Both the position numbers and the translations under genes were made by a program. Source: Enterobacter asburiae (GTDB lineage: Bacteria; Pseudomonadota; Gammaproteobacteria; Enterobacterales; Enterobacteriaceae). Taken from it: a stretch of 64,000 bases of DNA. Below are positions 1 through 64,000 of the stretch, piece after piece. The notes under the pieces were generated by a model. The model was not told the DNA's origin. It did no database searches and worked only from the letters and a program-made list of their open reading frames with translations. How positions within the stretch are numbered: the stretch's first letter is position 1; every line of letters begins with the position of its first letter. Location of the stretch: contig JAAQVN010000001.1 in assembly GCA_011754535.1 (NCBI GenBank), positions 4,526,001 to 4,590,000 of the forward strand, written 5' to 3'.

Positions 1-1
1 C

Positions 2-1198
2 GGCTGGTTTGGCGCCGCGGTAGGCCCAATTAAATATAAAAATTCTGCAGTGGCTAACAAGATGGTCGATCTCGCTATCGGCGATATCGAAGGCACGGGC
101 GGACGCGGCGGCGCGGTCATTATCTACGGCGCCCAAAAGCCAGGCGACCAGTGGCAGAATATCGATATTAAGCGCAACAACCTGGGCGACTGGGAGATCC
201 CTGCCGCAACCGGCGCCTATATTCGTCCGCAGATGACCGCCACCAACGGTCCGGAGAAACCGCTTAACTACAACCTTGGACAGCAGATCAGCGATGTCGG
301 GGATATTAACGGCGACGGCTTCAGTGATTATCTGATCGTCGACCCGGAATCCGTCAATGAAGGCCGTAAATCCGAAAACAGCGGCACTGATGGGCGCGGT
401 ACGGCTTATCTTGTCTACGGCAGCAGCTTCAACCAGGGGAATCTCGACATTGCCTCGTTAAACGCGACGCAGGCAACCCGCATTCACGGTATGGGGGCAG
501 CTTTCCTTGGCGGTCAGTCCGGCGGAGGTGAAGGGAGTAACGATCATAGCGCCTATACGCAGGATAAGCCCAATAACGGCACCATTACGCCGTTAGGTAA
601 CTTCCTGAGTACACATTATAACGCTTTTGCGATTAGCGCCCCTGCCGACATGGGTATCGATAAAAAACGTTCCGGGCTGGTCTGGATTATCAAAGGTAAG
701 ACCGACGGCAGTAAGCTGCCATCATCCCTGTTCCTTGATGCGGCGCACACCCGGCTGAACTACAACAAAAAATTTAGCGTACGAGATGGCTATGCTATCT
801 ACGCCGACAGGCCTGGCAGCAAGCTGGCAGGGTTCGGGAACAGCATTCTCGGTAATGTGGACTTGAACGGTGACGGTAAGAAGGATCTGGTGATTGGCGA
901 TCCGAATGCGCTGAACTCCAGCGGCACTCAGGTCGGCGCCGTGTATGTGATCAACGGCGGTAAAAGCCTGGATGATTACGCTGATGATGAAGGCATGATC
1001 GATATTAATACGCTGGTGAGTGAAGGTGTTGCGAAAGTCTACTGGGGTAAAAATCAGTATGAAAAATTCGGTGCCTCCATTGCGGCCGGGAACTTCAATG
1101 GCTTCACTCAGGACAGTCTTGCCATTGGTTCTTACCGTGATAACAGCTGGACGGGTAAAGTCACCTTCCGCATTGCGGATTACATCATCCCGGATTAA
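2..1198 (+). CDS. FG-GAP/integrin-alpha-like repeat protein, 5' end outside the window
   Basis: The reading frame is open from the left edge, so this is only the C-terminal about 399 residues. GTG at 50 is in frame, but the codons before it already read as propeller sequence (GWFGAAVG), so the true start lies upstream. Several FG-GAP blades are visible: DVGDINGDGFSDYLIV, GNVDLNGDGKKDLVIGDP and AAGNFNGFTQDSLAIGSY. The D-x-N-G-D-G loops match calcium-binding loops of integrin-alpha-type beta-propellers. Proteins of this type are usually exported and act at the cell surface, but signal peptide and anchor would be in the missing part. It converges on yhiN across a strong hairpin. E. coli has no equivalent gene next to yhiN that I recall. 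Substrate or partner unknown. Confidence 0.75.
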   Translation, partial: GWFGAAVGPIKYKNSAVANKMVDLAIGDIEGTGGRGGAVIIYGAQKPGDQWQNIDIKRNNLGDWEIPAATGAYIRPQMTATNGPEKPLNYNLGQQISDVGDINGDGFSDYLIVDPESVNEGRKSENSGTDGRGTAYLVYGSSFNQGNLDIASLNATQATRIHGMGAAFLGGQSGGGEGSNDHSAYTQDKPNNGTITPLGNFLSTHYNAFAISAPADMGIDKKRSGLVWIIKGKTDGSKLPSSLFLDAAHTRLNYNKKFSVRDGYAIYADRPGSKLAGFGNSILGNVDLNGDGKKDLVIGDPNALNSSGTQVGAVYVINGGKSLDDYADDEGMIDINTLVSEGVAKVYWGKNQYEKFGASIAAGNFNGFTQDSLAIGSYRDNSWTGKVTFRIADYIIPD

Positions 1199-1226
1199 TT
1201 CTTACATCATCTGAATGGAGCAACAC

Positions 1227-1250
1227 TGCCGGGGAGGAGACTCCCCGGCA
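1227..1250. terminator. Strong hairpin between convergent FG-GAP gene and yhiN
   Basis: A perfect 10-bp stem, TGCCGGGGAG and CTCCCCGGCA, closes a GAGA tetraloop. It lies 28 bp after the stop of the FG-GAP gene and directly before the stop of yhiN, so it could serve both. The following ATTTATT is only a moderate T tract. Confidence 0.65.
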
Positions 1251-1252
1251 AT

Positions 1253-2449
1253 TTATTGCGCGTTTTGCAGCGCCTGCGCGCACGCCCAGGCGCTCGACCA
1301 CGCCCACTGGAAATTATATCCGCCGAGCCAGCCGGTAACGTCCATCACTTCGCCGATAAAGTAGAGCCCCGGTACGTTACGCGCTTCCATCGTGCGTGAA
1401 GAAAGCTCATTCGTGTCAACGCCGCCCAGCGTCACTTCCGCCGTGCGATACCCCTCTGTGCCGTTTGGCTGAACGCGCCAGTTCGTTAGCGTATCCACCA
1501 ACGCTTCCTGCTCGCGGCTGTTAAGCTGCTTGAGCGACACGTCCGGGATCTGCCCCAGCACCTGCAAACATTCCACCAGACGTTTTGGCAGCTGCATTGC
1601 CAGGGTGTTTTTCAGGCTCTGATTCGGGTGAGCGGTACGCTGCTCGTTAAGGAACGCGCCGAGATCGCAGTCCGGGAGCAGGTTAACCGTGACGAATTCC
1701 CCCGGCTGCCAGTAGCTGGAGATTTGCAGTACCGCCGGGCCGGAGAGACCGCGGTGGGTAAAGAGCAGGTTTTCGCGGAATACCGTCCCGTCTTCGGCAG
1801 TAATGACTGAAGGAACAGAGATGCCGGAAAGCGTCTGAAGCTGCTCCAGCAGCGGCTTATGCAGCGTGAACGGCACCAGCCCGGCGCGGGTTGGCAGAAC
1901 CTTCAGGCCAAACTGTTCGGCGATTTTATAGCCGAACGGTGACGCGCCCAGACCCGGCATCGAGAGGCCGCCGCTGGCGATCACCAGATTATCGGCGCTG
2001 ACGGTTTCACCGTTCAGCTGCAGCGTGTAGCCCTGCTCGTCGCGAGCCACCTCCAGCACTTCCGTGCGCAGGCGCATCACCACGCCGCCCTTCTCGCACT
2101 CGGCCACCAGCATATCGACAATCTGCTGCGCGGAGTCGTCGCAGAACAGCTGTCCCAGGGTTTTTTCATGCCACGCGATCCCGTGCTTACCCACCAGGTC
2201 GATAAAGTCCCACTGGGTGTAACGCGCCAGCGCAGATTTGCAAAAATGGCGGTTCTGGCTCAAATAGGCCGCGGGTTCGACATAAAGATTGGTGAAGTTG
2301 CAGCGCCCGCCGCCCGACATCAGGATTTTGCGGCCTGGCTTTTTTCCGTTGTCCAGCAACAGTACGCGACGACCCGCCTGTCCGGCCATCGCCGCACAAA
2401 ACATACCCGCCGCACCGGCGCCAATTACCACGGCATCAAACCTTTCCAC
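1253..2449 (-). CDS. yhiN: HI0933-family FAD/NAD(P)-binding flavoprotein YhiN
   Basis: 398-aa cytoplasmic flavoprotein of the HI0933/BaiN-like family. The N-terminal dinucleotide-binding motif is GAGAAGMF at residues 10-17, and the C-terminal family motif GEVMDVTGWLGGYNFQWAW is intact. The family is thought to be an oxidoreductase, but the E. coli member's substrate is not established. I chose GTG at 2449 because AGAGGG lies 8 bases upstream and the protein then aligns from its first residue with E. coli YhiN (MERFDAV). The frame stays open to an ATG at 2575, but that would add 42 residues foreign to the family. The gene is divergent from pitA and converges on the FG-GAP gene. Confidence 0.9.
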   Translation of the reverse strand: MERFDAVVIGAGAAGMFCAAMAGQAGRRVLLLDNGKKPGRKILMSGGGRCNFTNLYVEPAAYLSQNRHFCKSALARYTQWDFIDLVGKHGIAWHEKTLGQLFCDDSAQQIVDMLVAECEKGGVVMRLRTEVLEVARDEQGYTLQLNGETVSADNLVIASGGLSMPGLGASPFGYKIAEQFGLKVLPTRAGLVPFTLHKPLLEQLQTLSGISVPSVITAEDGTVFRENLLFTHRGLSGPAVLQISSYWQPGEFVTVNLLPDCDLGAFLNEQRTAHPNQSLKNTLAMQLPKRLVECLQVLGQIPDVSLKQLNSREQEALVDTLTNWRVQPNGTEGYRTAEVTLGGVDTNELSSRTMEARNVPGLYFIGEVMDVTGWLGGYNFQWAWSSAWACAQALQNAQ

Positions 2450-2611
2450 GTCAAAACCCTCTTCGTTAACTGCCGCGGATTGTAAAGTTTCCTCTGTGGT
2501 CACACCAGCGTAAAAAGATATTACAAAGCCATTCCATTGAAATTTAACGATTATCCTTTCAGGCACTTTTCTCAAATCAGGTGGTATGTCAAAAAAAGTC
2601 TATATTTCACT

Positions 2612-2640
2612 TTGCCCGTTGCGCATTTGTCCTGGATAAT
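2612..2640 (+). promoter_or_regulatory. Candidate sigma-70 promoter of pitA
   Basis: TTGCCC (2612-2617) and GATAAT (2635-2640) are separated by 17 bases. The predicted start point near 2647 leaves a roughly 30-base leader before the pitA ATG at 2678. Judged by eye only. Confidence 0.45.
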
Positions 2641-2677
2641 GCGCCGCGTTCATGTCCTCAAAATGGCGTAACGTCCT

Positions 2678-4177
2678 ATGCTACATTTGTTTGCCGGCCT
2701 GGATTTACATACCGGGCTTTTACTATTGCTTGCTCTGGTTTTTGTACTGTTTTACGAAGCGATCAACGGCTTCCACGACACTGCAAACGCAGTAGCAACG
2801 GTTATCTACACTCGCGCAATGCGATCGCAGCTTGCGGTCGTTATGGCGGCGGTATTTAACTTTTTTGGTGTCCTCCTGGGCGGACTGAGCGTTGCGTATG
2901 CCATCGTGCATATGCTGCCAACGGATCTGCTGCTTAACGTGAGTTCCGGTCATGGCCTTGCCATGGTGTTCTCAATGCTGCTTGCTGCCATTATCTGGAA
3001 CCTCGGTACCTGGTATTTCGGCCTGCCTGCATCCAGCTCTCACACCCTCATCGGCGCGATTATCGGTATCGGGTTAACCAACGCCCTGATGACCGGGACA
3101 TCGGTTGTTGATGCACTGAACCTGCCTAAAGTACTGGGTATTTTCGGCTCTCTGATCATCTCCCCTATCGTGGGCCTGGTGGTTGCGGGTGGATTGATTT
3201 TCATCCTGCGTCGCTACTGGAGCAACACGAAGAAACGCGCGCGTATCCACCTGACGCCAGCTGAGCGTGAGAAGAAAGACGGCAAGAAAAAGCCGCCGTT
3301 CTGGACGCGTATCGCCCTGATCATTTCCGCTATCGGCGTGGCCTTCTCTCATGGCGCGAACGACGGGCAGAAAGGCATTGGTCTGGTGATGCTGGTTCTG
3401 ATCGGCGTCGCACCGGCGGGCTTCGTGGTGAATATGAACGCTTCTGGTTATGAAATCACCCGTACCCGTGATGCGGTCAACAACGTTGAGACCTATTTCC
3501 AGCAGCACCCTGAGCTGCTGAAAAAAGCGACCGGCGTTGATCAGCTGATCCCTTCCCCGGAATCAGGTGCGACGACGGCACCGGGCGAATTCCACTGCCA
3601 TCCGGCTAACGCGATTAACGCGCTGGAACGCGCCAAAGGCATGCTGGGCAATATCGAAAGCTACGACAAACTGGCCGTTGAACAGCGTGGTCAGCTGCGT
3701 CGTATCATGCTCTGCATCTCTGACGTGACCGATAAAGTCGCGAAGCTGCCAGAGGTGAATGCTGACGACAAACGTCTGCTGAAGAAACTGAAAAGCGACA
3801 TGCTCAACACCATCGAGTACGCGCCTATCTGGATCATCATGGCCGTCGCGCTGGCACTGGGTATTGGTACAATGATTGGCTGGCGTCGTGTAGCGACCAC
3901 CATCGGCGAGAAGATCGGTAAGAAAGGCATGACCTATGCGCAGGGTATGTCCGCGCAGATGACGGCGGCGGTATCTATCGGTCTGGCGAGCTATACCGGT
4001 ATGCCGGTATCCACCACCCACGTACTCTCCTCGTCCGTGGCAGGTACCATGATTGTTGACGGCGGTGGTCTGCAGCGCAAAACCGTGACCAACATTCTGA
4101 TGGCCTGGGTGTTCACCCTTCCGGCGTCCATCCTGCTGTCTGGCGGTCTGTACTGGATTTCTCTGAAGCTGATTTAA
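2678..4177 (+). CDS. pitA: Low-affinity inorganic phosphate transporter PitA
   Basis: 499-aa inner-membrane metal-phosphate:proton symporter, near-collinear with E. coli PitA (499 aa). The two inverted PiT signature repeats are visible: [11 protein letters not shown] near residue 31 and [13 protein letters not shown] near residue 226. About ten hydrophobic segments are interrupted by a central hydrophilic loop (roughly residues 250-370) containing the His/Cys-bearing EFHCHP. It carries Pi together with divalent metals into the cytoplasm. The gene stands alone, divergent from yhiN, with its own candidate promoter and a strong terminator. Confidence 0.97.
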
Positions 4178-4192
4178 TCGGTTGAAGGCGAC

Positions 4193-4227
4193 AAAAAAGC
4201 GGGTCAGGAAACTGGCCCGCTTTTTTT
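4193..4227 (+). terminator. Rho-independent terminator of pitA
   Basis: The stem AAGCGGG(T)CAG pairs with CTG(G)CCCGCTT around a GAAA loop, followed by seven T. The A-run on the other side means it could also stop uspB transcription on the minus strand. Confidence 0.85.
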
Positions 4228-4231
4228 ATGC

Positions 4232-4567
4232 TCAGTGCCAAATCATCAATGCAATCATACTGACCACGACCAGCCCGCACAGGGCGCTGGTCAAAATGAA
4301 CTGACGACGCAGACGCTCGCAGCGACGGATAAACTCTTCATCGTGATGATCGCGGTAGCGCTGGTAGTAGATATACCCGACCAGACGCATCTGCTTGCTG
4401 GGCTGTCCATGCGAGGTGAAGAACCCTCCACCGTCCACATACTGATACAGCAACGGATCGCAACCACGAAGTACCACTAACAGCGCACGTAACGATGAGA
4501 AGTAGCGCGCCATATTCACTATGCAAACTACGCATAACGCCCAAAACAATGCGACGGTGCTAATCAT
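4232..4567 (-). CDS. uspB: Universal stress protein B
   Basis: 111-aa small membrane protein matching E. coli UspB along its whole length. It has an N-terminal hydrophobic segment (residues about 3-20), a charged middle with [24 protein letters not shown], and a C-terminal segment ending LIALMIWH-like (MIALMIWH here). The start is the ATG at 4567 ([12 protein letters not shown]), as in E. coli; the frame extends 30 codons upstream but that part is not family sequence. In E. coli the gene is RpoS-dependent and linked to ethanol tolerance in stationary phase. It is divergent from uspA over a 283-bp intergenic region. Confidence 0.95.
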
Positions 4568-4850
4568 ACATCCTCCCCGGCGTCCGCCCACGAAGCAAGG
4601 CTCCTGAGCTACCGCACCCCAATGCCCTGACAGACAGTTCAGTGAAAGAATGACCAAAAGTCGATCCGGTTCGCGTTTTAATATCCGAACGGCTCATTAA
4701 ATAGTGTAGGAGATCCGTTAATTTTTTTGCCACAAGGTTAATCGTTATCAACACCAAAGCTTGAAAAATATGTTTAACTGGGCCGTAATGAAAGTATCAG
4801 ACGACGGCATTCTCATTTAGTCATCGATAACTTAAGGAAGGAGTAACACT

Positions 4851-5288
4851 ATGGCTTACAAACACATTCTCATCGCGGTAGACCTCTCTCCGGAGAGCAA
4901 AGTGCTGGTTGATAAAGCAGTATCCATGGCACGTCCCTACAACGCGAAAGTCTCCCTGATTCACGTTGATGTGAATTACTCCGACCTTTACACCGGTCTG
5001 ATCGACGTAAATCTCGGCGATATGCAGAAACGCATCTCCGAAGAGACTCACCATGCTCTGAGCGAACTGTCCACCAACGCGGGCTATCCGATCACCGAAA
5101 CCCTGAGCGGCAGCGGCGACCTGGGCCAGGTACTGGTTGATGCGATTAAGAAATACGATATGGATCTGGTGGTATGCGGACACCATCAGGACTTCTGGAG
5201 CAAGCTGATGTCTTCAGCGCGCCAGCTGATCAATACCGTTCACGTGGATATGCTGATTGTTCCACTGCGTGACGAAGAAGACGAGTAA
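4851..5288 (+). CDS. uspA: Universal stress protein A
   Basis: 145-aa cytoplasmic Usp-fold protein, one residue longer than the E. coli protein. It begins [23 protein letters not shown] and contains the family's [15 protein letters not shown] strand-loop-helix. UspA forms dimers and is induced by growth arrest and many stresses. The ATG at 4851 is preceded by a strong site, AAGGAAGGAG. The 283 bp shared with divergent uspB hold the promoters; I could not assign -35 and -10 elements with confidence. In E. coli the next gene is dtpB; here a palindromic repeat and then rsmJ follow. Confidence 0.97.
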
Positions 5289-5300
5289 GTGCATTAGATT

Positions 5301-5377
5301 CCCCTCACCCTAACCCTCTCCCCATAGGGGAGAGGGAACGATCGAGCCCCTATGGGGAGAGGGGTTGGGGTGAGGGG
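5301..5377. repeat. 77-bp imperfect palindromic extragenic repeat (CTCTCCCC family)
   Basis: CCCCTCACCCTAACCCTCTC at the left is mirrored by GAGAGGGGTTGGGGTGAGGGG at the right, with an inner CCCCATAGGGG / CCCCTATGGGG pair. It is related to three shorter copies at 39866, 47802 and 51903. It fills the uspA-rsmJ junction and its right arm encodes the last codons and stop of rsmJ. Confidence 0.85.
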
Positions 5378-6114
5378 ATATAAATATCAAACCGGTGTCC
5401 TTTAGTGGTCACCGCGTTGGTCGTGGCAACGTCCGCCAGCGGCGGCGCGTAGTCCGGACGCTTCACCACCACCCGCTTCGTCGCGAGCTGACGAGCCGGC
5501 TCCAGCAGGCCATCTGCGTCTAAATCCGGTCCCACCAGCGACTGAAACACCCGCATCTCTTTCTTCACCAGCGCGCTTTTCTGCTTATGCGGGAACATCG
5601 GGTCGAGATAGACCACCTGCGGGCGCGGGGTGATATCGGTCAGCGCCGTCAGGCTTGAAGCGTGGATAAGCTGCAAGCGCTCCTGCAGCCACGGGCCGAT
5701 TTCCGGGTCTGCGTAGCCTCGCGCTAGCCCGTCGTCGAGCAGCGCGGCCACCACCGGATTGCGCTCCAGCATGCGCACATGACAGCCCACCGACGCCAGC
5801 ACAAAGGCATCACGCCCCAGCCCCGCCGTGGCGTCCACCACGTCCGGGAGATAGCTTCCTTTAATGCCGACCGCTTTGGCCACCGCTTCGCCGCGACCGC
5901 CGCCGAACTTGCGCCGGTGCGCCATCGCCCCGCCAACGAAGTCGACAAAAATCCCGCCGAGCTTCGGTTCGTCGCGCTTGCGTAATTCGAGATGCGCTGT
6001 CGTCATCACCAGCGCCATCAGGTTCTCTTCGTCGTGCTCCAGCCCCCAGCGGGCCGCCAGAACGGATAAGGCGCCGTCTCCGGCGCCCGTTTCATCAACT
6101 AAGCAGATCTTCAC
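5350..6114 (-). CDS. rsmJ: 16S rRNA (guanine-1516-N2)-methyltransferase RsmJ
   Basis: 254-aa SAM-dependent methyltransferase that modifies G1516 of 16S rRNA. The SAM-binding motif [11 protein letters not shown] and catalytic-loop motif YLDPMFPHK are intact. The start is GTG at 6114, giving [10 protein letters not shown], which aligns with MKICLIDETG of E. coli; it lies 7 bases after the prlC stop, so the two form an operon. The C-terminus is unusual: after FDIY the protein reads IPSPQPLSP, encoded by the right arm of the palindromic repeat, where E. coli has AGTPV. The repeat therefore supplies the stop codon. Confidence 0.93.
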
Positions 6115-6121
6115 GTAACAA

Positions 6122-8164
6122 TCAGCCTTTGATCCCGTAATGTTCAAGCATCGCATCCAGCTGCGGCTCGCGGCCGCGGAAGCGTTTGAACAGCACCATT
6201 GGCTCTTCAGACCCGCCACGGGTCAGGATGTTGTCGAGGAACGACTGGCCGGTTTCGCGGTTGAAGATCCCCTCTTCTTCGAAGCGAGAGAAGGCATCCG
6301 CCGCCAGCACGTCGGCCCACAGGTAGCTGTAGTATCCCGCCGCGTAGCCGCCCGCGAAGATGTGGCTGAACGCGTGCGGGAAGCGGCCCCAGGTTGGCCC
6401 TGGAATAACGGCAACCTGCTTTTTAATCTCGGCAAGAGTTTCAAGGATTTTCGCGCCCTGCTCCGGGCTAAACTCCGCGTGCAGGCGGAAGTCGAACAGG
6501 CCGAACTCCAGTTGACGCAGGATGAACATTGCCGCCTGGTAGTTTTTCGCCGCCAGCATTTTATCCAGCAGCGCTTTCGGCAGCGGTTCGCCGGTTTCAT
6601 AGTGACCGGAGATAAACGCCAGCGCGTCCGGCTCCCAGCACCAGTTTTCCATAAACTGGCTTGGCAGCTCGACCGCATCCCACGGCACGCCGCTGATGCC
6701 GGCAACACCTGCGGTTTCGATGCGGGTCAGCATATGGTGCAGGCCGTGACCGAACTCGTGGAACAGGGTAATCACTTCGTCGTGAGTGAACAGCGCAGGC
6801 TTGCCGTTCACCGGACGGTTGAAGTTACAGGTCAGGTAGGCGACCGGCTTCTGCAGGGAGCCGTCGGCTTTACGCATCTGGCCCACGCAGTCGTCCATCC
6901 ACGCCCCGCCGCGCTTGTTTTCACGCGCGTAGAGGTCAAGGTAGAAGCTGCCGCGCAGCTCGTTTTTCTCGTCATACAGCTCGAAGAAGCGCACGTCCGG
7001 GTGCCATACGTCGATATCAGTACGCTCTTTGGCGGTGATGCCATAGATGCGTTTCACCACTTCGAACAGGCCGTTAACGGCTTTGTTTTCCGGGAAGTAC
7101 GGGCGCAGCTGCTCGTCGCTGATGCTGTAGAGGTGCTGTTTCTGTTTTTCGCTGTAGTAGGCGATATCCCACGGCTGCAGCTCGTCCACGCCGAACTCCG
7201 CTTTCGCGAAGGCGCGCAGCTGGGCCAGCTCTTTCTCACCCTGAGGACGGGCGCGTTTCGCCAGATCGGTCAGGAAGTCGAGCACCTGCTGCGGGTTCTC
7301 CGCCATTTTGGTGGCGAGGGATTTATCGGCGTAGCTGTCGAAGCCGAGCAGCTGGGCCAGCTCGTGGCGCAGGGCGAGGATCTCCGCCATCACCGGGCTG
7401 TTGTCCCACTTACCGGCATTCGGCCCCTGATCGGAGGCGCGAGTGCTGTACGCGCGATACATCTCTTCGCGCAGGGTCTGGTTGTCGCAGTAGGTCATCA
7501 CCGGCAGATAGCTTGGGATATCCAGCGTTAACAGGAAACCTTCCTGCTCTTTCGCTTCGGCCTGGGCTTTTGCCGCCGCCAGCGCGCTTTCCGGCATACC
7601 GGCCAGTTCGGATTCATCGGTAATCAGCTTTGTCCAGCCCATGGTGGCGTCGAGGACGTTGTTGCTGTACTGGTTGCCCAGCTCGGACAGGCGCGCGGCG
7701 ATTTCACCGTAGCGAACCTGCTTCTCTTTTGGCAGACCGATACCGGACAGCTCAAAATCACGCAGGGCGTTATCGACGGATTTTTTCTGCGCCGTGTTCA
7801 GTTCAGCATAGTGGTCGCCGTCGCGCAGGTCACGGTAGGCTTTGTACAGCCCTTCGTGCTGACCAACCCAGGTGCTGTACTCAGAGAGCAGCGGCAGAGT
7901 TTGTTCGTAAGCTTCGCGCAGTTCCGGGCTGTTTTTAATCGAGTTCAGGTGGCTCACCGGGGAGAAGATGCGCCCCAGCACGTCGTCCACTTCGGCCAGC
8001 GGCTGACACAGATTTTCCCAGGTGTACGGCCCGCCCTGCGCAACCACGCTTTCTACCGCCGCACGGCAGTTTTCCAACGACCGGGTAACGGCTGGAACAA
8101 CATGCTCAGGGAGGATTTTAGAAAACGGCGGCAACGAAAAAGGCGTCAGTAATGGATTGGTCAT
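6122..8164 (-). CDS. prlC: Oligopeptidase A
   Basis: 680-aa cytoplasmic zinc metallopeptidase of family M3 that degrades short peptides, including cleaved signal peptides. The zinc site [11 protein letters not shown] is intact near residue 470, with the downstream glutamate region around [10 protein letters not shown]. Length and sequence match E. coli OpdA. The start is ATG at 8164 (MTNPLLTPF); the frame extends 30 codons further but without family similarity. rsmJ follows after 7 bases. In E. coli the pair belongs to the heat-shock regulon; I did not identify a sigma-32 promoter here. Confidence 0.96.
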
Positions 8165-8341
8165 AAACGCTGTCCTGTTGAAATAGGTGAATGAAGCGCG
8201 CATCCGGCGCTGTGCATATTGTTCAGTAATGGGGTTAAGTGTAGAGGATTTCAATAGCCGCGCTTACCGGGCCTACGGGTAATCTGTGCCGTTCTGCTGT
8301 AAACTGTGGCAAATCGTCAATTCAGCGGAATATCAATACCC

Positions 8342-9184
8342 ATGCTCAGTTATCGCCACAGCTTCCACGCAGGCAACCACGCCGACGTCCTTAAACACAC
8401 CGTTCAGAGCCTGATCATCGAATCGCTCAAAGAGAAAGAGAAGCCGTTTCTCTATCTGGACACCCACGCGGGCGCGGGCCGTTACCAGCTGAGCGGCGAA
8501 CATGCTGAGCGTACCGGCGAATATCTGGAAGGGATTGCCCGCATCTGGCAGCAGGACGATCTGCCTGCCGAGCTGGAGCCGTACATCGGCGTGGTCAATC
8601 ACTTCAACCGCAACGGCCAGCTTCGCTACTACCCGGGCTCGCCGCTGATTGCCCGCCAGCTGCTGCGCGAGCAGGACAGCCTCCAGCTGACCGAGCTGCA
8701 TCCGAGCGACTTCCCGCTGCTGCGTTCTGAATTCCAGAAAGACAGCCGCGCCCGCGTGGAAAAATCCGACGGCTACCAGCAGCTGAAAGCCAGGCTGCCG
8801 CCGGTTTCCCGTCGCGGCCTGGTGCTGATAGACCCGCCGTACGAAATCAAAACCGACTATCAGGCGGTGGTGACCGGCATCCACGAAGGCTACAAACGCT
8901 TCGCCACCGGGACATACGCCCTGTGGTACCCGGTAGTGCTGCGCGCGCAGATCAAACGCATGATCAAAGATCTGGAGGCGACCGGCATCCGCAAAATCCT
9001 GCAGATTGAGCTGGCGGTACGCCCGGACAGCGATCAGCGCGGCATGACCGCCTCCGGGATGATTGTGATCAACCCGCCGTGGAAGCTTGAAGCTCAGATG
9101 AACAACGTGCTGCCGTGGCTGCACAAAACGCTGGTGCCAGCGGGTACAGGCCACGCCACCGTCAGTTGGATCGTGCCTGAGTAA
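8342..9184 (+). CDS. rlmJ: 23S rRNA (adenine-2030-N6)-methyltransferase RlmJ
   Basis: 280-aa SAM-dependent methyltransferase that modifies A2030 of 23S rRNA. It begins MLSYRHSFHAGNHADVLKH, the invariant family N-terminus, and carries the N6-adenine methyltransferase motif DPPYE (LVLIDPPYEIKTDY). I chose ATG at 8342, which matches E. coli; an upstream in-frame start at 8306 would add 12 residues foreign to the family. It is divergent from prlC; the 177-bp gap contains REP-like sequence near 8260-8280 (CGCTTACCGGGCCTACGGG). gor follows 71 bp downstream. Confidence 0.95.
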   Translation: MLSYRHSFHAGNHADVLKHTVQSLIIESLKEKEKPFLYLDTHAGAGRYQLSGEHAERTGEYLEGIARIWQQDDLPAELEPYIGVVNHFNRNGQLRYYPGSPLIARQLLREQDSLQLTELHPSDFPLLRSEFQKDSRARVEKSDGYQQLKARLPPVSRRGLVLIDPPYEIKTDYQAVVTGIHEGYKRFATGTYALWYPVVLRAQIKRMIKDLEATGIRKILQIELAVRPDSDQRGMTASGMIVINPPWKLEAQMNNVLPWLHKTLVPAGTGHATVSWIVPE

Positions 9185-9255
9185 TCGCAGCCATCGGTGG
9201 AAACTATTGATTTCAGGTATACAATCGCGGCAATTCACGATTAAGGACAAAAGCT

Positions 9256-10608
9256 ATGACTAAGCATTATGACTACATCGCAATCGGCGGCGGCAGCGGC
9301 GGCATCGCCTCCATCAACCGCGCGGCCATGTACGGCCAGAAGTGTGCGCTGATTGAAGCCAAAGCGCTGGGCGGCACCTGCGTGAACGTGGGTTGTGTAC
9401 CGAAGAAAGTGATGTGGCACGCGGCGCAAATCCGTGAAGCTATCCATATGTACGGCCCGGACTACGGCTTTGACACCACCATCAACCACTTCGACTGGGA
9501 CAAGCTGATCGCCAGCCGTACCGCCTACATCGACCGTATTCACACCTCATACGACAACGTGCTGGGTAAAAATAACGTTGACGTGATCCACGGCTTTGCC
9601 CGCTTTGTGGACGCGAAAACGATCGAAGTGAACGGCGAGACGATCACCGCCGATCACATCCTGATCGCCACCGGCGGCCGTCCGAGCCACCCGAACATTC
9701 CGGGCGCTGAATACGGCATCGACTCCGACGGTTTCTTCGAGCTGCCTGCCCTGCCAAAACGCGTTGCCGTTGTTGGCGCGGGGTACATCGCGGTGGAACT
9801 GGCCGGCGTGATTAACGGCCTGGGCGCAGAAGCGCACCTGTTCGTGCGTAAGCACGCGCCGCTGCGCAGCTTTGACCCGCTGATTGTCGATACCCTGGTC
9901 GAAGTGATGAACACCGAAGGCCCGACCCTGCACACTAATGCCGTGCCAAAAGCGGTGGTGAAAAACGCGGACGGCAGCCTGACGCTTGAGCTGGAAGATG
10001 GCCGCAGCCAGACCGTTGATTGCCTGATCTGGGCGATTGGTCGTGAACCGGCGAACGACAGCTTCAACCTGGCTGTAACGGGCGTGAAAACCAACGATAA
10101 AGGCTACATCGTCGTCGATAAGTTCCAGAACACCAGCGTGCCGGGCATTTACGCGGTCGGCGATAACACCGGTGCCGTTGAGCTGACGCCGGTAGCTGTT
10201 GCGGCGGGCCGTCGTCTCTCCGAGCGCCTGTTTAACAACAAGCCGGACGAGCATCTGGACTACAGCAATATCCCGACCGTGGTCTTCAGCCACCCGCCAA
10301 TCGGCACCGTCGGCTTAACCGAGCCTCAGGCGCGCGAGCAGTATGGCGACGACCAGGTGAAAGTGTATAAATCGGCGTTCACCGCGATGTATACCGCGGT
10401 TACCTCCCACCGCCAGCCGTGCCGCATGAAGCTGGTCTGCGTGGGCCCGGAAGAGAAGATTGTCGGCATCCACGGCATCGGTTTCGGCATGGACGAGATC
10501 CTGCAGGGCTTTGCGGTGGCGCTGAAGATGGGCGCAACCAAAAAAGACTTCGACAATACCGTGGCGATCCACCCGACGGCGGCGGAAGAGTTTGTGACGA
10601 TGCGCTAA
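9256..10608 (+). CDS. gor: Glutathione reductase
   Basis: 450-aa cytoplasmic flavoenzyme that reduces glutathione disulfide with NADPH. Visible in order: FAD motif GGGSGG near residue 11, redox-active disulfide GGTCVNVGC near residues 39-47, NADPH motif [13 protein letters not shown] near residue 175, and the C-terminal dimer-interface motif [10 protein letters not shown] with the active-site histidine of the partner subunit. It is collinear with E. coli Gor. The ATG at 9256 follows AAGGAC. TATACAAT about 37 bases upstream is a possible -10 element. The gene ends at a hairpin that overlaps the 3' end of the convergent nucleotidyltransferase gene. Confidence 0.97.
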
Positions 10609-10623
10609 CCAGAGCGTTACAGG

Positions 10624-10643
10624 ATGGCACTACGCCATTTTTT
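10624..10643 (+). terminator. Terminator of gor
   Basis: The stem ATGGC/GCCAT around ACTAC is followed by six T. Its right half lies inside the 3' end of the convergent aadA-like gene. Confidence 0.6.
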
Positions 10644-11412
10644 CCTGTATCGCTTTTTTGACATCACGGACAAATGCCGCAACCTGCGGCATTTTTTCTG
10701 CCCAGTCCACGGTGACCAACCCGAGATACTCTGCACGCGCCTCCTCCAGCAGTTTCGCATGAGCTTCGGGCAATTGCGGCCGCAGCCAGGCTGCGGCCTC
10801 GTCTTTAGCCGCGATCTTACCCGTCTCAACGCTATACCCGATACGCGCCAGCGTCAGGAGGATATGTCTTTCATCGCCCTTAAGATCGTCAGCCCTGCTC
10901 CACAGCGCCAGAGTCTGACGAAAGGTCTCCAGCAGATCGTTTTCTGGCACAGCCTCGAACAACTCGCAGGCTGCTTTTCCCCGCAGAGGGAGACTGTTCT
11001 GACGCGCTTTGGTCAGTAAAATCGCCAGATCGGGGTCGGGCTGCGCCGGTTCGTATTTCCCGTTTGTAATATCATCCCGTAGCCATTCTCCAAACTGCAG
11101 TTCCCGCACGGGCGGAAAGTGCCATGGCACAATCTGCGACCAGACTACGACCGTTACTTCCAGCGCCCGGTAAATCTCCGATGTGCCGGGCCAGGCCGAA
11201 ATCGCCAGCAGCTTCTGCATCAAGGTATGGCGTTGTTCATCCCGCAGCGGCGAACGTACTGTGACCAGCAGGTCGATATCGCTCAGCGGCTTCAGGCCGC
11301 CGTCCATCGCCGAACCGTATAAGTGAATTGCCATCAGCTCGCTTCCGAGAACGCTTTCGATGAGCGCGCAGGCGCTCTGTAGCTGTTTTTGTGCGCAGGG
11401 GGGCTCGTTCAT
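10630..11412 (-). CDS. AadA-like aminoglycoside (3'')-nucleotidyltransferase
   Basis: 260-aa protein with the nucleotidyltransferase signature HLYGSAMDGGLKPLSDIDLLV (residues about 30-50: GS, then D-x-D), followed by ALEVTVV with the third acidic residue and a helical C-terminal domain. It resembles the chromosomal AadA of Salmonella over its whole length (for example FPPxRELQFGEWLRDDI and the DLKGDERHILLTLARIGY block). That family adenylylates streptomycin and spectinomycin; activity here is inferred only. Its ATG overlaps the stop of the upstream hybrid kinase (ATGA), so the two are translationally coupled. No integron or transposon sequence is nearby. It may therefore serve a physiological role tied to the kinase. 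Confidence 0.8.
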   Translation of the reverse strand: MNEPPCAQKQLQSACALIESVLGSELMAIHLYGSAMDGGLKPLSDIDLLVTVRSPLRDEQRHTLMQKLLAISAWPGTSEIYRALEVTVVVWSQIVPWHFPPVRELQFGEWLRDDITNGKYEPAQPDPDLAILLTKARQNSLPLRGKAACELFEAVPENDLLETFRQTLALWSRADDLKGDERHILLTLARIGYSVETGKIAAKDEAAAWLRPQLPEAHAKLLEEARAEYLGLVTVDWAEKMPQVAAFVRDVKKAIQEKMA

Positions 11413-14400
11413 CCTACCTCTTCGTCTGACGATAGCTGCTGATTAAACCGGGTTATCTCTTCCAGCACGCGGTTGACCAGAAGGTCAATCTCTTGCCAGG
11501 GTCGATCGTCGTTACAGGCCGTTTCCAGCTGTTCACAGGCTTGCTGCAAAGATGTCATGCTCATCATCCTTGCTCCACCATTGATACGGTGCGCCATACG
11601 GCCAACCTTATCGCGATTTTTCTGTGCGAGCCACTGCGTCAACTGGCTGGCATCCTGTCTGTTCACCTCCACCATTTCGGCCTGCAGCGCCCGCGTGGCA
11701 TCGCTCTCCAGGGCAGGCTTCGCGCTGCTGCCGGCAAAATAACGATCCAGCAGCGTCTGGAGTTTTTCCGCCGTCAGCGGTTTCTCCAGATATTCATTCA
11801 TACCAGCATCGATACAGCGCGCTGCCGTTTCTGCGCCGCTCATCGCCGTCAGGCCGAATATCGGGACAGGCGGATGACCATAAAGCTGTTCGGTATGACG
11901 GATCTGCTGCGCCAGCTCATAGCCGTCCATCTCCGGCATCGTGCAGTCGGTAATAATCACATCGTAGCGGCCAGGATTTTGCTGCCACATCGACAGCGCC
12001 TCCGCCCCCTGTGTCGCCAGCGAAACCCGGTGCCCCCAGGACTCCAGCCGCTGCCGCAGCGCACGGCGTGCTGGCGGATAGTCGTCGACCCCAAGAATAT
12101 GCAGGCTGCGCATATGTTCGACAGGCGGAGGGGTTAACACTTTGCTGGCGGCAGGCACCGCGTTGAAGTGAAGGCTCACCACGCAGCCCTCATGCGGCTC
12201 ACTGTCGATACGTACCTCCGCACCGGCGGCATGGGCCATATACAGGCAGGCCGGTAAACTGAACCCGGTGTCGGTCCACTCTGATTTCAGCGTCACGTGG
12301 TGCGCTCGTCTGGCAATGTCCTCAATCAGGTGCTCGTCAATGCCCTCGCCCCGATCGCACACTTCGATGACCAGCGGGATCGTCGTGGCATTCGGCTCTT
12401 TGCTGCCCTCATACACTTCAACGTCAATATCCTGACCATTCGAATGCTTGATGGCGTTACGCAGCAGGCTGGATAGGATGCGAATAATCAGCAGCGGATC
12501 GGTGGTAAAACGCTCGACAGAGAGCTCGATCAGCACGTTCAGGGTGATCCCTTTCGCTTCAGCCTGCTGCCGGTAAAGCGCCACGGTACTGTGGATTAAC
12601 TGGGGCAGATGCGTGCTGCGCATCGTTCCGTTCAGCTGCGGGTTATCTGCACGGAAGACGTCAAACATGTCGCCGATCAGCGAAAGCAGGTTGAGGGAGG
12701 ATTCCCAAATCAGATTCAGGTTTTCATTATGCTCATGCCGCGCATCAAGCGCCTGAAGCTCCATCTCCAGCAGGCCGGTGATGACGCTGAGTGGGGTGCG
12801 CACTTCATGCCCCATGCTCTGCATAAAGGCGTTTTTGCTGCCTATTGCCTGCTCAAGATTACTCTTCGTCTCAGAGAGCTGAGCAATCAGCAGCTCTTTT
12901 TCAGTGACATCCAGCCAGCCGCCAATCAGACCACCAATTTCACCCTGACTGTCGTGCCACGGCACAACCCAGCCCTGCAGGTAGCGCGTCTGGTTGTTTA
13001 TCGTAAAACTGTCAGCCCAGTTCTGCGGTTGCCCATCCTGTAACGCCTGCTGGTATTTTGCCTCCAGGTTCGCCAGCACCGCCGGTTCTACCATGTCGAT
13101 CGCGGTTACTGGCTGCCCCTGGAAGGCATCGCCCGGCTGGCCGATGGTATCTGCCCAGGCCTGGTTGTAGCGCAGCAGATGGCCGTTACGATCGCGAACG
13201 TAGAGCGCCACGGGCGAGGCGTCGATCAGCGCCTGGGTAAAACGTAACTGTTCGGTAAGCTGGCGCTGCAAGACATTGCCACGGCGCAGCGCGGCGCGCA
13301 GATACTGTATCCATAACCAACACCCTGTCACCACCAGCAGAAGCAGCACGCCCCAGACCAGAGAATTGAGTAATGAACTTTGCGCCCAGGTTTCGCTATT
13401 GTCGATGGCCGCTTGTCGCCAGTCACCCGCCAGCTGCATCAGTGCCTGTGGCTGCATATCTGCCAGCGCTTTATTGAGAATATTAACTGGCTGGCTGGTC
13501 TCGGTTTGCGCGGCAATGACGACATCGATGAGGGGGACAGGCACCGTGACGGCCAGATGAAAACGGGTGGGATGATGGCGCGTCACCAGGTAGTTGGCGA
13601 TAAACTGCGGCGCGATCACACCGCGCACTTCGCCTTTTTTCAACCGCGCCAGCGCGTCGTCCATGTGGGTCAACGACACCAGTTTGATTGTAGGATACCA
13701 GGTTTCCAGCCAGGGGCGCAGCGGATCGTCGGCCATAATCGCCAGCTTTTCACCCTTCAGCTGGGCAAAATCGTCCGGCCGTTTGATCGTCTGATCCATC
13801 ACCACCACGACCGGCGTGGTGAGCAACGGCGAGGTCATCGCCATGGCCGCGGACGTTTTTTGCGACACGTCAGCCACCTGCCTGAGCACCAGCGCATCCG
13901 GGTTATTCTGCTTTAACGCGTTGAGTTCGTCGTCGCTACCGGCGGTCAATATCGTGAAGTGAATATCATACTGCTCGCTAAATTGGTTGAGCAGATCAAC
14001 CACCAGACCCGCTGGCGTGCCATCCTCCAGAAACGAGAGCGGGCGCTGGCGACTATCCAGAATCACCTGGATCTGACTATGCTCACGCAGCCAGTTCTCC
14101 TCCTCCCGATCCAGCGCCAGCGGATTGGCGGTAATGACGAAGCTCCGGTTAAGCCCCCAACTGGTGGTAATACGCAAACGGCTGGCTAAGGGGATATGTT
14201 TGAACACCGCGTCGATGGCTTCCACCAGTTGCGGCAGCTGGCGATCTACACCAAAACTCATGTTCAGATTGGGCAGCGCCGGGCTGTAGCGCCAGCGTAT
14301 CCCCTGAGCCTGATGATACTGGGTAAGGTACTCCGCACTGGCCCGGTTAATCCACAGGGCATCTATCTGCTTAAACGCCAGCGCGCTGACGGCTGAAGGA

Positions 14401-14966
14401 TACCAGGACTGGAAACGGAGCATACTGCCGGGATAGTGGCGACGCAGCGCCGGGCTGGCGTTGGTATCAGTCATCAAACCTAATGTCTTTGGGCTCTCTT
14501 CAGGCGCGTCATCGGCTCGCTCGCGAGTGGTCATTAAGACTGACTTATCCAGCAGCCATGGCGGCGTGGTCACCAGTTCGGCGTTTGGCCACAGCTCCGG
14601 GTTCCACATCGCCACCATCTGAATTTCATGGCGACGCAGCGCCTGGAAAGCATCACGACTCTGGTTGTAATAGTGGAGCTTGACGTTGACCTTCAGGCTA
14701 TCTTCCAGCAGCGCTAGATAATCGGCCGCAATCCCGCTGAAAAGTCCGTGCCCCATGCCTTCGCTGAGAGGAGGATGCGGCGGCCCCCAGACGCCCACGT
14801 GAAGCGTCTGATTGTGTTTCAGCCATTGCTGCACGTCACCACTAAACTGGACATGCGGCGCATTGACCTGCACGCGGCGTTGCAGGGTCAGTTCCTGGGC
14901 CTGAATCTGCCCGATACTGCAAAGCAGCATAAAAAGGCTAATTAACCGGGCAGTGATAAAACGCAT
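11409..14966 (-). CDS. EvgS/BvgS-like hybrid sensor histidine kinase with HPt domain (HK1)
   Basis: 1185-aa inner-membrane unorthodox kinase. In order: signal peptide (1-23); two periplasmic solute-binding-like (Venus flytrap) domains (about 50-270 and 285-520); membrane segment (about 533-555); PAS (about 575-690); dimerisation domain with SMGHEVRTPL (His720); ATPase domain with N-box LLRNAIKHS (about 835) and G1 box DRGEG (871); receiver domain with DD at 961-962, Asp1007 in ITDCTMPEMDG and EKPL near 1061; HPt with RMAHRINGGA (His1126). The G2 ATP-lid region reads DTGFSLPACLY instead of GTGLGL, so autokinase activity may be weak. It heads a two-gene unit with the overlapping aadA-like gene, and is divergent from the 124-aa secretion-domain gene. 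The ligand is unknown. Confidence 0.92.
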   Translation of the reverse strand: MRFITARLISLFMLLCSIGQIQAQELTLQRRVQVNAPHVQFSGDVQQWLKHNQTLHVGVWGPPHPPLSEGMGHGLFSGIAADYLALLEDSLKVNVKLHYYNQSRDAFQALRRHEIQMVAMWNPELWPNAELVTTPPWLLDKSVLMTTRERADDAPEESPKTLGLMTDTNASPALRRHYPGSMLRFQSWYPSAVSALAFKQIDALWINRASAEYLTQYHQAQGIRWRYSPALPNLNMSFGVDRQLPQLVEAIDAVFKHIPLASRLRITTSWGLNRSFVITANPLALDREEENWLREHSQIQVILDSRQRPLSFLEDGTPAGLVVDLLNQFSEQYDIHFTILTAGSDDELNALKQNNPDALVLRQVADVSQKTSAAMAMTSPLLTTPVVVVMDQTIKRPDDFAQLKGEKLAIMADDPLRPWLETWYPTIKLVSLTHMDDALARLKKGEVRGVIAPQFIANYLVTRHHPTRFHLAVTVPVPLIDVVIAAQTETSQPVNILNKALADMQPQALMQLAGDWRQAAIDNSETWAQSSLLNSLVWGVLLLLVVTGCWLWIQYLRAALRRGNVLQRQLTEQLRFTQALIDASPVALYVRDRNGHLLRYNQAWADTIGQPGDAFQGQPVTAIDMVEPAVLANLEAKYQQALQDGQPQNWADSFTINNQTRYLQGWVVPWHDSQGEIGGLIGGWLDVTEKELLIAQLSETKSNLEQAIGSKNAFMQSMGHEVRTPLSVITGLLEMELQALDARHEHNENLNLIWESSLNLLSLIGDMFDVFRADNPQLNGTMRSTHLPQLIHSTVALYRQQAEAKGITLNVLIELSVERFTTDPLLIIRILSSLLRNAIKHSNGQDIDVEVYEGSKEPNATTIPLVIEVCDRGEGIDEHLIEDIARRAHHVTLKSEWTDTGFSLPACLYMAHAAGAEVRIDSEPHEGCVVSLHFNAVPAASKVLTPPPVEHMRSLHILGVDDYPPARRALRQRLESWGHRVSLATQGAEALSMWQQNPGRYDVIITDCTMPEMDGYELAQQIRHTEQLYGHPPVPIFGLTAMSGAETAARCIDAGMNEYLEKPLTAEKLQTLLDRYFAGSSAKPALESDATRALQAEMVEVNRQDASQLTQWLAQKNRDKVGRMAHRINGGARMMSMTSLQQACEQLETACNDDRPWQEIDLLVNRVLEEITRFNQQLSSDEEVG

Positions 14967-15151
14967 CGTTGGAGTCGTTCCCTGAAAAGTGAGGGCTGGA
15001 AATCAGCAGGCTGGCACAGCGTTAATTTTAGCAACCGCGCTTCGTTCTGCATTGTCTGGATAACCGCCATAATTTGCAGGAATTTTAGCAATAGGTGGGC
15101 AAATCGGGATTAAGGTCGGTCTTGTTTTTAAAAACTATCGTCAGCGGATTT

Positions 15152-15169
15152 TTATAAGACCGGACTTAT
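15152..15169 (+). promoter_or_regulatory. Candidate operator: TTATAAGAC half-site within an imperfect palindrome
   Basis: TTATAAGAC (15152-15160) lies in ATAAGACCGGACTTAT (15154-15169), with inverted arms ATAAG/CTTAT and a CCGG core. It is about 61 bases before the start of the 124-aa protein, almost the same distance as the treF copy. A related AAGGTCGGTCTTG lies at 15112-15124. Function inferred from recurrence across the island. Confidence 0.5.
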
Positions 15170-15212
15170 TGTCCCCTCCCCTGCTGGAAGGTAAAAACGC
15201 AGCAGATTTGCT

Positions 15213-15587
15213 ATGCGTAAACAGGTTCCACAAAAAATGAATAACACGTTAACTGCCCACGGCGAAAACACTGCCGATGCCCATAAAGAGATGGCGACTG
15301 ACGATCAATTTCCTGCACTGGTCGAAATCGCGCTCGGCGATATTTTCATTCAGGGGGAAGAGCGTCTTTTTATCGACGACGTTAATCAGCAGCTACTGAT
15401 AAAAGGCCCTCCCGGGCAGCGGGTCAATCTGTCCGATCTGCTTCCTGCAGAATCAGAGCCAGGAGAATGGATGAAAGCCAGAGGCTCCGTTACCGTGAAC
15501 GGCGTGCAATATGAGGTTTATCACCATTCGGGTATTGAGACGGAGCTACTGGTCCAGACAGGACTAGACGTTGCGCCTCAGACGTAA
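15213..15587 (+). CDS. Stand-alone copy of the adhesin C-terminal (type I secretion) domain
   Basis: 124-aa protein with no signal peptide or membrane segment. Residues about 38-124 are clearly homologous to the last about 88 residues of both giant adhesins of this island: all three share an IxLxDIL-type strand, RLF/DLF/NLF, QxxxKG-like QLLIKG/QMMVQG, the exact string VNLSDLLP, PG-W, a GV-Y-VY strand and ELLVQ-G. The first about 37 residues are charged and unlike the adhesins. ATG at 15237 (AGG 12 bases upstream) is an alternative start with little difference. Its 3' end overlaps the convergent glycosyltransferase-like gene by 10 bp. It could be a small secreted substrate, a decoy or sensor of secretion, or the remnant of a third adhesin. 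It sits between the two kinases. Confidence 0.85.
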   Translation: MRKQVPQKMNNTLTAHGENTADAHKEMATDDQFPALVEIALGDIFIQGEERLFIDDVNQQLLIKGPPGQRVNLSDLLPAESEPGEWMKARGSVTVNGVQYEVYHHSGIETELLVQTGLDVAPQT

Positions 15588-16852
15588 TCAGGTTGCGTAA
15601 TAACCTCAACCTGCACCTCGCCCGCGCGAAAACCGTCAGCAAGGAAGAATGGGATAGGCAATCGCCACTGCCCATCACGCACCAACGCCGTATAGCGATA
15701 GCTCTCCCCCTCAATCCGTAATACGACAGCCTGCTTTTCACCGCTGGCTTTCTCGCTCGGCCCCGCCAGCACGGTAAACCCGGCGTTGCTGCCCACGTGG
15801 AAGTGCTCAGTCTGCCAGCGAACAGGCGGATGTGCAGGCCACGGTTGAGCATGGTGAAAGGCGAAGATCTCATCATGATTCAAAATGCTCTGCCGGACCG
15901 TAGGCCAGATCGCCACTTTGAGGAAATACTGGTCGGTGAAACGGGCGCTCCCCCGGTAGCTCGCCACAAACTGACGCATCATTCCTTCCACGTCTGGGAT
16001 CGCGCCGCCACAGCCGCCCCACATCCCTGCCAGCAACAGCTCGGTATGGGTGAAATAGTCGCGCATATGGTGGAAATAAAACGGCGAGCGCAGCCAGTCT
16101 TCCACGCAAACCTGTTCCCGTTCAGAGAGCAGAGAGTCAGCGTCACGCACTAAAAAACGCTCGACCTGCGGGTCATCCATCACCAGAAAACGCCACAGCG
16201 TGGGATAGATGCGCTTTTCCTGGCTCATATCCACCAGCGCGGCACCCGCCTGCGCCAGCCGCTGCCAGACGTGCTGGGGCACGGAGTCATCCAGATACAC
16301 GCGACAGCGCCAGCCGGGAAACAGCTCTGCGGCGGCCTCAATGTTTTTAATTAAGGTTTCGCAGTAGCGCGGCAGATCGCCATACAGACTGAACGCGATA
16401 ATGTTTTTTTCCGGGCAATCCGCCTGAAAAGGTGGCGGTGGTGTCTGGGGCAGCGGCCAGGCGGTTCCCTGACGAAAACGCTGGTCAGAGAGGGTCAATG
16501 ACTCCAGACCATACGCGCGCATTTCATCCGTTTTGCCCATATGGCCGCACAGTTCCGCCAGGCCATCGAGCCAGGTTTCAGACGCTTCATGACGACGGGG
16601 CGACTGATAAATCTTGCGGTAGACTTTGTACGCCTTGTCATGTTTTCCCTCACGCATCAGGCTAAGGGCGTAATCGCTCTGTACCGACATATTATGCGGC
16701 AGAACGGCCAGCGCTTTTTCGCAGCAGCGAGAGGCCGTCGCATAATCCGTCACGGCCATTGCATGACGGTACTGCTCCGCCAGGGCAGCAAATGTCTGAC
16801 GCATTGCTTCTTGTTTTGCAGCAGATGAATGAGGTTGAAGGGATCGACGCAT
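15578..16852 (-). CDS. TPR domain plus glycosyltransferase-like domain protein
   Basis: 424-aa soluble protein. Residues about 15-125 form three helical TPR-like units (for example YATASRCCEKALAVLPHN and KAYKVYRKIYQSPRRHE). From residue 150 it changes to an alpha/beta domain starting IIAFSLYGDLPRYCETLIKNIE, with FLVRDADS (DAD at 237-239) as a DxD-type metal/nucleotide-sugar site, then HHMRDYFTH, LLAGMWGG and FTDQYFL. This resembles a group of bacterial GT-A-like glycosyltransferases of unproven substrate. The start ATG at 16852 has a poor ribosome site; an ATG 16 codons in is possible. Its place beside the adhesin genes suggests, without proof, that it modifies the adhesins or a surface glycan. 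A palindrome at 16916 lies 64 bp upstream. Confidence 0.7.
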   Translation of the reverse strand: MRRSLQPHSSAAKQEAMRQTFAALAEQYRHAMAVTDYATASRCCEKALAVLPHNMSVQSDYALSLMREGKHDKAYKVYRKIYQSPRRHEASETWLDGLAELCGHMGKTDEMRAYGLESLTLSDQRFRQGTAWPLPQTPPPPFQADCPEKNIIAFSLYGDLPRYCETLIKNIEAAAELFPGWRCRVYLDDSVPQHVWQRLAQAGAALVDMSQEKRIYPTLWRFLVMDDPQVERFLVRDADSLLSEREQVCVEDWLRSPFYFHHMRDYFTHTELLLAGMWGGCGGAIPDVEGMMRQFVASYRGSARFTDQYFLKVAIWPTVRQSILNHDEIFAFHHAQPWPAHPPVRWQTEHFHVGSNAGFTVLAGPSEKASGEKQAVVLRIEGESYRYTALVRDGQWRLPIPFFLADGFRAGEVQVEVITQPDYV

Positions 16853-16915
16853 TGTCCAGGCTCAAAATCAAATAATCGTGCGTATGATTTTCCCATTCGT
16901 CTGTAAAGTAAGCGA

Positions 16916-16929
16916 CAAGACCCGTCTTG
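16916..16929. promoter_or_regulatory. Perfect palindrome CAAGAC-CC-GTCTTG, candidate operator
   Basis: Six-base arms with a 2-base spacer. It is 64 bp upstream of the GT-like gene and about 240 bp upstream of HK2. Same architecture as the sites at 25980 and 37317. Confidence 0.5.
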
Positions 16930-17091
16930 ATGTTCCCGGCAGTCAATGATGGCGCAGGATTTAAGCAGCAAAAAGCAGGCGAAAATGCACGCTTATATTA
17001 GTATTGAGAGGATAGCGTAGAAATAATAACGTTCCTGACCAGACATTGTGCTTTTCGTTATTCACAATCGCCAGAATAATAACCAAGCCTT

Positions 17092-17100
17092 GTCTTATAA
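17092..17100 (-). promoter_or_regulatory. Shared 9-mer GTCTTATAA, candidate half-site
   Basis: Reverse complement of TTATAAGAC. It lies 69 bp before the HK2 start and is one of four exact copies in the window, all intergenic. Confidence 0.4.
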
Positions 17101-17168
17101 CAATGCTTTTAACGTTTAATCAGAATATCACTTTCAGTATCTTATGCTCAGGAGCGTTATAAAAAGTT

Positions 17169-20102
17169 ATGCGTCACTACCTTCGTCGTTTTTTGCTTCT
17201 GGTTTTATTTTTATTCGTGATGCCTCCGGCACACAGCGAAGAATATAAGATTCTGATGCGCACCCCCATTGAGGGCATGAGTCGCTTGCCGCTCACCGAA
17301 GAGCAGGCAACGCTGCTAAAGCATATGCAAAACTTGACGGTGGGTATCACACGTTATGACGTGCCTCCTTTCGGGATGCGCAACATACGCCATGAATATG
17401 AGGGGCTGAGCGCCGACTATCTCGGCCTGGTGTCCTGGCAGCTTAATCTGCCGGTGCAGGTTAAAATGTACGACTCGCAGGAAGAGCTGTGGCAGGCGCT
17501 GGCGCGCGGTGATATCGATCTTATCCCCTCTGTCTCCGCCTTTGACGCCAACGACGCATTTATCTTCTCAACGCCCTATGCCAGCGATAAACCGGTGCTG
17601 GGGGCGAACGACCGGGATACCCAGCCTCTCGCGGACGATCTTGCTAACACCGACGTCGCGATGGTCCGGGACTACCTGCCTCTGGCACAGGTGAAAGCGG
17701 CCTATCCCAACGCGCGCTTTCGCCTGTTTGACAGCTATCAGGAAGCGCTGAGCGCCGTGGCGTTTGGGCATTCACGCGCCTATCTCGGTAACAGCTATTC
17801 GCTGAGCCGAAACTATTTAAACAATATTCATATCGATCGCATCTCGCGGCTGCCCAACCGTGAAGTGGGGTTCGCCCTGAGCCAGAATAACCCGCTGCTT
17901 AACCAGTTGATTAACGCGACCATCCGCGCGGTACCCGAAGAGGAAAAGCTGGATCTCTATCGCCGCTGGCAGCCCGATCGGGTCGATATTGCACAGGGAA
18001 CCAAGTCGCTGGTCTTTACCGACCAGGAGAAAGCGTGGATCGCCCGGCATCCGGTGGTGAACGTGCTCATCTACAGCCAGGATAATGCCGCCCCGGTCTC
18101 CTTTATCGATAACAAGGGGATGCTGCGCGGGGTAGTGGCGGATCTCTTCTCCGTGGTGTCATTGCGCACCGGCTTGCGCTTTAGCTTTGAGACCGGCAAT
18201 ACCACCGATGATTTGATAGCCCAGGTCAACCACGGGCAGGCTGACATGCTCGCGTCAGTGACGCCGAGCGAGGCGCGCAAGGGTCAGGTCCTCTTCACGC
18301 GGCCCTACTTACGCAGCGCGTTTGCTCTTGCCACATCATCCTCACGTAACGACATTAACACGCTGGCCGACCTGCGCGGCAAACGCCTGGCGCTGGTGAA
18401 AAACATCGGCGTGGAGCAGCTGGTGCGCGAACGTTACCCGGAGATCAAAATAGTTCACGTGGGCAATGAATCGCAGCTGCTCGCCAGCATCACCAACGGC
18501 GATGCCGACGCGGCAATAGGTATTCTGGTGATGACGGATTACCAGATCTACACCAATTTTCAGGACAAGCTGAAGGTGGTTTCGATTGTTGGCGACTCCC
18601 CCGCCTGGATCTCCTTTGGCGTTGGCCTGGCAAGCCCGGAACTGCAGAGCATTCTGGATAAAGTCCTGCTGAGTATCTCACCCATTGAGATGGAAAACCT
18701 GGCGAACCGCTGGCGACCCAACGAGCTGGTGGTGGTCGACAGCTTCTGGTATCGCTATCGCGAAGTGCTGATTGCCACGGGTGTCTTCAGCGCCGTTCTG
18801 GTGCTGTTAGCGCTGGGATGGGCGCTCTATTTACGTCGGCAGATTGTGCGTAAAGCGGCGCTGCGCAGGCAACTGAACGAGCAGCTCACCCAGCTGCGCG
18901 AGATGCTGACCGAACGTGAATCGCTGCTGGCGGAACTGAGCGAGGCGAAAGATCGCGCCGAAGACTCTAACCGGGCAAAATCGGTGTTCCTGTCAACCAT
19001 GAGCCATGAGATCCGCACCCCGATGAACGCCATTATCGGCATGCTGGACATCGTTCTGAAAAAAGGGCGCAAGGGCGAGCACGATCTTCAGGCGCTGGAA
19101 GTCGCCTACGACTCGGCAGAGGGTCTGGTGGGGTTGATTGGCGATATCCTGGATATCTCCCGTATCGAGGGAGGGCATCTCGATTTTAACCCGGAACCCG
19201 TGCAGTTCGGCAAACTCATCGACAACATGATGCGGGTGTTCCAGGGCGTGGCGATAGAAAAAAATATCCAGTTGAATAAGGTCTTCCCGGCAGAGGCGCT
19301 GTATGAGGTCTATGCCGACCCGCTGCGTATTAAGCAGGTGCTCTCCAACCTGCTCAGCAACGCCATCAAGTTTACCGACCGCGGCAGCGTGACGCTGACC
19401 TTATCGCAGCGTGAGGAGCCCGGCACCGATAACATCCAGTTTGTCATTGAGGTGCAGGACAGCGGTATCGGTATTGATGCCAGCCAGCAGGCCGCACTCT
19501 TTAAGCCATTCAGCCAGGCGGACAATCGTCGGGCGGGCACCGGCCTTGGGTTATATATCAGCCGAACCATCTGTGAAAGCATGAATGGCACGCTCACGCT
19601 CGCCAGCGAAAAGCATGTCGGTACCACCGTCAGGGCGACCTTCTCCCTGCCTAAAGTTACCCGTGCCGTTACGCCCCGTGCCCAGCCTGATGCGGAAGAT
19701 GAAAAGTTACCGGCGCTTAACGTGCTGGTGGTGGATGACAATCCCGCAAACCGCATCCTGTTGGCCAAACAGCTGGCCTGGCTGGGGCAGCACGCGCATC
19801 TGGCTTCCGGTGGCGATGAGGCCCTCAAAATCTGGGCCGATACTGCCTTTGATGTGGTTATCACCGACTGCAATATGCCGGGCATCAACGGTTATCAGCT
19901 AACGGGCATGATGCGTAACGCTGAGCGTGAGCAGGGCCGGACACCGGCATGGATTATTGGTTTTACCGCCAATGCGATGCATGAGATTAAGGAACGGTGT
20001 TTACAAGCGGGAATGAACGATTGTCTGTTTAAGCCGTGCTCTATCAGCGATCTGGCGACGGCGCTGCGTAACAGTACTTCTTGCCGGGTGGCGCTGCGCT
20101 GA
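17169..20102 (+). CDS. EvgS-like hybrid sensor histidine kinase without HPt (HK2)
   Basis: 977-aa inner-membrane hybrid kinase. In order: signal peptide (1-23); two periplasmic solute-binding-like domains (about 50-270 and 285-520); membrane segment (about 532-555); coiled coil (about 565-605) with no PAS domain; H-box STMSHEIRTPMN (His613); N-box NLLSNAIKFTD (about 727-737); G1 DSGIG (764); G2 GTGLGLYIS (790); receiver domain with DD near 856, Asp900 in ITDCNMPGINGYQ and FKP at 954-956. All catalytic boxes are canonical, but the protein ends 20 residues after the receiver, so the HPt domain of EvgS-type kinases is missing. The last codons (SCRVALR) and the stop are part of a REP element. A separate HPt is needed; HK1 has one. 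Confidence 0.92.
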   Translation: MRHYLRRFLLLVLFLFVMPPAHSEEYKILMRTPIEGMSRLPLTEEQATLLKHMQNLTVGITRYDVPPFGMRNIRHEYEGLSADYLGLVSWQLNLPVQVKMYDSQEELWQALARGDIDLIPSVSAFDANDAFIFSTPYASDKPVLGANDRDTQPLADDLANTDVAMVRDYLPLAQVKAAYPNARFRLFDSYQEALSAVAFGHSRAYLGNSYSLSRNYLNNIHIDRISRLPNREVGFALSQNNPLLNQLINATIRAVPEEEKLDLYRRWQPDRVDIAQGTKSLVFTDQEKAWIARHPVVNVLIYSQDNAAPVSFIDNKGMLRGVVADLFSVVSLRTGLRFSFETGNTTDDLIAQVNHGQADMLASVTPSEARKGQVLFTRPYLRSAFALATSSSRNDINTLADLRGKRLALVKNIGVEQLVRERYPEIKIVHVGNESQLLASITNGDADAAIGILVMTDYQIYTNFQDKLKVVSIVGDSPAWISFGVGLASPELQSILDKVLLSISPIEMENLANRWRPNELVVVDSFWYRYREVLIATGVFSAVLVLLALGWALYLRRQIVRKAALRRQLNEQLTQLREMLTERESLLAELSEAKDRAEDSNRAKSVFLSTMSHEIRTPMNAIIGMLDIVLKKGRKGEHDLQALEVAYDSAEGLVGLIGDILDISRIEGGHLDFNPEPVQFGKLIDNMMRVFQGVAIEKNIQLNKVFPAEALYEVYADPLRIKQVLSNLLSNAIKFTDRGSVTLTLSQREEPGTDNIQFVIEVQDSGIGIDASQQAALFKPFSQADNRRAGTGLGLYISRTICESMNGTLTLASEKHVGTTVRATFSLPKVTRAVTPRAQPDAEDEKLPALNVLVVDDNPANRILLAKQLAWLGQHAHLASGGDEALKIWADTAFDVVITDCNMPGINGYQLTGMMRNAEREQGRTPAWIIGFTANAMHEIKERCLQAGMNDCLFKPCSISDLATALRNSTSCRVALR

Positions 20103-20177
20103 CCCGGCCTACAATCGACAATAATATCAATTAATTGAACGATTTATTGTAGGCCCGTGCAAGCGTAGCGCCGCCGG
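20083..20177. repeat. REP pair (BIME-like) at the HK2-response regulator junction
   Basis: GCCGGGTGGCGCTGCGCTGA followed by CCCGGCCTACAA (20083-20114) faces TTGTAGGCCCGTGCAAGCGT continuing to GCCGCCGG (20147-20177). Both are typical enterobacterial REP units in opposite orientation. The first contains the stop codon of HK2. The response regulator gene ends 8 bp beyond the second. Confidence 0.8.
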
Positions 20178-20184
20178 ACAACAC

Positions 20185-20871
20185 TCACAGCAGTTGGTCG
20201 TGCCAGAGGAACAGCTCAGGGTCGGTCTTCACGCCCAGCTTTTTCATTGCGGATTTCTTCTGGCCGCTAACCGTTTTGCGGCTCCGGCTGAACTTCTCAG
20301 AAATTTGCAGCACCGACATACCGGAAAGGAAAAGGCGTAACACCTCCAGTTCCCGGGCAGAAAGCTGGTCCAGACGGCCAATGCCGTCAATTACATGCTG
20401 TTCATCTTCAGCGTCACCGGATGCAGATGGCTCGGAAATAAGATAAAACTCCTTCTCCATGCTTTCGGAAAGGCAGATATGCCCAGCCGCCACGCGGCGC
20501 ACGGCATCCACCACTTCCGAGGCGTCACGGCTTTTGCCGATATGCCCGCGCACGCCTGCCTTCAGCGCCATACGAACAATGGCGGTATTTTCCAGCGTCG
20601 ATGAGATCAAAATTTTCAGCCAGGGAAAATTGCTCATTAACTGCTTAATCATCGGCAATCCGTCAATGTCTTCATCCCCGAGCAAATAGTCGAGGATAAG
20701 CACATCAATCCGGTTGGTACGTAAAAAGTTAATCAGATCAATGCGGCTGGCAAAGCTGCCCTTCAGTTCGAAATCCGGCTCCTGGCTGAAAATAATTTCC
20801 AGCCCTTTGCGGACAATCGGATGATCGTCGAGTAAGGCGATATAAATTTTCTTTCCTGAATACTGATTCAT
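20185..20871 (-). CDS. RcsB-like LuxR-family response regulator (RR1)
   Basis: 228-aa two-domain response regulator. The receiver domain has the acidic pair LLDDHP (Asp15, Asp16), phosphoacceptor Asp61 in LILDYLLG, and Lys113 in HIGKSRD. The C-terminal HTH reads LSARELEVLRLFLSGMSVLQ, then SRSRKTVSGQKKSAMKKLGV, very close to RcsB's KTISSQKKSAMMKLGV. The start is ATG at 20871 (MNQYSGKK), preceded by AGAGAG; the frame extends 23 codons upstream without family sequence. It is the last gene after the TolC-like gene (50-bp gap), so it is probably co-transcribed with the secretion system and could act back on the island's operators. Partner kinases are probably HK1 and HK2. Confidence 0.88.
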   Translation of the reverse strand: MNQYSGKKIYIALLDDHPIVRKGLEIIFSQEPDFELKGSFASRIDLINFLRTNRIDVLILDYLLGDEDIDGLPMIKQLMSNFPWLKILISSTLENTAIVRMALKAGVRGHIGKSRDASEVVDAVRRVAAGHICLSESMEKEFYLISEPSASGDAEDEQHVIDGIGRLDQLSARELEVLRLFLSGMSVLQISEKFSRSRKTVSGQKKSAMKKLGVKTDPELFLWHDQLL

Positions 20872-20921
20872 CTGCACTCTCTTTCTGTGCCTGCTGTGTG
20901 GGTCATTATAAAAATGGCTGA

Positions 20922-22382
20922 TTACTGCTTTCTCAGCCACTGCAATAATGTTCCCGCACTGGCATAACTACGAAAAATAGCAGCGTAAGCGTCAAAGCGG
21001 TTGGTGGCTTCTGCAACCTGGTTACCGTAATAATCACTTTCTGCACTCAGCACATCCAGCAGGGTTCGTCTGCCAAGGTGGTACCATTGATCGAAGAAAT
21101 CATGGCGAATGCGATCGGATTCAAAGGCTAAGTCATGGTACAACTCAGCGCGTTCCAGCATGCTGCGGGCGTCCTGATCCGCCGCGCGCACGCGGTTATC
21201 CAAATCGCGTAACTGTTTTTCTATAGTTTCTCTGCTGGCGTCCGCACGACGCGCAGCAGAGAGCTCAGCGGCTCGCTGAGAACCGCCGCGGAAAATCGGC
21301 CAGCTCACGTTCACACCCGTCTCCCAGGACTGTTCACGCCCCAGTTCGTCACGCCCGGTGCTTTTGCCCACGTTCCAGGTCACTGTCGGGTAAGAGGCCG
21401 AGCGCGCGACATCCGCATCCGCCAGCGCCGACGCGGTTTCCGCCTTAGCTTGCCGAATTGTCGGATGGCTGTCGATGGCCGACAGTTGTGTCGTCAACTC
21501 TCCCGGCTTAAGGTTCCAGGCGGTCGCTGCGGGCAGAGGCACTTTTTTGTCCCCCAGCAGACGGTTAAGAGTGATTTCAATATCACGAGCCCGCGAAACC
21601 GCCGTGTCCAGAGATGATTGCGCCTGAAGCAAGCGCCCCCGAGCCTGCGTCAGCTCGCTGCGGCGCCCCTGATCGACCTTCACGATCCCGTCCAGCATGC
21701 TGACCAGCTCATTCATGCGGGCCACATACTTTTGGCTCAGGCTGATGATCTGGCGCTGCTTGCTCAGTTCGATGAGCGCGCTGCTGACCTGCCAGGCGAT
21801 ATCTTCCGCCTGGGCATCGACGTTATTTTTCGCCGCGTCATGCAGGGCTTCACGGCTTTTGATGGTGTTACTGGTGCGGCCAAAATCGAGCAGTGTGGTC
21901 GCCATATTCACGGTGACCGCCGGTCGGCTGTCGCTGTAGCGACGCTCACCACCACCAAACTGATAACTTTTGGAACGGGTGCCGACATCAATCTGCGGCC
22001 AGCGCTGGCCTTTCGCTTCGTCAACATTCGCTTCTGCCGCTTCAGTATTATAATTCGCGCCACGCACTTCGGGGCTGATACTCAGCGCGGTATTCACCGC
22101 ATCATTAAACAGGGCGCGAATTTCCCTTTCGCTGGGTGCGCGGGCCGTAATATCACGTTTCGGCGCGGCGGCCGCGTGTGTCACCGGCGCCTGCTCCACT
22201 AACGGCGCAGCGGGTGCGGGCGGTGTCGAGGCCATCACCATGCGAGATTTTACCGCAGGGTCTACAGGCGCAAAGGCTAATAAGCCGTCACTATTTGCTG
22301 CACTTTTAGCCGATGCCAGGCAAGCCGCGGCCGTTAACAGCGCCGCCAGGCGGCGCTGCATAAAAATAGAGTTACTTTTCAT
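20922..22382 (-). CDS. TolC-family outer membrane channel of the type I secretion system
   Basis: 486-aa outer-membrane factor. A signal peptide (about 1-29, ending near AKSAAN) is followed by a Pro/Ala-rich linker (about 45-80) and then two helical repeats of the outer membrane efflux family, with long heptad helices (for example NVDEAKGQRWPQIDVG and LLDVLSAESDYYGNQVAEATN). It forms the export duct that joins the ABC-HlyD complex in the inner membrane. It begins 1 bp after the HlyD-like stop, within the same operon. It corresponds to the LapE/BapB role. Confidence 0.92.
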   Translation of the reverse strand: MKSNSIFMQRRLAALLTAAACLASAKSAANSDGLLAFAPVDPAVKSRMVMASTPPAPAAPLVEQAPVTHAAAAPKRDITARAPSEREIRALFNDAVNTALSISPEVRGANYNTEAAEANVDEAKGQRWPQIDVGTRSKSYQFGGGERRYSDSRPAVTVNMATTLLDFGRTSNTIKSREALHDAAKNNVDAQAEDIAWQVSSALIELSKQRQIISLSQKYVARMNELVSMLDGIVKVDQGRRSELTQARGRLLQAQSSLDTAVSRARDIEITLNRLLGDKKVPLPAATAWNLKPGELTTQLSAIDSHPTIRQAKAETASALADADVARSASYPTVTWNVGKSTGRDELGREQSWETGVNVSWPIFRGGSQRAAELSAARRADASRETIEKQLRDLDNRVRAADQDARSMLERAELYHDLAFESDRIRHDFFDQWYHLGRRTLLDVLSAESDYYGNQVAEATNRFDAYAAIFRSYASAGTLLQWLRKQ

Positions 22383-22383
22383 A

Positions 22384-23619
22384 TTAACGCTCGCGGAACG
22401 CTTCCTTCGCTTTGAAGATAGGTTTCAACAGGTAATCGAGAATGGTTTTTTCACCGGTGCGGATTTCAACCGTGGCAATCATGCCGGGAATGATAGGCAG
22501 AGATTTACCGCCCGCATTCAGCGTGCTGCTGTCAGTTAATACCATCACCCGGTAATAGGTGTCGTCAGGGCGGCCGGCGGCAGCTTTGGCGTCATCCTTC
22601 AGCGTATCCGGGCTGACCAGAGACACGTGCCCTTTCAGGCCACCGTAGATGCCGAAATCGTATGCGGTGATTTTCACCATTGCCGGTAATCCGGCATGCA
22701 GGAAGGCGACGTCAGACGGTTTGATTTTCCCTTCAACCAGCAGCTGGTCTTCCAGCGGCACGATTTCCATAATGTGTTCACCGGGCTGGATAACGCCGCC
22801 GATGGTGGTGACACGCACGTTTTTCACGGTGCCTTTTACCAGCGCGGAGATGGTTGTCCGGCTCACCACGTCGGCACGTCCTGTCAGGCTCTCTTCGGCC
22901 TGCACCAGATCCAGCTCCTGGCGAATCAGCTCGGCGTTGGCATCCGCCTGATAGCGGTTACGACGCTCGACAATTTGCGATTGCAGGTCATTCGCCTGAC
23001 GACGCATACGCAGCAGCTCCACTTCTGAGAGCAGGCCGCGCGCGGCCAGCGGCTCGGACATGGCAATTTCGTTTTGCGCCAGGCGGTAGCTTTTCTCGAG
23101 CGAGGCCACCCCTTCTTCCAGCGCCTGTTTGCGGCTGTTGTAGGCGCGGGTTTCCAGGTCCACTTCGGAAGGGTACTGTTTCACCCGGTCGCTAAACGTC
23201 AGCGGCAGGCCGTAGGCCTCTGCACGCAGGCGGTTAACGGTCGCTTCCAGCGCCACCACTTTACGCAGCGTCTCCTGATAGCTGGACTGGGCGCGGGTCG
23301 GGTCTATTTTCAGCAGTACCTGCCCCGGCTCAACAATGTCGCCCTCACGGACGTTCAGCTCTTCGAGAATCCCGCCCTCCAGGCTCTGGATAATTTGCTC
23401 GCGGCTTTTCGAGACGATTTTCGCGTCGCCTTTGGTGATCTCTTCCACCTTGGCGAAATGCGCCCAGGTTAAAAACCCGACGAACACCACCAGAATCAGC
23501 CATAGCACCAGGCGCGACTTTGGCGTGGTCTGGGAGAATAGCGCTTCCTGGATATCGCTCATCCAGGCGGCATCACGCGCGGATAATGCCTTGCTGTTGT
23601 TACGTTTTAAGAATTTCAT
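22384..23619 (-). CDS. HlyD-family type I secretion membrane fusion protein
   Basis: 411-aa periplasmic adaptor. A cytoplasmic N-terminus is followed by one membrane segment (about 38-60), a half-lipoyl domain (EQIIQSLEGGILEELNVREGD), long alpha-helical hairpin (about 105-250) and the second lipoyl/beta-barrel part (ISALVKGTVKNVRVTTIGGVIQPGEH), with the family C-terminus PIIPGMIATVEIRTGEKTILDYLLKP. It links the ABC transporter to the TolC-like channel. Its ATG overlaps the stop of the ABC gene by 4 bp, so the two are coupled. Confidence 0.95.
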   Translation of the reverse strand: MKFLKRNNSKALSARDAAWMSDIQEALFSQTTPKSRLVLWLILVVFVGFLTWAHFAKVEEITKGDAKIVSKSREQIIQSLEGGILEELNVREGDIVEPGQVLLKIDPTRAQSSYQETLRKVVALEATVNRLRAEAYGLPLTFSDRVKQYPSEVDLETRAYNSRKQALEEGVASLEKSYRLAQNEIAMSEPLAARGLLSEVELLRMRRQANDLQSQIVERRNRYQADANAELIRQELDLVQAEESLTGRADVVSRTTISALVKGTVKNVRVTTIGGVIQPGEHIMEIVPLEDQLLVEGKIKPSDVAFLHAGLPAMVKITAYDFGIYGGLKGHVSLVSPDTLKDDAKAAAGRPDDTYYRVMVLTDSSTLNAGGKSLPIIPGMIATVEIRTGEKTILDYLLKPIFKAKEAFRER

Positions 23620-25874
23620 GCGCTGGCCTCCACGGGCTGTTTTCCTGTAGCGGCTTTTGCAGGGGTACTGTCGTTTGCGGGTGCGCCGTTAAGAGCGGCC
23701 AGCACCTGCTGTTTAGGACCATCGGCCACAATTTTGCCGTCATCAATAATGACCATGCGATCGACCAGCGCCAGAAGCGACGGGCGATGGGTAACCACCA
23801 CCAGCGTGTGTCCGGCGGTCGCGACTTTCAGGTGTTGTAAGAAAAGGGCTTCCGTCTGGGAATCCATCGCGCTGGTCGGTTCATCCAGCAGCAAGAGATT
23901 CGGTTTCGCCAGCAGCGTACGCGCCAGTGATACCAGCTGACGCTGACCGCCGGACAAACTGTTGCCCTGCTCGCCAACAGGCATGTGGATACCGCGCGGG
24001 TGACGCGCCGCAATCTGATCCAGCCCCGTCAGACGCAGCACGTGCAGGAATTCATCAGAGGAGGCGTTCTGACGGCCAATCATAATGTTTTCACGCAGGG
24101 TGCCGTAAAAGAGGCGCGCTTCCTGGCCGACAAAGCCCACATTATTACGCCAGTCGGAGGGCTCAATCTGGTTCACATCCAGACCGCTGCTGAAGAGCTG
24201 CCCTTTCACCGGGGTGTAAAGGCGCGCGATGATGCGCAGCAGGGTCGATTTACCGCTGCCAATCTTGCCGACAATCGCCACGCGCTCGCCCGGCTTGATC
24301 GTCAGGTTGACGCCCTTGAGGATCTCCGGGTTTGGCTGCATCGGCGGCGCCGGATAGGAGAAGGTCACGCCTTTCAGCTCAATATCACCATTCAGCTCAG
24401 GCTGTTTGATGTAATCAATGTCGCTGCTGCGATCGGTCGGGTGTTCCATCAGTCTGTTCAGCGAGCCCAGCGCGGCTTTCGCTTGCTGATAACGCACGGC
24501 TAAACCAATCACCTGGCTTAATGGCGCGGTCACGCGACCCGCCAGCATTACGGTACCGATCAGCGCACCCTGGGTCAGGTTACCGGCATCGATCAGGTAT
24601 ACACCGGTGACAATCAGCATCACCGTCTGCAGCTGCTGCAGGAAACTCACCGAGTTCATCGCCAGCGTCGAATAATGTTTTGACGCCGCCGCGCTGGAAG
24701 ATTGCATGGCGCTGAATTTCTGCCAGCGGCTCTGCATCCAGGATTCACCGCCGACCGATTTCAGGGTTTCCATGCCTTCAATGGATTCAATCAGTACGCC
24801 CTGCTTTAACGAGGCTTCCTGCAGGCTGGCTTTCATTACCTTCGCCAGCGGCCACTGGATAAGCAGGCTGACGATCAGGATCATCGGCAACATCAGCATC
24901 GGAATAAAGGCCAGCGTACCGCCGATGGCAAAAATAATGCCGATAAACAGCAGCACAAAAGGTAAGTCGGCAATGGCCGCCAGGGTGGCTGATGAGACGA
25001 AGTCACGCACGGATTCAAACTCGCGCAGCTGGTTGGCAAACGAGCCGGAAGAGGCCGGTTTATGCTCCATTTTGACCGCCAGCGACTGACGGAACAGAAC
25101 GCTGCCGACAATCAAATCCGCTTTCTTGCCGGCGGTGTCGAGCAGATGCGCCCGCACGGTACGGGTAATGGCCTCAAAGACCATAGCCACCAGTACGCCA
25201 GCCGCCAGCGACCAGAGCGTCGTAAAGGCCTGGTTAGGGATAACGCGGTCATACACGTTCATGGTGAAGAATACCGTTGCCAGCGCGAGCACGTTGACCA
25301 GCACCGACGCCAGCGCCGCGCTGCGGTAGTAGCTTCGATAGCGCCACAGGGTACTGAACAGCCAGTGACCTTTTGGTTGCGGCGGCGCGATATCGCTGAC
25401 CCGGCTGTCAATGCGCGCAGTTGGTTTCGCCGCAATGGCATAACCGACATACAGCTCGCTGAGCGCCTCATGGTTCAGCTCAACCGGCTCGTCGCCCACT
25501 TCCGGCATGATCAGGGAGTAGAACAGATCCCATTTATCGTCGGCATTTTTACGACGCTCGCGCGCAAGCAGCACCATGCCGCCCGCACCTTTGCGCAGCA
25601 GAATCATGGGGAAAACCTGCTCGGGCAGTTCCGCACTATTACGCTTGATGAGCCCCCCGGTGATACCGGCATTTTTAAGCGCATCAAGCGCTAAAGAGGG
25701 TGTGAGAGTTTGTTCAACAGGCAGACCAGCCAGCAAGACATCGTCGCTCTTACCCAGACCATAATGATCGGACAGCCAGGCAATGCTTCTGAGCAGAGTG
25801 TCGTCATTGAGTCGGGTATCACGGGCGATAGTGTGCAGCTGTTCCTCCTGGGTATTGGCCATTGAGGATTCCAT
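23616..25874 (-). CDS. Type I secretion ABC permease/ATPase, LapB-like with inactive C39-like domain
   Basis: 752-aa inner-membrane exporter. Residues about 20-150 form a C39-peptidase-like domain lacking the catalytic Cys (LLRSIAWLSDHYGLGKSDD), as in exporters of substrates without a cleaved leader. Next come a six-helix ABC membrane domain (about 175-460) and the nucleotide-binding domain with Walker A GKIGSGKST, signature NSLSGGQRQ, Walker B LLLLDEP and H-loop VTHRPS. It most resembles exporters of giant adhesins (LapB, LssB class). It opens the ABC-HlyD-TolC-RR1 unit; a candidate operator lies about 110 bp upstream. An ATG four codons in (25862) is an equally good start. Confidence 0.94.
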   Translation of the reverse strand: MESSMANTQEEQLHTIARDTRLNDDTLLRSIAWLSDHYGLGKSDDVLLAGLPVEQTLTPSLALDALKNAGITGGLIKRNSAELPEQVFPMILLRKGAGGMVLLARERRKNADDKWDLFYSLIMPEVGDEPVELNHEALSELYVGYAIAAKPTARIDSRVSDIAPPQPKGHWLFSTLWRYRSYYRSAALASVLVNVLALATVFFTMNVYDRVIPNQAFTTLWSLAAGVLVAMVFEAITRTVRAHLLDTAGKKADLIVGSVLFRQSLAVKMEHKPASSGSFANQLREFESVRDFVSSATLAAIADLPFVLLFIGIIFAIGGTLAFIPMLMLPMILIVSLLIQWPLAKVMKASLQEASLKQGVLIESIEGMETLKSVGGESWMQSRWQKFSAMQSSSAAASKHYSTLAMNSVSFLQQLQTVMLIVTGVYLIDAGNLTQGALIGTVMLAGRVTAPLSQVIGLAVRYQQAKAALGSLNRLMEHPTDRSSDIDYIKQPELNGDIELKGVTFSYPAPPMQPNPEILKGVNLTIKPGERVAIVGKIGSGKSTLLRIIARLYTPVKGQLFSSGLDVNQIEPSDWRNNVGFVGQEARLFYGTLRENIMIGRQNASSDEFLHVLRLTGLDQIAARHPRGIHMPVGEQGNSLSGGQRQLVSLARTLLAKPNLLLLDEPTSAMDSQTEALFLQHLKVATAGHTLVVVTHRPSLLALVDRMVIIDDGKIVADGPKQQVLAALNGAPANDSTPAKAATGKQPVEASA

Positions 25875-25979
25875 AATTCGCGTGTTCCTGGTTGTTAAAA
25901 GACAGTTAAATCAAAAAGATAAAATGACTTTTTGAGATGAATTAGGAATATTCTGTCACGCGGAATGGTCTTGCCTTAA

Positions 25980-25993
25980 TGAGACCTGTCTCA
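25980..25993. promoter_or_regulatory. Perfect palindrome TGAGAC-CT-GTCTCA, candidate operator of the secretion operon
   Basis: Six-base arms with a 2-base spacer, about 106 bp before the ABC gene start. A GGTCTTG half-site lies at 25967-25973. Variant of the AAGAC-NN-GTCTT pattern of the island. Confidence 0.45.
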
Positions 25994-26056
25994 ATGGAAC
26001 TGGTTATTTTTTGTCACGAATCAGGTTTTAGAGAGGAAACAGGGGGAAAAGATGGT

Positions 26057-26077
26057 GCCCTCCCGTTACGGGAAGGC
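26057..26077 (-). terminator. Candidate terminator after the OmpA-domain gene
   Basis: GCC(C)TCCCG/CGGGA(A)GGC around TTA, 12 bp after the stop on the minus strand, followed by CACCATCTTTTCCCC. It would separate the adhesin unit from the secretion unit. Confidence 0.5.
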
Positions 26078-26089
26078 AGGGTTTAGCGA

Positions 26090-26995
26090 TTATTTCTGCG
26101 CAGGAGCAGTCACGTTCTGATCGCCGCTTACGCGTACCACAACGCGGCGGTTAGGCGACAGACAGGAGATCAACGCGCTCTTGTTCGAGGCGTCACAGTC
26201 ATTGACTACAGGCTCATTGCTGCCCACGCTGGTCGCCGTCATCAGGCGAGCCGGAAGACCGTTTTCAGCCAGCATGGTGCGGACAGTCTGCGCGCGCTTC
26301 AGGCCAAGCGCATAGTTGCTACGATCGCTGCCGATGGCGTCCGTGTGGCCGATCACCTGGATCTGTTTCAGTTCAACGTTTTCACGTTTGATCGTCGCCA
26401 CCAGATCTTTTACTGCCTGGCGACCCTGAGCGGAAACGCCTTTCTCATTTCCCTTACCAAAGCGGAACATCACATCGCCCGAGAGGGTGTAATCTTTGTA
26501 CTGTGGCGCAAGGTTCTTACAGGCCTCTACGCTTGAGGCACGGGACAGCACGTGTGTCTGCTCACGCAGACCAGCGAGATCCTTTTCCGCCTGCTCGCGC
26601 GTACGGGCTTCCGGCACCGCATTCATGGTTGAGCTGACGCGCACGAAATAGGTCTGGCCGCCGCTCATCTCGACGTTGTAGCCCTGCTCTTTGCCGCGAT
26701 ACTGCGGTGCATCATTCTGGTACGCGCCCAGATTATGCTTGCCCGGCGCCAGACAGAAAACGGTATAGCCGCCCGGCAGCAGTGCGTCGTGGAATTCGTT
26801 ATCGACATAAATATGCGCCGCGCCACCTGCGGTGTTGCTGGCATCACGGTAGTAAACCACCTGCGTCTGCGTCTGGCCGACGGGAGCGACAGGCTGATAG
26901 GTCTTACCAAAATTCTCCGCCGCCAGCGCCGGGTGGATAACAAATGCGGAGGTAGTAAACAGCGCCGCGAATAAAGAGGTCTTGAAAAAAGTCAT
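26090..26995 (-). CDS. OmpA-domain peptidoglycan-binding protein of the adhesin operon
   Basis: 301-aa exported protein. A signal peptide (about 1-25, cleavage near HPALAAEN) leads to a PEGA/DUF-like beta domain (about 40-125: YVDNEFHDALLPGGYTVFCLAPGKH), a short linker helix, and a C-terminal OmpA-like domain (about 170-295) with IQVIGHTDAIGSDRSNYALG and the RRVVVRV end. Such domains bind peptidoglycan in the periplasm. Its position directly after the adhesins and before the export genes suggests a role in anchoring or stabilising the secretion or adhesin complex. Its Shine-Dalgarno GGAGG directly abuts a GC-rich hairpin. Confidence 0.88.
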   Translation of the reverse strand: MTFFKTSLFAALFTTSAFVIHPALAAENFGKTYQPVAPVGQTQTQVVYYRDASNTAGGAAHIYVDNEFHDALLPGGYTVFCLAPGKHNLGAYQNDAPQYRGKEQGYNVEMSGGQTYFVRVSSTMNAVPEARTREQAEKDLAGLREQTHVLSRASSVEACKNLAPQYKDYTLSGDVMFRFGKGNEKGVSAQGRQAVKDLVATIKRENVELKQIQVIGHTDAIGSDRSNYALGLKRAQTVRTMLAENGLPARLMTATSVGSNEPVVNDCDASNKSALISCLSPNRRVVVRVSGDQNVTAPAQK

Positions 26996-27005
26996 AAATC
27001 CTCCA

Positions 27006-27027
27006 CAGGCCCCCTCCCGGGGGCCTG
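27006..27027 (-). promoter_or_regulatory. 9-bp GC hairpin between the small adhesin gene and the OmpA-domain gene
   Basis: CAGGCCCCC and GGGGGCCTG pair perfectly around a 4-base loop. On the transcript it ends one base before the TGGAGG ribosome site of the next gene, with no T tract. It more likely limits translation or stabilises the upstream 3' end than terminates. Confidence 0.55.
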
Positions 27028-27039
27028 GAAAAGTTTTAG

Positions 27040-30000
27040 TTAGTGATTATTCACGTTGACGGTGACGCCGTTCTGCACCAGCAGTTCAACATCAAGGTTT
27101 TCCACCTGGTAAACCTGATATTCCACGCCGGAAACTTTAACGTTGCCTGCATTGGTCCAGTTACCCGGATCGCTGTTGTCTGGCAGCAGATCGCTCAGGT
27201 TCACAACATCACCTTTGTTACCCTGAACCATCATCTGTTTATTGCCATCGGCGATAAACAGATCTTTCTCCGCGTGGGTCAGCACGTCGTTCAGACTGAT
27301 ATTCAGCTTGTCCTGCTTGCTGTTGGTCAGATCAATGGTCTTGTGCTGGAGGTTATCCAGATTGATCTCGTGACCGTTCAGCGTGCTGACGGCATGGGTG
27401 TTGTCGTCATGCTGCTCTTCCGTGCTCATCATCATGCTTCTGGAGGCAGTGCGGGTGGTGTTAACCGTCCAGCGAACATCATCAATCATGTACTGATCGG
27501 TGTTGATGGTATTACCACCGCCCGACAGACCACTGCTGGCCCCACGCCCCATATGGAAGACAATATTGCCAATCTCGCGTCCCGCTGGTGCGGTGGCGGA
27601 GAAGGTCGCTTCCCCAGAAGGCAGATACCCGGATGAAATCACCTTGCCTGCAGTATCGTAGACAATGAAGGTGGATTTCACGACACTCGATTGAATTGAG
27701 TCGTTTGCACCGGAAAGCTTCATGCTTACCGCATTCACACCATCAAAATGCATGGTGATATCGCCGGTCAGTGCCAGTTTACGGCTATTCCCTACACCCC
27801 ACTGATAAATTGAACCACCGTAACCCGGATAATAGTTATCGCTTAACGTAAATTTCAGACCACTCGCCAGTGTAACCAGCCCCTTCCCATAGCTCTGTGG
27901 GGTCAGCGCATTAAAGTCCTCAAAGCCACTTGTTTTCGGTGAGATTACCGTCAGGCTACGGGAAACACCCGCACTCCTGTTACCCGCCTGATCAATCGAG
28001 AAGACGCTAAAGGTATGGTTACCCAGCGGCAGTGCAGACGGTGTAAAGCTCCAGCTACCCGTCGCCGAGGCGGTGGTCGAGTAGGTGCCACCATTCACGG
28101 CGATATAGACCGTACTGCCTGCCTCCGCCGTACCGTTCAACGTTGGCGTGCTGTCATCCGTTTTACCCAGGTTGGCAACATTGCCGGTTTCATTCCCGAC
28201 GTTATCCATCACGCTGGTAATGGTCGGTGCTGCGTTAACCGTATCAACCACTACATAGTGCTGGTTACCCAGAGCACTCTTGTTGCCCGCCAGGTCAGTC
28301 TGATTAGCACGGAAATACCAGGTTCCATCCTGCAATGCCTTCGGAATTTCCAGGCTCCAGGTACCGTCCGCTTTGGCGGTGGTGGTGTAAACGAGGTTTG
28401 TACCGCTCGTCCACCCCTGACTACCCAGCGCCAGCACGATTTCGATCTTCGCGCCCGCTTCCGCACCGTTACCGGTGATGGTCGGACGGTTGTCGTTAGT
28501 ACGATCTCCGTCAACCAGGTTACCGACTTTACCGCCCGCCACGTTATCAGTAATAACCGTTACGTTCGGCGCGGCAGCCACGGTATCGACAACAACATAG
28601 TGCTGGTTCCCCAGAGCGCTCTTGTTGCCCGCCAGGTCAGTCTGATTAGCACGGAAGTACCAGGTGCCATCCTGCAATGCCTTCGGAATTTCAAGGCTCC
28701 AGGTACCATCGGCTTTGGCCGTGGTGGTGTAGACGAGGTTTGTACCGCTCGTCCATCCCTGGTTACCCAGCGCCAGCACGATCTCAATCTTCGCACCCGC
28801 TTCGGCACCATTACCGGTAATGGTCGGACGGTTATCGTTAGTACGATCTCCGTCAACCAGGTTACCGACTTTACCGCCGGTCACGTTATCAGAGATAACC
28901 GTTACGTTCGGTGCGGCCACCACGGTATCCACGGTAATCGCGAAGTTGGTGGAGTTCTCCGAACGGTTCCCGGCTTTATCAACAGAGTAAGCCTGGAAGT
29001 TATACGTCTGGTTATAGTTGGTGGTCAGCGGGAAAGACCATTGTCCATTCGCACCCGCCGTGGTTGAACCATGCACCCCACCGTTTGCCGGGTTGATGAT
29101 ATACACCACGCTGCCCGCTTCCGCCGTGCCGCGTAAATCCAGCGTTCTGTCGTTGGTTACGCCACCGTTACCCACCAGACCGTTATACACACCGCCCTGA
29201 ACGTCATCCCAGGAGCCGGTAATGACAGGTGCGTTATTGACCGTATCAACTGTAATCGAGAACTTCGCAGAGTCCACTGAACGGTTGCCCGCCGGATCGA
29301 CAGAGTACGCATGGAAGTCGTACTGCTGGTTGTAGTTAGTCGTGACAGGGAATGCCCAGTTACCTTTCGCATCCGCCGTCACGGAACCCGCAACAGTGCC
29401 ATAGTTATCGATCACAATGTAAACAACACTATTTGCTTCCGCCGTGCCGCGTAAATCCAGCGTTCTGTCGTTGGTTACACCGCCATTACCCACCAGACCG
29501 TTATATACACCGCCCTGGACATCATCCCAGGAGCCGGTAATAACCGGCGCGTTTGGCGCTTCGGTATCAATGGTCAGGCTCCACGCAGCCGTTGGTGCGC
29601 TCTTCACGCCGGTCGGGCTCTGGAATACCGCCGTCAGAGACAGCTCAGTGCCGTTGTTCTGCTGTGGCAGCGTGTAGTTCCAGGTATTTGCTGGCCCTAC
29701 GGTGACGGAGTCAAGCAGTCGGGTACCGTCGTAGATAAACACCACATCACCTGCCACACCTTTACCGTACAGGGTTGGGGTGGTGTCATCGGTCACGGCC
29801 GGGTTCGCCAGATCGTCCTGAACCAGACCCACGTCATCCGCGACGCGATCCAGAGAACCTGTCGGCACTCGCGTATCCAGCGTCAGTTCGAACGGTGCGG
29901 TTTGTGCACTCTCACCTGCGCCTGCGTCTTCGCTGGCGGTGATCTTATAGGTTGCATCCGCTGTCAGCGCCGGGCTGAGCGTGTACTGCCATGCACCGGT

Positions 30001-32427
30001 TACGGCGTCAGCGCGCACGCTGTCGATGTATTTGCCATCAACGTACACTTTCACCAGGGCACCCGCCGTCGCACGGCCCACCACTGTTGGGGTCGTGTCG
30101 TCAGTGTGGCTACCGCTGCCCAGATTACCGACGAAGTCGCCCTGATCGTCCACAACGTGGCTGATGGAAACACCGTTACGGCTGGTATCCACGATAAAGT
30201 GGATAGGGTCAGAAGCCGGACCCACGTTACCTGCTTTGTCTTCGATAGAGACTTTCCAGGTATAGTCGCCATCCGCCAGCGCTGGTGCCGGGGTGTAGCT
30301 CCAGTTACCTTTCTCGTCTACCGGTACGCGCACGGTAGTACCGTTACCCAGATCGATAATCGCGGTACCGTTCGCCTCACCCTTACCACGGTAGGTTGGG
30401 GTGTTGTCATCGGTGGTGCCGTCATTGGCGATGAGACCCGGCGTGCCGAAGTCGTCCCACAGCTCAATGTCCGTAGGTGCCAGCGGATCAACGGAATCGA
30501 CAATAATCACCCACTCGCCGGTTTCCGGACCGCGGTTACCGGTTCTGTCTTCGGCCACAGCACGGAAGCGGTGCTCGCCCTGCGGCAGATCAGAATCAAA
30601 GTCAATGGTCCAGCGGCCACCCGTTACCGCGGCACTGCCGATCGGATCCGGGTTAGTGCCATCGTACAGATAGACCGTGGTGCCATCCTGTGCGGTACCG
30701 GTAATGGTCGGGCGTGCGTCGTTCGTGATGCCGCCGTTTTGTACCGTACCCACGTGCGCGTCAACGTCGTCGATCACGTCAGTAATGGCCGGAGCCGTCG
30801 GAATACCGCCCGCCAGCAGGTCAAACGAGAACGCATCAGACGGCTCGGAACGCAGCCCCGCTTTGTCCTGCGCCACAACGGTGACATCGTAATGGCCGTT
30901 GGCCATGCCCAGTGCTGGCGTCCAGGTCCAGATCCCGGTTGAGGCGTCAGCGGTCACAGAGTCAACGGTTTTCCCGTTCACAATGATAAACACCAGGCTG
31001 CCCTTCTCGGCTGTACCGGTAAAGTCCGGGGTGCTGTCGTCCGTAATACCACCGTTAGCGATATTGCCGGTATGCTGACCTGCGTCATCATAAACGGTAT
31101 CGATCGTCGGTTTTGCCGGCGGCTGCGTGTCGACGATAAAGTCGATCGGATCGGACGGCTCGCTGGCGTTGCCCGCAGGATCGGTGATCACGACTACCGC
31201 TTCATGTTCGCCTTCCGGCAGCGGTTTCTCCGGGGTCACTTCCCATTTACCGTCGTCACCGACAATCGCGGTCCCCACGACTTCGTCATCAACAATCAGT
31301 TCAACGGTATCGCCAGGCACGGCGCCTTCGCCGCTGAATACCGGCTGCGAATCATCCGTGGTGTCACCGTTGTGAATAGGGCCGACATCCGGACCCTGGT
31401 CGTCCTCGACGTCGCCAATAATCGGTTTGTTTGGTGCTTCAGTATCAATCACCAGCTTCCACGGTGCGGTCGGTGCGCTTTCCACACCGGTCGGGCCACG
31501 GAAGACCACGCTGACGTCCAGCGCAGTGCCGTTCGTCTGCTCAGGCAGGGTGTATTCCCAGCTGCCGTCAGGGCGAACAGTGACTGAATCAATGATGTCG
31601 CTGCCGTTGCGCACGAACACGATATCCCCCGGACGGCCGGTACCGTGCAGGGTTGGGGTGGTGTCATCGGTCACGCCCGGGTTGGCCACATCACCCTTAT
31701 AACGGCCTTCGTTGTCTTCAATACGATCGAAGGTGCCGGTCGGCACAACGGTATCTACCGTCAACAGGAACGGACGCGTCGGGGCAGGGATTTCGCCTGG
31801 GCCGCTATACTCGCCCGCGGTGATTTCGTAGGTTTTACCCGATTCCAGCGCCGGGTTGATCTCAATCGCCCACTCGCCGGTGACCGGATCAGCGGTCATC
31901 GAGCCAACAGGTTCGCCATCAACGTACAGGGTCACCAGGGAGCCCGGCGTCGCCGTCCCCACGATAACCGGGTTAACATCATCCGTGCTGCTGCCGCTTG
32001 CCAGCGGGTTGGTCAGCGTACCGGTGTTATCTTCAGCGTGGCTGATGGAGACCGCATTACCTACCGTATCGATGGTGAAGCTGATTGGCGGGGTAGACGG
32101 ACCGCGGTTGCCCTGATTGTCTTCCAGAGCGACTGACCAGGTATAAGACCCGTCAGCCAGCGCAGGCGCAGGGGTCCAGCTCCAGATACCTTCTGAACTG
32201 ACCGGTACGCGAACGCTCTGACCGCCACCGAGGTCGATCACCGCCGTCATGCCCGCCTCACCCTTACCGCTAAAGGTTGGGGTGTTATCTTCGCTCGGAT
32301 CGCCGTTGTGAATTTCACGCGGGAACTGGTAGTCGTTCCACAGTAAAACGTCTGTCGGCAGCGGTGGCAATGTCGCCATTGCGGCGATATTTTCGGTATT
32401 GTTGTTAGAAGTAATGGTCTTTTTCAT
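27040..32427 (-). CDS. Giant Ig-like repeat adhesin, second paralogue without BapA-type prefix (AdhB)
   Basis: 1795-aa type I secretion substrate. I chose ATG at 32427 (MKKTITSNNNTEN, with GGAA upstream); the frame extends 24 codons more. After a short N-terminus come about 14 Ig-like repeats of 90-114 residues, each starting with a (V/W)xDDxG-like strand and TND/TDD-x-TPT. Repeats 10/11 and 12/13 are near identical in DNA (periods 318 and 342 bp). A lectin-like domain with GLVTLASGLKFTLSDNYYPG follows near residues 1510-1650, then the C-terminal export domain ending VNLSDLLP...ELLVQNGVTVNVNNH. It lacks the prefix and hydrophobic retention segment of AdhA, so it may be released or held differently. 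Repeats 5-9 are about 85% identical to repeats 4-8 of AdhA. Confidence 0.92.
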   Translation of the reverse strand: MKKTITSNNNTENIAAMATLPPLPTDVLLWNDYQFPREIHNGDPSEDNTPTFSGKGEAGMTAVIDLGGGQSVRVPVSSEGIWSWTPAPALADGSYTWSVALEDNQGNRGPSTPPISFTIDTVGNAVSISHAEDNTGTLTNPLASGSSTDDVNPVIVGTATPGSLVTLYVDGEPVGSMTADPVTGEWAIEINPALESGKTYEITAGEYSGPGEIPAPTRPFLLTVDTVVPTGTFDRIEDNEGRYKGDVANPGVTDDTTPTLHGTGRPGDIVFVRNGSDIIDSVTVRPDGSWEYTLPEQTNGTALDVSVVFRGPTGVESAPTAPWKLVIDTEAPNKPIIGDVEDDQGPDVGPIHNGDTTDDSQPVFSGEGAVPGDTVELIVDDEVVGTAIVGDDGKWEVTPEKPLPEGEHEAVVVITDPAGNASEPSDPIDFIVDTQPPAKPTIDTVYDDAGQHTGNIANGGITDDSTPDFTGTAEKGSLVFIIVNGKTVDSVTADASTGIWTWTPALGMANGHYDVTVVAQDKAGLRSEPSDAFSFDLLAGGIPTAPAITDVIDDVDAHVGTVQNGGITNDARPTITGTAQDGTTVYLYDGTNPDPIGSAAVTGGRWTIDFDSDLPQGEHRFRAVAEDRTGNRGPETGEWVIIVDSVDPLAPTDIELWDDFGTPGLIANDGTTDDNTPTYRGKGEANGTAIIDLGNGTTVRVPVDEKGNWSYTPAPALADGDYTWKVSIEDKAGNVGPASDPIHFIVDTSRNGVSISHVVDDQGDFVGNLGSGSHTDDTTPTVVGRATAGALVKVYVDGKYIDSVRADAVTGAWQYTLSPALTADATYKITASEDAGAGESAQTAPFELTLDTRVPTGSLDRVADDVGLVQDDLANPAVTDDTTPTLYGKGVAGDVVFIYDGTRLLDSVTVGPANTWNYTLPQQNNGTELSLTAVFQSPTGVKSAPTAAWSLTIDTEAPNAPVITGSWDDVQGGVYNGLVGNGGVTNDRTLDLRGTAEANSVVYIVIDNYGTVAGSVTADAKGNWAFPVTTNYNQQYDFHAYSVDPAGNRSVDSAKFSITVDTVNNAPVITGSWDDVQGGVYNGLVGNGGVTNDRTLDLRGTAEAGSVVYIINPANGGVHGSTTAGANGQWSFPLTTNYNQTYNFQAYSVDKAGNRSENSTNFAITVDTVVAAPNVTVISDNVTGGKVGNLVDGDRTNDNRPTITGNGAEAGAKIEIVLALGNQGWTSGTNLVYTTTAKADGTWSLEIPKALQDGTWYFRANQTDLAGNKSALGNQHYVVVDTVAAAPNVTVITDNVAGGKVGNLVDGDRTNDNRPTITGNGAEAGAKIEIVLALGSQGWTSGTNLVYTTTAKADGTWSLEIPKALQDGTWYFRANQTDLAGNKSALGNQHYVVVDTVNAAPTITSVMDNVGNETGNVANLGKTDDSTPTLNGTAEAGSTVYIAVNGGTYSTTASATGSWSFTPSALPLGNHTFSVFSIDQAGNRSAGVSRSLTVISPKTSGFEDFNALTPQSYGKGLVTLASGLKFTLSDNYYPGYGGSIYQWGVGNSRKLALTGDITMHFDGVNAVSMKLSGANDSIQSSVVKSTFIVYDTAGKVISSGYLPSGEATFSATAPAGREIGNIVFHMGRGASSGLSGGGNTINTDQYMIDDVRWTVNTTRTASRSMMMSTEEQHDDNTHAVSTLNGHEINLDNLQHKTIDLTNSKQDKLNISLNDVLTHAEKDLFIADGNKQMMVQGNKGDVVNLSDLLPDNSDPGNWTNAGNVKVSGVEYQVYQVENLDVELLVQNGVTVNVNNH
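28240..28920. repeat. Near-identical 342-bp tandem repeat in AdhB
   Basis: Two consecutive 114-aa Ig-like units (NVTVI-DNV-GGKVGNLVDGDRTND...) differ at few positions. The offset of matched landmarks (CTTGTTGCC at 28279 and 28621) is 342 bp. A recombination-prone stretch. Confidence 0.85.
28921..29560. repeat. Near-identical 318-bp tandem repeat in AdhB
   Basis: Two 106-aa units beginning SWDDVQGGVYNGLVGNGGVT. The landmark GCGTAAATCC recurs at 29131 and 29449, a period of 318 bp. Confidence 0.85.
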
Positions 32428-32475
32428 ACAATTTTCCAAATGAATTCTGTTTATGTTTTGGTCTAAAACGTTCTG

Positions 32476-32497
32476 GAGGCTCCGGTGCAGGAGCCTC
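32476..32497 (-). terminator. 8-bp hairpin between the two adhesin genes, possible attenuator
   Basis: GAGGCTCC and GGAGCCTC pair perfectly around GGTGCA. On the minus strand it lies 17 bp after the AdhA stop and is followed by CAGAACGTTTTAG, a weak T tract. Partial termination could lower AdhB relative to AdhA. Confidence 0.5.
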
Positions 32498-32513
32498 ACT
32501 TTCCTGGCATCAA

Positions 32514-35500
32514 TTAATGGTTCTGTAGCGTGACCGTGACTCCCATCTGAACGAGGATCTCGGTATTCAGGCTATCCATCTGATAAGACTGATACTCCAC
32601 TCCCCCAACATTCACCGTCCCGCCATCGGTCCAGTTACCCGGGTCCATACCGTTCGGCAGCAGGTCGCTCAGATTCACCGTGTCCCCCGCGTCGCCCTTC
32701 ACCATCATTTGGTTGAAGTCGTTGTCGTGGAACAGGTTCTGCGTGGCGTTTTCCAGCACATCCCCCGCACTCAGCGTCAGGGTGTTGTTGCCTGTTCCCG
32801 TAATGTCGAACACTTCCACTGACTGGACAGGGTGGGTCAGCGCGCTCAGGTCGAGGTGCTGATCCGCCCCCAGCAGCTTCAGCGTGTCGGTGCCTTCTCC
32901 ACCCTGAATCACCGCACCGGTCAGGCTGGCCACGTCCGCAACCTGATACAGGTTGTCCGCTGCGTCCCCGTACCAGACATCGCCCTGGTTATCCGCCAGG
33001 AACTCACCCGGGGTGACGGTTTTCGCCGTTCCGCTCACCACCAGGTTATCGATGCTGAAACCAAACCCGGTGCTTGTTGGTTGCTCCTCGTGGTGGATCT
33101 CCATCCGGTAAACCGGTGTATCATCCGGGCTGGTAAACGACACCGGGACGTTACGGTTGCTGAGGAAAGCACTCACCGTCTGCGAACTAATCTCATTGCC
33201 GTTGATGTCGTAGAACGTCACCACCGTCGATGGGCCAGCAAGGCGCGGGTTGAAAACGAAATCGATCGTTTTAGCGCCATACTGGAAATCAACGAACATG
33301 CTGCCTGCCATCCCGTTATCTCCTGAGCTACTGTAGAGATACAGACTGTTGGTGCTACCCGTGCCAATGACCTGTTTGTTGAACTCATAATCCGTCGGGC
33401 CGGTACCTGGTGTGTGGGAGAAACGCATCCCGTGTACCCACGCTCCCGCGTTAATGTCCGCGAACTCCGTGTCGTCTTCGAAGTTGTTGGTACTGGTAAA
33501 CGCGCTGGTGCGGTAGCTGGAGCTGTTACCCGCCGCGTCAACAATCGCCGCGCCCACCGGAATATCGGTGTAGCCACCCGCAGGCATGGTCAGGGTCACG
33601 TTGCCGTTAGCAATGTCGGCAGCCGTCAGCGTATGGGTCACGGTAACGTCGCCGTTCTTCACCAGCACGGTGTCGCCCTCGACAATCCCGCTGCCCGGCA
33701 GCGTTACCGTCACGTCATTACCGCTGCGCACCACGTCGGTCGGTGCATCAGGTGCCACCTGATCCAGCACCACTTTCTGCGAGGATTCGGTGTAGTTCCC
33801 GGCGATATCGACCACACGCGTCAGGACAGTCCAGTCAGCACTGTGTCCCTGTCCGTCAACAAACGCCCATTTGTCGCCGTCGACCATCGCTTCAAGCCAG
33901 GTGTTCCCGCCGTCAGTGGAGACAAGTACTTTCCCGCCCGCTTCCAGCGGAGCTGAGAGATGACCGCTGACCAGGCTACCGGCTTTACCACTGTTAGTGA
34001 TGAAGTCGCTGCCGCTGACACCGGAGTCCTGGGTCATCGCATCCACCACCGCGCTGCTTGTCGGCGCGTCGGTATCAATGGTGATTTTCCACTCCGCGGA
34101 CGGGGCGCTTCTCACGCCGGTCGGACTCTGGAACACCGTCTTCAGGGCCAGTTCCGTGCCGTTGTTCTGTGCAGGCAGTGTAAAGTTCCAGGTGTTGCCC
34201 GGGCCTACGGTCACGGAGTCGATCAGCGTGTCACCGTCATAAATAAACACGACATCACCCGCGACGCCGGTCCCGTGCAGAGTTGGCGTGGTGTCATCGG
34301 TCACTGCCGGGTTCGCCAGGTCGTCCTGCACCAGACCGACGTCATCCGATACGCTATCGAATGAGCCAACCGGTACGCGGGTATCCAGCGTCAGTTCAAA
34401 CGGCGCCGTCTGCGCGCTATCACCGGTGCCGGTATTTTCACTGGCGGTGATCTGGTACGTCTTGTCAGTGGTCAGCGCCGGGTTGAAGGTGTATTTCCAC
34501 ACACCGGTCGCCGGGTCAGCGATCACGGTGTCGACAAAGTTGCCGTCCAGATACACTTTCACTTCGGCACCAGGCGTCGCGCGGCCCACAACGGTTGGTG
34601 TCGTGTCATCGGTATGGCTGCCGCTGGCCAGATTGCTCTTCAGTTCGCCTTCATCGTCTTCCACGTGGCTGATAGACACACCGTTGTGGCTGGTGTCCAC
34701 GGTGAAGTGGATCGGCGCAGACTCTGGTCCAACGTTACCCCCTTTGTCTTCAATCGAGACTTTCCAGGTGTAGTCACCATCCGCCAGGGCCGGTGCCGGG
34801 GTGTAGCTCCAGTTACCGCTGCCATCTACCGGCACGCGCACGGTGGTGCCATTACCCAGATCGATGATCGCGGTACCGTTCGCGTCACCCTTACCACGGT
34901 AGGTTGGGGTGTTATCGTCGGTGGTACCGTTATCCGCAATAATTCCCGGTGTGCCGAAGTCGTCCCACAGTTCAATGTCCGTAGGTGCCAGCGGTTTAAC
35001 GGAGTCCACAATAATCATCCACTCGCCGGTTTCCGGGCTGCGGTTGCCCACGGCGTTTTCCGCCACCGCGCGGAAGCGGTGCTCGCCCTGCGAAAGTGCA
35101 GTGTCGAAATCAATGGTCCAGGTGCCACCCGTAACCACAGCGCTACCGATTGGCGTCGGGTTAGTGCCGTCATACAGGTAAATGGTCGTCCCGTCCTGAC
35201 CCGTACCGGTGATGGTCGGTTTGTCATCGTTCGTGATGCCACCCTGTTGTACGGTGCCAACATGGGCATCAACATCATCGATTACGTCCGTGATTGCCGG
35301 TGCCGGAGGAATGCCGCCTGCTACCAGCTCAAACGAGAACGCATCGGATGGTTCGGAACGCAGACCCGCTTTGTCTTCGGCAACCACTTTCACATCGTAG
35401 TGGCCGTTCGTCAGCGCCGGAGACGGCGTCCAGGTCCACTTACCTGTCGGGTCAGCGGTAACGGAATCCACTTCCTTACCGTTAACAATGATGTGCACCA

Positions 35501-37115
35501 GGCTATTTTTCTCAGCGGTACCGGTAAAGGCCGGGGTGCTGTCATCGGTGACCTCGCCGTTGGTCAGGTTGCCTGTTTTCAGGCCAGCATCATCAAACAC
35601 ACTATCAATCGTCGGTTTTAACGGCGGCGTGGTGTCTACGATGAAGCCGATCGGATCGGACGGATCGCTGGCGTTACCGACCGGATCAACGATGACGACG
35701 ACAGCTTCATGATTCCCTTCCGGCAGCGGTTTCTCCGGAGTTACTTCCCACTTGCCGTCATCACCAACAATTGCGGTACCCACAACTTCGTCGTCAATAA
35801 TCAGACGCACGGTGTCGCCAGGCGTACCCTTGTCGCCACTGAACACCGGCTGGGTATCGTCAGTGGTGTCACCATCATGAATTGGCCCTACGGACGGTCC
35901 CTGGTCGTCTTCAACGTCACCAATGACCGGCTTGTCAGGACCTTGCAGATCAACGATAAATTCGAAATCATCAGACGGTTCGCTGTCGTTCCCGGCCGGA
36001 TCGGTGATGATCACCTTCCCGGTATGGCTGCCTTCCGGCAGAGGGTTTTCCGGCGTCACTTCCCATTTACCGTCTTCACCGACGATCGCCGTGCCGACCA
36101 CTTCGTCGTCAACGATCAGGCGCACGGTATCGCCAGGCGTGGCACCTTCACCGCGGAAGACCGGCTGTTTATCATCAGTCGCATCGCCGTTTTGGATTGG
36201 GCCTGTTTTCGCGCCAACATCGTCTTCCACTTCGCCAATAATCGGCTTAACAGGGGCTTCCAGATCGACGGTGAAATCAAAAGAATCGCTCGGCGCGCTG
36301 GTGCGGCCATCCGGGTCTTTACCGATCAGCACAATGCTGTGGTCGCCGTGCGCCAGCGGGGTTTCCGGCGTCCAGGTCCAGGTGCCGTCAGCGCCGACAC
36401 GGGTTTCGCCGAGCTTGACGTTGTTTTCCCAGAACTCAACGATATCGCCCGCTTTGCCTGTACCGCTAAACGTTGGCGTGGCGTCATCAGTCACGCCGTT
36501 TTGCGGGATCGAGCCGGTTTTGGTGCCATAGTCGTCATGCACGTCGGTCAGCACAGGGGTAGTAACAGGTGCAACGGTGCCTTTTTTGTCGCCGCCATCG
36601 TCACGGTTATGACGAATAATGGCGCCCAGGCCTACCAGCGCACCAATCCCGGCTAACGCACCCAGCGCCAGCAGAGCAGGAGAAAATGCGGTGCCCGCAA
36701 CGGCCAGACCGTCGAGACCTGCAATCGCCCCTGCGCCCAGCGCATGAGCGGAAGATTCGCCGTCCAGCAGGAACGCGGCTTTGTGGTCGTCGTCGCCATC
36801 GGTGGCGATGTACTCATGCCATTGACCGTCTTCGCCTTTACCGACCAGCTCACTTGGGTTATCGAAATAGTCTTCAATGATCAGCTGTGGCTGATCCTCA
36901 TCAGTGCCTTCCAGCATGACGAACAGGTCTTTGCCTACGCGTTTCAGCGTAATGTTTTCTGGCGCGACACCATTTTCCCCTTCAGCAAGAATATATTTTG
37001 CATTCGGGATGGCCTTAATTTTGACAGCACTGCCAACCTTTTCACTGCGCAGAACGTCAGCTTTGACAATCGTATCTTTATCTACGACTGCAATATTTAC
37101 TGGCTTGAGAGTCAT
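32514..37115 (-). CDS. BapA-like giant Ig-repeat adhesin with prefix domain (AdhA)
   Basis: 1533-aa biofilm-type surface adhesin exported by type I secretion. The N-terminus (about 1-130) matches the BapA prefix-like domain, followed by a Gly/Ala-rich hydrophobic stretch (about 130-165: AGAIAGLDGLAVAGTAFSPA onward) that may retain the protein in the export channel. Eight Ig-like repeats of about 95-105 residues follow (VxDDxG ... TDDxTPxxxG), then a divergent block with VLVSTDGGNTWLEA, a lectin-like or jelly-roll region with FSFTHTPGTG-type strands (about 1230-1390), one RTX-like QGGEGTDTLKLLG segment, and the C-terminal export domain with VNLSDLLP. No signal peptide, as expected for the pathway. 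First gene of the adhesin unit; a double half-site operator lies about 117 bp upstream. Confidence 0.93.
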   Translation of the reverse strand: MTLKPVNIAVVDKDTIVKADVLRSEKVGSAVKIKAIPNAKYILAEGENGVAPENITLKRVGKDLFVMLEGTDEDQPQLIIEDYFDNPSELVGKGEDGQWHEYIATDGDDDHKAAFLLDGESSAHALGAGAIAGLDGLAVAGTAFSPALLALGALAGIGALVGLGAIIRHNRDDGGDKKGTVAPVTTPVLTDVHDDYGTKTGSIPQNGVTDDATPTFSGTGKAGDIVEFWENNVKLGETRVGADGTWTWTPETPLAHGDHSIVLIGKDPDGRTSAPSDSFDFTVDLEAPVKPIIGEVEDDVGAKTGPIQNGDATDDKQPVFRGEGATPGDTVRLIVDDEVVGTAIVGEDGKWEVTPENPLPEGSHTGKVIITDPAGNDSEPSDDFEFIVDLQGPDKPVIGDVEDDQGPSVGPIHDGDTTDDTQPVFSGDKGTPGDTVRLIIDDEVVGTAIVGDDGKWEVTPEKPLPEGNHEAVVVIVDPVGNASDPSDPIGFIVDTTPPLKPTIDSVFDDAGLKTGNLTNGEVTDDSTPAFTGTAEKNSLVHIIVNGKEVDSVTADPTGKWTWTPSPALTNGHYDVKVVAEDKAGLRSEPSDAFSFELVAGGIPPAPAITDVIDDVDAHVGTVQQGGITNDDKPTITGTGQDGTTIYLYDGTNPTPIGSAVVTGGTWTIDFDTALSQGEHRFRAVAENAVGNRSPETGEWMIIVDSVKPLAPTDIELWDDFGTPGIIADNGTTDDNTPTYRGKGDANGTAIIDLGNGTTVRVPVDGSGNWSYTPAPALADGDYTWKVSIEDKGGNVGPESAPIHFTVDTSHNGVSISHVEDDEGELKSNLASGSHTDDTTPTVVGRATPGAEVKVYLDGNFVDTVIADPATGVWKYTFNPALTTDKTYQITASENTGTGDSAQTAPFELTLDTRVPVGSFDSVSDDVGLVQDDLANPAVTDDTTPTLHGTGVAGDVVFIYDGDTLIDSVTVGPGNTWNFTLPAQNNGTELALKTVFQSPTGVRSAPSAEWKITIDTDAPTSSAVVDAMTQDSGVSGSDFITNSGKAGSLVSGHLSAPLEAGGKVLVSTDGGNTWLEAMVDGDKWAFVDGQGHSADWTVLTRVVDIAGNYTESSQKVVLDQVAPDAPTDVVRSGNDVTVTLPGSGIVEGDTVLVKNGDVTVTHTLTAADIANGNVTLTMPAGGYTDIPVGAAIVDAAGNSSSYRTSAFTSTNNFEDDTEFADINAGAWVHGMRFSHTPGTGPTDYEFNKQVIGTGSTNSLYLYSSSGDNGMAGSMFVDFQYGAKTIDFVFNPRLAGPSTVVTFYDINGNEISSQTVSAFLSNRNVPVSFTSPDDTPVYRMEIHHEEQPTSTGFGFSIDNLVVSGTAKTVTPGEFLADNQGDVWYGDAADNLYQVADVASLTGAVIQGGEGTDTLKLLGADQHLDLSALTHPVQSVEVFDITGTGNNTLTLSAGDVLENATQNLFHDNDFNQMMVKGDAGDTVNLSDLLPNGMDPGNWTDGGTVNVGGVEYQSYQMDSLNTEILVQMGVTVTLQNH

Positions 37116-37231
37116 TTTTTAAATTCTCGTGTAAATAATCGATCTGTGTCCGCGCAACGCGCCAGACGCACTTCCATACGGGATACATTCCCTGGCTGGC
37201 GCTATCTTCCCGGCTGGCAAGTGTTGGCTTA

Positions 37232-37260
37232 ATAAGACCTGTCGCAAACCGGTCTTATAA
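37232..37260. promoter_or_regulatory. Candidate operator: ATAAGACC and GGTCTTATAA inverted over 11 bp
   Basis: Perfect 8-base arms (37232-37239 and 37251-37258) with an 11-base spacer; the right arm is an exact GTCTTATAA. It sits between divergent AdhA and RR2 and so could control both. The spacing is about one helical turn longer than in the compact sites. Confidence 0.55.
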
Positions 37261-37316
37261 GTCATTTAAGGGAAAGGTTCGGTAGAGATGGCGTGAAGAA
37301 AATAATGGCAAAGATA

Positions 37317-37328
37317 AAGACAAGTCTT
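37317..37328. promoter_or_regulatory. Perfect palindrome AAGAC-AA-GTCTT, candidate operator
   Basis: Compact form of the island's motif, 64 bp before the RR2 start codon. Confidence 0.5.
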
Positions 37329-37391
37329 GGTTCACTTTTTTAGAGACGGAGAGAAAATAATGTTTTTGTTACCCACTCAGGACAGACAGGA

Positions 37392-38015
37392 ATGTCAGGT
37401 AGAAAAGTCATTCTCATGGATTCCAGCCCACTGCTGCGTGCAGGTATCAAGGGCTTATTAACAGAACAAGATTATGAGGTTGTGGCACAATTTCCTACAA
37501 TCGAGGAATTGTACAGCGCATTACCTGCGTTAAGCGCGGACCTGATTATCATGGAACATCTGCAACAAAGCGCTGAGGTATTTTCTTACCTGGCGAAAAT
37601 AAGAAAAACGCACCCGGATATTCGGATTCTCATCTTGTCCTCGTCTTTCAGCGATTTTCACATCCAGCTAAGCAGGCGAGCTGGCGCGGCCGGTTACATC
37701 AATAAAAATAGCTCGTTAGATAAAATAATCACTACCATCAATAACGTACTCTCCGGCCAGTATTGCTACGGTTCTGAGCTTTGGCATCATCATGCCAGAT
37801 ATCCGCGGGATGCCTCGTTATTATTATCTTTGTCTCATATTGATATTTGTATTTTGCGCTACATTTCTGCTGGCTATAGCAACCAGATTATTGCCTCGAT
37901 GCTGGACATGAATAATAAAAAGGTGAGCGCGTATAAGCAGCGTATCATGGCAAAATTTAACATTACTCGTCTGGCGGACCTGGTCGATCTGGCAAAACGG
38001 AATTATCTGTACTGA
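37392..38015 (+). CDS. LuxR-type regulator with pseudo-receiver domain (RR2)
   Basis: 207-aa protein with a response-regulator fold: VILMDSSPLLRAGIKGLL at the N-terminus, ILILSSSFSDFH, and GYINKNSSL with Lys105. The phosphoacceptor position is Glu55 (DLIIMEHL) instead of Asp, and the usual acidic pair is DS (Asp10, Ser11). Phosphorylation is therefore unlikely, and Glu may mimic the active state. The C-terminal LuxR/FixJ-type HTH (about 145-207: LSHIDICILRYISAGYSNQI and KVSAYKQRIMAKFNI) appears intact. It is divergent from AdhA, with two candidate operators between. It probably regulates the island in a phosphorylation-independent way, comparable in logic to other atypical LuxR regulators of matrix genes. 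The A+T-rich gene differs in base composition from its neighbours. Confidence 0.82.
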   Translation: MSGRKVILMDSSPLLRAGIKGLLTEQDYEVVAQFPTIEELYSALPALSADLIIMEHLQQSAEVFSYLAKIRKTHPDIRILILSSSFSDFHIQLSRRAGAAGYINKNSSLDKIITTINNVLSGQYCYGSELWHHHARYPRDASLLLSLSHIDICILRYISAGYSNQIIASMLDMNNKKVSAYKQRIMAKFNITRLADLVDLAKRNYLY

Positions 38016-38142
38016 GCACCGGAAGATGCCCGGATGACGGTTTGTTCGGGCTTGATGACATAAATCGTTGCAAAACGAATGCTCCGAAAAGAGTGATCTA
38101 CCGCACATATCCCTCCACATCTACCGAAGCGAATGTCTACGC

Positions 38143-38172
38143 TTATAAGACGCCCGGAAAAACCTGTCTTTA
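38143..38172 (+). promoter_or_regulatory. TTATAAGAC and inverted GTCTTTA upstream of treF
   Basis: An exact TTATAAGAC (38143-38151) is followed after 14 bp by GTCTTTA (38166-38172), a spaced inverted pair like that at 37232. It lies 58 bp before the treF ATG, suggesting treF may share control with the adhesin island. Confidence 0.45.
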
Positions 38173-38200
38173 GAACACACAACCGGAGGTCCTTATCACC

Positions 38201-39850
38201 ATGTTCAACCAGAAACTACAGGCTACCGAGAACATCGAATTCGAGATTGCAGAAGAGCTGCGCTACGAGACCGATCCCTGCGAGTTAAAACTGGATGAGA
38301 TGATTGAGGCGGAGCCGGAACCCGAAATGATCGAGGGGCTACCCGCCTCCGATGCGTTGACGCCCGCAGACCGCTATCTTGAACTGTTCGAACACGTACA
38401 GTCGACGCGGCTGTTTGCGGACAGCAAAACCTTCCCCGACTGCGCGCCGAAGATGGATCCGCTGGATATCCTGATCCGCTACCGCAAGGTTAGACGCCAC
38501 CGGGATTTTGACCTGCGCCAGTTCGTGGAGAACCACTTCTGGCTGCCGGAAACCTACAGCACTGAATATGTCTCCGACCCTGGCCTGTCGCTGAAAGAGC
38601 ACATTGATAGCCTGTGGCCCGTCCTGACGCGCGAACCGCAGGATCACATTCCCTGGTCCTCCCTGCTGGCGCTGCCGCAGGCCTATATCGTCCCCGGCGG
38701 GCGGTTCAGCGAGACCTACTACTGGGATTCATACTTCTCCATGCTGGGGCTGGCGGAGAGCGGCCGTAACGATCTGCTCAAATGCATGGCGGATAATTTC
38801 GCGTGGCTGATCGAACGCTACGGCCATATTCCGAACGGTAACCGCACCTACTACCTCAGCCGCTCCCAGCCGCCGGTCTTTGCCCTGATGGTGGAGCTGT
38901 TTGAAGAGGACGGCGTGCGCGGCGCGAAACGCTACCTTGAGCACCTTAAAATGGAGCACGCCTTCTGGATGGACGGCGCGGAGTCGCTGCTGCTTAATCA
39001 GGCCTACCGCAGCGCGGTACGCATGCCGGACGGTTCATTGCTGAACCGCTACTGGGACGACCGTGATACCCCACGCGACGAATCGTGGATTGAGGACGTG
39101 GAAACGGCCCGCCACTCGGGTCGTCCGCCGAATGAGGTGTATCGCGATCTGCGCGCCGGTGCGGCCTCCGGCTGGGATTATTCCTCTCGCTGGCTGCGCG
39201 AGCCAGGCCGATTAGCCAGCATCCGCACGACGCAGTTTATCCCGATTGACTTGAACGCCTTCCTGTTCAAGCTGGAGAGCGCAATCGCCAATATTTCGGC
39301 GTCGAAAGGGGATAAAGAGACCGCCGAGCTGTTCCGCCAGAAGGCCAGCGATCGCCGCGCGGCGGTGAACCGCTATCTGTGGGATGAAGAGAACGGCTGC
39401 TACCGCGACTACGACTGGCGCCGCGAAGTGATGGCGCTGTTCTCCGCGGCGAGCATTGTGCCGCTGTACGTGGGCATGGCCACCCATGAGCAGGCCGAGC
39501 GCCTGTCTGATGCGGTAAAAGCGCGCCTGCTGACGCCGGGCGGGATTCTGGCAACCGAATACGAAACCGGCGAGCAGTGGGATAAACCCAACGGCTGGGC
39601 GCCGCTGCAGTGGATGGCGATTCAGGGGTTCAAGCAGTACGGCAACGACTCGCTGGGGGATGAAATCGCCTGGAGCTGGCTGCATACGGTGAACCACTTC
39701 TACAAGACGCACCACAAGCTGATTGAGAAGTACCACATCGCCAGCAGTACGCCGCGCGAAGGGGGCGGCGGGGAGTATCCACTGCAGGATGGCTTCGGCT
39801 GGACGAACGGCGTGGTGCGGCGGTTGATTGGGTTGTATGGGGAGCCTTGA
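38201..39850 (+). CDS. treF: Cytoplasmic trehalase
   Basis: 549-aa GH37 enzyme that hydrolyses trehalose to two glucose molecules in the cytoplasm. Both trehalase signatures are present: [14 protein letters not shown] near residue 167 and [13 protein letters not shown] near residue 450, plus the Gly-rich [17 protein letters not shown] near the end. There is no signal peptide, and it is collinear with E. coli TreF (549 aa) apart from the first about 25 residues. ATG at 38201 follows GGAGG. The gene marks the right border of the adhesin island. An extragenic repeat lies directly after the stop. Confidence 0.97.
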
Positions 39851-39865
39851 GAGGGGTGCGGTCTG

Positions 39866-39903
39866 GTGCCCTCACCCCGGCCCTCTCCCACAGGGAGAGG
39901 GAG
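39866..39903. repeat. CTCTCCC-ACA-GGGAGAG extragenic repeat, copy after treF
   Basis: GGTGCCCTCACCCCGGCCCT runs into CTCCCACAGGGAGAGGGA. The hairpin CCCTCTCCC-ACA-GGGAGAGGG lies 15 bp after treF, between convergent genes. Confidence 0.8.
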
Positions 39904-39909
39904 AATAAA

Positions 39910-41499
39910 TCAGCGAATCACCTCATAAATGGCGGTCTGAATGGACTGCCATTTTTTTGTGGTGGCATCCGGCTGTGACTGCGCGCGTCGCGTTGCCATT
40001 TCAAGATCGTGCTTCTGGCGCTTCACCACGGCCGGCACGGTGCAGAACGCTTTCAAATACTCTTTACGTATTGAGGTCAGAGACTCGCCGTTCGACATGG
40101 CGTGGCTGAGCGTATTGATGAAACGACGACACGGCTTCTCTTCCGCCATGTTCTGCCGGTAGCGCAGCATAAGCTCCAGAACGTCGTCATAGCCGGCCGA
40201 CATCGCCTCTTCGGTCCATGACAGCTTCCAGTCCATCCCACCCTGCAAGAAGAGCAGCGCCACGCGGGTATCGTTGCGGTTAATCGCCGAACGGAAATTA
40301 TTGTCGTCCCAGGTCACCCCCATGCGCGTCAGCGTCTCGCGCGAGGAAGGGGTTTCACGCATCTCCTCCGGCGGAGCCGCTTGCGCCGTATTTTGCGCCG
40401 CAGGCTGCGGTTTGCTGCTGGTCACCAGCCAGAAGCCGCCTACCACGATGGCAATCACCATCACGCCAACCGCCCCCCATAACGCACCGGAGATAAGCTG
40501 CTCACGCTGTTCGGGCGTGCGCGGCGCGCGCTGGGTCGGCTTTTCAATCGTGTCGCGAACTTCAAACAGATCCCCACCGGTGACCCGATCCATTTTTTGC
40601 GCCTTTTCCCAGAAAGCGTGCAGCTCGCTGGCATCCACCGCCATGAATCCAGCCGGGTTGACGCGCGTTCTTCCCTCTTCAAACGCGCGTTGAACCGGCC
40701 GGGAGATCTGCATGTAGTAGTTATCCAGCAGCTGAATTTGCGCCGAACTTAACGTTTTCTGCACCGTGATGTTGTTGCGGATTTGCCGGATGTCGTCGAG
40801 AAATGTTTGCAGCGTTTTGCGCGGCTCTACCAGGAGCGTCAGCATGGACGGGTCGTTAAACAGCGAGGCGTAGTAGCGGCTGAACTCTTTTTTATCCACC
40901 AGCATCTGCGCCAGTTCGCTGAACATCATGCCGCTCAGGACATCGTTGATTTCGCCATGCTTCAGCCAGCGTCGTACGCGGTCAGCGTTGAATAAGGTTT
41001 TAAGATGATTATTGAGCCGCACCTGATCGGGCCAGGCCTGCTGAATGAGGCCTTTAATCATTAACTCAATTGCGCGTACCTGCTTGTGCGCCTGCTGCTG
41101 CTGAAGCTCGCTACCCGGCACCAGCTCGGTGCTGTAGGTCAGAAGCGGCTGCTGCAGACGAAGATGTTCCAGGGTAGTCACAAACCGCATCGCCGCAATA
41201 AGCTGGTTTTCGCTGACATCCTGCCCGCTTTCATACTGCGGGACGCGCTGCTGCAGCAGGCGCAGCTGCAGCGTAAATTCCGACATCTCGGCATCATTCA
41301 GGTTGAGCTTCTTCGCAACCGCAGCCCATCCCCCGAGGCCTAAACGCGCGCTGTCCAGCTGTTCCAGAAACCAGCGTGGATCTTTTCCCTCAGAAACATG
41401 TACATTCAGAAGAAGCAAGATTTCCACCGACGCCTGGCGAATGACCGCCAGACAGTGTTCAAACTGTTCGCGGATATGATGTGATGTGCTGAGAGTCAT
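39910..41499 (-). CDS. STY4199-family HEPN-domain membrane protein
   Basis: 529-aa protein resembling the family named after Salmonella Typhi STY4199, for which a HEPN domain is annotated. The first about 320 residues are helical and soluble. A single membrane segment lies at about 340-360 (WGAVGVMVIAIVVGGFWLV), followed by a Pro/Ala/Gln linker and a C-terminal helical domain (about 390-529) that may be periplasmic. A HEPN-like RQIRNNITVQ occurs near residue 240, but the His of the Rx4-6H nuclease motif is not evident, so RNase activity should not be assumed. A good ribosome site (TTAAGGAAAACA) precedes the ATG. Function unknown; E. coli has yhjA at this place. Confidence 0.75.
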   Translation of the reverse strand: MTLSTSHHIREQFEHCLAVIRQASVEILLLLNVHVSEGKDPRWFLEQLDSARLGLGGWAAVAKKLNLNDAEMSEFTLQLRLLQQRVPQYESGQDVSENQLIAAMRFVTTLEHLRLQQPLLTYSTELVPGSELQQQQAHKQVRAIELMIKGLIQQAWPDQVRLNNHLKTLFNADRVRRWLKHGEINDVLSGMMFSELAQMLVDKKEFSRYYASLFNDPSMLTLLVEPRKTLQTFLDDIRQIRNNITVQKTLSSAQIQLLDNYYMQISRPVQRAFEEGRTRVNPAGFMAVDASELHAFWEKAQKMDRVTGGDLFEVRDTIEKPTQRAPRTPEQREQLISGALWGAVGVMVIAIVVGGFWLVTSSKPQPAAQNTAQAAPPEEMRETPSSRETLTRMGVTWDDNNFRSAINRNDTRVALLFLQGGMDWKLSWTEEAMSAGYDDVLELMLRYRQNMAEEKPCRRFINTLSHAMSNGESLTSIRKEYLKAFCTVPAVVKRQKHDLEMATRRAQSQPDATTKKWQSIQTAIYEVIR

Positions 41500-41646
41500 T
41501 GTTTTCCTTAAGCGACAACGAAGACATCCGGAATAGGCACTAACGGCCGTTTTTCTTTTTATTTATACGCGCTTAACCATACCTGACTTTCTGTTGAAAT
41601 AAAGTGACAACCCTAAAATCATTTAAAAAGCTTCAGGAGAATCTCA

Positions 41647-42186
41647 ATGCCAGTTTTAATGACCTCGCGCCTGACCTGCACCCCCGTGCAGGAACAAGAC
41701 TGGCCCTTTTTCCTGGCGCTGCAGCAGCATCCCGACGTCATGCGCTTTGTGGCGGAGGACCGCCCCGTCGCGGCGATCCGCGAGGCGTTTGATTCGCGCC
41801 TGACGCCCTGGACGCCGGGGAGCACGCACTGGCTGTGCCTCGTCGTTCGTGACGCCCTCTCACAGACCCCGCTGGGCCTTACCGGGTATATTCATCGGGA
41901 GGAGGATTGCGCCGAAGTGGGCTTTCTTTTTGCCCCCGAGGCACAGGGAAAAGGTTACGGCTTCGAATCCCTGCAGGCGCTTTGCGATTACGCTTTTCAT
42001 CAGGGCGGTATACGTCGGCTCACCGCCACCGTCACTGCAGGAAATGTCGCCTCCAGGCGCCTGCTGGAAAAAGCCCGCTTCCGGCTGGAAGGCGAGCTAC
42101 GCGAGAGCTATTACCTTTCCGGTCGCTGGCAAAATGACTGGTTATTTGGGTTATTGCGGCAGGAATACCTGAACAAAAATTCCTGA
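41647..42186 (+). CDS. GNAT-family N-acetyltransferase, RimJ/RimL-like
   Basis: 179-aa acetyl-CoA-dependent acetyltransferase. The central GNAT motif AEVGFLFAPEAQGKGYGFES (with the Q/R-x-x-G-x-G/A pattern QGKGYG) and the NVASRRLLEKARFRLEGELRE motif of the ribosomal-protein/aminoglycoside subgroup are present. The substrate cannot be told from sequence. A possible ribosome site CAGGAG lies 9 bases before the ATG. It stands alone between the HEPN gene and the lysozyme-like gene, and is not part of the E. coli gene order. Confidence 0.85.
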   Translation: MPVLMTSRLTCTPVQEQDWPFFLALQQHPDVMRFVAEDRPVAAIREAFDSRLTPWTPGSTHWLCLVVRDALSQTPLGLTGYIHREEDCAEVGFLFAPEAQGKGYGFESLQALCDYAFHQGGIRRLTATVTAGNVASRRLLEKARFRLEGELRESYYLSGRWQNDWLFGLLRQEYLNKNS

Positions 42187-42257
42187 ACAACAGCCATTTG
42201 GCGGATATTTCTCCTGCCTCGATTCCTCTACAGTATCGCCACTAAGAGGAAACGAAT

Positions 42258-42596
42258 ATGAAAGGTCATGCGCTGAATATTTCTTCCACCGCCATTGAAT
42301 TAATAAAGAAACATCAAGGGCTTTCACTGGAGAAATATCGTGATGAAAAGGGTTTATGGGTAATCGGCTACGGACATGCGATCCGCGAAGGGGAACATTT
42401 TCGCGGCCTTATTACGCCTCTTCAGGCTGAATATTTACTCTACGAAGATATTCAGCGGGTTGAGACGCTGCTGCAGGAAAAGGGGGTTGGGCCATTAACC
42501 CAGCAGCAGCATGACGCTGTAGTACTGATGATATTGAGTTTCGGCGCGGCATCCGCGCTCCCGAAAGCGGTGCTTCAGGCCGTCGCCCGGGTATAG
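42258..42596 (+). CDS. Short, catalytically degenerate phage-lysozyme-like protein
   Basis: 112-aa protein similar to GH24 lysozymes (ELIKKHQGLSLEKYRDEKGL, then IGYGHAI; LLYEDIQRVE; LTQQQHDAVVLMILSFG). The family usually has about 150-165 residues, and the catalytic Glu of the K-x-x-E-G motif is Gln here (KKHQGL), with Val in place of the Thr before IGYGH. It lacks a signal or membrane segment. A good site GAGGAAAC precedes the ATG. The 3' end overlaps yhjB by 22 bp on the opposite strand, which probably replaced its missing C-terminus. It is either a decayed phage-type gene or a short inactive derivative with a new role. Confidence 0.65.
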   Translation: MKGHALNISSTAIELIKKHQGLSLEKYRDEKGLWVIGYGHAIREGEHFRGLITPLQAEYLLYEDIQRVETLLQEKGVGPLTQQQHDAVVLMILSFGAASALPKAVLQAVARV

Positions 42597-43177
42597 TACA
42601 TGGCGGCCTGGGTTCGGTTTTTCACCTCCAGCCGGCGAAAAAGCGCTTCCAGATGTGCTTTTACCGTGGCCGCACTGATGTTGAGATTGCGGCCAATCTC
42701 TTTGTTTGATTCACCCGCCGCCAGCAGCTTCAGAACCTCTCGCTGACGCTCGCTCAACGAGAGTAACGCCTGCGCTGACGATTGCTGGCTGACCCACTCG
42801 CCGGGAAAGCAGACCATCCCTCTCGACACGGAATCCAGCACGGCGGCAAACCGCTCAGGGTTGGCGTTACGGGGGATAATAGCCATCACGTTTCGCTGCA
42901 TGAGTTGCTCAACCCATCTGGTCTCTTTTTTTGCCAGAACCATCATCACCCGTACCGAAGGGAAGCGATGCATGATTTCGTCCAGGAAAGAACTCTCCTC
43001 ATCCTGAATTAAATTGCCGTCAATCATGACGATAGCAGACGGTGACGCGGATATTTGCGCCCATAAATCGTCTGCCTGACAAGTCCCCGTTATATTTATT
43101 TCAGGAATTAATTTCCGCAAACCGTGTATCGCTCCATGAATAAATATCGACTGCCTGTCAAACATGATTACTCGCAT
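42575..43177 (-). CDS. yhjB: LuxR-family transcriptional regulator YhjB
   Basis: 200-aa protein with a receiver-like N-terminal domain (VIMFDRQSIFIHG; MIDGN with Asp53) and a clear LuxR HTH (LSERQREVLKLLAAGESNKE, then NISAATVKAHLEALFRRLEV). It has the same length as E. coli YhjB and matches it closely in the HTH. The receiver lacks the usual Asp pair and the conserved Lys is not evident (IIPRNAN), so it may not be phosphorylated. The start at 43177 follows AGAGGGAGAAA. Target genes unknown; in E. coli it lies next to yhjC, here the SDR gene intervenes. Confidence 0.85.
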   Translation of the reverse strand: MRVIMFDRQSIFIHGAIHGLRKLIPEINITGTCQADDLWAQISASPSAIVMIDGNLIQDEESSFLDEIMHRFPSVRVMMVLAKKETRWVEQLMQRNVMAIIPRNANPERFAAVLDSVSRGMVCFPGEWVSQQSSAQALLSLSERQREVLKLLAAGESNKEIGRNLNISAATVKAHLEALFRRLEVKNRTQAAMYYTRATA

Positions 43178-43350
43178 CGTATTTCTCCCTCTGAGAATAG
43201 CGAAGGGGGATTCTACAGAGGCGCAATTTAAGAAAAAACTCAATGAATGCAGAGGTTACAAATCCGCCAGTGGTTTTTATATTTACCCGTATTTTGACAC
43301 ATCCATATTAAGGATTTCCTTAAGGGGTTCCCTCCCCTTAACATCAGACA

Positions 43351-44109
43351 TCACAGGAACATACCGCCTGACACTTCAATACGTTGCGCATTCATCCAGC
43401 CCAACCTGTCGCTGAGCAGGGCCGCAATAGCATCGCCGATATCGTCCGGCAGCCCCACCCGCCCCAGCGCCGTCTGCGACGCCAGCATCTGGTTAAGCTG
43501 CGCGTTGTCGCGCACGCGTCCCTCGCCAAAGTCGGTTTCGATCGCGCCTGGCGCGATAATATTGACGGAGATTCCGCGCGCCCCAAGCTCCTTCGCCTGA
43601 TAGCGGGTGAGCACTTCCATCGCCCCTTTCATGGCCGCATAGGTTCCTGAACCTGGCTGGGTAAAGCGGGCCAGTCCGCTGGAGACGTTGAGGATCCGCC
43701 CCCCGTCGTTAAGCAGGGGCAGCAGGCGCTGCGTCAGGAAGAAAGGCCCTTTGAAGTGAATGTTCAGCGCTTCATCAAACTGGGCTTCCGTCGTGTCGGT
43801 GTAGGGTGCGTATAAACCCGTCCCGGCGTTGTTCAATAAATAATCAAAGGTTTCACGCTGCCAGACGCTGCTCAGGATCTCCTGAAGCTGGTGAGCAAAA
43901 TTTTCGAAACTGGCAATATCACCGACGTTGAGCTGTAATGCCGCCGCCTTGACGCCTTTTCCCTGAATTTCGCGCACCACGTCCAGCGCTTCCTGCTGGC
44001 TACGATTGTAGGTCAGGATAATTCCCGTGCCGTCTGCCGCCAGCTTTAACGCAGCGTTTTTACCCAATCCACGGCTACCACCCGTCACTAATGCGATACG
44101 TTCAGTCAT
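43351..44109 (-). CDS. Short-chain dehydrogenase/reductase
   Basis: 252-aa Rossmann-fold SDR. NAD(P)-binding TGGSRGLG near residue 10, NNAG near 91, catalytic Ser in NVSSG and the YxxxK pair in GTYAAMKGAM are intact, with PGAIETDF after them. The substrate is unknown; it resembles 3-oxoacyl reductase-like enzymes. I chose the second of two adjacent ATG codons (44109) because GAGG is then 6 bases upstream. It is divergent from the LysR regulator yhjC with 119 bp between, the usual arrangement of a LysR protein and its target. Confidence 0.88.
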   Translation of the reverse strand: MTERIALVTGGSRGLGKNAALKLAADGTGIILTYNRSQQEALDVVREIQGKGVKAAALQLNVGDIASFENFAHQLQEILSSVWQRETFDYLLNNAGTGLYAPYTDTTEAQFDEALNIHFKGPFFLTQRLLPLLNDGGRILNVSSGLARFTQPGSGTYAAMKGAMEVLTRYQAKELGARGISVNIIAPGAIETDFGEGRVRDNAQLNQMLASQTALGRVGLPDDIGDAIAALLSDRLGWMNAQRIEVSGGMFL

Positions 44110-44228
44110 CATAAACCTCGTTTTGGCTGTTATGGAGATTGAGAAAGAGCTTATTAGGTGATAGAAGATCAATAAAGATGGGCAATAACGCTTCACTGTT
44201 TCAGTACAAACAACAATGAGCTTCATCT

Positions 44229-45128
44229 ATGGATAAAATTCACGCAATGCAGCTGTTTGTTCGCGTCGCGGAACTGGAGAGTTTTTCCCGCGCGGCAGAG
44301 ACATTAACGCTTCCGAAAGGCAGCGTTTCCCGGCAAATCCAGGCTCTGGAAAACCGGCTTGGCACCCAGCTACTGCACCGCACCACGCGCCGCGTCAGCC
44401 TGACGCAGGACGGCATGGTCTATTACGAACGGGCAAAAGATCTGCTGGCAAACCTGGATGAACTCGACGGTATGTTTCAGCACGATCCCTCCAGCATCAG
44501 CGGAAGGCTCCGCGTGGATATGCCCGTCGGCGTTGCTCGAAATGTCGTCATCCCCAAACTGCCTGCTTTTTTACAGCAGTATCCGGGTATCGAACTGGAG
44601 CTCAGCAGCAGCGATCGCCTGGTGGATGTGATCCGCGAAGGGTTTGATTGCGTCGTCCGCGTGGGTTCCCTGAAGGATTCAGGGCTGATTGCCCGTCCGC
44701 TGGGCAAGCTGTCGGTGATCAACTGTGCCAGCACGGATTATCTGGCGCGTTTTGGCTACCCCGACACGCTGGACGATTTAGGCTCGCACGCCGTGATTCA
44801 TTACGCCGCGATGCTGGGAAGTCGCCCTCAGGGCTTTGAATTTTATAACGGCAGCACGACGCAGTGGATAAAAACGGGCGGGGTGCTAACCGTAAACAGC
44901 ACGGAAACTTACCAGGCCGCCTGCCTTGCCGGGCTGGGGATCATTCAGGCCCCGCGCGTTGGGGTACGCGACCTGCTGCGCGCGAAGAAACTGATTGAGA
45001 TCCTCCCGCAGTATCGCGCGGAACCGATGCCTGTCTCCCTGATTTACCCCCACCGGCGCAACCTCTCTCGCCGGGTTCATCTGTTTATGGAGTGGCTAAC
45101 CGAACTCACAAAAGCTTACGTGGATTAG
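44229..45128 (+). CDS. yhjC: LysR-family regulator YhjC (RcdB-like)
   Basis: 299-aa LysR regulator. The N-terminal winged HTH (residues 1-60: MDKIHAMQLFVRVAELESFS and KGSVSRQIQALENRLGTQLL) is followed by the effector-binding domain (about 88-290). It aligns throughout with E. coli YhjC (RcdB), reported to act on csgD. It is divergent from the SDR gene, and 51 bp upstream of yhjD on the same strand. Since the neighbouring SDR is not in the E. coli arrangement, its local target may be that gene. Confidence 0.88.
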   Translation: MDKIHAMQLFVRVAELESFSRAAETLTLPKGSVSRQIQALENRLGTQLLHRTTRRVSLTQDGMVYYERAKDLLANLDELDGMFQHDPSSISGRLRVDMPVGVARNVVIPKLPAFLQQYPGIELELSSSDRLVDVIREGFDCVVRVGSLKDSGLIARPLGKLSVINCASTDYLARFGYPDTLDDLGSHAVIHYAAMLGSRPQGFEFYNGSTTQWIKTGGVLTVNSTETYQAACLAGLGIIQAPRVGVRDLLRAKKLIEILPQYRAEPMPVSLIYPHRRNLSRRVHLFMEWLTELTKAYVD

Positions 45129-45179
45129 TCGCAAGCTATAATTCAGTAACATCCAGCCAAACGAAAAAGGAAAAGACGC

Positions 45180-46205
45180 GTGACGCCGGAAAATAACCCG
45201 CAACGACCCACCCAACATTTAGATTATGAACCCATCAAGAAGATGGAAACCGAGCCAGAAGAGGCTAAAGCCCCCGGTACCGCCAGCAAGGCGCTGGGCA
45301 CCGTCACCAGCCTGGCGGAGAGAATTCAGCAGTTTCCCATGGTTGCGCATCTGATACGTGCGGCCGAACGCTTTAATGACCGCATGGGGAACCAGTTCGG
45401 TGCCGCGATCACCTATTTTTCGTTCCTGTCGATGATCCCCATCCTGATGGTGTCGTTTGCAGCGGCCGGTTTTGTGCTCGCGTCGCACCCGACGCTGCTG
45501 CAGGATATCTTCAATAAGATCCTGAATAACGTCAGTGATCCGACCCTCGCCACCACGCTGAAAAGCACGATTAACACCGCCGTTCAGCAGCGCACTACCG
45601 TCGGCATCGTCGGTTTGCTGATCGCCCTATATTCCGGCGTTAACTGGATGGGCAACCTCCGCGAGGCCATTCGCGCCCAGTCGCGCGACGTGTGGGAGCG
45701 CACGCCTCAGGATCAGGAGAAAATTTGGATTAAGTATTTCCGCGATTTTATTTCGCTGATTGGTCTGCTCGTCGCGCTGGTCGTGACGCTCTCGATCACC
45801 TCTGTTGCCGGTTCAGCACAGCAGATGATTATCTCTGCGCTCTATCTTGATTACATCGAATGGCTGAAGCCCGCCTGGCGCGGCATCGGGCTGGCGATTT
45901 CTATCTTCGCCAACTACCTGCTGTTCTTCTGGATTTTCTGGCGCTTGCCTCGCCATCGTCCGCGCAAGAAGGCGCTGCTCCGGGGCACGTTGATTGCGGC
46001 AATCGGCTTTGAGGTGATTAAGATCGTGATGACCTACACCCTGCCGTCGCTGGTGAAATCCCCCTCCGGCGCGGCGTTTGGCTCTGTGCTCGGACTGATG
46101 GCCTTCTTCTACTTCTTCGCCCGCCTGACCCTGTTCTGCGCGGCGTGGATTGCCACCGCCGAGTACAAAGGCGACACGCGGATGCCCGGAAAAACACACC
46201 GCTAA
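45180..46205 (+). CDS. yhjD: YhjD/YihY-family inner membrane protein
   Basis: 341-aa polytopic membrane protein of the YhjD/YihY (formerly RNase BN-like) family. A cytoplasmic charged N-terminus (about 1-75) is followed by about six hydrophobic segments, with the family's FGAAITYFSFLSMIPILM near residue 78 and SGAAFGSVLGLMAFFYFFARL near residue 295. E. coli YhjD is linked to lipid A/LPS precursor transport by suppressor genetics; the activity is not proven. The start is GTG at 45180, preceded by AAAAAGGAAAAG, and the protein then aligns with E. coli from its first residue. Confidence 0.92.
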   Translation: MTPENNPQRPTQHLDYEPIKKMETEPEEAKAPGTASKALGTVTSLAERIQQFPMVAHLIRAAERFNDRMGNQFGAAITYFSFLSMIPILMVSFAAAGFVLASHPTLLQDIFNKILNNVSDPTLATTLKSTINTAVQQRTTVGIVGLLIALYSGVNWMGNLREAIRAQSRDVWERTPQDQEKIWIKYFRDFISLIGLLVALVVTLSITSVAGSAQQMIISALYLDYIEWLKPAWRGIGLAISIFANYLLFFWIFWRLPRHRPRKKALLRGTLIAAIGFEVIKIVMTYTLPSLVKSPSGAAFGSVLGLMAFFYFFARLTLFCAAWIATAEYKGDTRMPGKTHR

Positions 46206-46213
46206 CTCCGCTC

Positions 46214-46235
46214 TCGGGCTGATATTTCAGCCCGA
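46214..46235 (+). terminator. Weak terminator-like hairpin after yhjD
   Basis: TCGGGCTG and CAGCCCGA pair around ATATTT, 9 bp after the stop. No T run follows, so termination may be Rho-assisted. Confidence 0.35.
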
Positions 46236-46465
46236 CTCATCATTTCAGCATATAAATCCAGTCCGTAACTTTTATTTAACCGAAAACCAGTTTTATCCAC
46301 CAATATTTAAAAACTGTGAAGCATTTCATGGAAGCATTTTGGCTGGCCTGAAAATTATCCGCTTTTTGTTGCTTTTATAACCAGAACGCGGCTTTGTTAC
46401 AGATTGAAATGTCGCTTTTGCTGTGCGTAATATGGCCTTTCGTTCGACAAAAATAAGAAAATATT

Positions 46466-47788
46466 ATGCAATCAACAGCCACAACACTCGACTCAGGTTC
46501 GGAACACGTCCCGGTAAACTCGCGCAATAAAGTTGTCGTCGCATCGCTAATTGGCACCGCCATTGAGTTCTTCGACTTTTACATTTACGCCACCGCGGCG
46601 GTTATCGTTTTCCCGCATATTTTCTTCCCGCAGGGAGACCCGACGGCGGCAACGCTACAGTCTCTGGCGACCTTTGCTATCGCGTTTGTGGCGCGTCCGA
46701 TTGGCTCTGCGCTGTTTGGACATTTTGGCGACCGCATTGGTCGTAAGGTCACCCTGGTGGCCTCGCTGCTGACGATGGGGATCTCCACCGTGGCGATTGG
46801 CCTGCTGCCGACCTACGAAACCATCGGCATTCTGGCGCCGGTTCTGCTGGCGCTGGCGCGCTTTGGTCAGGGTCTGGGGCTGGGCGGTGAATGGGGTGGC
46901 GCAGCGCTGCTGGCAACCGAGAACGCCCCGCCGCGTAAACGCGCGCTGTACGGTTCATTCCCGCAGCTTGGCGCGCCGATTGGCTTCTTCTTTGCCAACG
47001 GGACCTTCCTGCTGCTCTCCTGGCTGCTTACGGACGAACAGTTCATGAGCTGGGGCTGGCGTATTCCGTTTGTCTTCTCGGCGGTACTGGTGCTGATTGG
47101 CCTGTACGTCCGCGTTTCCCTGCATGAGACGCCGGTGTTTGCGAAAGTGGCTGCGGCGAAAAAACAGGTAAAAGTGCCGCTGGGCACCCTGCTGACCAAA
47201 CACCTCCGCGTAACCGTGCTTGGCACGTTTATCATGCTGGCGACCTACACGCTGTTCTACATCATGACGGTGTACTCCATGACCTACAGCACCGCCGCCG
47301 CGCCGGTAGGGCTGGGTCTGCCGCGTAATGAAGTGCTGTGGATGCTGATGATGGCGGTGATTGGGTTTGGCGTGATGGTACCGATTGCCGGCCTGCTGGC
47401 GGATAAATTCGGCCGTCGTGCGAGCATGATTACGATCACCACGCTGATCATTCTGTTTGCTCTGTTCGTCTTCCCGCCGCTGTTGAGTTCAGGTAACCCG
47501 GCGCTGGTGATGGCGTATCTGCTGATTGGCCTGAGCCTGATGGGGCTGACCTTCGGCCCGATGGGCGCACTGCTGCCGGAGCTGTTCCCGACGGAAGTGC
47601 GTTATACCGGCGCGTCGTTCTCCTATAACGTCTCCTCCATTCTGGGCGCGTCCGTGGCGCCGTATATCGCCACCTGGCTGCAGGCAAATTATGGTCTGTT
47701 CTACGTGGGGGTGTATCTGGCGGCCATGGCGGCGCTGACGCTGATTGCCCTGCTGCTGACGCACGAGACTAAGCATCAGGCGCTGTAA
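46466..47788 (+). CDS. yhjE: MFS transporter YhjE
   Basis: 440-aa major facilitator protein of the metabolite:H+ symporter group, twelve membrane segments. The loop 2-3 motif GHFGDRIGRKVTL near residue 82 and its counterpart GLLADKFGRRASM near residue 310 are present, along with GLGLGGEWGGAALLATENAP, typical of the ShiA/ProP/KgtP group. It is the orthologue of E. coli YhjE; the substrate is not established. The 260-bp upstream region holds its promoter; nothing else was seen there. An extragenic repeat follows the stop. Confidence 0.94.
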   Translation: MQSTATTLDSGSEHVPVNSRNKVVVASLIGTAIEFFDFYIYATAAVIVFPHIFFPQGDPTAATLQSLATFAIAFVARPIGSALFGHFGDRIGRKVTLVASLLTMGISTVAIGLLPTYETIGILAPVLLALARFGQGLGLGGEWGGAALLATENAPPRKRALYGSFPQLGAPIGFFFANGTFLLLSWLLTDEQFMSWGWRIPFVFSAVLVLIGLYVRVSLHETPVFAKVAAAKKQVKVPLGTLLTKHLRVTVLGTFIMLATYTLFYIMTVYSMTYSTAAAPVGLGLPRNEVLWMLMMAVIGFGVMVPIAGLLADKFGRRASMITITTLIILFALFVFPPLLSSGNPALVMAYLLIGLSLMGLTFGPMGALLPELFPTEVRYTGASFSYNVSSILGASVAPYIATWLQANYGLFYVGVYLAAMAALTLIALLLTHETKHQAL

Positions 47789-47801
47789 TTTATTGCGGCC
47801 T

Positions 47802-47840
47802 GATGCCCTCATCCCGACCCTCTCCCACAGGGAGAGGGAG
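47802..47840. repeat. CTCTCCC-ACA-GGGAGAG extragenic repeat, copy after yhjE
   Basis: GATGCCCTCATCCCGACCCT runs into CTCCCACAGGGAGAGGGA, between convergent yhjE and yhjG. Confidence 0.8.
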
Positions 47841-47848
47841 AAAGGGAG

Positions 47849-49891
47849 CTACTTCTTCATCTGCGACAAAATCGTCCGGCACTGATTCGCTTCGCCTTCT
47901 GACGGCGAGATCAACGCCAGCAGCGCGGCGGCCGGGGTGACCAGCGTCGCGAGGGCTGCGGCCACCGCGCCACGCGCAATCAGCGGCCCGGGCTTGACGC
48001 CCGCCTGCGGATTTTTAAAGGTCCCGCGCACGTAAAGCGGTGAGCGCAGAGTAATAATACGAATCCCCTTACTTTCCGGGTCAATGGTCAAATCCAGCTG
48101 CTCCGAGGCCATGCTGGCAGTACCGGTCACGTTAATCACCGCGTTTTCCGTGTCGAAGGCAAAAATCTGCGGACGCGCCACGCCGTTAACCAGATCCACA
48201 TTCGCCGCTGCGCAGTTCACCCGCACCTCATCATCGCCAAAGATTTGCCCGATGATAAAGTTACCGACGTTTAGCCCCAGGATCTCCATCAGGTTGCGGC
48301 TGACCAGCCCGTCGTTCATCAGCAGTTTCAGGTTACCGTTGCCGCTGCCCAGCAGCGCCGCCACGGAATTCCCCACCCCGCGAATGTCCGCATCGCCGTT
48401 CATTTCACCGAGGGTTTTCTGCATCAGCTCCACGTTCGGCATCAGCTCTTTCAGCTTCAATCGACGCGCCTGGATCTCCGCCCGTCCCTGCATCGGCTTC
48501 TTATCGCCTTCCAGGTGAATGTTGGAGGAAATTGTCCCGCCCGCCATGCCAAACTTCAGCGGCTGCAGGCGCAGATCGGCATTTTTCAGGATGATATGCG
48601 TCGACAGATCGCTCAGCGGAAGCGTGCTGCCATGCTCAATTTTACGCCCTTTGAAGCGCACATCCGCATCCATCACGTCCCATTTGTCGGTTTCAAAGCG
48701 ATCGTAAGGCAACACTTTACCCGCAGGCTGAACGTCCTTTTTGACCTCTTTTGATTTGGTGCCTTTTCCGGAATCCACGCCAATCAGCGGGCCAAGATCG
48801 GCCAGACGAAGCTGGCGAGATTCGACATCCCCTTCCAGTTTCGGCCGTGGTTTTCCGGTGGTGTAGGTCAGCGTGCCGTGGATATCGCTGTCGCCGATGC
48901 GGCCGTTGAAATCCCGGTAGTCAAAAACGGACGATTTTTCGGTGTCGATTTTGGCAACCAGATGCCCGTCCGTTTCGAACGGCGGGGTATCCGGCAGCAG
49001 TACGCCGGTCAGTTCATACAATTCACCCAGCGAGTCACCGGCAAACTTGAGCTGGAGGTCGACGCCCCCCATGTTCATCGGGTCGTTAACCGTGCCCACG
49101 AACGCCACGCGCGTGTTCCCCGAGCGGAAATCCGCCTGCACCGGGAACGGCGTGCCTTCGCTCCTAAGCGCCAGCATGCCGCCGATTTTCCCTTGCCCGG
49201 TCAGCGGCTGGCCGTTGTAGCGCCCTTTTGCCGTCAGGCCGAAGACATAGTCACCCGCTTTGGCGCTATCGTCTTTCGCTTTGTTGCCCGTGACTTCGCT
49301 AAACGGCAGCGGTTTGCCCAGCGGATCGACCAGGATCTCCACGTCCGCCTTGCTGACCTTATCGTAGATGGCGATCCGCCCGCGATCGAAAAGAATATTG
49401 TCGAGACGGAATGACCATGATGAGGGTTGAGCATTCGGATCCTTTTCACCGTCGCTGGCAAGGTTAAACGTCCAGTTATTGTTTTTTTCAGAGAGGCGGA
49501 TCAAGCGCGCATCGGGCTGCTGGAGCTTGATCCACGGCAGATAGACGGTTTTGGTCAGCAGCGCTAACGGTGCCAGCGTGGCCTCCACGCGCGGCAGATG
49601 GATCATGGTTACTTCGGGGATATCCGGCGGGTTGCCGAGAATGATGTCGTCGGCGTGGACGTGGGGCCAGGGGATCCAGCTTCGCCAGCCGGTCTCCTCT
49701 TTCTGACGCTCCCATACCACACCCAGATCGCCTCGGATGGCGAAGGGACGGTTCAGCTCAGCGGAGACTTTCTGGTTGATGGTCGGCTTAAGGCGGTTCC
49801 AGTCAAACGTCGCGATAATGACGACGACGATTGCGATCAACAACAAGAAAATCCCTGTAGTCCAGGAAATGACCCTGGTTGTTTTTGTCAT
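47849..49891 (-). CDS. yhjG: AsmA-family protein YhjG
   Basis: 680-aa protein with one N-terminal membrane anchor (about 12-31) and a large periplasmic beta-rich body, as in the AsmA family of bridge-like envelope proteins. Family features include FDWNRLKPTINQKVSAELNR just after the anchor and, in the C-terminal AsmA part (about 400-620), QGRAEIQARRLKLKELMP and GSGNGNLKLLMNDGLVSRNL. It is orthologous to E. coli YhjG. AsmA-like proteins are implicated in phospholipid transport to the outer membrane; for this member the role is unproven. ATG at 49891 follows AAAGGGG. Confidence 0.92.
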   Translation of the reverse strand: MTKTTRVISWTTGIFLLLIAIVVVIIATFDWNRLKPTINQKVSAELNRPFAIRGDLGVVWERQKEETGWRSWIPWPHVHADDIILGNPPDIPEVTMIHLPRVEATLAPLALLTKTVYLPWIKLQQPDARLIRLSEKNNNWTFNLASDGEKDPNAQPSSWSFRLDNILFDRGRIAIYDKVSKADVEILVDPLGKPLPFSEVTGNKAKDDSAKAGDYVFGLTAKGRYNGQPLTGQGKIGGMLALRSEGTPFPVQADFRSGNTRVAFVGTVNDPMNMGGVDLQLKFAGDSLGELYELTGVLLPDTPPFETDGHLVAKIDTEKSSVFDYRDFNGRIGDSDIHGTLTYTTGKPRPKLEGDVESRQLRLADLGPLIGVDSGKGTKSKEVKKDVQPAGKVLPYDRFETDKWDVMDADVRFKGRKIEHGSTLPLSDLSTHIILKNADLRLQPLKFGMAGGTISSNIHLEGDKKPMQGRAEIQARRLKLKELMPNVELMQKTLGEMNGDADIRGVGNSVAALLGSGNGNLKLLMNDGLVSRNLMEILGLNVGNFIIGQIFGDDEVRVNCAAANVDLVNGVARPQIFAFDTENAVINVTGTASMASEQLDLTIDPESKGIRIITLRSPLYVRGTFKNPQAGVKPGPLIARGAVAAALATLVTPAAALLALISPSEGEANQCRTILSQMKK

Positions 49892-49956
49892 TGTTATCCC
49901 CTTTCCTGATGACCTGTCCTGTAAAACTATAGTCCAGACAAAGGGAAGCGGGGTTA

Positions 49957-50730
49957 TCAGAGGGTCGTTCTGACGCTTTCGAGGAGATCCATCGGCACGG
50001 GGCGAGAGAGGAAATAGCCTTGCGCCGCCGCTGCGGGAGAGTTTTGCACGTCACGCCACTCTTCCAGCGTTTCCACGCCTTCAACGATCACGCCCTGGCA
50101 ATAGCGATTCATCAGCTGCAATAACAGCGTAAACAGATTCCGTCCTTCCGGGGTCTGGCGCAGCATGATGAACAGATCGCGGGCCACCTTGATGTAGTCA
50201 TAGCGAACTTCGCTGAGGGCCGAGAAGTTCGCCATACCGGTGCCAAAGTCATCCAGCCACAGCGGACCAAATTCACACATCGACGCAAAAGAGGAATCCT
50301 GCGGCAGGCGAACATGCTCCACCAGCTCAAAGCGCAGCCACGGCAGAGTGGCGATCAGCTCCTGCAGTTTCGCGTTCTGACGCAGCGCCAGCAGGGTCGG
50401 GCCGTCCACGTTAACCGAGGCGAGGATAGTATGCTGCTCGAAAAAGGCCTGTTTTGTCGCCAGCATACGGAGCTGCTCTTCCAGCACGTCCAGACGCTGG
50501 CGAACGGCAACTTCGGCAAAATAGCGATCCGGCGCGATACGCTGGGAAGGGTTTGACGGGTGCGTGACGACAGTCAAAACTTCAATTGCCATCAGTCGAC
50601 CGTCCGTTCGGTAGATCGGCTGATACGTGTACGCACGCTCGCATTGCAGCCAGTAGCGATGCTCCTGCAAGTTCTCAATACTTGCCTCAGGCGTAGTGCT
50701 CAGCCGCTGGATAACCTGCTCTGACTTCAT
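49957..50730 (-). CDS. pdeH: c-di-GMP phosphodiesterase PdeH (YhjH)
   Basis: 257-aa stand-alone EAL-domain enzyme that hydrolyses c-di-GMP to pGpG and keeps flagella running by preventing YcgR action. The EAL position reads AIEVL near residue 47, with SVNVDG, ELVEHV, LWLDDFGTGMANF and VIVEGVET as the further metal- and substrate-binding motifs. It aligns over its full length with E. coli YhjH. A textbook sigma-28 promoter lies upstream, so it is expected to be made with late flagellar genes. It is divergent from kdgK. Confidence 0.95.
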   Translation of the reverse strand: MKSEQVIQRLSTTPEASIENLQEHRYWLQCERAYTYQPIYRTDGRLMAIEVLTVVTHPSNPSQRIAPDRYFAEVAVRQRLDVLEEQLRMLATKQAFFEQHTILASVNVDGPTLLALRQNAKLQELIATLPWLRFELVEHVRLPQDSSFASMCEFGPLWLDDFGTGMANFSALSEVRYDYIKVARDLFIMLRQTPEGRNLFTLLLQLMNRYCQGVIVEGVETLEEWRDVQNSPAAAAQGYFLSRPVPMDLLESVRTTL

Positions 50731-50777
50731 TTCAGATGTCCTGTTGTTGGGATGGCCTTTCTGGACTCGTCACTGGG

Positions 50778-50804
50778 TTATCGGCGCGATAATTGAGAAC
50801 TTTA
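50778..50804 (-). promoter_or_regulatory. Sigma-28 (FliA) promoter of pdeH
   Basis: On the minus strand TAAAGTTC, 11 bases, GCCGATAA. This differs from the consensus TAAAGTTT-N11-GCCGATAA at a single base. It ends 48 bp before the pdeH start. Confidence 0.88.
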
Positions 50805-50876
50805 TGTTCAATTCACCGTGAAAATGAAATTAAGATGACAGAAATTTGCCGGAACACGCGCTGGCTCAAATAAAAT

Positions 50877-50895
50877 AATGGAACGTCGTTTTAAT
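50877..50895. promoter_or_regulatory. KdgR-like operator upstream of kdgK
   Basis: AATGGAACGTCGTTTTAAT matches AATGAAACATTGTTTCATT, the KdgR-box consensus as I recall it, at 14 of 19 positions, 65 bp before the start codon. KdgR is the known repressor of kdgK in E. coli. Confidence 0.65.
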
Positions 50896-50959
50896 ATAGT
50901 TGACCATCTAATTCACTCAGCGCACACTGCTGAAAATTCTTCTGTTCAGGTTCATGACT

Positions 50960-51889
50960 ATGTCCAAAAAAATTGCCGTGATTGGCGAATGTATGATTGA
51001 GCTGTCACAAAAAGGCGCGGAAGTCAGCCGCGGATTTGGTGGCGATACGTTAAACACGTCCGTTTACATTGCCCGTCAGGTTGCGCCTGAAGCACTCGCC
51101 GTGAACTACGTCACCGCTCTTGGTACGGACAGCTTCAGCCAGCAGATGCTGGAAGCCTGGCAAAGTGAACATGTTGAAACGTCGCTGATCCAGCGTATGG
51201 AAAACCGCCTGCCTGGGCTGTATTACATCGAAACCGACAGCACCGGCGAACGCACGTTTTATTACTGGCGTAACGAAGCCGCGGCCAAATTCTGGCTGGA
51301 GAGCGATGCTGCCGCAGCCATCTGCGAAGAGCTGGCGACGTTTGACTATCTCTATCTGAGCGGGATCAGCCTGGCGATTTTAAGCCCGGCCAGCCGCGAA
51401 AAGCTTCTCTCGCTGCTGCGCGAATGCCGCGCCAACGGCGGGAAGGTGATTTTCGATAACAACTACCGCCCGCGCCTGTGGGCCAGCCGCGAAGAGACGC
51501 AGCAGGTTTATCAGCAGATGCTTCAGTGCACGGACATCGCCTTCCTGACGCTCGACGATGAAGACGCCCTGTGGGGTGAGAAGCCAGTCGATGACGTGAT
51601 TGCCCGTACGCACGCAGCAGGCGTGAGCGAAGTGGTGATTAAGCGTGGTGCGGAGTCGTGCCTGGTCGCGATTGCGGGTGAAACGGTGGTTGAGGTCCCT
51701 GCGGTGAAGCTGCCCAAAGAGAAAGTGATTGATACCACCGCAGCGGGGGATTCCTTCAGCGCGGGTTACCTGGCGGTACGCCTGACGGGTGGAGCGCCGG
51801 AAGCGGCGGCACAGCGTGGGCACCTGACGGCCAGCACCGTGATTCAGTATCGCGGGGCGATTATTCCGCGCGAGGCGATGCCTGTTTAA
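50960..51889 (+). CDS. kdgK: 2-dehydro-3-deoxygluconokinase
   Basis: 309-aa cytoplasmic PfkB-family sugar kinase that phosphorylates KDG to KDPG, feeding the Entner-Doudoroff pathway from pectin and hexuronate breakdown. Ribokinase signature 1 RGFGGDTLNTSVYIARQ near residue 24 and signature 2 DTTAAGDSFSAGYLA near residue 255 with the catalytic Asp are present. Start chosen at 50960 (MSKKIAVIGECM), as in E. coli, 9 bases after AGG; an ATG six bases earlier is also possible. It is single, divergent from pdeH, with a KdgR-like box upstream. Confidence 0.95.
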   Translation: MSKKIAVIGECMIELSQKGAEVSRGFGGDTLNTSVYIARQVAPEALAVNYVTALGTDSFSQQMLEAWQSEHVETSLIQRMENRLPGLYYIETDSTGERTFYYWRNEAAAKFWLESDAAAAICEELATFDYLYLSGISLAILSPASREKLLSLLRECRANGGKVIFDNNYRPRLWASREETQQVYQQMLQCTDIAFLTLDDEDALWGEKPVDDVIARTHAAGVSEVVIKRGAESCLVAIAGETVVEVPAVKLPKEKVIDTTAAGDSFSAGYLAVRLTGGAPEAAAQRGHLTASTVIQYRGAIIPREAMPV

Positions 51890-51902
51890 GTAAGGTGCGG
51901 GC

Positions 51903-51941
51903 TGATGTCCTCACCCTAACCCTCTCCCACAGGGAGAGGGA
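51903..51941. repeat. CTCTCCC-ACA-GGGAGAG extragenic repeat, copy after kdgK
   Basis: GATGTCCTCACCCTAACCCT runs into CTCCCACAGGGAGAGGGA, between convergent kdgK and yhjJ. Confidence 0.8.
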
Positions 51942-51952
51942 ATGTTCAGGCA

Positions 51953-53446
51953 TTACTGCCCCTGCGGAATATCCGTCGCGTCCTGGTGGAGATCGTCAGC
52001 CGTGGCTGCCTGCGCCGGCTGCGGCGCGGTAGCCATAATGGAATCCCAGGTCTTCTGAAGTTCCTTCATGTCATATTCCGGCTCGCCTTTCGGCTGCAGA
52101 AGGATCAACGCCATATCCTGCGACAGCTGCTGACGTAAATCCTGATTCAACATATTCACGGTCAGACCGTTCAGGAAGTCCTGACGAAGCTTCTGGTACT
52201 GCTCAGGCGCAATGTCGACAACCTGGTTCTGCAGGGAGCGAATACGCTGGCTGATCAGAATGTCAGTATCGGCACGAGCGTAGGTGGCAAACAGCTTCTG
52301 CAGCTCCAGTTTTTTCTGGGCAACCAGCGCGTTGAACTCCTCTTCAGAGAGCCCCTCTTTACGCACTTTTGCCAGCTCTTTCGCCACCACACCGAGATTG
52401 GCATTCAGCTTATCGCCCGGCGATTCAACGTTAATGGCACATTGCGCACGCTGGAACAGCACGCGGCAGTCAAAGCCAAGGCCAATGTTCTTCACGTTGT
52501 TTTTGCTGAGCGTCTGTTGAACGTGCCAGAACAGCGCTTCACGCGCCAGATCGGCACGCCAGTAGCGCAGCAGCGCTGCGGACTCGCGAATAGGTTGCCA
52601 GGCGTTATCCCACATCACGGAGAGTCGGTCCTGACGCACGGTGTCCGTCATAATGCTGACAGGCTCGGCGCGCAGCGGAGAGAGCGTCGGGACAGGGGCT
52701 GGCGTTTCGCGTTTGCCCTTCAGATCGCCAAACGCTTTGTTGATCTGCTCAACCACCGTGCGGCTATCCACATTACCGACGACGATCAGCGTCATCGCGT
52801 CCGGGGTGTACCATTTCTGGTAGAACGATTTCACCTGCTCGACGTCCACCGGCTGCTTCAGCGGCTCCGCCGGGTCGTGCCCCAGCAGCGTTGAGCCTTT
52901 CAGACGGTAGCGCCACCAGCCCTCTTTGGTATCCGCAGGCCAGGTCGCCACCATGTCGCCGTTGCTCAACGCATAGTTCACGGTGTCCGGCGTAATCGCC
53001 AGGTTGCCAGAGGCATCAGAGAGATACGTAAGGGCTTCTTTAAGCAGGTCGTTACGGTTATTTGGCAGGCTCAGGTTAAACATGGTGTAGTCATAGGAGA
53101 CCACGGCCGGAGGAAGGGGGCGTTTCGGATCGATGGCCTGTTGCCACAGCGAACGCACCTGAACCGCTTGCAGGCTGCCGCTCTGCGTGAGCGCCAGACG
53201 GGGAATAAAATGGCTAAAACCGGTTTGCTGAGTGCTTTCCGTAAGGGAGCCGGTATTAACGGACAGACGGATTTCAATACGATCGCTGGGCCGCTGCGGG
53301 GTGGATAACACCTGCCACTGAAAACCGTTCGCTAACGTGCCTTGTTGCCAGGCCGGGTCTGGCTGGAGCGCATCTGCCTGCACATAACTGGCTGCTGCCA
53401 TCATCAGCAAACCGCCGGTTAAGAGTCGAATTTTTGTGCCCTGCAT
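51953..53446 (-). CDS. yhjJ: Inactive M16-family peptidase-like periplasmic protein YhjJ
   Basis: 497-aa exported protein (signal peptide about 1-24, ending SYVQADA) with the two-lobed M16 (pitrilysin) fold. The zinc-binding HxxEH motif is lost: the corresponding stretch reads GFSHFIPRLAL. It is therefore predicted to be non-catalytic, as in E. coli YhjJ (GYSHAIPRIAL). The second-lobe features WYTPDAMTLIVVGNVD and the C-terminal QRIRSLQNQVVDIAPEQYQ are conserved. Its partner is unknown; inactive M16 proteins commonly act as subunits or chaperones. Confidence 0.92.
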   Translation of the reverse strand: MQGTKIRLLTGGLLMMAAASYVQADALQPDPAWQQGTLANGFQWQVLSTPQRPSDRIEIRLSVNTGSLTESTQQTGFSHFIPRLALTQSGSLQAVQVRSLWQQAIDPKRPLPPAVVSYDYTMFNLSLPNNRNDLLKEALTYLSDASGNLAITPDTVNYALSNGDMVATWPADTKEGWWRYRLKGSTLLGHDPAEPLKQPVDVEQVKSFYQKWYTPDAMTLIVVGNVDSRTVVEQINKAFGDLKGKRETPAPVPTLSPLRAEPVSIMTDTVRQDRLSVMWDNAWQPIRESAALLRYWRADLAREALFWHVQQTLSKNNVKNIGLGFDCRVLFQRAQCAINVESPGDKLNANLGVVAKELAKVRKEGLSEEEFNALVAQKKLELQKLFATYARADTDILISQRIRSLQNQVVDIAPEQYQKLRQDFLNGLTVNMLNQDLRQQLSQDMALILLQPKGEPEYDMKELQKTWDSIMATAPQPAQAATADDLHQDATDIPQGQ

Positions 53447-53631
53447 GTGAACCCCTGATCAACATTCCTGGTTAAAAAGAGTGTCTCGCGACGCGCTGCA
53501 CTCTAAAAGATGACGATGAAAACACGTCGATTAGACCGCGCGTTCGGCAAAACGTCACGGTCCGAAGTGAAATATACCCAAAAAAAATCTTGTCGAATTA
53601 TGACAGGTATGAACAGTTATTATGCGCAGGA

Positions 53632-53659
53632 GCCCGCATCCCGACAAGGGAATGCGGGC
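53632..53659 (-). terminator. Terminator-like hairpin after dctA
   Basis: GCCCGCAT(C)CC and GG(G)AATGCGGGC form a long GC-rich stem, 13 bp after the dctA stop on the minus strand. The T tract is poor. Confidence 0.55.
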
Positions 53660-53672
53660 AATTGTGACAAGA

Positions 53673-54998
<1,326 letters not shown>

Positions 54999-55118
54999 TT
55001 ATGGTTAACCTGCGGCTCTAAAATAACACCCGTATAACAGGACAGAAATAAACTCAGTTCAAATTTGAAACACAAATGTTAAGAACTTTGAACTGGCTCG
55101 CACAAGCCAGCAACAAAA

Positions 55119-57125
55119 TTACACTTTTGCGCTATGGTCGGCGCCGGAAAGGTATCGCTGTTCGAAGACATCCGGCGGCACCGCGGGGGCAAAAAGGTAG
55201 CCCTGGCCGCTCTCGACGCCCGCCTCTGCAAGCCAGGCGCGTTGCGCTTCGGTTTCAATCCCCTCAGCAATAAGATGCAGGTTGAGACTGCGCGCCATCT
55301 GGACGATGGCCTGCACCATGCTGCTGTCCTCCGGCAGCCCGTCGACAAACGATTTATCGATTTTGAGCACGTCCACCGGCAGGGTTTTCATGTGCTGAAG
55401 CTGACGCAGCCCGGCGTATCCCATACCAAAATCGTCCAGCGCGATGCGAATGCCAGCATTGCGCAGCGGCTTCAGGATGGCAACCGCGTCGTTAGGATCG
55501 TCAATGCGTCGGCTCTCCGTCACTTCCAGCGTCAGCGTATCGGGCTTGATCCGGTAACGATGGATCAGCTCCAGCATCTCGGAGACCATCGTCGGATGCA
55601 TAAGCTGCAGCGCTGACAGATTGACCGACAGCGGCAGCGTAACGCCGCGCTCCTGCCAGGCGGCAAGCTGGCGGCAGGACTCCTCCAGCACCCAATAGCC
55701 AACGGTGACCATCAGACCACAGGATTCGATGCGCTCAATCAGCCCTTCCGGCAGCTCCCATGAGCCATCCGGCTGCTGCACGCGGAGCAGCGCCTCGGCA
55801 CTTTTCACTTGACCCGTCTGTAAATTCACCTGCGGCTGCAGCCAAAGGGCAAACTGACGGTTATCAAGCGCGGTCAGGATGTCGCTCTCTTCCGTCAGGC
55901 GTTGCTGCGCTTTTTCCATCTGCTCCGGGTCGAAGAACTGGATCTGATTTTTCCCTTTACGCCGGGCGGTAAACGCCGCCGAGAACGCGCGGCGGTACAG
56001 CTGCTCCGCCGTTAAATCACCGTAGTACATGGCGATACCGATGCTGGCGCTCGGACGAAGCTGGATACCCTGAACGGGCAGCCGCTCATTTATGACAGTG
56101 AGTACTTGCTGACCTAATGTAATGGCGTGCCACGGCTCTTTCACGCCGTTGGCAATCACCACCAGGTCGTAACCGCTGACCTGGGTCAGCACCATGCGCG
56201 GGGCAAGGACGGACTTCACCTTTTCCACCAGCGTCAGCAAGAGCATTTCACGCTGGCTCTCCTTTAGCACGCCGGCCGTATCCTGCAGGGTTTCACAGGC
56301 GATCACCATCAGCGCCGTGGTTTGCTGCCGCGCAACGGTCTGCTCCAGCATCGCCATCAGAAACGCTTTGTTGGGAAGCTCCGACACCGGGAAGCGCGTA
56401 GCGCTGTTGTTTAACTCATCCTGCTGACGCTGGATGCGCTGCTGGTTGAGGTTGTAGCTGCGCACCAGCATCCCGATCTCATCGTCATGATGCAGGCGCG
56501 GCAGCTCAAGCTGGTGCCCCAGCTGCTCCTGCGGCGCAAGCGAATTCAGCTCTCGGGCGATACGGCGCAGCGGGTGAACAATCAGCCGGTTAATGCACCA
56601 GGTCAGCGCCACGCTGAGGATAAGGGTCATAAGTAAGCAAGTGGTCACTAACGTAACCACCCAGCTCATGACGAATTTATACATCCGGTACGAGTCCGCC
56701 TGCAGAACCAGGTAGGCCAGCGGCTGCGGATTGGCAGGGCGCTCAAGCGAATAGACAGGCAGAGAAATTTGCACCGGCAGCTCAAACAGGCGCATCACCA
56801 TCATCGGAACGGGACGCTCCGGGATAAAGCTCATCCGCAGCGCCTGAAACTGGTTGGGCAAGACGACATCGGCGCGGCTAACGACGCCGGCAGGCTGAAT
56901 GCGTTTTAAGATGGTTTCCGCTTCGGGAATATCTCCTTTCAGGATCGAGGCGGAGAGCGGGCCGCGCACCGAGCGGGCGATACTTTCTAACTGCGAAGCC
57001 GTGTTATAGCGATTCTGCTGTACGGAATGAAACAGCAAAATTACGCAGAAGAGCAGTACAAACAGCATAGTGACGGCAGAGACCATCGCCATCTGTTTGA
57101 TCGTTAAGGAACGGCTGACACGCAA
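55119..57125 (-). CDS. pdeK: EAL-domain c-di-GMP phosphodiesterase with degenerate GGDEF (PdeK/YhjK)
   Basis: About 668-aa inner-membrane protein. A membrane segment (about 15-38) precedes a periplasmic sensor part (about 40-150), a second membrane segment (about 155-178), HAMP-like region (about 180-235), a degenerate GGDEF domain (signature replaced by SGYDLV near residue 327) and an intact EAL domain (EALLRVQQ near 435; [24 protein letters not shown]). The start is uncertain: TTG at 57125 has GGAGAG 7 bases upstream, TTG at 57140 has none. There is no in-frame ATG upstream. Orthologue of E. coli YhjK, located next to the bcs operon, suggesting local c-di-GMP control of cellulose. Confidence 0.88.
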
Positions 57126-57154
57126 AATGACTCTCCACAAAACTCGAAGCGCAG

Positions 57155-57183
57155 GGCGCGCCAGGGTGTAAACCTGGCGCGCC
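57155..57183 (-). terminator. Strong hairpin between bcsC and pdeK
   Basis: GGCGCGCCAGG and CCTGGCGCGCC, a perfect 11-bp stem around a 7-base loop, 62 bp after the bcsC stop. No strong T run, so efficiency is uncertain. Confidence 0.6.
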
Positions 57184-57244
57184 TGAGTATACCCGATTGC
57201 CGCGCTATTAAGAGAGACTTACAAATGGATTAAGGAAAATCCGA

Positions 57245-60200
57245 TTACCAGTCTGCGTAAGGAATAAGCGGCTGCGGCGGTAAGTCCATATCACCCTGCC
57301 AGCCTGCTGCAGAGTAACGCACATAAATCAGCGCATGGCTTGGGGTATAGTCTTTCGCTTCCTGAATATCCACGCCCATGCCCACAAACCAGTTGGACGT
57401 GACCCGGCGTTCGATAATCGCCCGCGCGGTATAACCCGTCCCGGAGGAGCTGCTGCCGGTTTCCATCGCGCCCCGGTCAGTATAGCGGCCTGGCTCATCG
57501 GTCGGGATCAGGCTCTGGATCGGGTAGCGCAGCTCGTCTTTGGTTTTGGAGTGGGACCAGGACACCGAGCCTCCCAGCTCCCAGGACCAGTTTTCCGTGC
57601 GCTTACGCCAGGTTACAGGCAGCGCGAAGGAGACATACTCCTGCGGGCTGTAGTAGCCGCCCTGACCGAGGGAATAGCCGCTCAGATCTTTGTCGTAGTG
57701 CCAGAGCATATTGGACACGCCGACCGTCAGGCGCTCGTTGTTTTTATTGATGAGCTTGTAGTAGTAACCCGTCATCCAGCGGACGCGCCAGTTATCTTCC
57801 ACATTTTTACCCGTCAGCGTTTCCGCGTTCAGGCTGGACCAGATGCCGTTCGCCTCACCTTTGTCATAGCTGATGCTCACGCCACCGCCGGTTGCGCGTA
57901 CGCCGCCCCAGGTGGTGCCGGTATTGGTATCTTTTTGCCCGGCGAAGGCCAGCAGCGAACTGGAGATAGGCCGACGATGGGCGTTGACGGTATAGCCGAT
58001 GGGACCTAAATCACTGCTGTAGCTGATGCCGCCCACCACGTCGACGACGTCAAAGCCCATTGGCGTGGTGCCAATATCCATCGCCCAGGTTTTATTCTGC
58101 CAGCCGACGGCGACGCTGGCGCCGCTGTCGCTCTGGCTGGTGTTGCCGCTACACGGCGTGTCGTAGCAGGTCCCCCATTTAGGATCGTAAGTCCCGTTAT
58201 TGTTATCAAAAGTACCGGCATCCATGTTGACCAGATCGCTTCTGAAGAACATGCGCCCGTCAGAGAGCGGTGCGTCCACCTGGAGCATGGTGGTATGCGC
58301 TTTCAGGTCGGAATAGCCGCCCGTGCCGCTGGAGCCCCAGTAGTCGTGCTGGAGCGTGACGTTAACATCCTGCTGACGGTACAAATCACCAGCGTCACTG
58401 CGCACGCCGCGCTTCAGCCAGTCATCTTTTTCATCGTTACGCGTCAGGCGGGTGAAACTGTCGTTGTCCACCGGACGCGTCGTGGTAATGCCGGACGACA
58501 CCATCGCATCTTTATACGATTCCAGCGCCTGCTGCGGCTGGCCGTTTTGCGTCTGGAAGCGGGCAGCATCACGTAGCACCAGCGCGCTTTCCATGGAGGC
58601 GGGCTGCGATTTGGCCTGAGGAATGATTTTGCTGAAGGTCTGTTCTGCGGCAGCGGAATCTCCCAGGCCCGCCTGCGCCATCGCGATCCGGCGCTGCATA
58701 TTGAGCGAGAGTGGCTGGTCATTTTGCCCGGCGGGCAGTTTCGCGAGCTCGGCACGGGCGGCATCTTTGTTACCTTCCGCGCTGTAAATCTCGGTCAAAC
58801 CGAGGATCGCGTCCTCGTTCTGCGGCTCACGCTGCAGGACGGCGTTGTAGGTGGTTTTCGCCGACGCCAGATCGCCACGCTGCTGCGCCCAGTCCGCCAG
58901 CGTCAGGTCGATGCGGGTGGAGGTCGGCTGCTGGCGCAGAAGGTTTTCCGCCTCCTGCTCTTTGCCGCTGTCGCGCAGACGGTTAGCGGTTTCCAGCACC
59001 TGGTTGCTTTGCAGGCGGTCGGCAAGTTCCTGGATATTGCCGTTCCACTGGCTGCGCGGCAGGGTATCCAGATGCGCCAGCGCGGCCCGGTCCTGGTCGT
59101 TTCCGGAAAGATAGAGCCCGTTGGCATAGACCTGATCCGGGTCAGACGGCTTCTGGCTGGCAAGCTGGCGCATCAGGGTATCCGCCTGGCTGCGCTGACC
59201 CGCGCTGTAGAGATCGCGCGAGAGACGATACGTTATCCAGACGTCACCGGGCGAGAGCGCCAGACGACGACGCTGGATTTCTGCCGCCTGAGCGTATTTC
59301 CCCTGACTCTCCAGCTGTTCTGCCTGGGCAGACAGCTGCTCATTAGTCAGGCTACGCTCAATATCATCAATGCTCCGGCGCTGGCTGGCAGAGAGCGACT
59401 GGATAAACTGCGAGGCTTTCTCCGGGGACTGTGCGCGGTAAATATTGGCAAGCCCGCGAACCGCATTGCTGTTGCCGCTGTCCATACGCAGTGCCTGACG
59501 GTAATAACGCTCTGCCGCGTCGTTATCTTTACGCGCCGCGGCGGCATCTCCCAGCCCCAGCACTGCGTAGCTGTCGGTATTGTCGATGTTACGCGCCTGC
59601 TGAAAGTATCGTTCCGCCTGCGCCGGGTTATTCGCCTTCAGCGCCGCATCCCCCTGCTGGATCAGCAGCCAGTAGCGGTTAACCTTCAGTAAACTGTCCC
59701 ATTTACCGCGGTTATCGCTCTGCGGATCGAGGGCAATCGCCTTTTCAAACTGTGCCACCGCGCGGGCGCGGTCGCCTTTCTGGGAATAGGCTTGTCCAAG
59801 GGCGCCCACCGCTTCACTGTCGGCATGGTTGGCGCTAACGGCTTTTTGCAGCTCCGCCACCGCCTTACTCCCCTGCCCGGCATCCACCGCCGCCAGCCCT
59901 TCCGCTTTCGCGCGGAACGCCGGGTCTGCGAGCTGTTTTTGCTGCGCCTCAAGCTGGGCGCGCGCCGCCGCGACGCTATCGCCGTCGCTGAATACGGTCA
60001 GGTATTTTTGCAGCGCGGTAACGCTGGCGCTGCTGGCGGGCTGGTCTTTAATCTGCTCATACCACATGTCAGACGCCTGACTGCGGCCGCCGGTAGATTT
60101 AGCCATCTCCTGCAGGACCGCAAAGCCTTCATCACGGCGTCCGCTCTGGAACAGAAGCTGAGCCAGCGTCGCCTGCAGCTGCGTATTACCGGGGCTGCTG

Positions 60201-60727
60201 CTGTTAATTTTTTTTAGCTGGTTAATGGCCGAAGCGCGACGGGCAGGATCTTTCGCCACCACATTCCAGTATTCCGTCGCCACGTCGCCGCCCGGCGGGT
60301 TGCCGTCAAAGAGCTTGTCATAGGCGGCTATTGCCTCCTGCGTGTGCCCTGTTGTGGCGAGTAAGCGCGCCTGCTGAAGCTGCTGGCGGCCATCCGGCGT
60401 GGAAAGCAGCATCGTGTTGCGTGAGGACTGGTAGGCGCTGGAGCCCGGGGCGATCCCTTTCAGGCGATCCAGCTCTTTTTGCGCTCCGGCGTTATCGCCC
60501 TGGCGCAGCAGGTAGCGAAAGCGGGCGGCAATGACGTCAGGGTTGTTCGGATCGATCAGCTCAAGACGGTAGAGCGACTGCCGAACCAAATCCTCACGAT
60601 GGGTCGATTCGCCCAGCCGAACCTGCTCCAGCAGCTGTTTCTGCTGCGGAGAGTTGACGGCCTGCGCCAGCGGCATCAGTGCCAGCCCAAGCGATAGAGT
60701 GAGTAGATTTACTGTGAACTTGCGCAT
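57245..60727 (-). CDS. bcsC: Cellulose synthase operon outer-membrane protein BcsC
   Basis: 1160-aa cellulose export protein. The signal peptide (1-23, ending PLAQAV) is followed by about 19 TPR-like units through residue about 780 in the periplasm (for example [20 protein letters not shown] and [20 protein letters not shown]), then a C-terminal 16-strand-type beta-barrel (about 800-1160) ending [12 protein letters not shown] as in E. coli. It conducts the glucan across the outer membrane. The start at 60727 (MRKFTVN) matches E. coli; it overlaps the 3' end of bcsZ by 19 bp. Last gene of the visible bcs run. Confidence 0.96.
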
Positions 60728-61818
60728 TCCTGGCCCCAATCCGGTATTAATTCACCCTTAGCGGTGAAGCGAAAACGATGCTGATCCCATCCCTGACCAA
60801 AGAGAGTCAATACATAGCTGTAGTAGGCATTTTTATCGGGAAAATGGTCTGCCACGCGCTGGCGCTGAACCGCCTGGGCATCGCGCTGTTGTAAAAACGG
60901 CAGCATGGCGGCAGAGAACCCGACCGGGCCATTGCCGGTGCGTTTCCCCGTCGCCACATCCACTTTCTCCGGCGGCACGCCCTGTTTGATTGTCGTTGCC
61001 GCCATCGGCTGGAAGCGCGTCAGCAGCCGGGCTTTTTGAGGATCTTTATCGCTCATCATGCCCACCCAAAGATAGACACGTATGGCGTCATAGCCCCCCA
61101 CCAGCGCCTTATCCTGCTGTAACTGCCAGCCTCTGTTTTTCTGATACTGCACCCAGTCCGGCGAGAACCCCTTCGGCGCGCTTTCCAGCAGTAGCCGCAG
61201 ATTGGTTTCACGCAGCGTGGTCCACGGGGCACCATAGCGGGTGAAATAGCTCGCTAGCTGTGGAGGAAGGTAGCTGGAGTTAAAGCGCCAGGCGTTTTCA
61301 TCGGCAAAGCCGACTTTACCGGGAAGCAGCATTGAGCCGAGCCCCGGCACTTTCACCACTTCCTCGCTGGCAATGCGTTTTAGCAGCGCCTTGCCCGTTT
61401 GGGTATAGTCCGGGTGTTTCCATAACCGGCCCGCTTCGAGCAGCGACCAGGCAATCCAGACATCGGCATCTGAGGCGGAATTAGTATCAATCACCCCCCA
61501 GTTTTCTTTGTCTTTCTGCCCCCAGAGCCAGGCGGGCAGACGATCGTTGAGATTGCCGCTGGCAAGGTTATCGCGCGTCCAGGTCAGCAGCAGGTCAAAC
61601 GCGTTGCGATCGTTAGCGGCCAGGGCAAAGAACAACGCATAGCTTTGCCCTTCCGACGTCGTAATTTTGCGCGTGTCACTGGGATCAATGACGCGCCCGC
61701 CCTCGCTGATGTAATCCTTTTTAAACTGCTCCCAGGCAGGCCAGGTACAGGCGGCGCGAAGCGGGAGCGCCGCCAGCATCAATGCTACAACTACACACCA
61801 GCGAATGGCTTTCATCAC
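60709..61818 (-). CDS. bcsZ: Periplasmic endo-1,4-beta-glucanase BcsZ (GH8)
   Basis: 369-aa periplasmic cellulase that trims or releases glucan during synthesis. A signal peptide (about 1-23, cleaved after LPLRAA) leads to the GH8 (alpha/alpha)6 barrel. The catalytic acid lies in TTSEGQSYA near residue 56, and the second acidic residue in GGYDAIRVY near residue 243. It matches E. coli BcsZ in length and end ([10 protein letters not shown]). Two adjacent ATG codons (61818, 61815) are possible starts. It starts 3 bp after bcsB and overlaps bcsC, all in one operon. Confidence 0.95.
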
Positions 61819-61821
61819 GTC

Positions 61822-64000
61822 TTACTCATCGGGGTTAAGGCGACGACGGCTGATGATACGCAGCAGACGCCACAGCACCCATGCCAGCAATACCACGCTG
61901 ACCGCAGCCAGGATGGCGAGCAGAACTGGATGGTTAGACAGCGCATACCACAGACGTTCGAACCACGGCAGATGGCCGACGTAGTACACATCACCCACGC
62001 GCAGGCTGTTGACGCCGGACTCGCGGATCACCGAAACCGAGCCAAACATCGCGGCGCGTTTACCGCTGTCGTTCATCGCGGTATTCAGCAGCTCATAGCC
62101 ACGGGGGCTGTCCGCCAGCAGAGCTATCACGCTACGCTGATCGTTGTAAGGGGACTGGAAGCCCACCACTGCAGCCATCGCTCCCTGAGAGGTTACGGCC
62201 GTCTGCGCGCTGGCCTTGCGATCGTTCACATCCGGCATAATGCTCGGGAACTCGGTCTGACGCAGCGGCGTGTTAACCCAGGACTCGGTGGCTTTTACCA
62301 GCAGATCGATACGTTTTTCATCCTTCAGCTTATCCGGGATGGTGCCGATCACCATAATATCGGCATCTTTGTTCTGGATTTGGCTGCCATCATCCGTCAA
62401 CGTGACGTTAATTGCCGGTAATCCAGTTTGCGCGCCTACGGTCGCCATGGTGTCGAGCAGGGTCGTCACCTGACCTTCGTTTGGCGCTTTTGGCATCACC
62501 ACAATGGATTCAGAGAGATCGGCCATGCGGCTGAACGGGAAGCCCGCGTTAGCAAAGGCACGCAGATCCGGCATCGCCAGGAAATGGTAGTACTTCGAGA
62601 AGTCGATGGTCGACTCATCGCCGATCACGACGTGGTTCTGTACCGGCTGGAAGGTGATGCAGTTCTCCACCGAACCGCCAGGCATCGGGTTCATGTACTG
62701 GAAATCAAAACGCAGCTGATTAATCGCGCCAAGCTTCAGTGCCGGAATAGAGACATCCGTTTTGCCGTCCAGCAGCCCCTGCAGCACCGGCAGGCGGAGC
62801 ATCAGCCGGTTAGTGTCCTGGGTGCTTTGCAGGCTGAACGATTGCAGGAACTGGTTGTTCAGGCTGATATCCATGCGCGAGCTGTCTTTCGTCGCCGGCG
62901 CGGTATAGCGATAGTTGAGATTGATATCAATGCCGTTGGTGCGCAGCAGGTACAGATCCGGCGGCAGGTTCAGTGACAGGTTAATCGACGATGGTTCCAG
63001 CCCGGACGCCTGCAGCTGCTCTTCATAGGTTTTCAGTTCACCAAACGTCACGGCACGATCGGTACGCACCCAGTTTGGCGCGTCATAAGGTTTACGTGCC
63101 AGCAGCGGCTTAACCTCGTCCACCACCACGCTGTTGCCGCGGAACAGGACGTTGCCCTGGGCAATTGCTTTTGCCGCCTGAACCAGATCTTTATCGTCAC
63201 GACCAAAGACCACCAGCAGCTTCACATACGGGTTATCCGGGTGGCTTACCATCTCAATAGTTGGCGCTTTGACTTCCGGGTGGTCGCGCAGGAAGGCCGG
63301 ACGCTTGGCGTTAGTTGCAAAGACAATCGCGTTTCTGTCCGGCATTTTGTCATACATCACCGGGAAGTTCTGACCGCGCCAGCCGGAGCGGGAGCCAAAC
63401 CAGGAGGCCACAATGGTCGCCGCCAGCTGCTCGGTCACGTCAGGGGATGACGCAAACACCATTGGCAGCGTGAGCGGACGGTTATCACGCGGATCGAAGA
63501 ACGGAACCGGGAATGCCGAAAGATCGTTTTTCAGCGCCAGCGGCTGGTAGGTCATCTGCAGCGAGGAGTTGCGCCCGACATCCAGCCACAGCGTGTTGCT
63601 GGCGGGGTTTTCGCAGACATCGCGGTAGTGACCAACAAACTCCAGACGGATACGGTTAAAGTCGGTGATGAACAGCGGGTTAATCGGCACCTGCGCCTGG
63701 GTTTTCTTACCCAGCTGCTCTTTGGTCACCGGCAGAACGTCCATCAGCTCATCATTGAGGTAGACCTTCAGCTGAGACTGCGTCGGCAGCAGGGATGGCG
63801 ACGGCGTATATTCAAGGTTCAGTACCGCATTCGAAACAACCTCATCGCTGCGCATACCAAATTCAATGCTGCCGTTAGGATTGACGCCGCGCAGCACCAT
63901 GCTGCCCGGCGGCGGCGCGATTTGCGCGAAGGTCAGCTTCACGTCCCGCGACGGCGTGTTCTCCGCGACAACGGGCGCGTTAGCCCCCCGCACGCCCGGC
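61822..64000 (-). CDS. bcsB: Cellulose synthase regulatory subunit BcsB, 5' end outside the window
   Basis: The frame is open to the right edge, so the signal peptide and first about 55 residues are missing (E. coli BcsB has 779 aa). The visible part starts at the PGVRGANAPVVAENTPSRDV region and continues with the carbohydrate-binding and flavodoxin-like domains (CBD1 with LTFAQIAPPPGSMVLRG; NCITFQPVQNHVVIGD later) and ends in a membrane anchor (about 20 residues, LLAILAAVSVVLLAWVLWRL) and RRRLNPDE. BcsB binds the BcsA catalytic subunit and guides cellulose through the periplasm. bcsA is expected just outside the window. Confidence 0.95.
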   Translation of the reverse strand, partial: PGVRGANAPVVAENTPSRDVKLTFAQIAPPPGSMVLRGVNPNGSIEFGMRSDEVVSNAVLNLEYTPSPSLLPTQSQLKVYLNDELMDVLPVTKEQLGKKTQAQVPINPLFITDFNRIRLEFVGHYRDVCENPASNTLWLDVGRNSSLQMTYQPLALKNDLSAFPVPFFDPRDNRPLTLPMVFASSPDVTEQLAATIVASWFGSRSGWRGQNFPVMYDKMPDRNAIVFATNAKRPAFLRDHPEVKAPTIEMVSHPDNPYVKLLVVFGRDDKDLVQAAKAIAQGNVLFRGNSVVVDEVKPLLARKPYDAPNWVRTDRAVTFGELKTYEEQLQASGLEPSSINLSLNLPPDLYLLRTNGIDINLNYRYTAPATKDSSRMDISLNNQFLQSFSLQSTQDTNRLMLRLPVLQGLLDGKTDVSIPALKLGAINQLRFDFQYMNPMPGGSVENCITFQPVQNHVVIGDESTIDFSKYYHFLAMPDLRAFANAGFPFSRMADLSESIVVMPKAPNEGQVTTLLDTMATVGAQTGLPAINVTLTDDGSQIQNKDADIMVIGTIPDKLKDEKRIDLLVKATESWVNTPLRQTEFPSIMPDVNDRKASAQTAVTSQGAMAAVVGFQSPYNDQRSVIALLADSPRGYELLNTAMNDSGKRAAMFGSVSVIRESGVNSLRVGDVYYVGHLPWFERLWYALSNHPVLLAILAAVSVVLLAWVLWRLLRIISRRRLNPDE

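Follow-up and report, generated by a model that had tools for sequence, protein, structure and literature searches.

The short gene at positions 15237..15587 of the window, the 64,000-nucleotide stretch of Enterobacter asburiae DNA analysed here, is a real gene under selection and a part of the adhesin locus in which it lies, and what is new in it is the stand-alone form of a known domain, the C-terminal tail of the two giant adhesins of the locus. From its homology and its genomic setting, we give a probability of roughly 50% to its product being a dedicated, co-regulated mini-paralogue that would use the shared tail to engage the local type I secretion system, most probably as a small substrate. 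The data suggest that it is a small accessory of the machinery that exports the adhesins and not a broken leftover. The features of the locus, in window positions, are as follows:

15237..15587, + strand: short gene, probable true coding sequence (116 aa, MNNTL...)
15321..15584, + strand: domain homologous to the adhesin tails by alignment (residues 37-124 of the 124-aa frame)
11409..14966, − strand: HK1, hybrid sensor kinase, EvgS-like only in that EvgS is its top-scoring model, far under the cut-off of that model (286.4 of 1995 bits)
15578..16852, − strand: TPR protein (TPR models all below curated cut-offs)
17169..20102, + strand: HK2, hybrid sensor kinase, EvgS-like in the same sense (419.6 of 1995 bits)
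20185..20940, − strand: LuxR-type response regulator (Pfam Response_reg and GerE above cut-off)
20922..25874, − strand: type I secretion genes as a set
20922-22382, − strand: TolC-type gene (TIGR01844 171.2 bits, below the cut-off of 225.15; Pfam OEP 136.8 bits, above cut-off)
22384-23619, − strand: HlyD-type adaptor (TIGR01843 333.7 bits, above cut-off)
23616-25874, − strand: LssB-type ABC protein (TIGR03375 850.9 bits, above cut-off)
26090..26995, − strand: OmpA-like protein gene, adjoining Adh1
27040..32499, − strand: adhesin 1 (Adh1), with Big_13/Big_6 repeats; tail at about 27040-27378
32514..37115, − strand: adhesin 2 (Adh2), with Big_13/Big_6 repeats; tail at about 32514-32822

The first-pass annotation had located the gene 11-17 kb from the adhesins and between two sensor kinases. 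The distances are about 11.5 and 17 kb, and the gene does lie between the kinases, with the TPR gene also intervening before the second of them. The TPR gene is convergent with the short gene, and their ends overlap by 10 bp in this genome.

A search of the complete 4.96-Mb genome with the short protein returned the two adhesin tails as its only non-self matches at E <= 0.001 (43% over residues 12-120 for Adh1, E 1.5e-20; 40% over residues 38-122 for Adh2, E 4.2e-16). Together with the alignment of the C-termini, these values confirm the kinship with the ends of both giant adhesins that had been claimed from the letters of the sequence. The string VNLSDLLP was found in all three proteins as described; both the short protein (ELLVQTG) and Adh1 (ELLVQNG) match the ELLVQ-G strand exactly, whereas Adh2 reads EILVQMG. 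The absence of a repeat region was likewise borne out: the protein has 116-124 aa and no Pfam match, and Adh1 and Adh2 carry 13 and 9 Big_13 stretches, respectively. Thus, the short protein lacks the long Ig-like repeat array that characterizes giant adhesins of the Bap/SiiE type. RTX glycine- and aspartate-rich nonapeptide repeats were absent from its sequence, with no Pfam match either, and no Pfam or NCBIfam model reached its cut-off on the short protein or covered the adhesin tails above cut-off. The domain is homologous over about 85 residues to the C-terminal domain of enterobacterial Ig-repeat adhesins, with VNLSDLLP, G-W, GV-Y and LVQ-G in common; in the adhesins of the family it resides in frames of at least 608 aa, whereas here it forms a repeat-less 116-aa protein with a tree group of its own.

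By analogy with SiiE and RTX proteins, the adhesin tail would be a type I secretion recognition domain, and the label of export domain given to the tails is to be taken in that sense. In the excerpts of the SiiE study consulted, the secretion signal lies within the last 60 aa (PMC6272769), and in those of a second source RTX proteins have C-terminal signals of about 60 residues that are read by the secretion system (PMC3034196). A 116-aa protein bearing this domain, with neither repeats nor a recognised retention domain, would dock on the local ABC transporter and would most likely be exported as a small substrate, a status to which homology and locus point. Unlike a giant adhesin, which might lodge in the channel, the short protein is unable to do so and would therefore be a traffic partner of adhesin export, for instance by filling or clearing idle transporters or by leaving a small tip-like protein outside. 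A more specific version, in which the free-standing recognition domain would report or set the occupancy of transporters that a giant adhesin could block, is put forward tentatively, as a one-in-several possibility. A related proposal is that of an extracellular cap or tip partner which, after its own export, would bind the adhesin tails. In its favour, the C-terminus of SiiE is secreted first according to the same excerpts (PMC6272769), so that the adhesin C-terminus would presumably lie far from the cell, where a homologous domain could pair with it. Such pairing would depend on a putative self-association of the tail domain, and we regard this role as quite improbable.

Comparison of the short protein, Adh1 and Adh2 from six genomes (18 sequences, numbered according to the 124-aa frame) revealed 21 residues invariant in all of them, 13 of which are located from residue 84 onwards. 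They include N72, L73, L76, L77, P78, G84, W86 and G91, as well as Y100, L113, V114, Q115 and G117. Another 11 residues are invariant in the short proteins and unlike both tails, and eight of these are found at positions 88-109 (K88, R90, S92, T94, Q99, H105, G107 and E109). On the other side, there are 21 positions at which both tails share a single fixed residue that is not fixed in the short proteins, and the mean pairwise identity was 0.714 among the short proteins as compared with 0.918 among Adh1 tails and 0.962 among Adh2 tails. The short protein has thus kept the shared core while changing faster and maintaining its own conserved strip, as judged from these alignments. The strip, at about residues 88-109, suggests that the short protein has a specialised partner in addition to the recognition role common to the tails, and the faster divergence and the tail-fixed positions not kept mean that recognition itself need not be retained.

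These observations bear on the main rival to a small exported substrate, which is docking without export: a cytosolic regulator that would bind the ABC protein at the tail-recognition site and so limit or time the export of the adhesins. It would fit the possession of the same domain as the tails and of an operator-like element in common with the adhesin genes, the faster divergence with its own invariant residues, and the lack of a repeat region to keep the short protein unfolded. Against export as a small substrate, a domain of this size might fail to leave the cell if it folds in the cytosol: HasA, in the excerpted source, cannot be transported once folded (PMC3034196). However, with respect to docking, many of the tail-specific positions are not kept, and for this reason binding to the ABC protein may itself have been lost. 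We consider this regulator possible but doubtful, with perhaps one chance in a few.

Regarding the extent of the gene, the 124-aa open reading frame proposed at 15213-15587 is present on the + strand, but the ATG at 15213 did not hold as its start. The true start is probably at 15237, which gives 116 aa, because a conserved leader spans the ATG at 15213 and none of the five other genomes with the gene has this codon in frame: G317 and G324 lack it, and in G312, G310 and G308 it reads out of frame to a stop within 6-8 codons. Apart from the window, an in-frame copy is limited to the database proteins P0004, P0005, P0007 and P0014. The leader was defined by the upstream alignment of seven genomes:

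15190..15236, + strand: conserved leader GGTAAAAA...GATTTGCTAT...AAACAGGTT

Its element GATTTGCTAT is retained in five of the seven genomes in that alignment. The leader would act as a promoter −10 and ribosome-binding-site-like region.

The locus was matched in seven of 61 Enterobacter genomes. Six of these (G000, G308, G310, G312, G317 and G324) have both adhesins and a short frame at the same site, with 101-130 codons between stops and no stop within the match, so that stand-alone homologues next to kinases, which were to be sought in other genomes, do occur, in the same position in the six. The TPR gene is found in exactly the seven genomes of the genus that have the locus. The other six locus genomes share the gene order of the window between kinase 1 and adhesin 2, except that in G314 the short gene is missing and a third adhesin is inserted. 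This genome keeps the adhesins, the transporter, the regulator, the TPR gene and both kinases in the absence of the short gene. Still present in the gap are a portion of the leader, an operator-like site (two mismatches) and a 26-bp stretch in which 22 positions agree with the 3′ end of the G324 gene, a score reached by one of 2000 shuffles; we read this as loss of the short gene by deletion. That G314 lives without the gene counts against our main explanation. Beyond the genus, matches were found in 26 of 295 genomes of the family sample (E <= 0.001), 13 of 394 of the order sample (E <= 1e-6) and, with P0061 as query, 11 of 369 of the class sample (E <= 1e-6); no short frame other than that of the window was seen in these samples, and the smallest other frames had 608, 757 and 488 aa, respectively. 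Among 72,556 plasmid records a single one matched, inside an Ig-domain protein, and the region 14967-16852 was unmatched at the DNA level in E. coli genomes.

Estimation of dN/dS by the NG86 method among the six short genes gave values of 0.11-0.27 for the whole gene in all 15 pairs and of 0.06-0.24 for the domain in 14 of them (one undefined); several of the dS values, being above 1, are rough. The short gene is under purifying selection. Constraint is weaker or unclear in the N-terminal part, where 9-29 codons gave 0.15-0.90 in 12 of the 15 pairs and three were undefined. A tree of 44 rows, none dropped, was built from the six short proteins, 14 tails of adhesins 1 and 2, the tail of the third adhesin of G314, 11 tails of other genomes and 12 database proteins, and rooted at the midpoint only. 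The six short proteins fell into one clade (100/100), which also took in eight database relatives and whose stem measures 0.7 changes per column; the Adh1 tails (97/95) and the Adh2 tails (100/99) lie apart from it. From this topology we infer an old paralogue and not a fresh copy of the local adhesins. Four proteins, one each from Rahnella, Burkholderia, Paraburkholderia and a thrips symbiont (P0035, P0038, P0051 and P0058), were placed outside the Enterobacter short clade; that of Rahnella (P0051, 104 aa) clusters with adhesin tails of other genera.

These results allowed us to evaluate the proposal that the gene is a functionless remnant of a deleted third adhesin, which had been linked to homologues being always pseudogenised or to a full-length adhesin at this site in most genomes. 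The frame is open in six of the seven genomes with the locus, and none of the seven has a full adhesin at the site, both of which favour the first-pass reading. In favour of a remnant, the domain is that of an adhesin tail, G314 shows that gain of an adhesin (a 1068-aa third one) and loss of the short gene can both take place, and among the 23 database relatives a few appear damaged, namely P0007, which lacks an internal piece, P0023, with a changed beginning, and P0024, with a changed end. On the contrary, neither the relaxed selection nor the broken frames of a pseudogene were observed, given the dN/dS of 0.11-0.27 and the single clade with a long stem, and the leader and the operator-like sites are conserved. 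A remnant is thus very improbable, and we rejected it on the grounds of selection, tree and synteny.

An origin by internal deletion of Adh1 was also considered and discarded. The mean score of the N-termini of the short proteins against that of Adh1 was higher than in any of 300 column shuffles, but in a control that extended the comparison to the N-termini encoded by a further 28 genes of the window, the TPR protein (z 6.7) exceeded Adh1 (z 4.1), so the resemblance is not evidence of descent. The G308 short protein was omitted from both tests, its N-terminus being short.

Analysis of the regions upstream of the genes supported the earlier claim of a shared operator, in the form of a palindrome resembling AAGACCNGTCTT before the short gene and other genes of the locus:

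15112-15123 and 15156-15167: two operator-like palindromes before the short gene, AAGGTCGGTCTT (two mismatches) and AAGACCGGACTT (one mismatch)
16917..17096: operator-like sites between the TPR and HK2 genes, AAGACCCGTCTT at 16917 (perfect) and one at 17085 (two mismatches)
25981..25992: operator-like site upstream of the ABC operon, GAGACCTGTCTC (two mismatches)
37234..37328: operator-like sites upstream of Adh2, at 37234 and 37245 (two mismatches each) and 37317 (one mismatch)

With up to two mismatches, 16 places were found in the window, eight in these four promoter regions and eight elsewhere. Across the 4.96-Mb genome no site but that at 16917 matches perfectly, and 28 places have at most one mismatch, four of them within a 23-kb stretch that begins at the short gene and ends shortly beyond Adh2. 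The local clustering is partly circular, because the consensus was derived from the window's own sites. Moreover, a reversed control pattern was commoner than the motif genome-wide (58+48 vs 23+12), and a looser palindrome pattern was not clearly above chance in the window, since 9 of 100 shuffles had as many. Conservation across genomes, with operator-like sites recurring at matching places in the six other locus genomes, is better support for the palindromes than clustering. By these sites the short gene seems to be co-regulated with the adhesins, and the LuxR-type response regulator encoded at 20185..20940 would be a candidate for their binding. An extra operator-like site, with one mismatch, is located at 38159-38170, past the adhesins and before a gene at 38201.

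The proximity to the kinase genes raised the question of a traffic reporter, whose cytosolic level, set by its export through free channels, would be read by a kinase or the response regulator. A precedent in logic is FlgM, the secreted regulator of flagella; the likeness is limited to the idea that export of a small substrate could report on a channel, and the secretion system is a different one. The gene adjoins kinase genes, in the same way in six genomes, and operator-like sites occur in its promoter, but nothing beyond gene position and these sites connects the two, and in G314 both kinases and the response regulator persist although the short gene is gone. Furthermore, type I secretion bypasses the periplasm, where the solute-binding domains of the kinases are predicted to lie, so that these sensing domains would not meet a substrate exported in one step. 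This weakens the version in which the short protein is a kinase ligand, which is poorly supported, and we hold the traffic reporter to be improbable as a whole.

The predicted-protein database contained 23 relatives of 88-187 aa, one of them (P0022) extended at the N-terminus. Alignment A1 comprised P0001 and 18 of the 23, and alignment A2 comprised P0001, 15 of the 23 and 26 adhesin tails. Several Enterobacter deposits (P0006, P0009, P0013, P0019, P0020 and P0031) bear the name "Biofilm associated protein A"; they belong to the same small family, with 96-116 aa, whereas the name is that of the giant BapA. Our results indicate that these small Enterobacter proteins are a distinct family and not fragments. 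A profile search listed 64 proteins, including some from Burkholderia, Paraburkholderia, Rahnella and a thrips symbiont. A profile search among proteins of solved structure gave matches only at E 0.05 or worse, and Foldseek returned none at E <= 0.001 for the models of either the short protein or the Adh1 tail. The Adh1 tail model was good (pLDDT 85.6); that of the short protein, built from the 124-aa frame, was poor (mean pLDDT 64.8, mostly <50 at residues 1-49). The VIA-align rows were too weak for use, and the structure comparison, which took in the RTX-type C-terminal fold (CyaA block V and PML lipase), pointed neither clearly to a shared fold nor clearly away from one.

No description of a stand-alone tail-domain protein appeared among the titles and abstract openings listed from an open-access library. 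SiiE and BapA of Salmonella are, like the adhesins of the locus, Ig-repeat adhesins with a type I system, a likeness taken from their descriptions; the excerpts consulted on them mention no free-standing copy of the signal domain. The wider question is how cells meter giant type I adhesins, since the export of one may occupy whole channels. A natural stand-alone tail domain that is under selection and apparently co-regulated offers a small handle on transporter recognition and on whether export has a built-in regulator.

Several minor features of the locus were observed. No library model matched the N-terminal part of Adh2 that precedes the repeats, which presumably resembles a BapA-type prefix; Adh1 does not have this part. 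The C-terminal part of the TPR protein gave no family match and contains a DAD motif that we take to resemble those of glycosyltransferases; its frame ends after 419 of 424 residues in G308 and G312. In the window, an AadA-like nucleotidyltransferase gene (10630-11412) overlaps the HK1 gene by 4 bp, and it had no match in the stretches examined of G310 (L005), G324 (L056) and G314 (L059). Finally, G314 carries at L058:12171-15377 a third adhesin-like gene, encoding 1068 aa with the same tail domain, which is inverted between the OmpA-like and ABC genes and is preceded by an operator-like site at 15415 (two mismatches).
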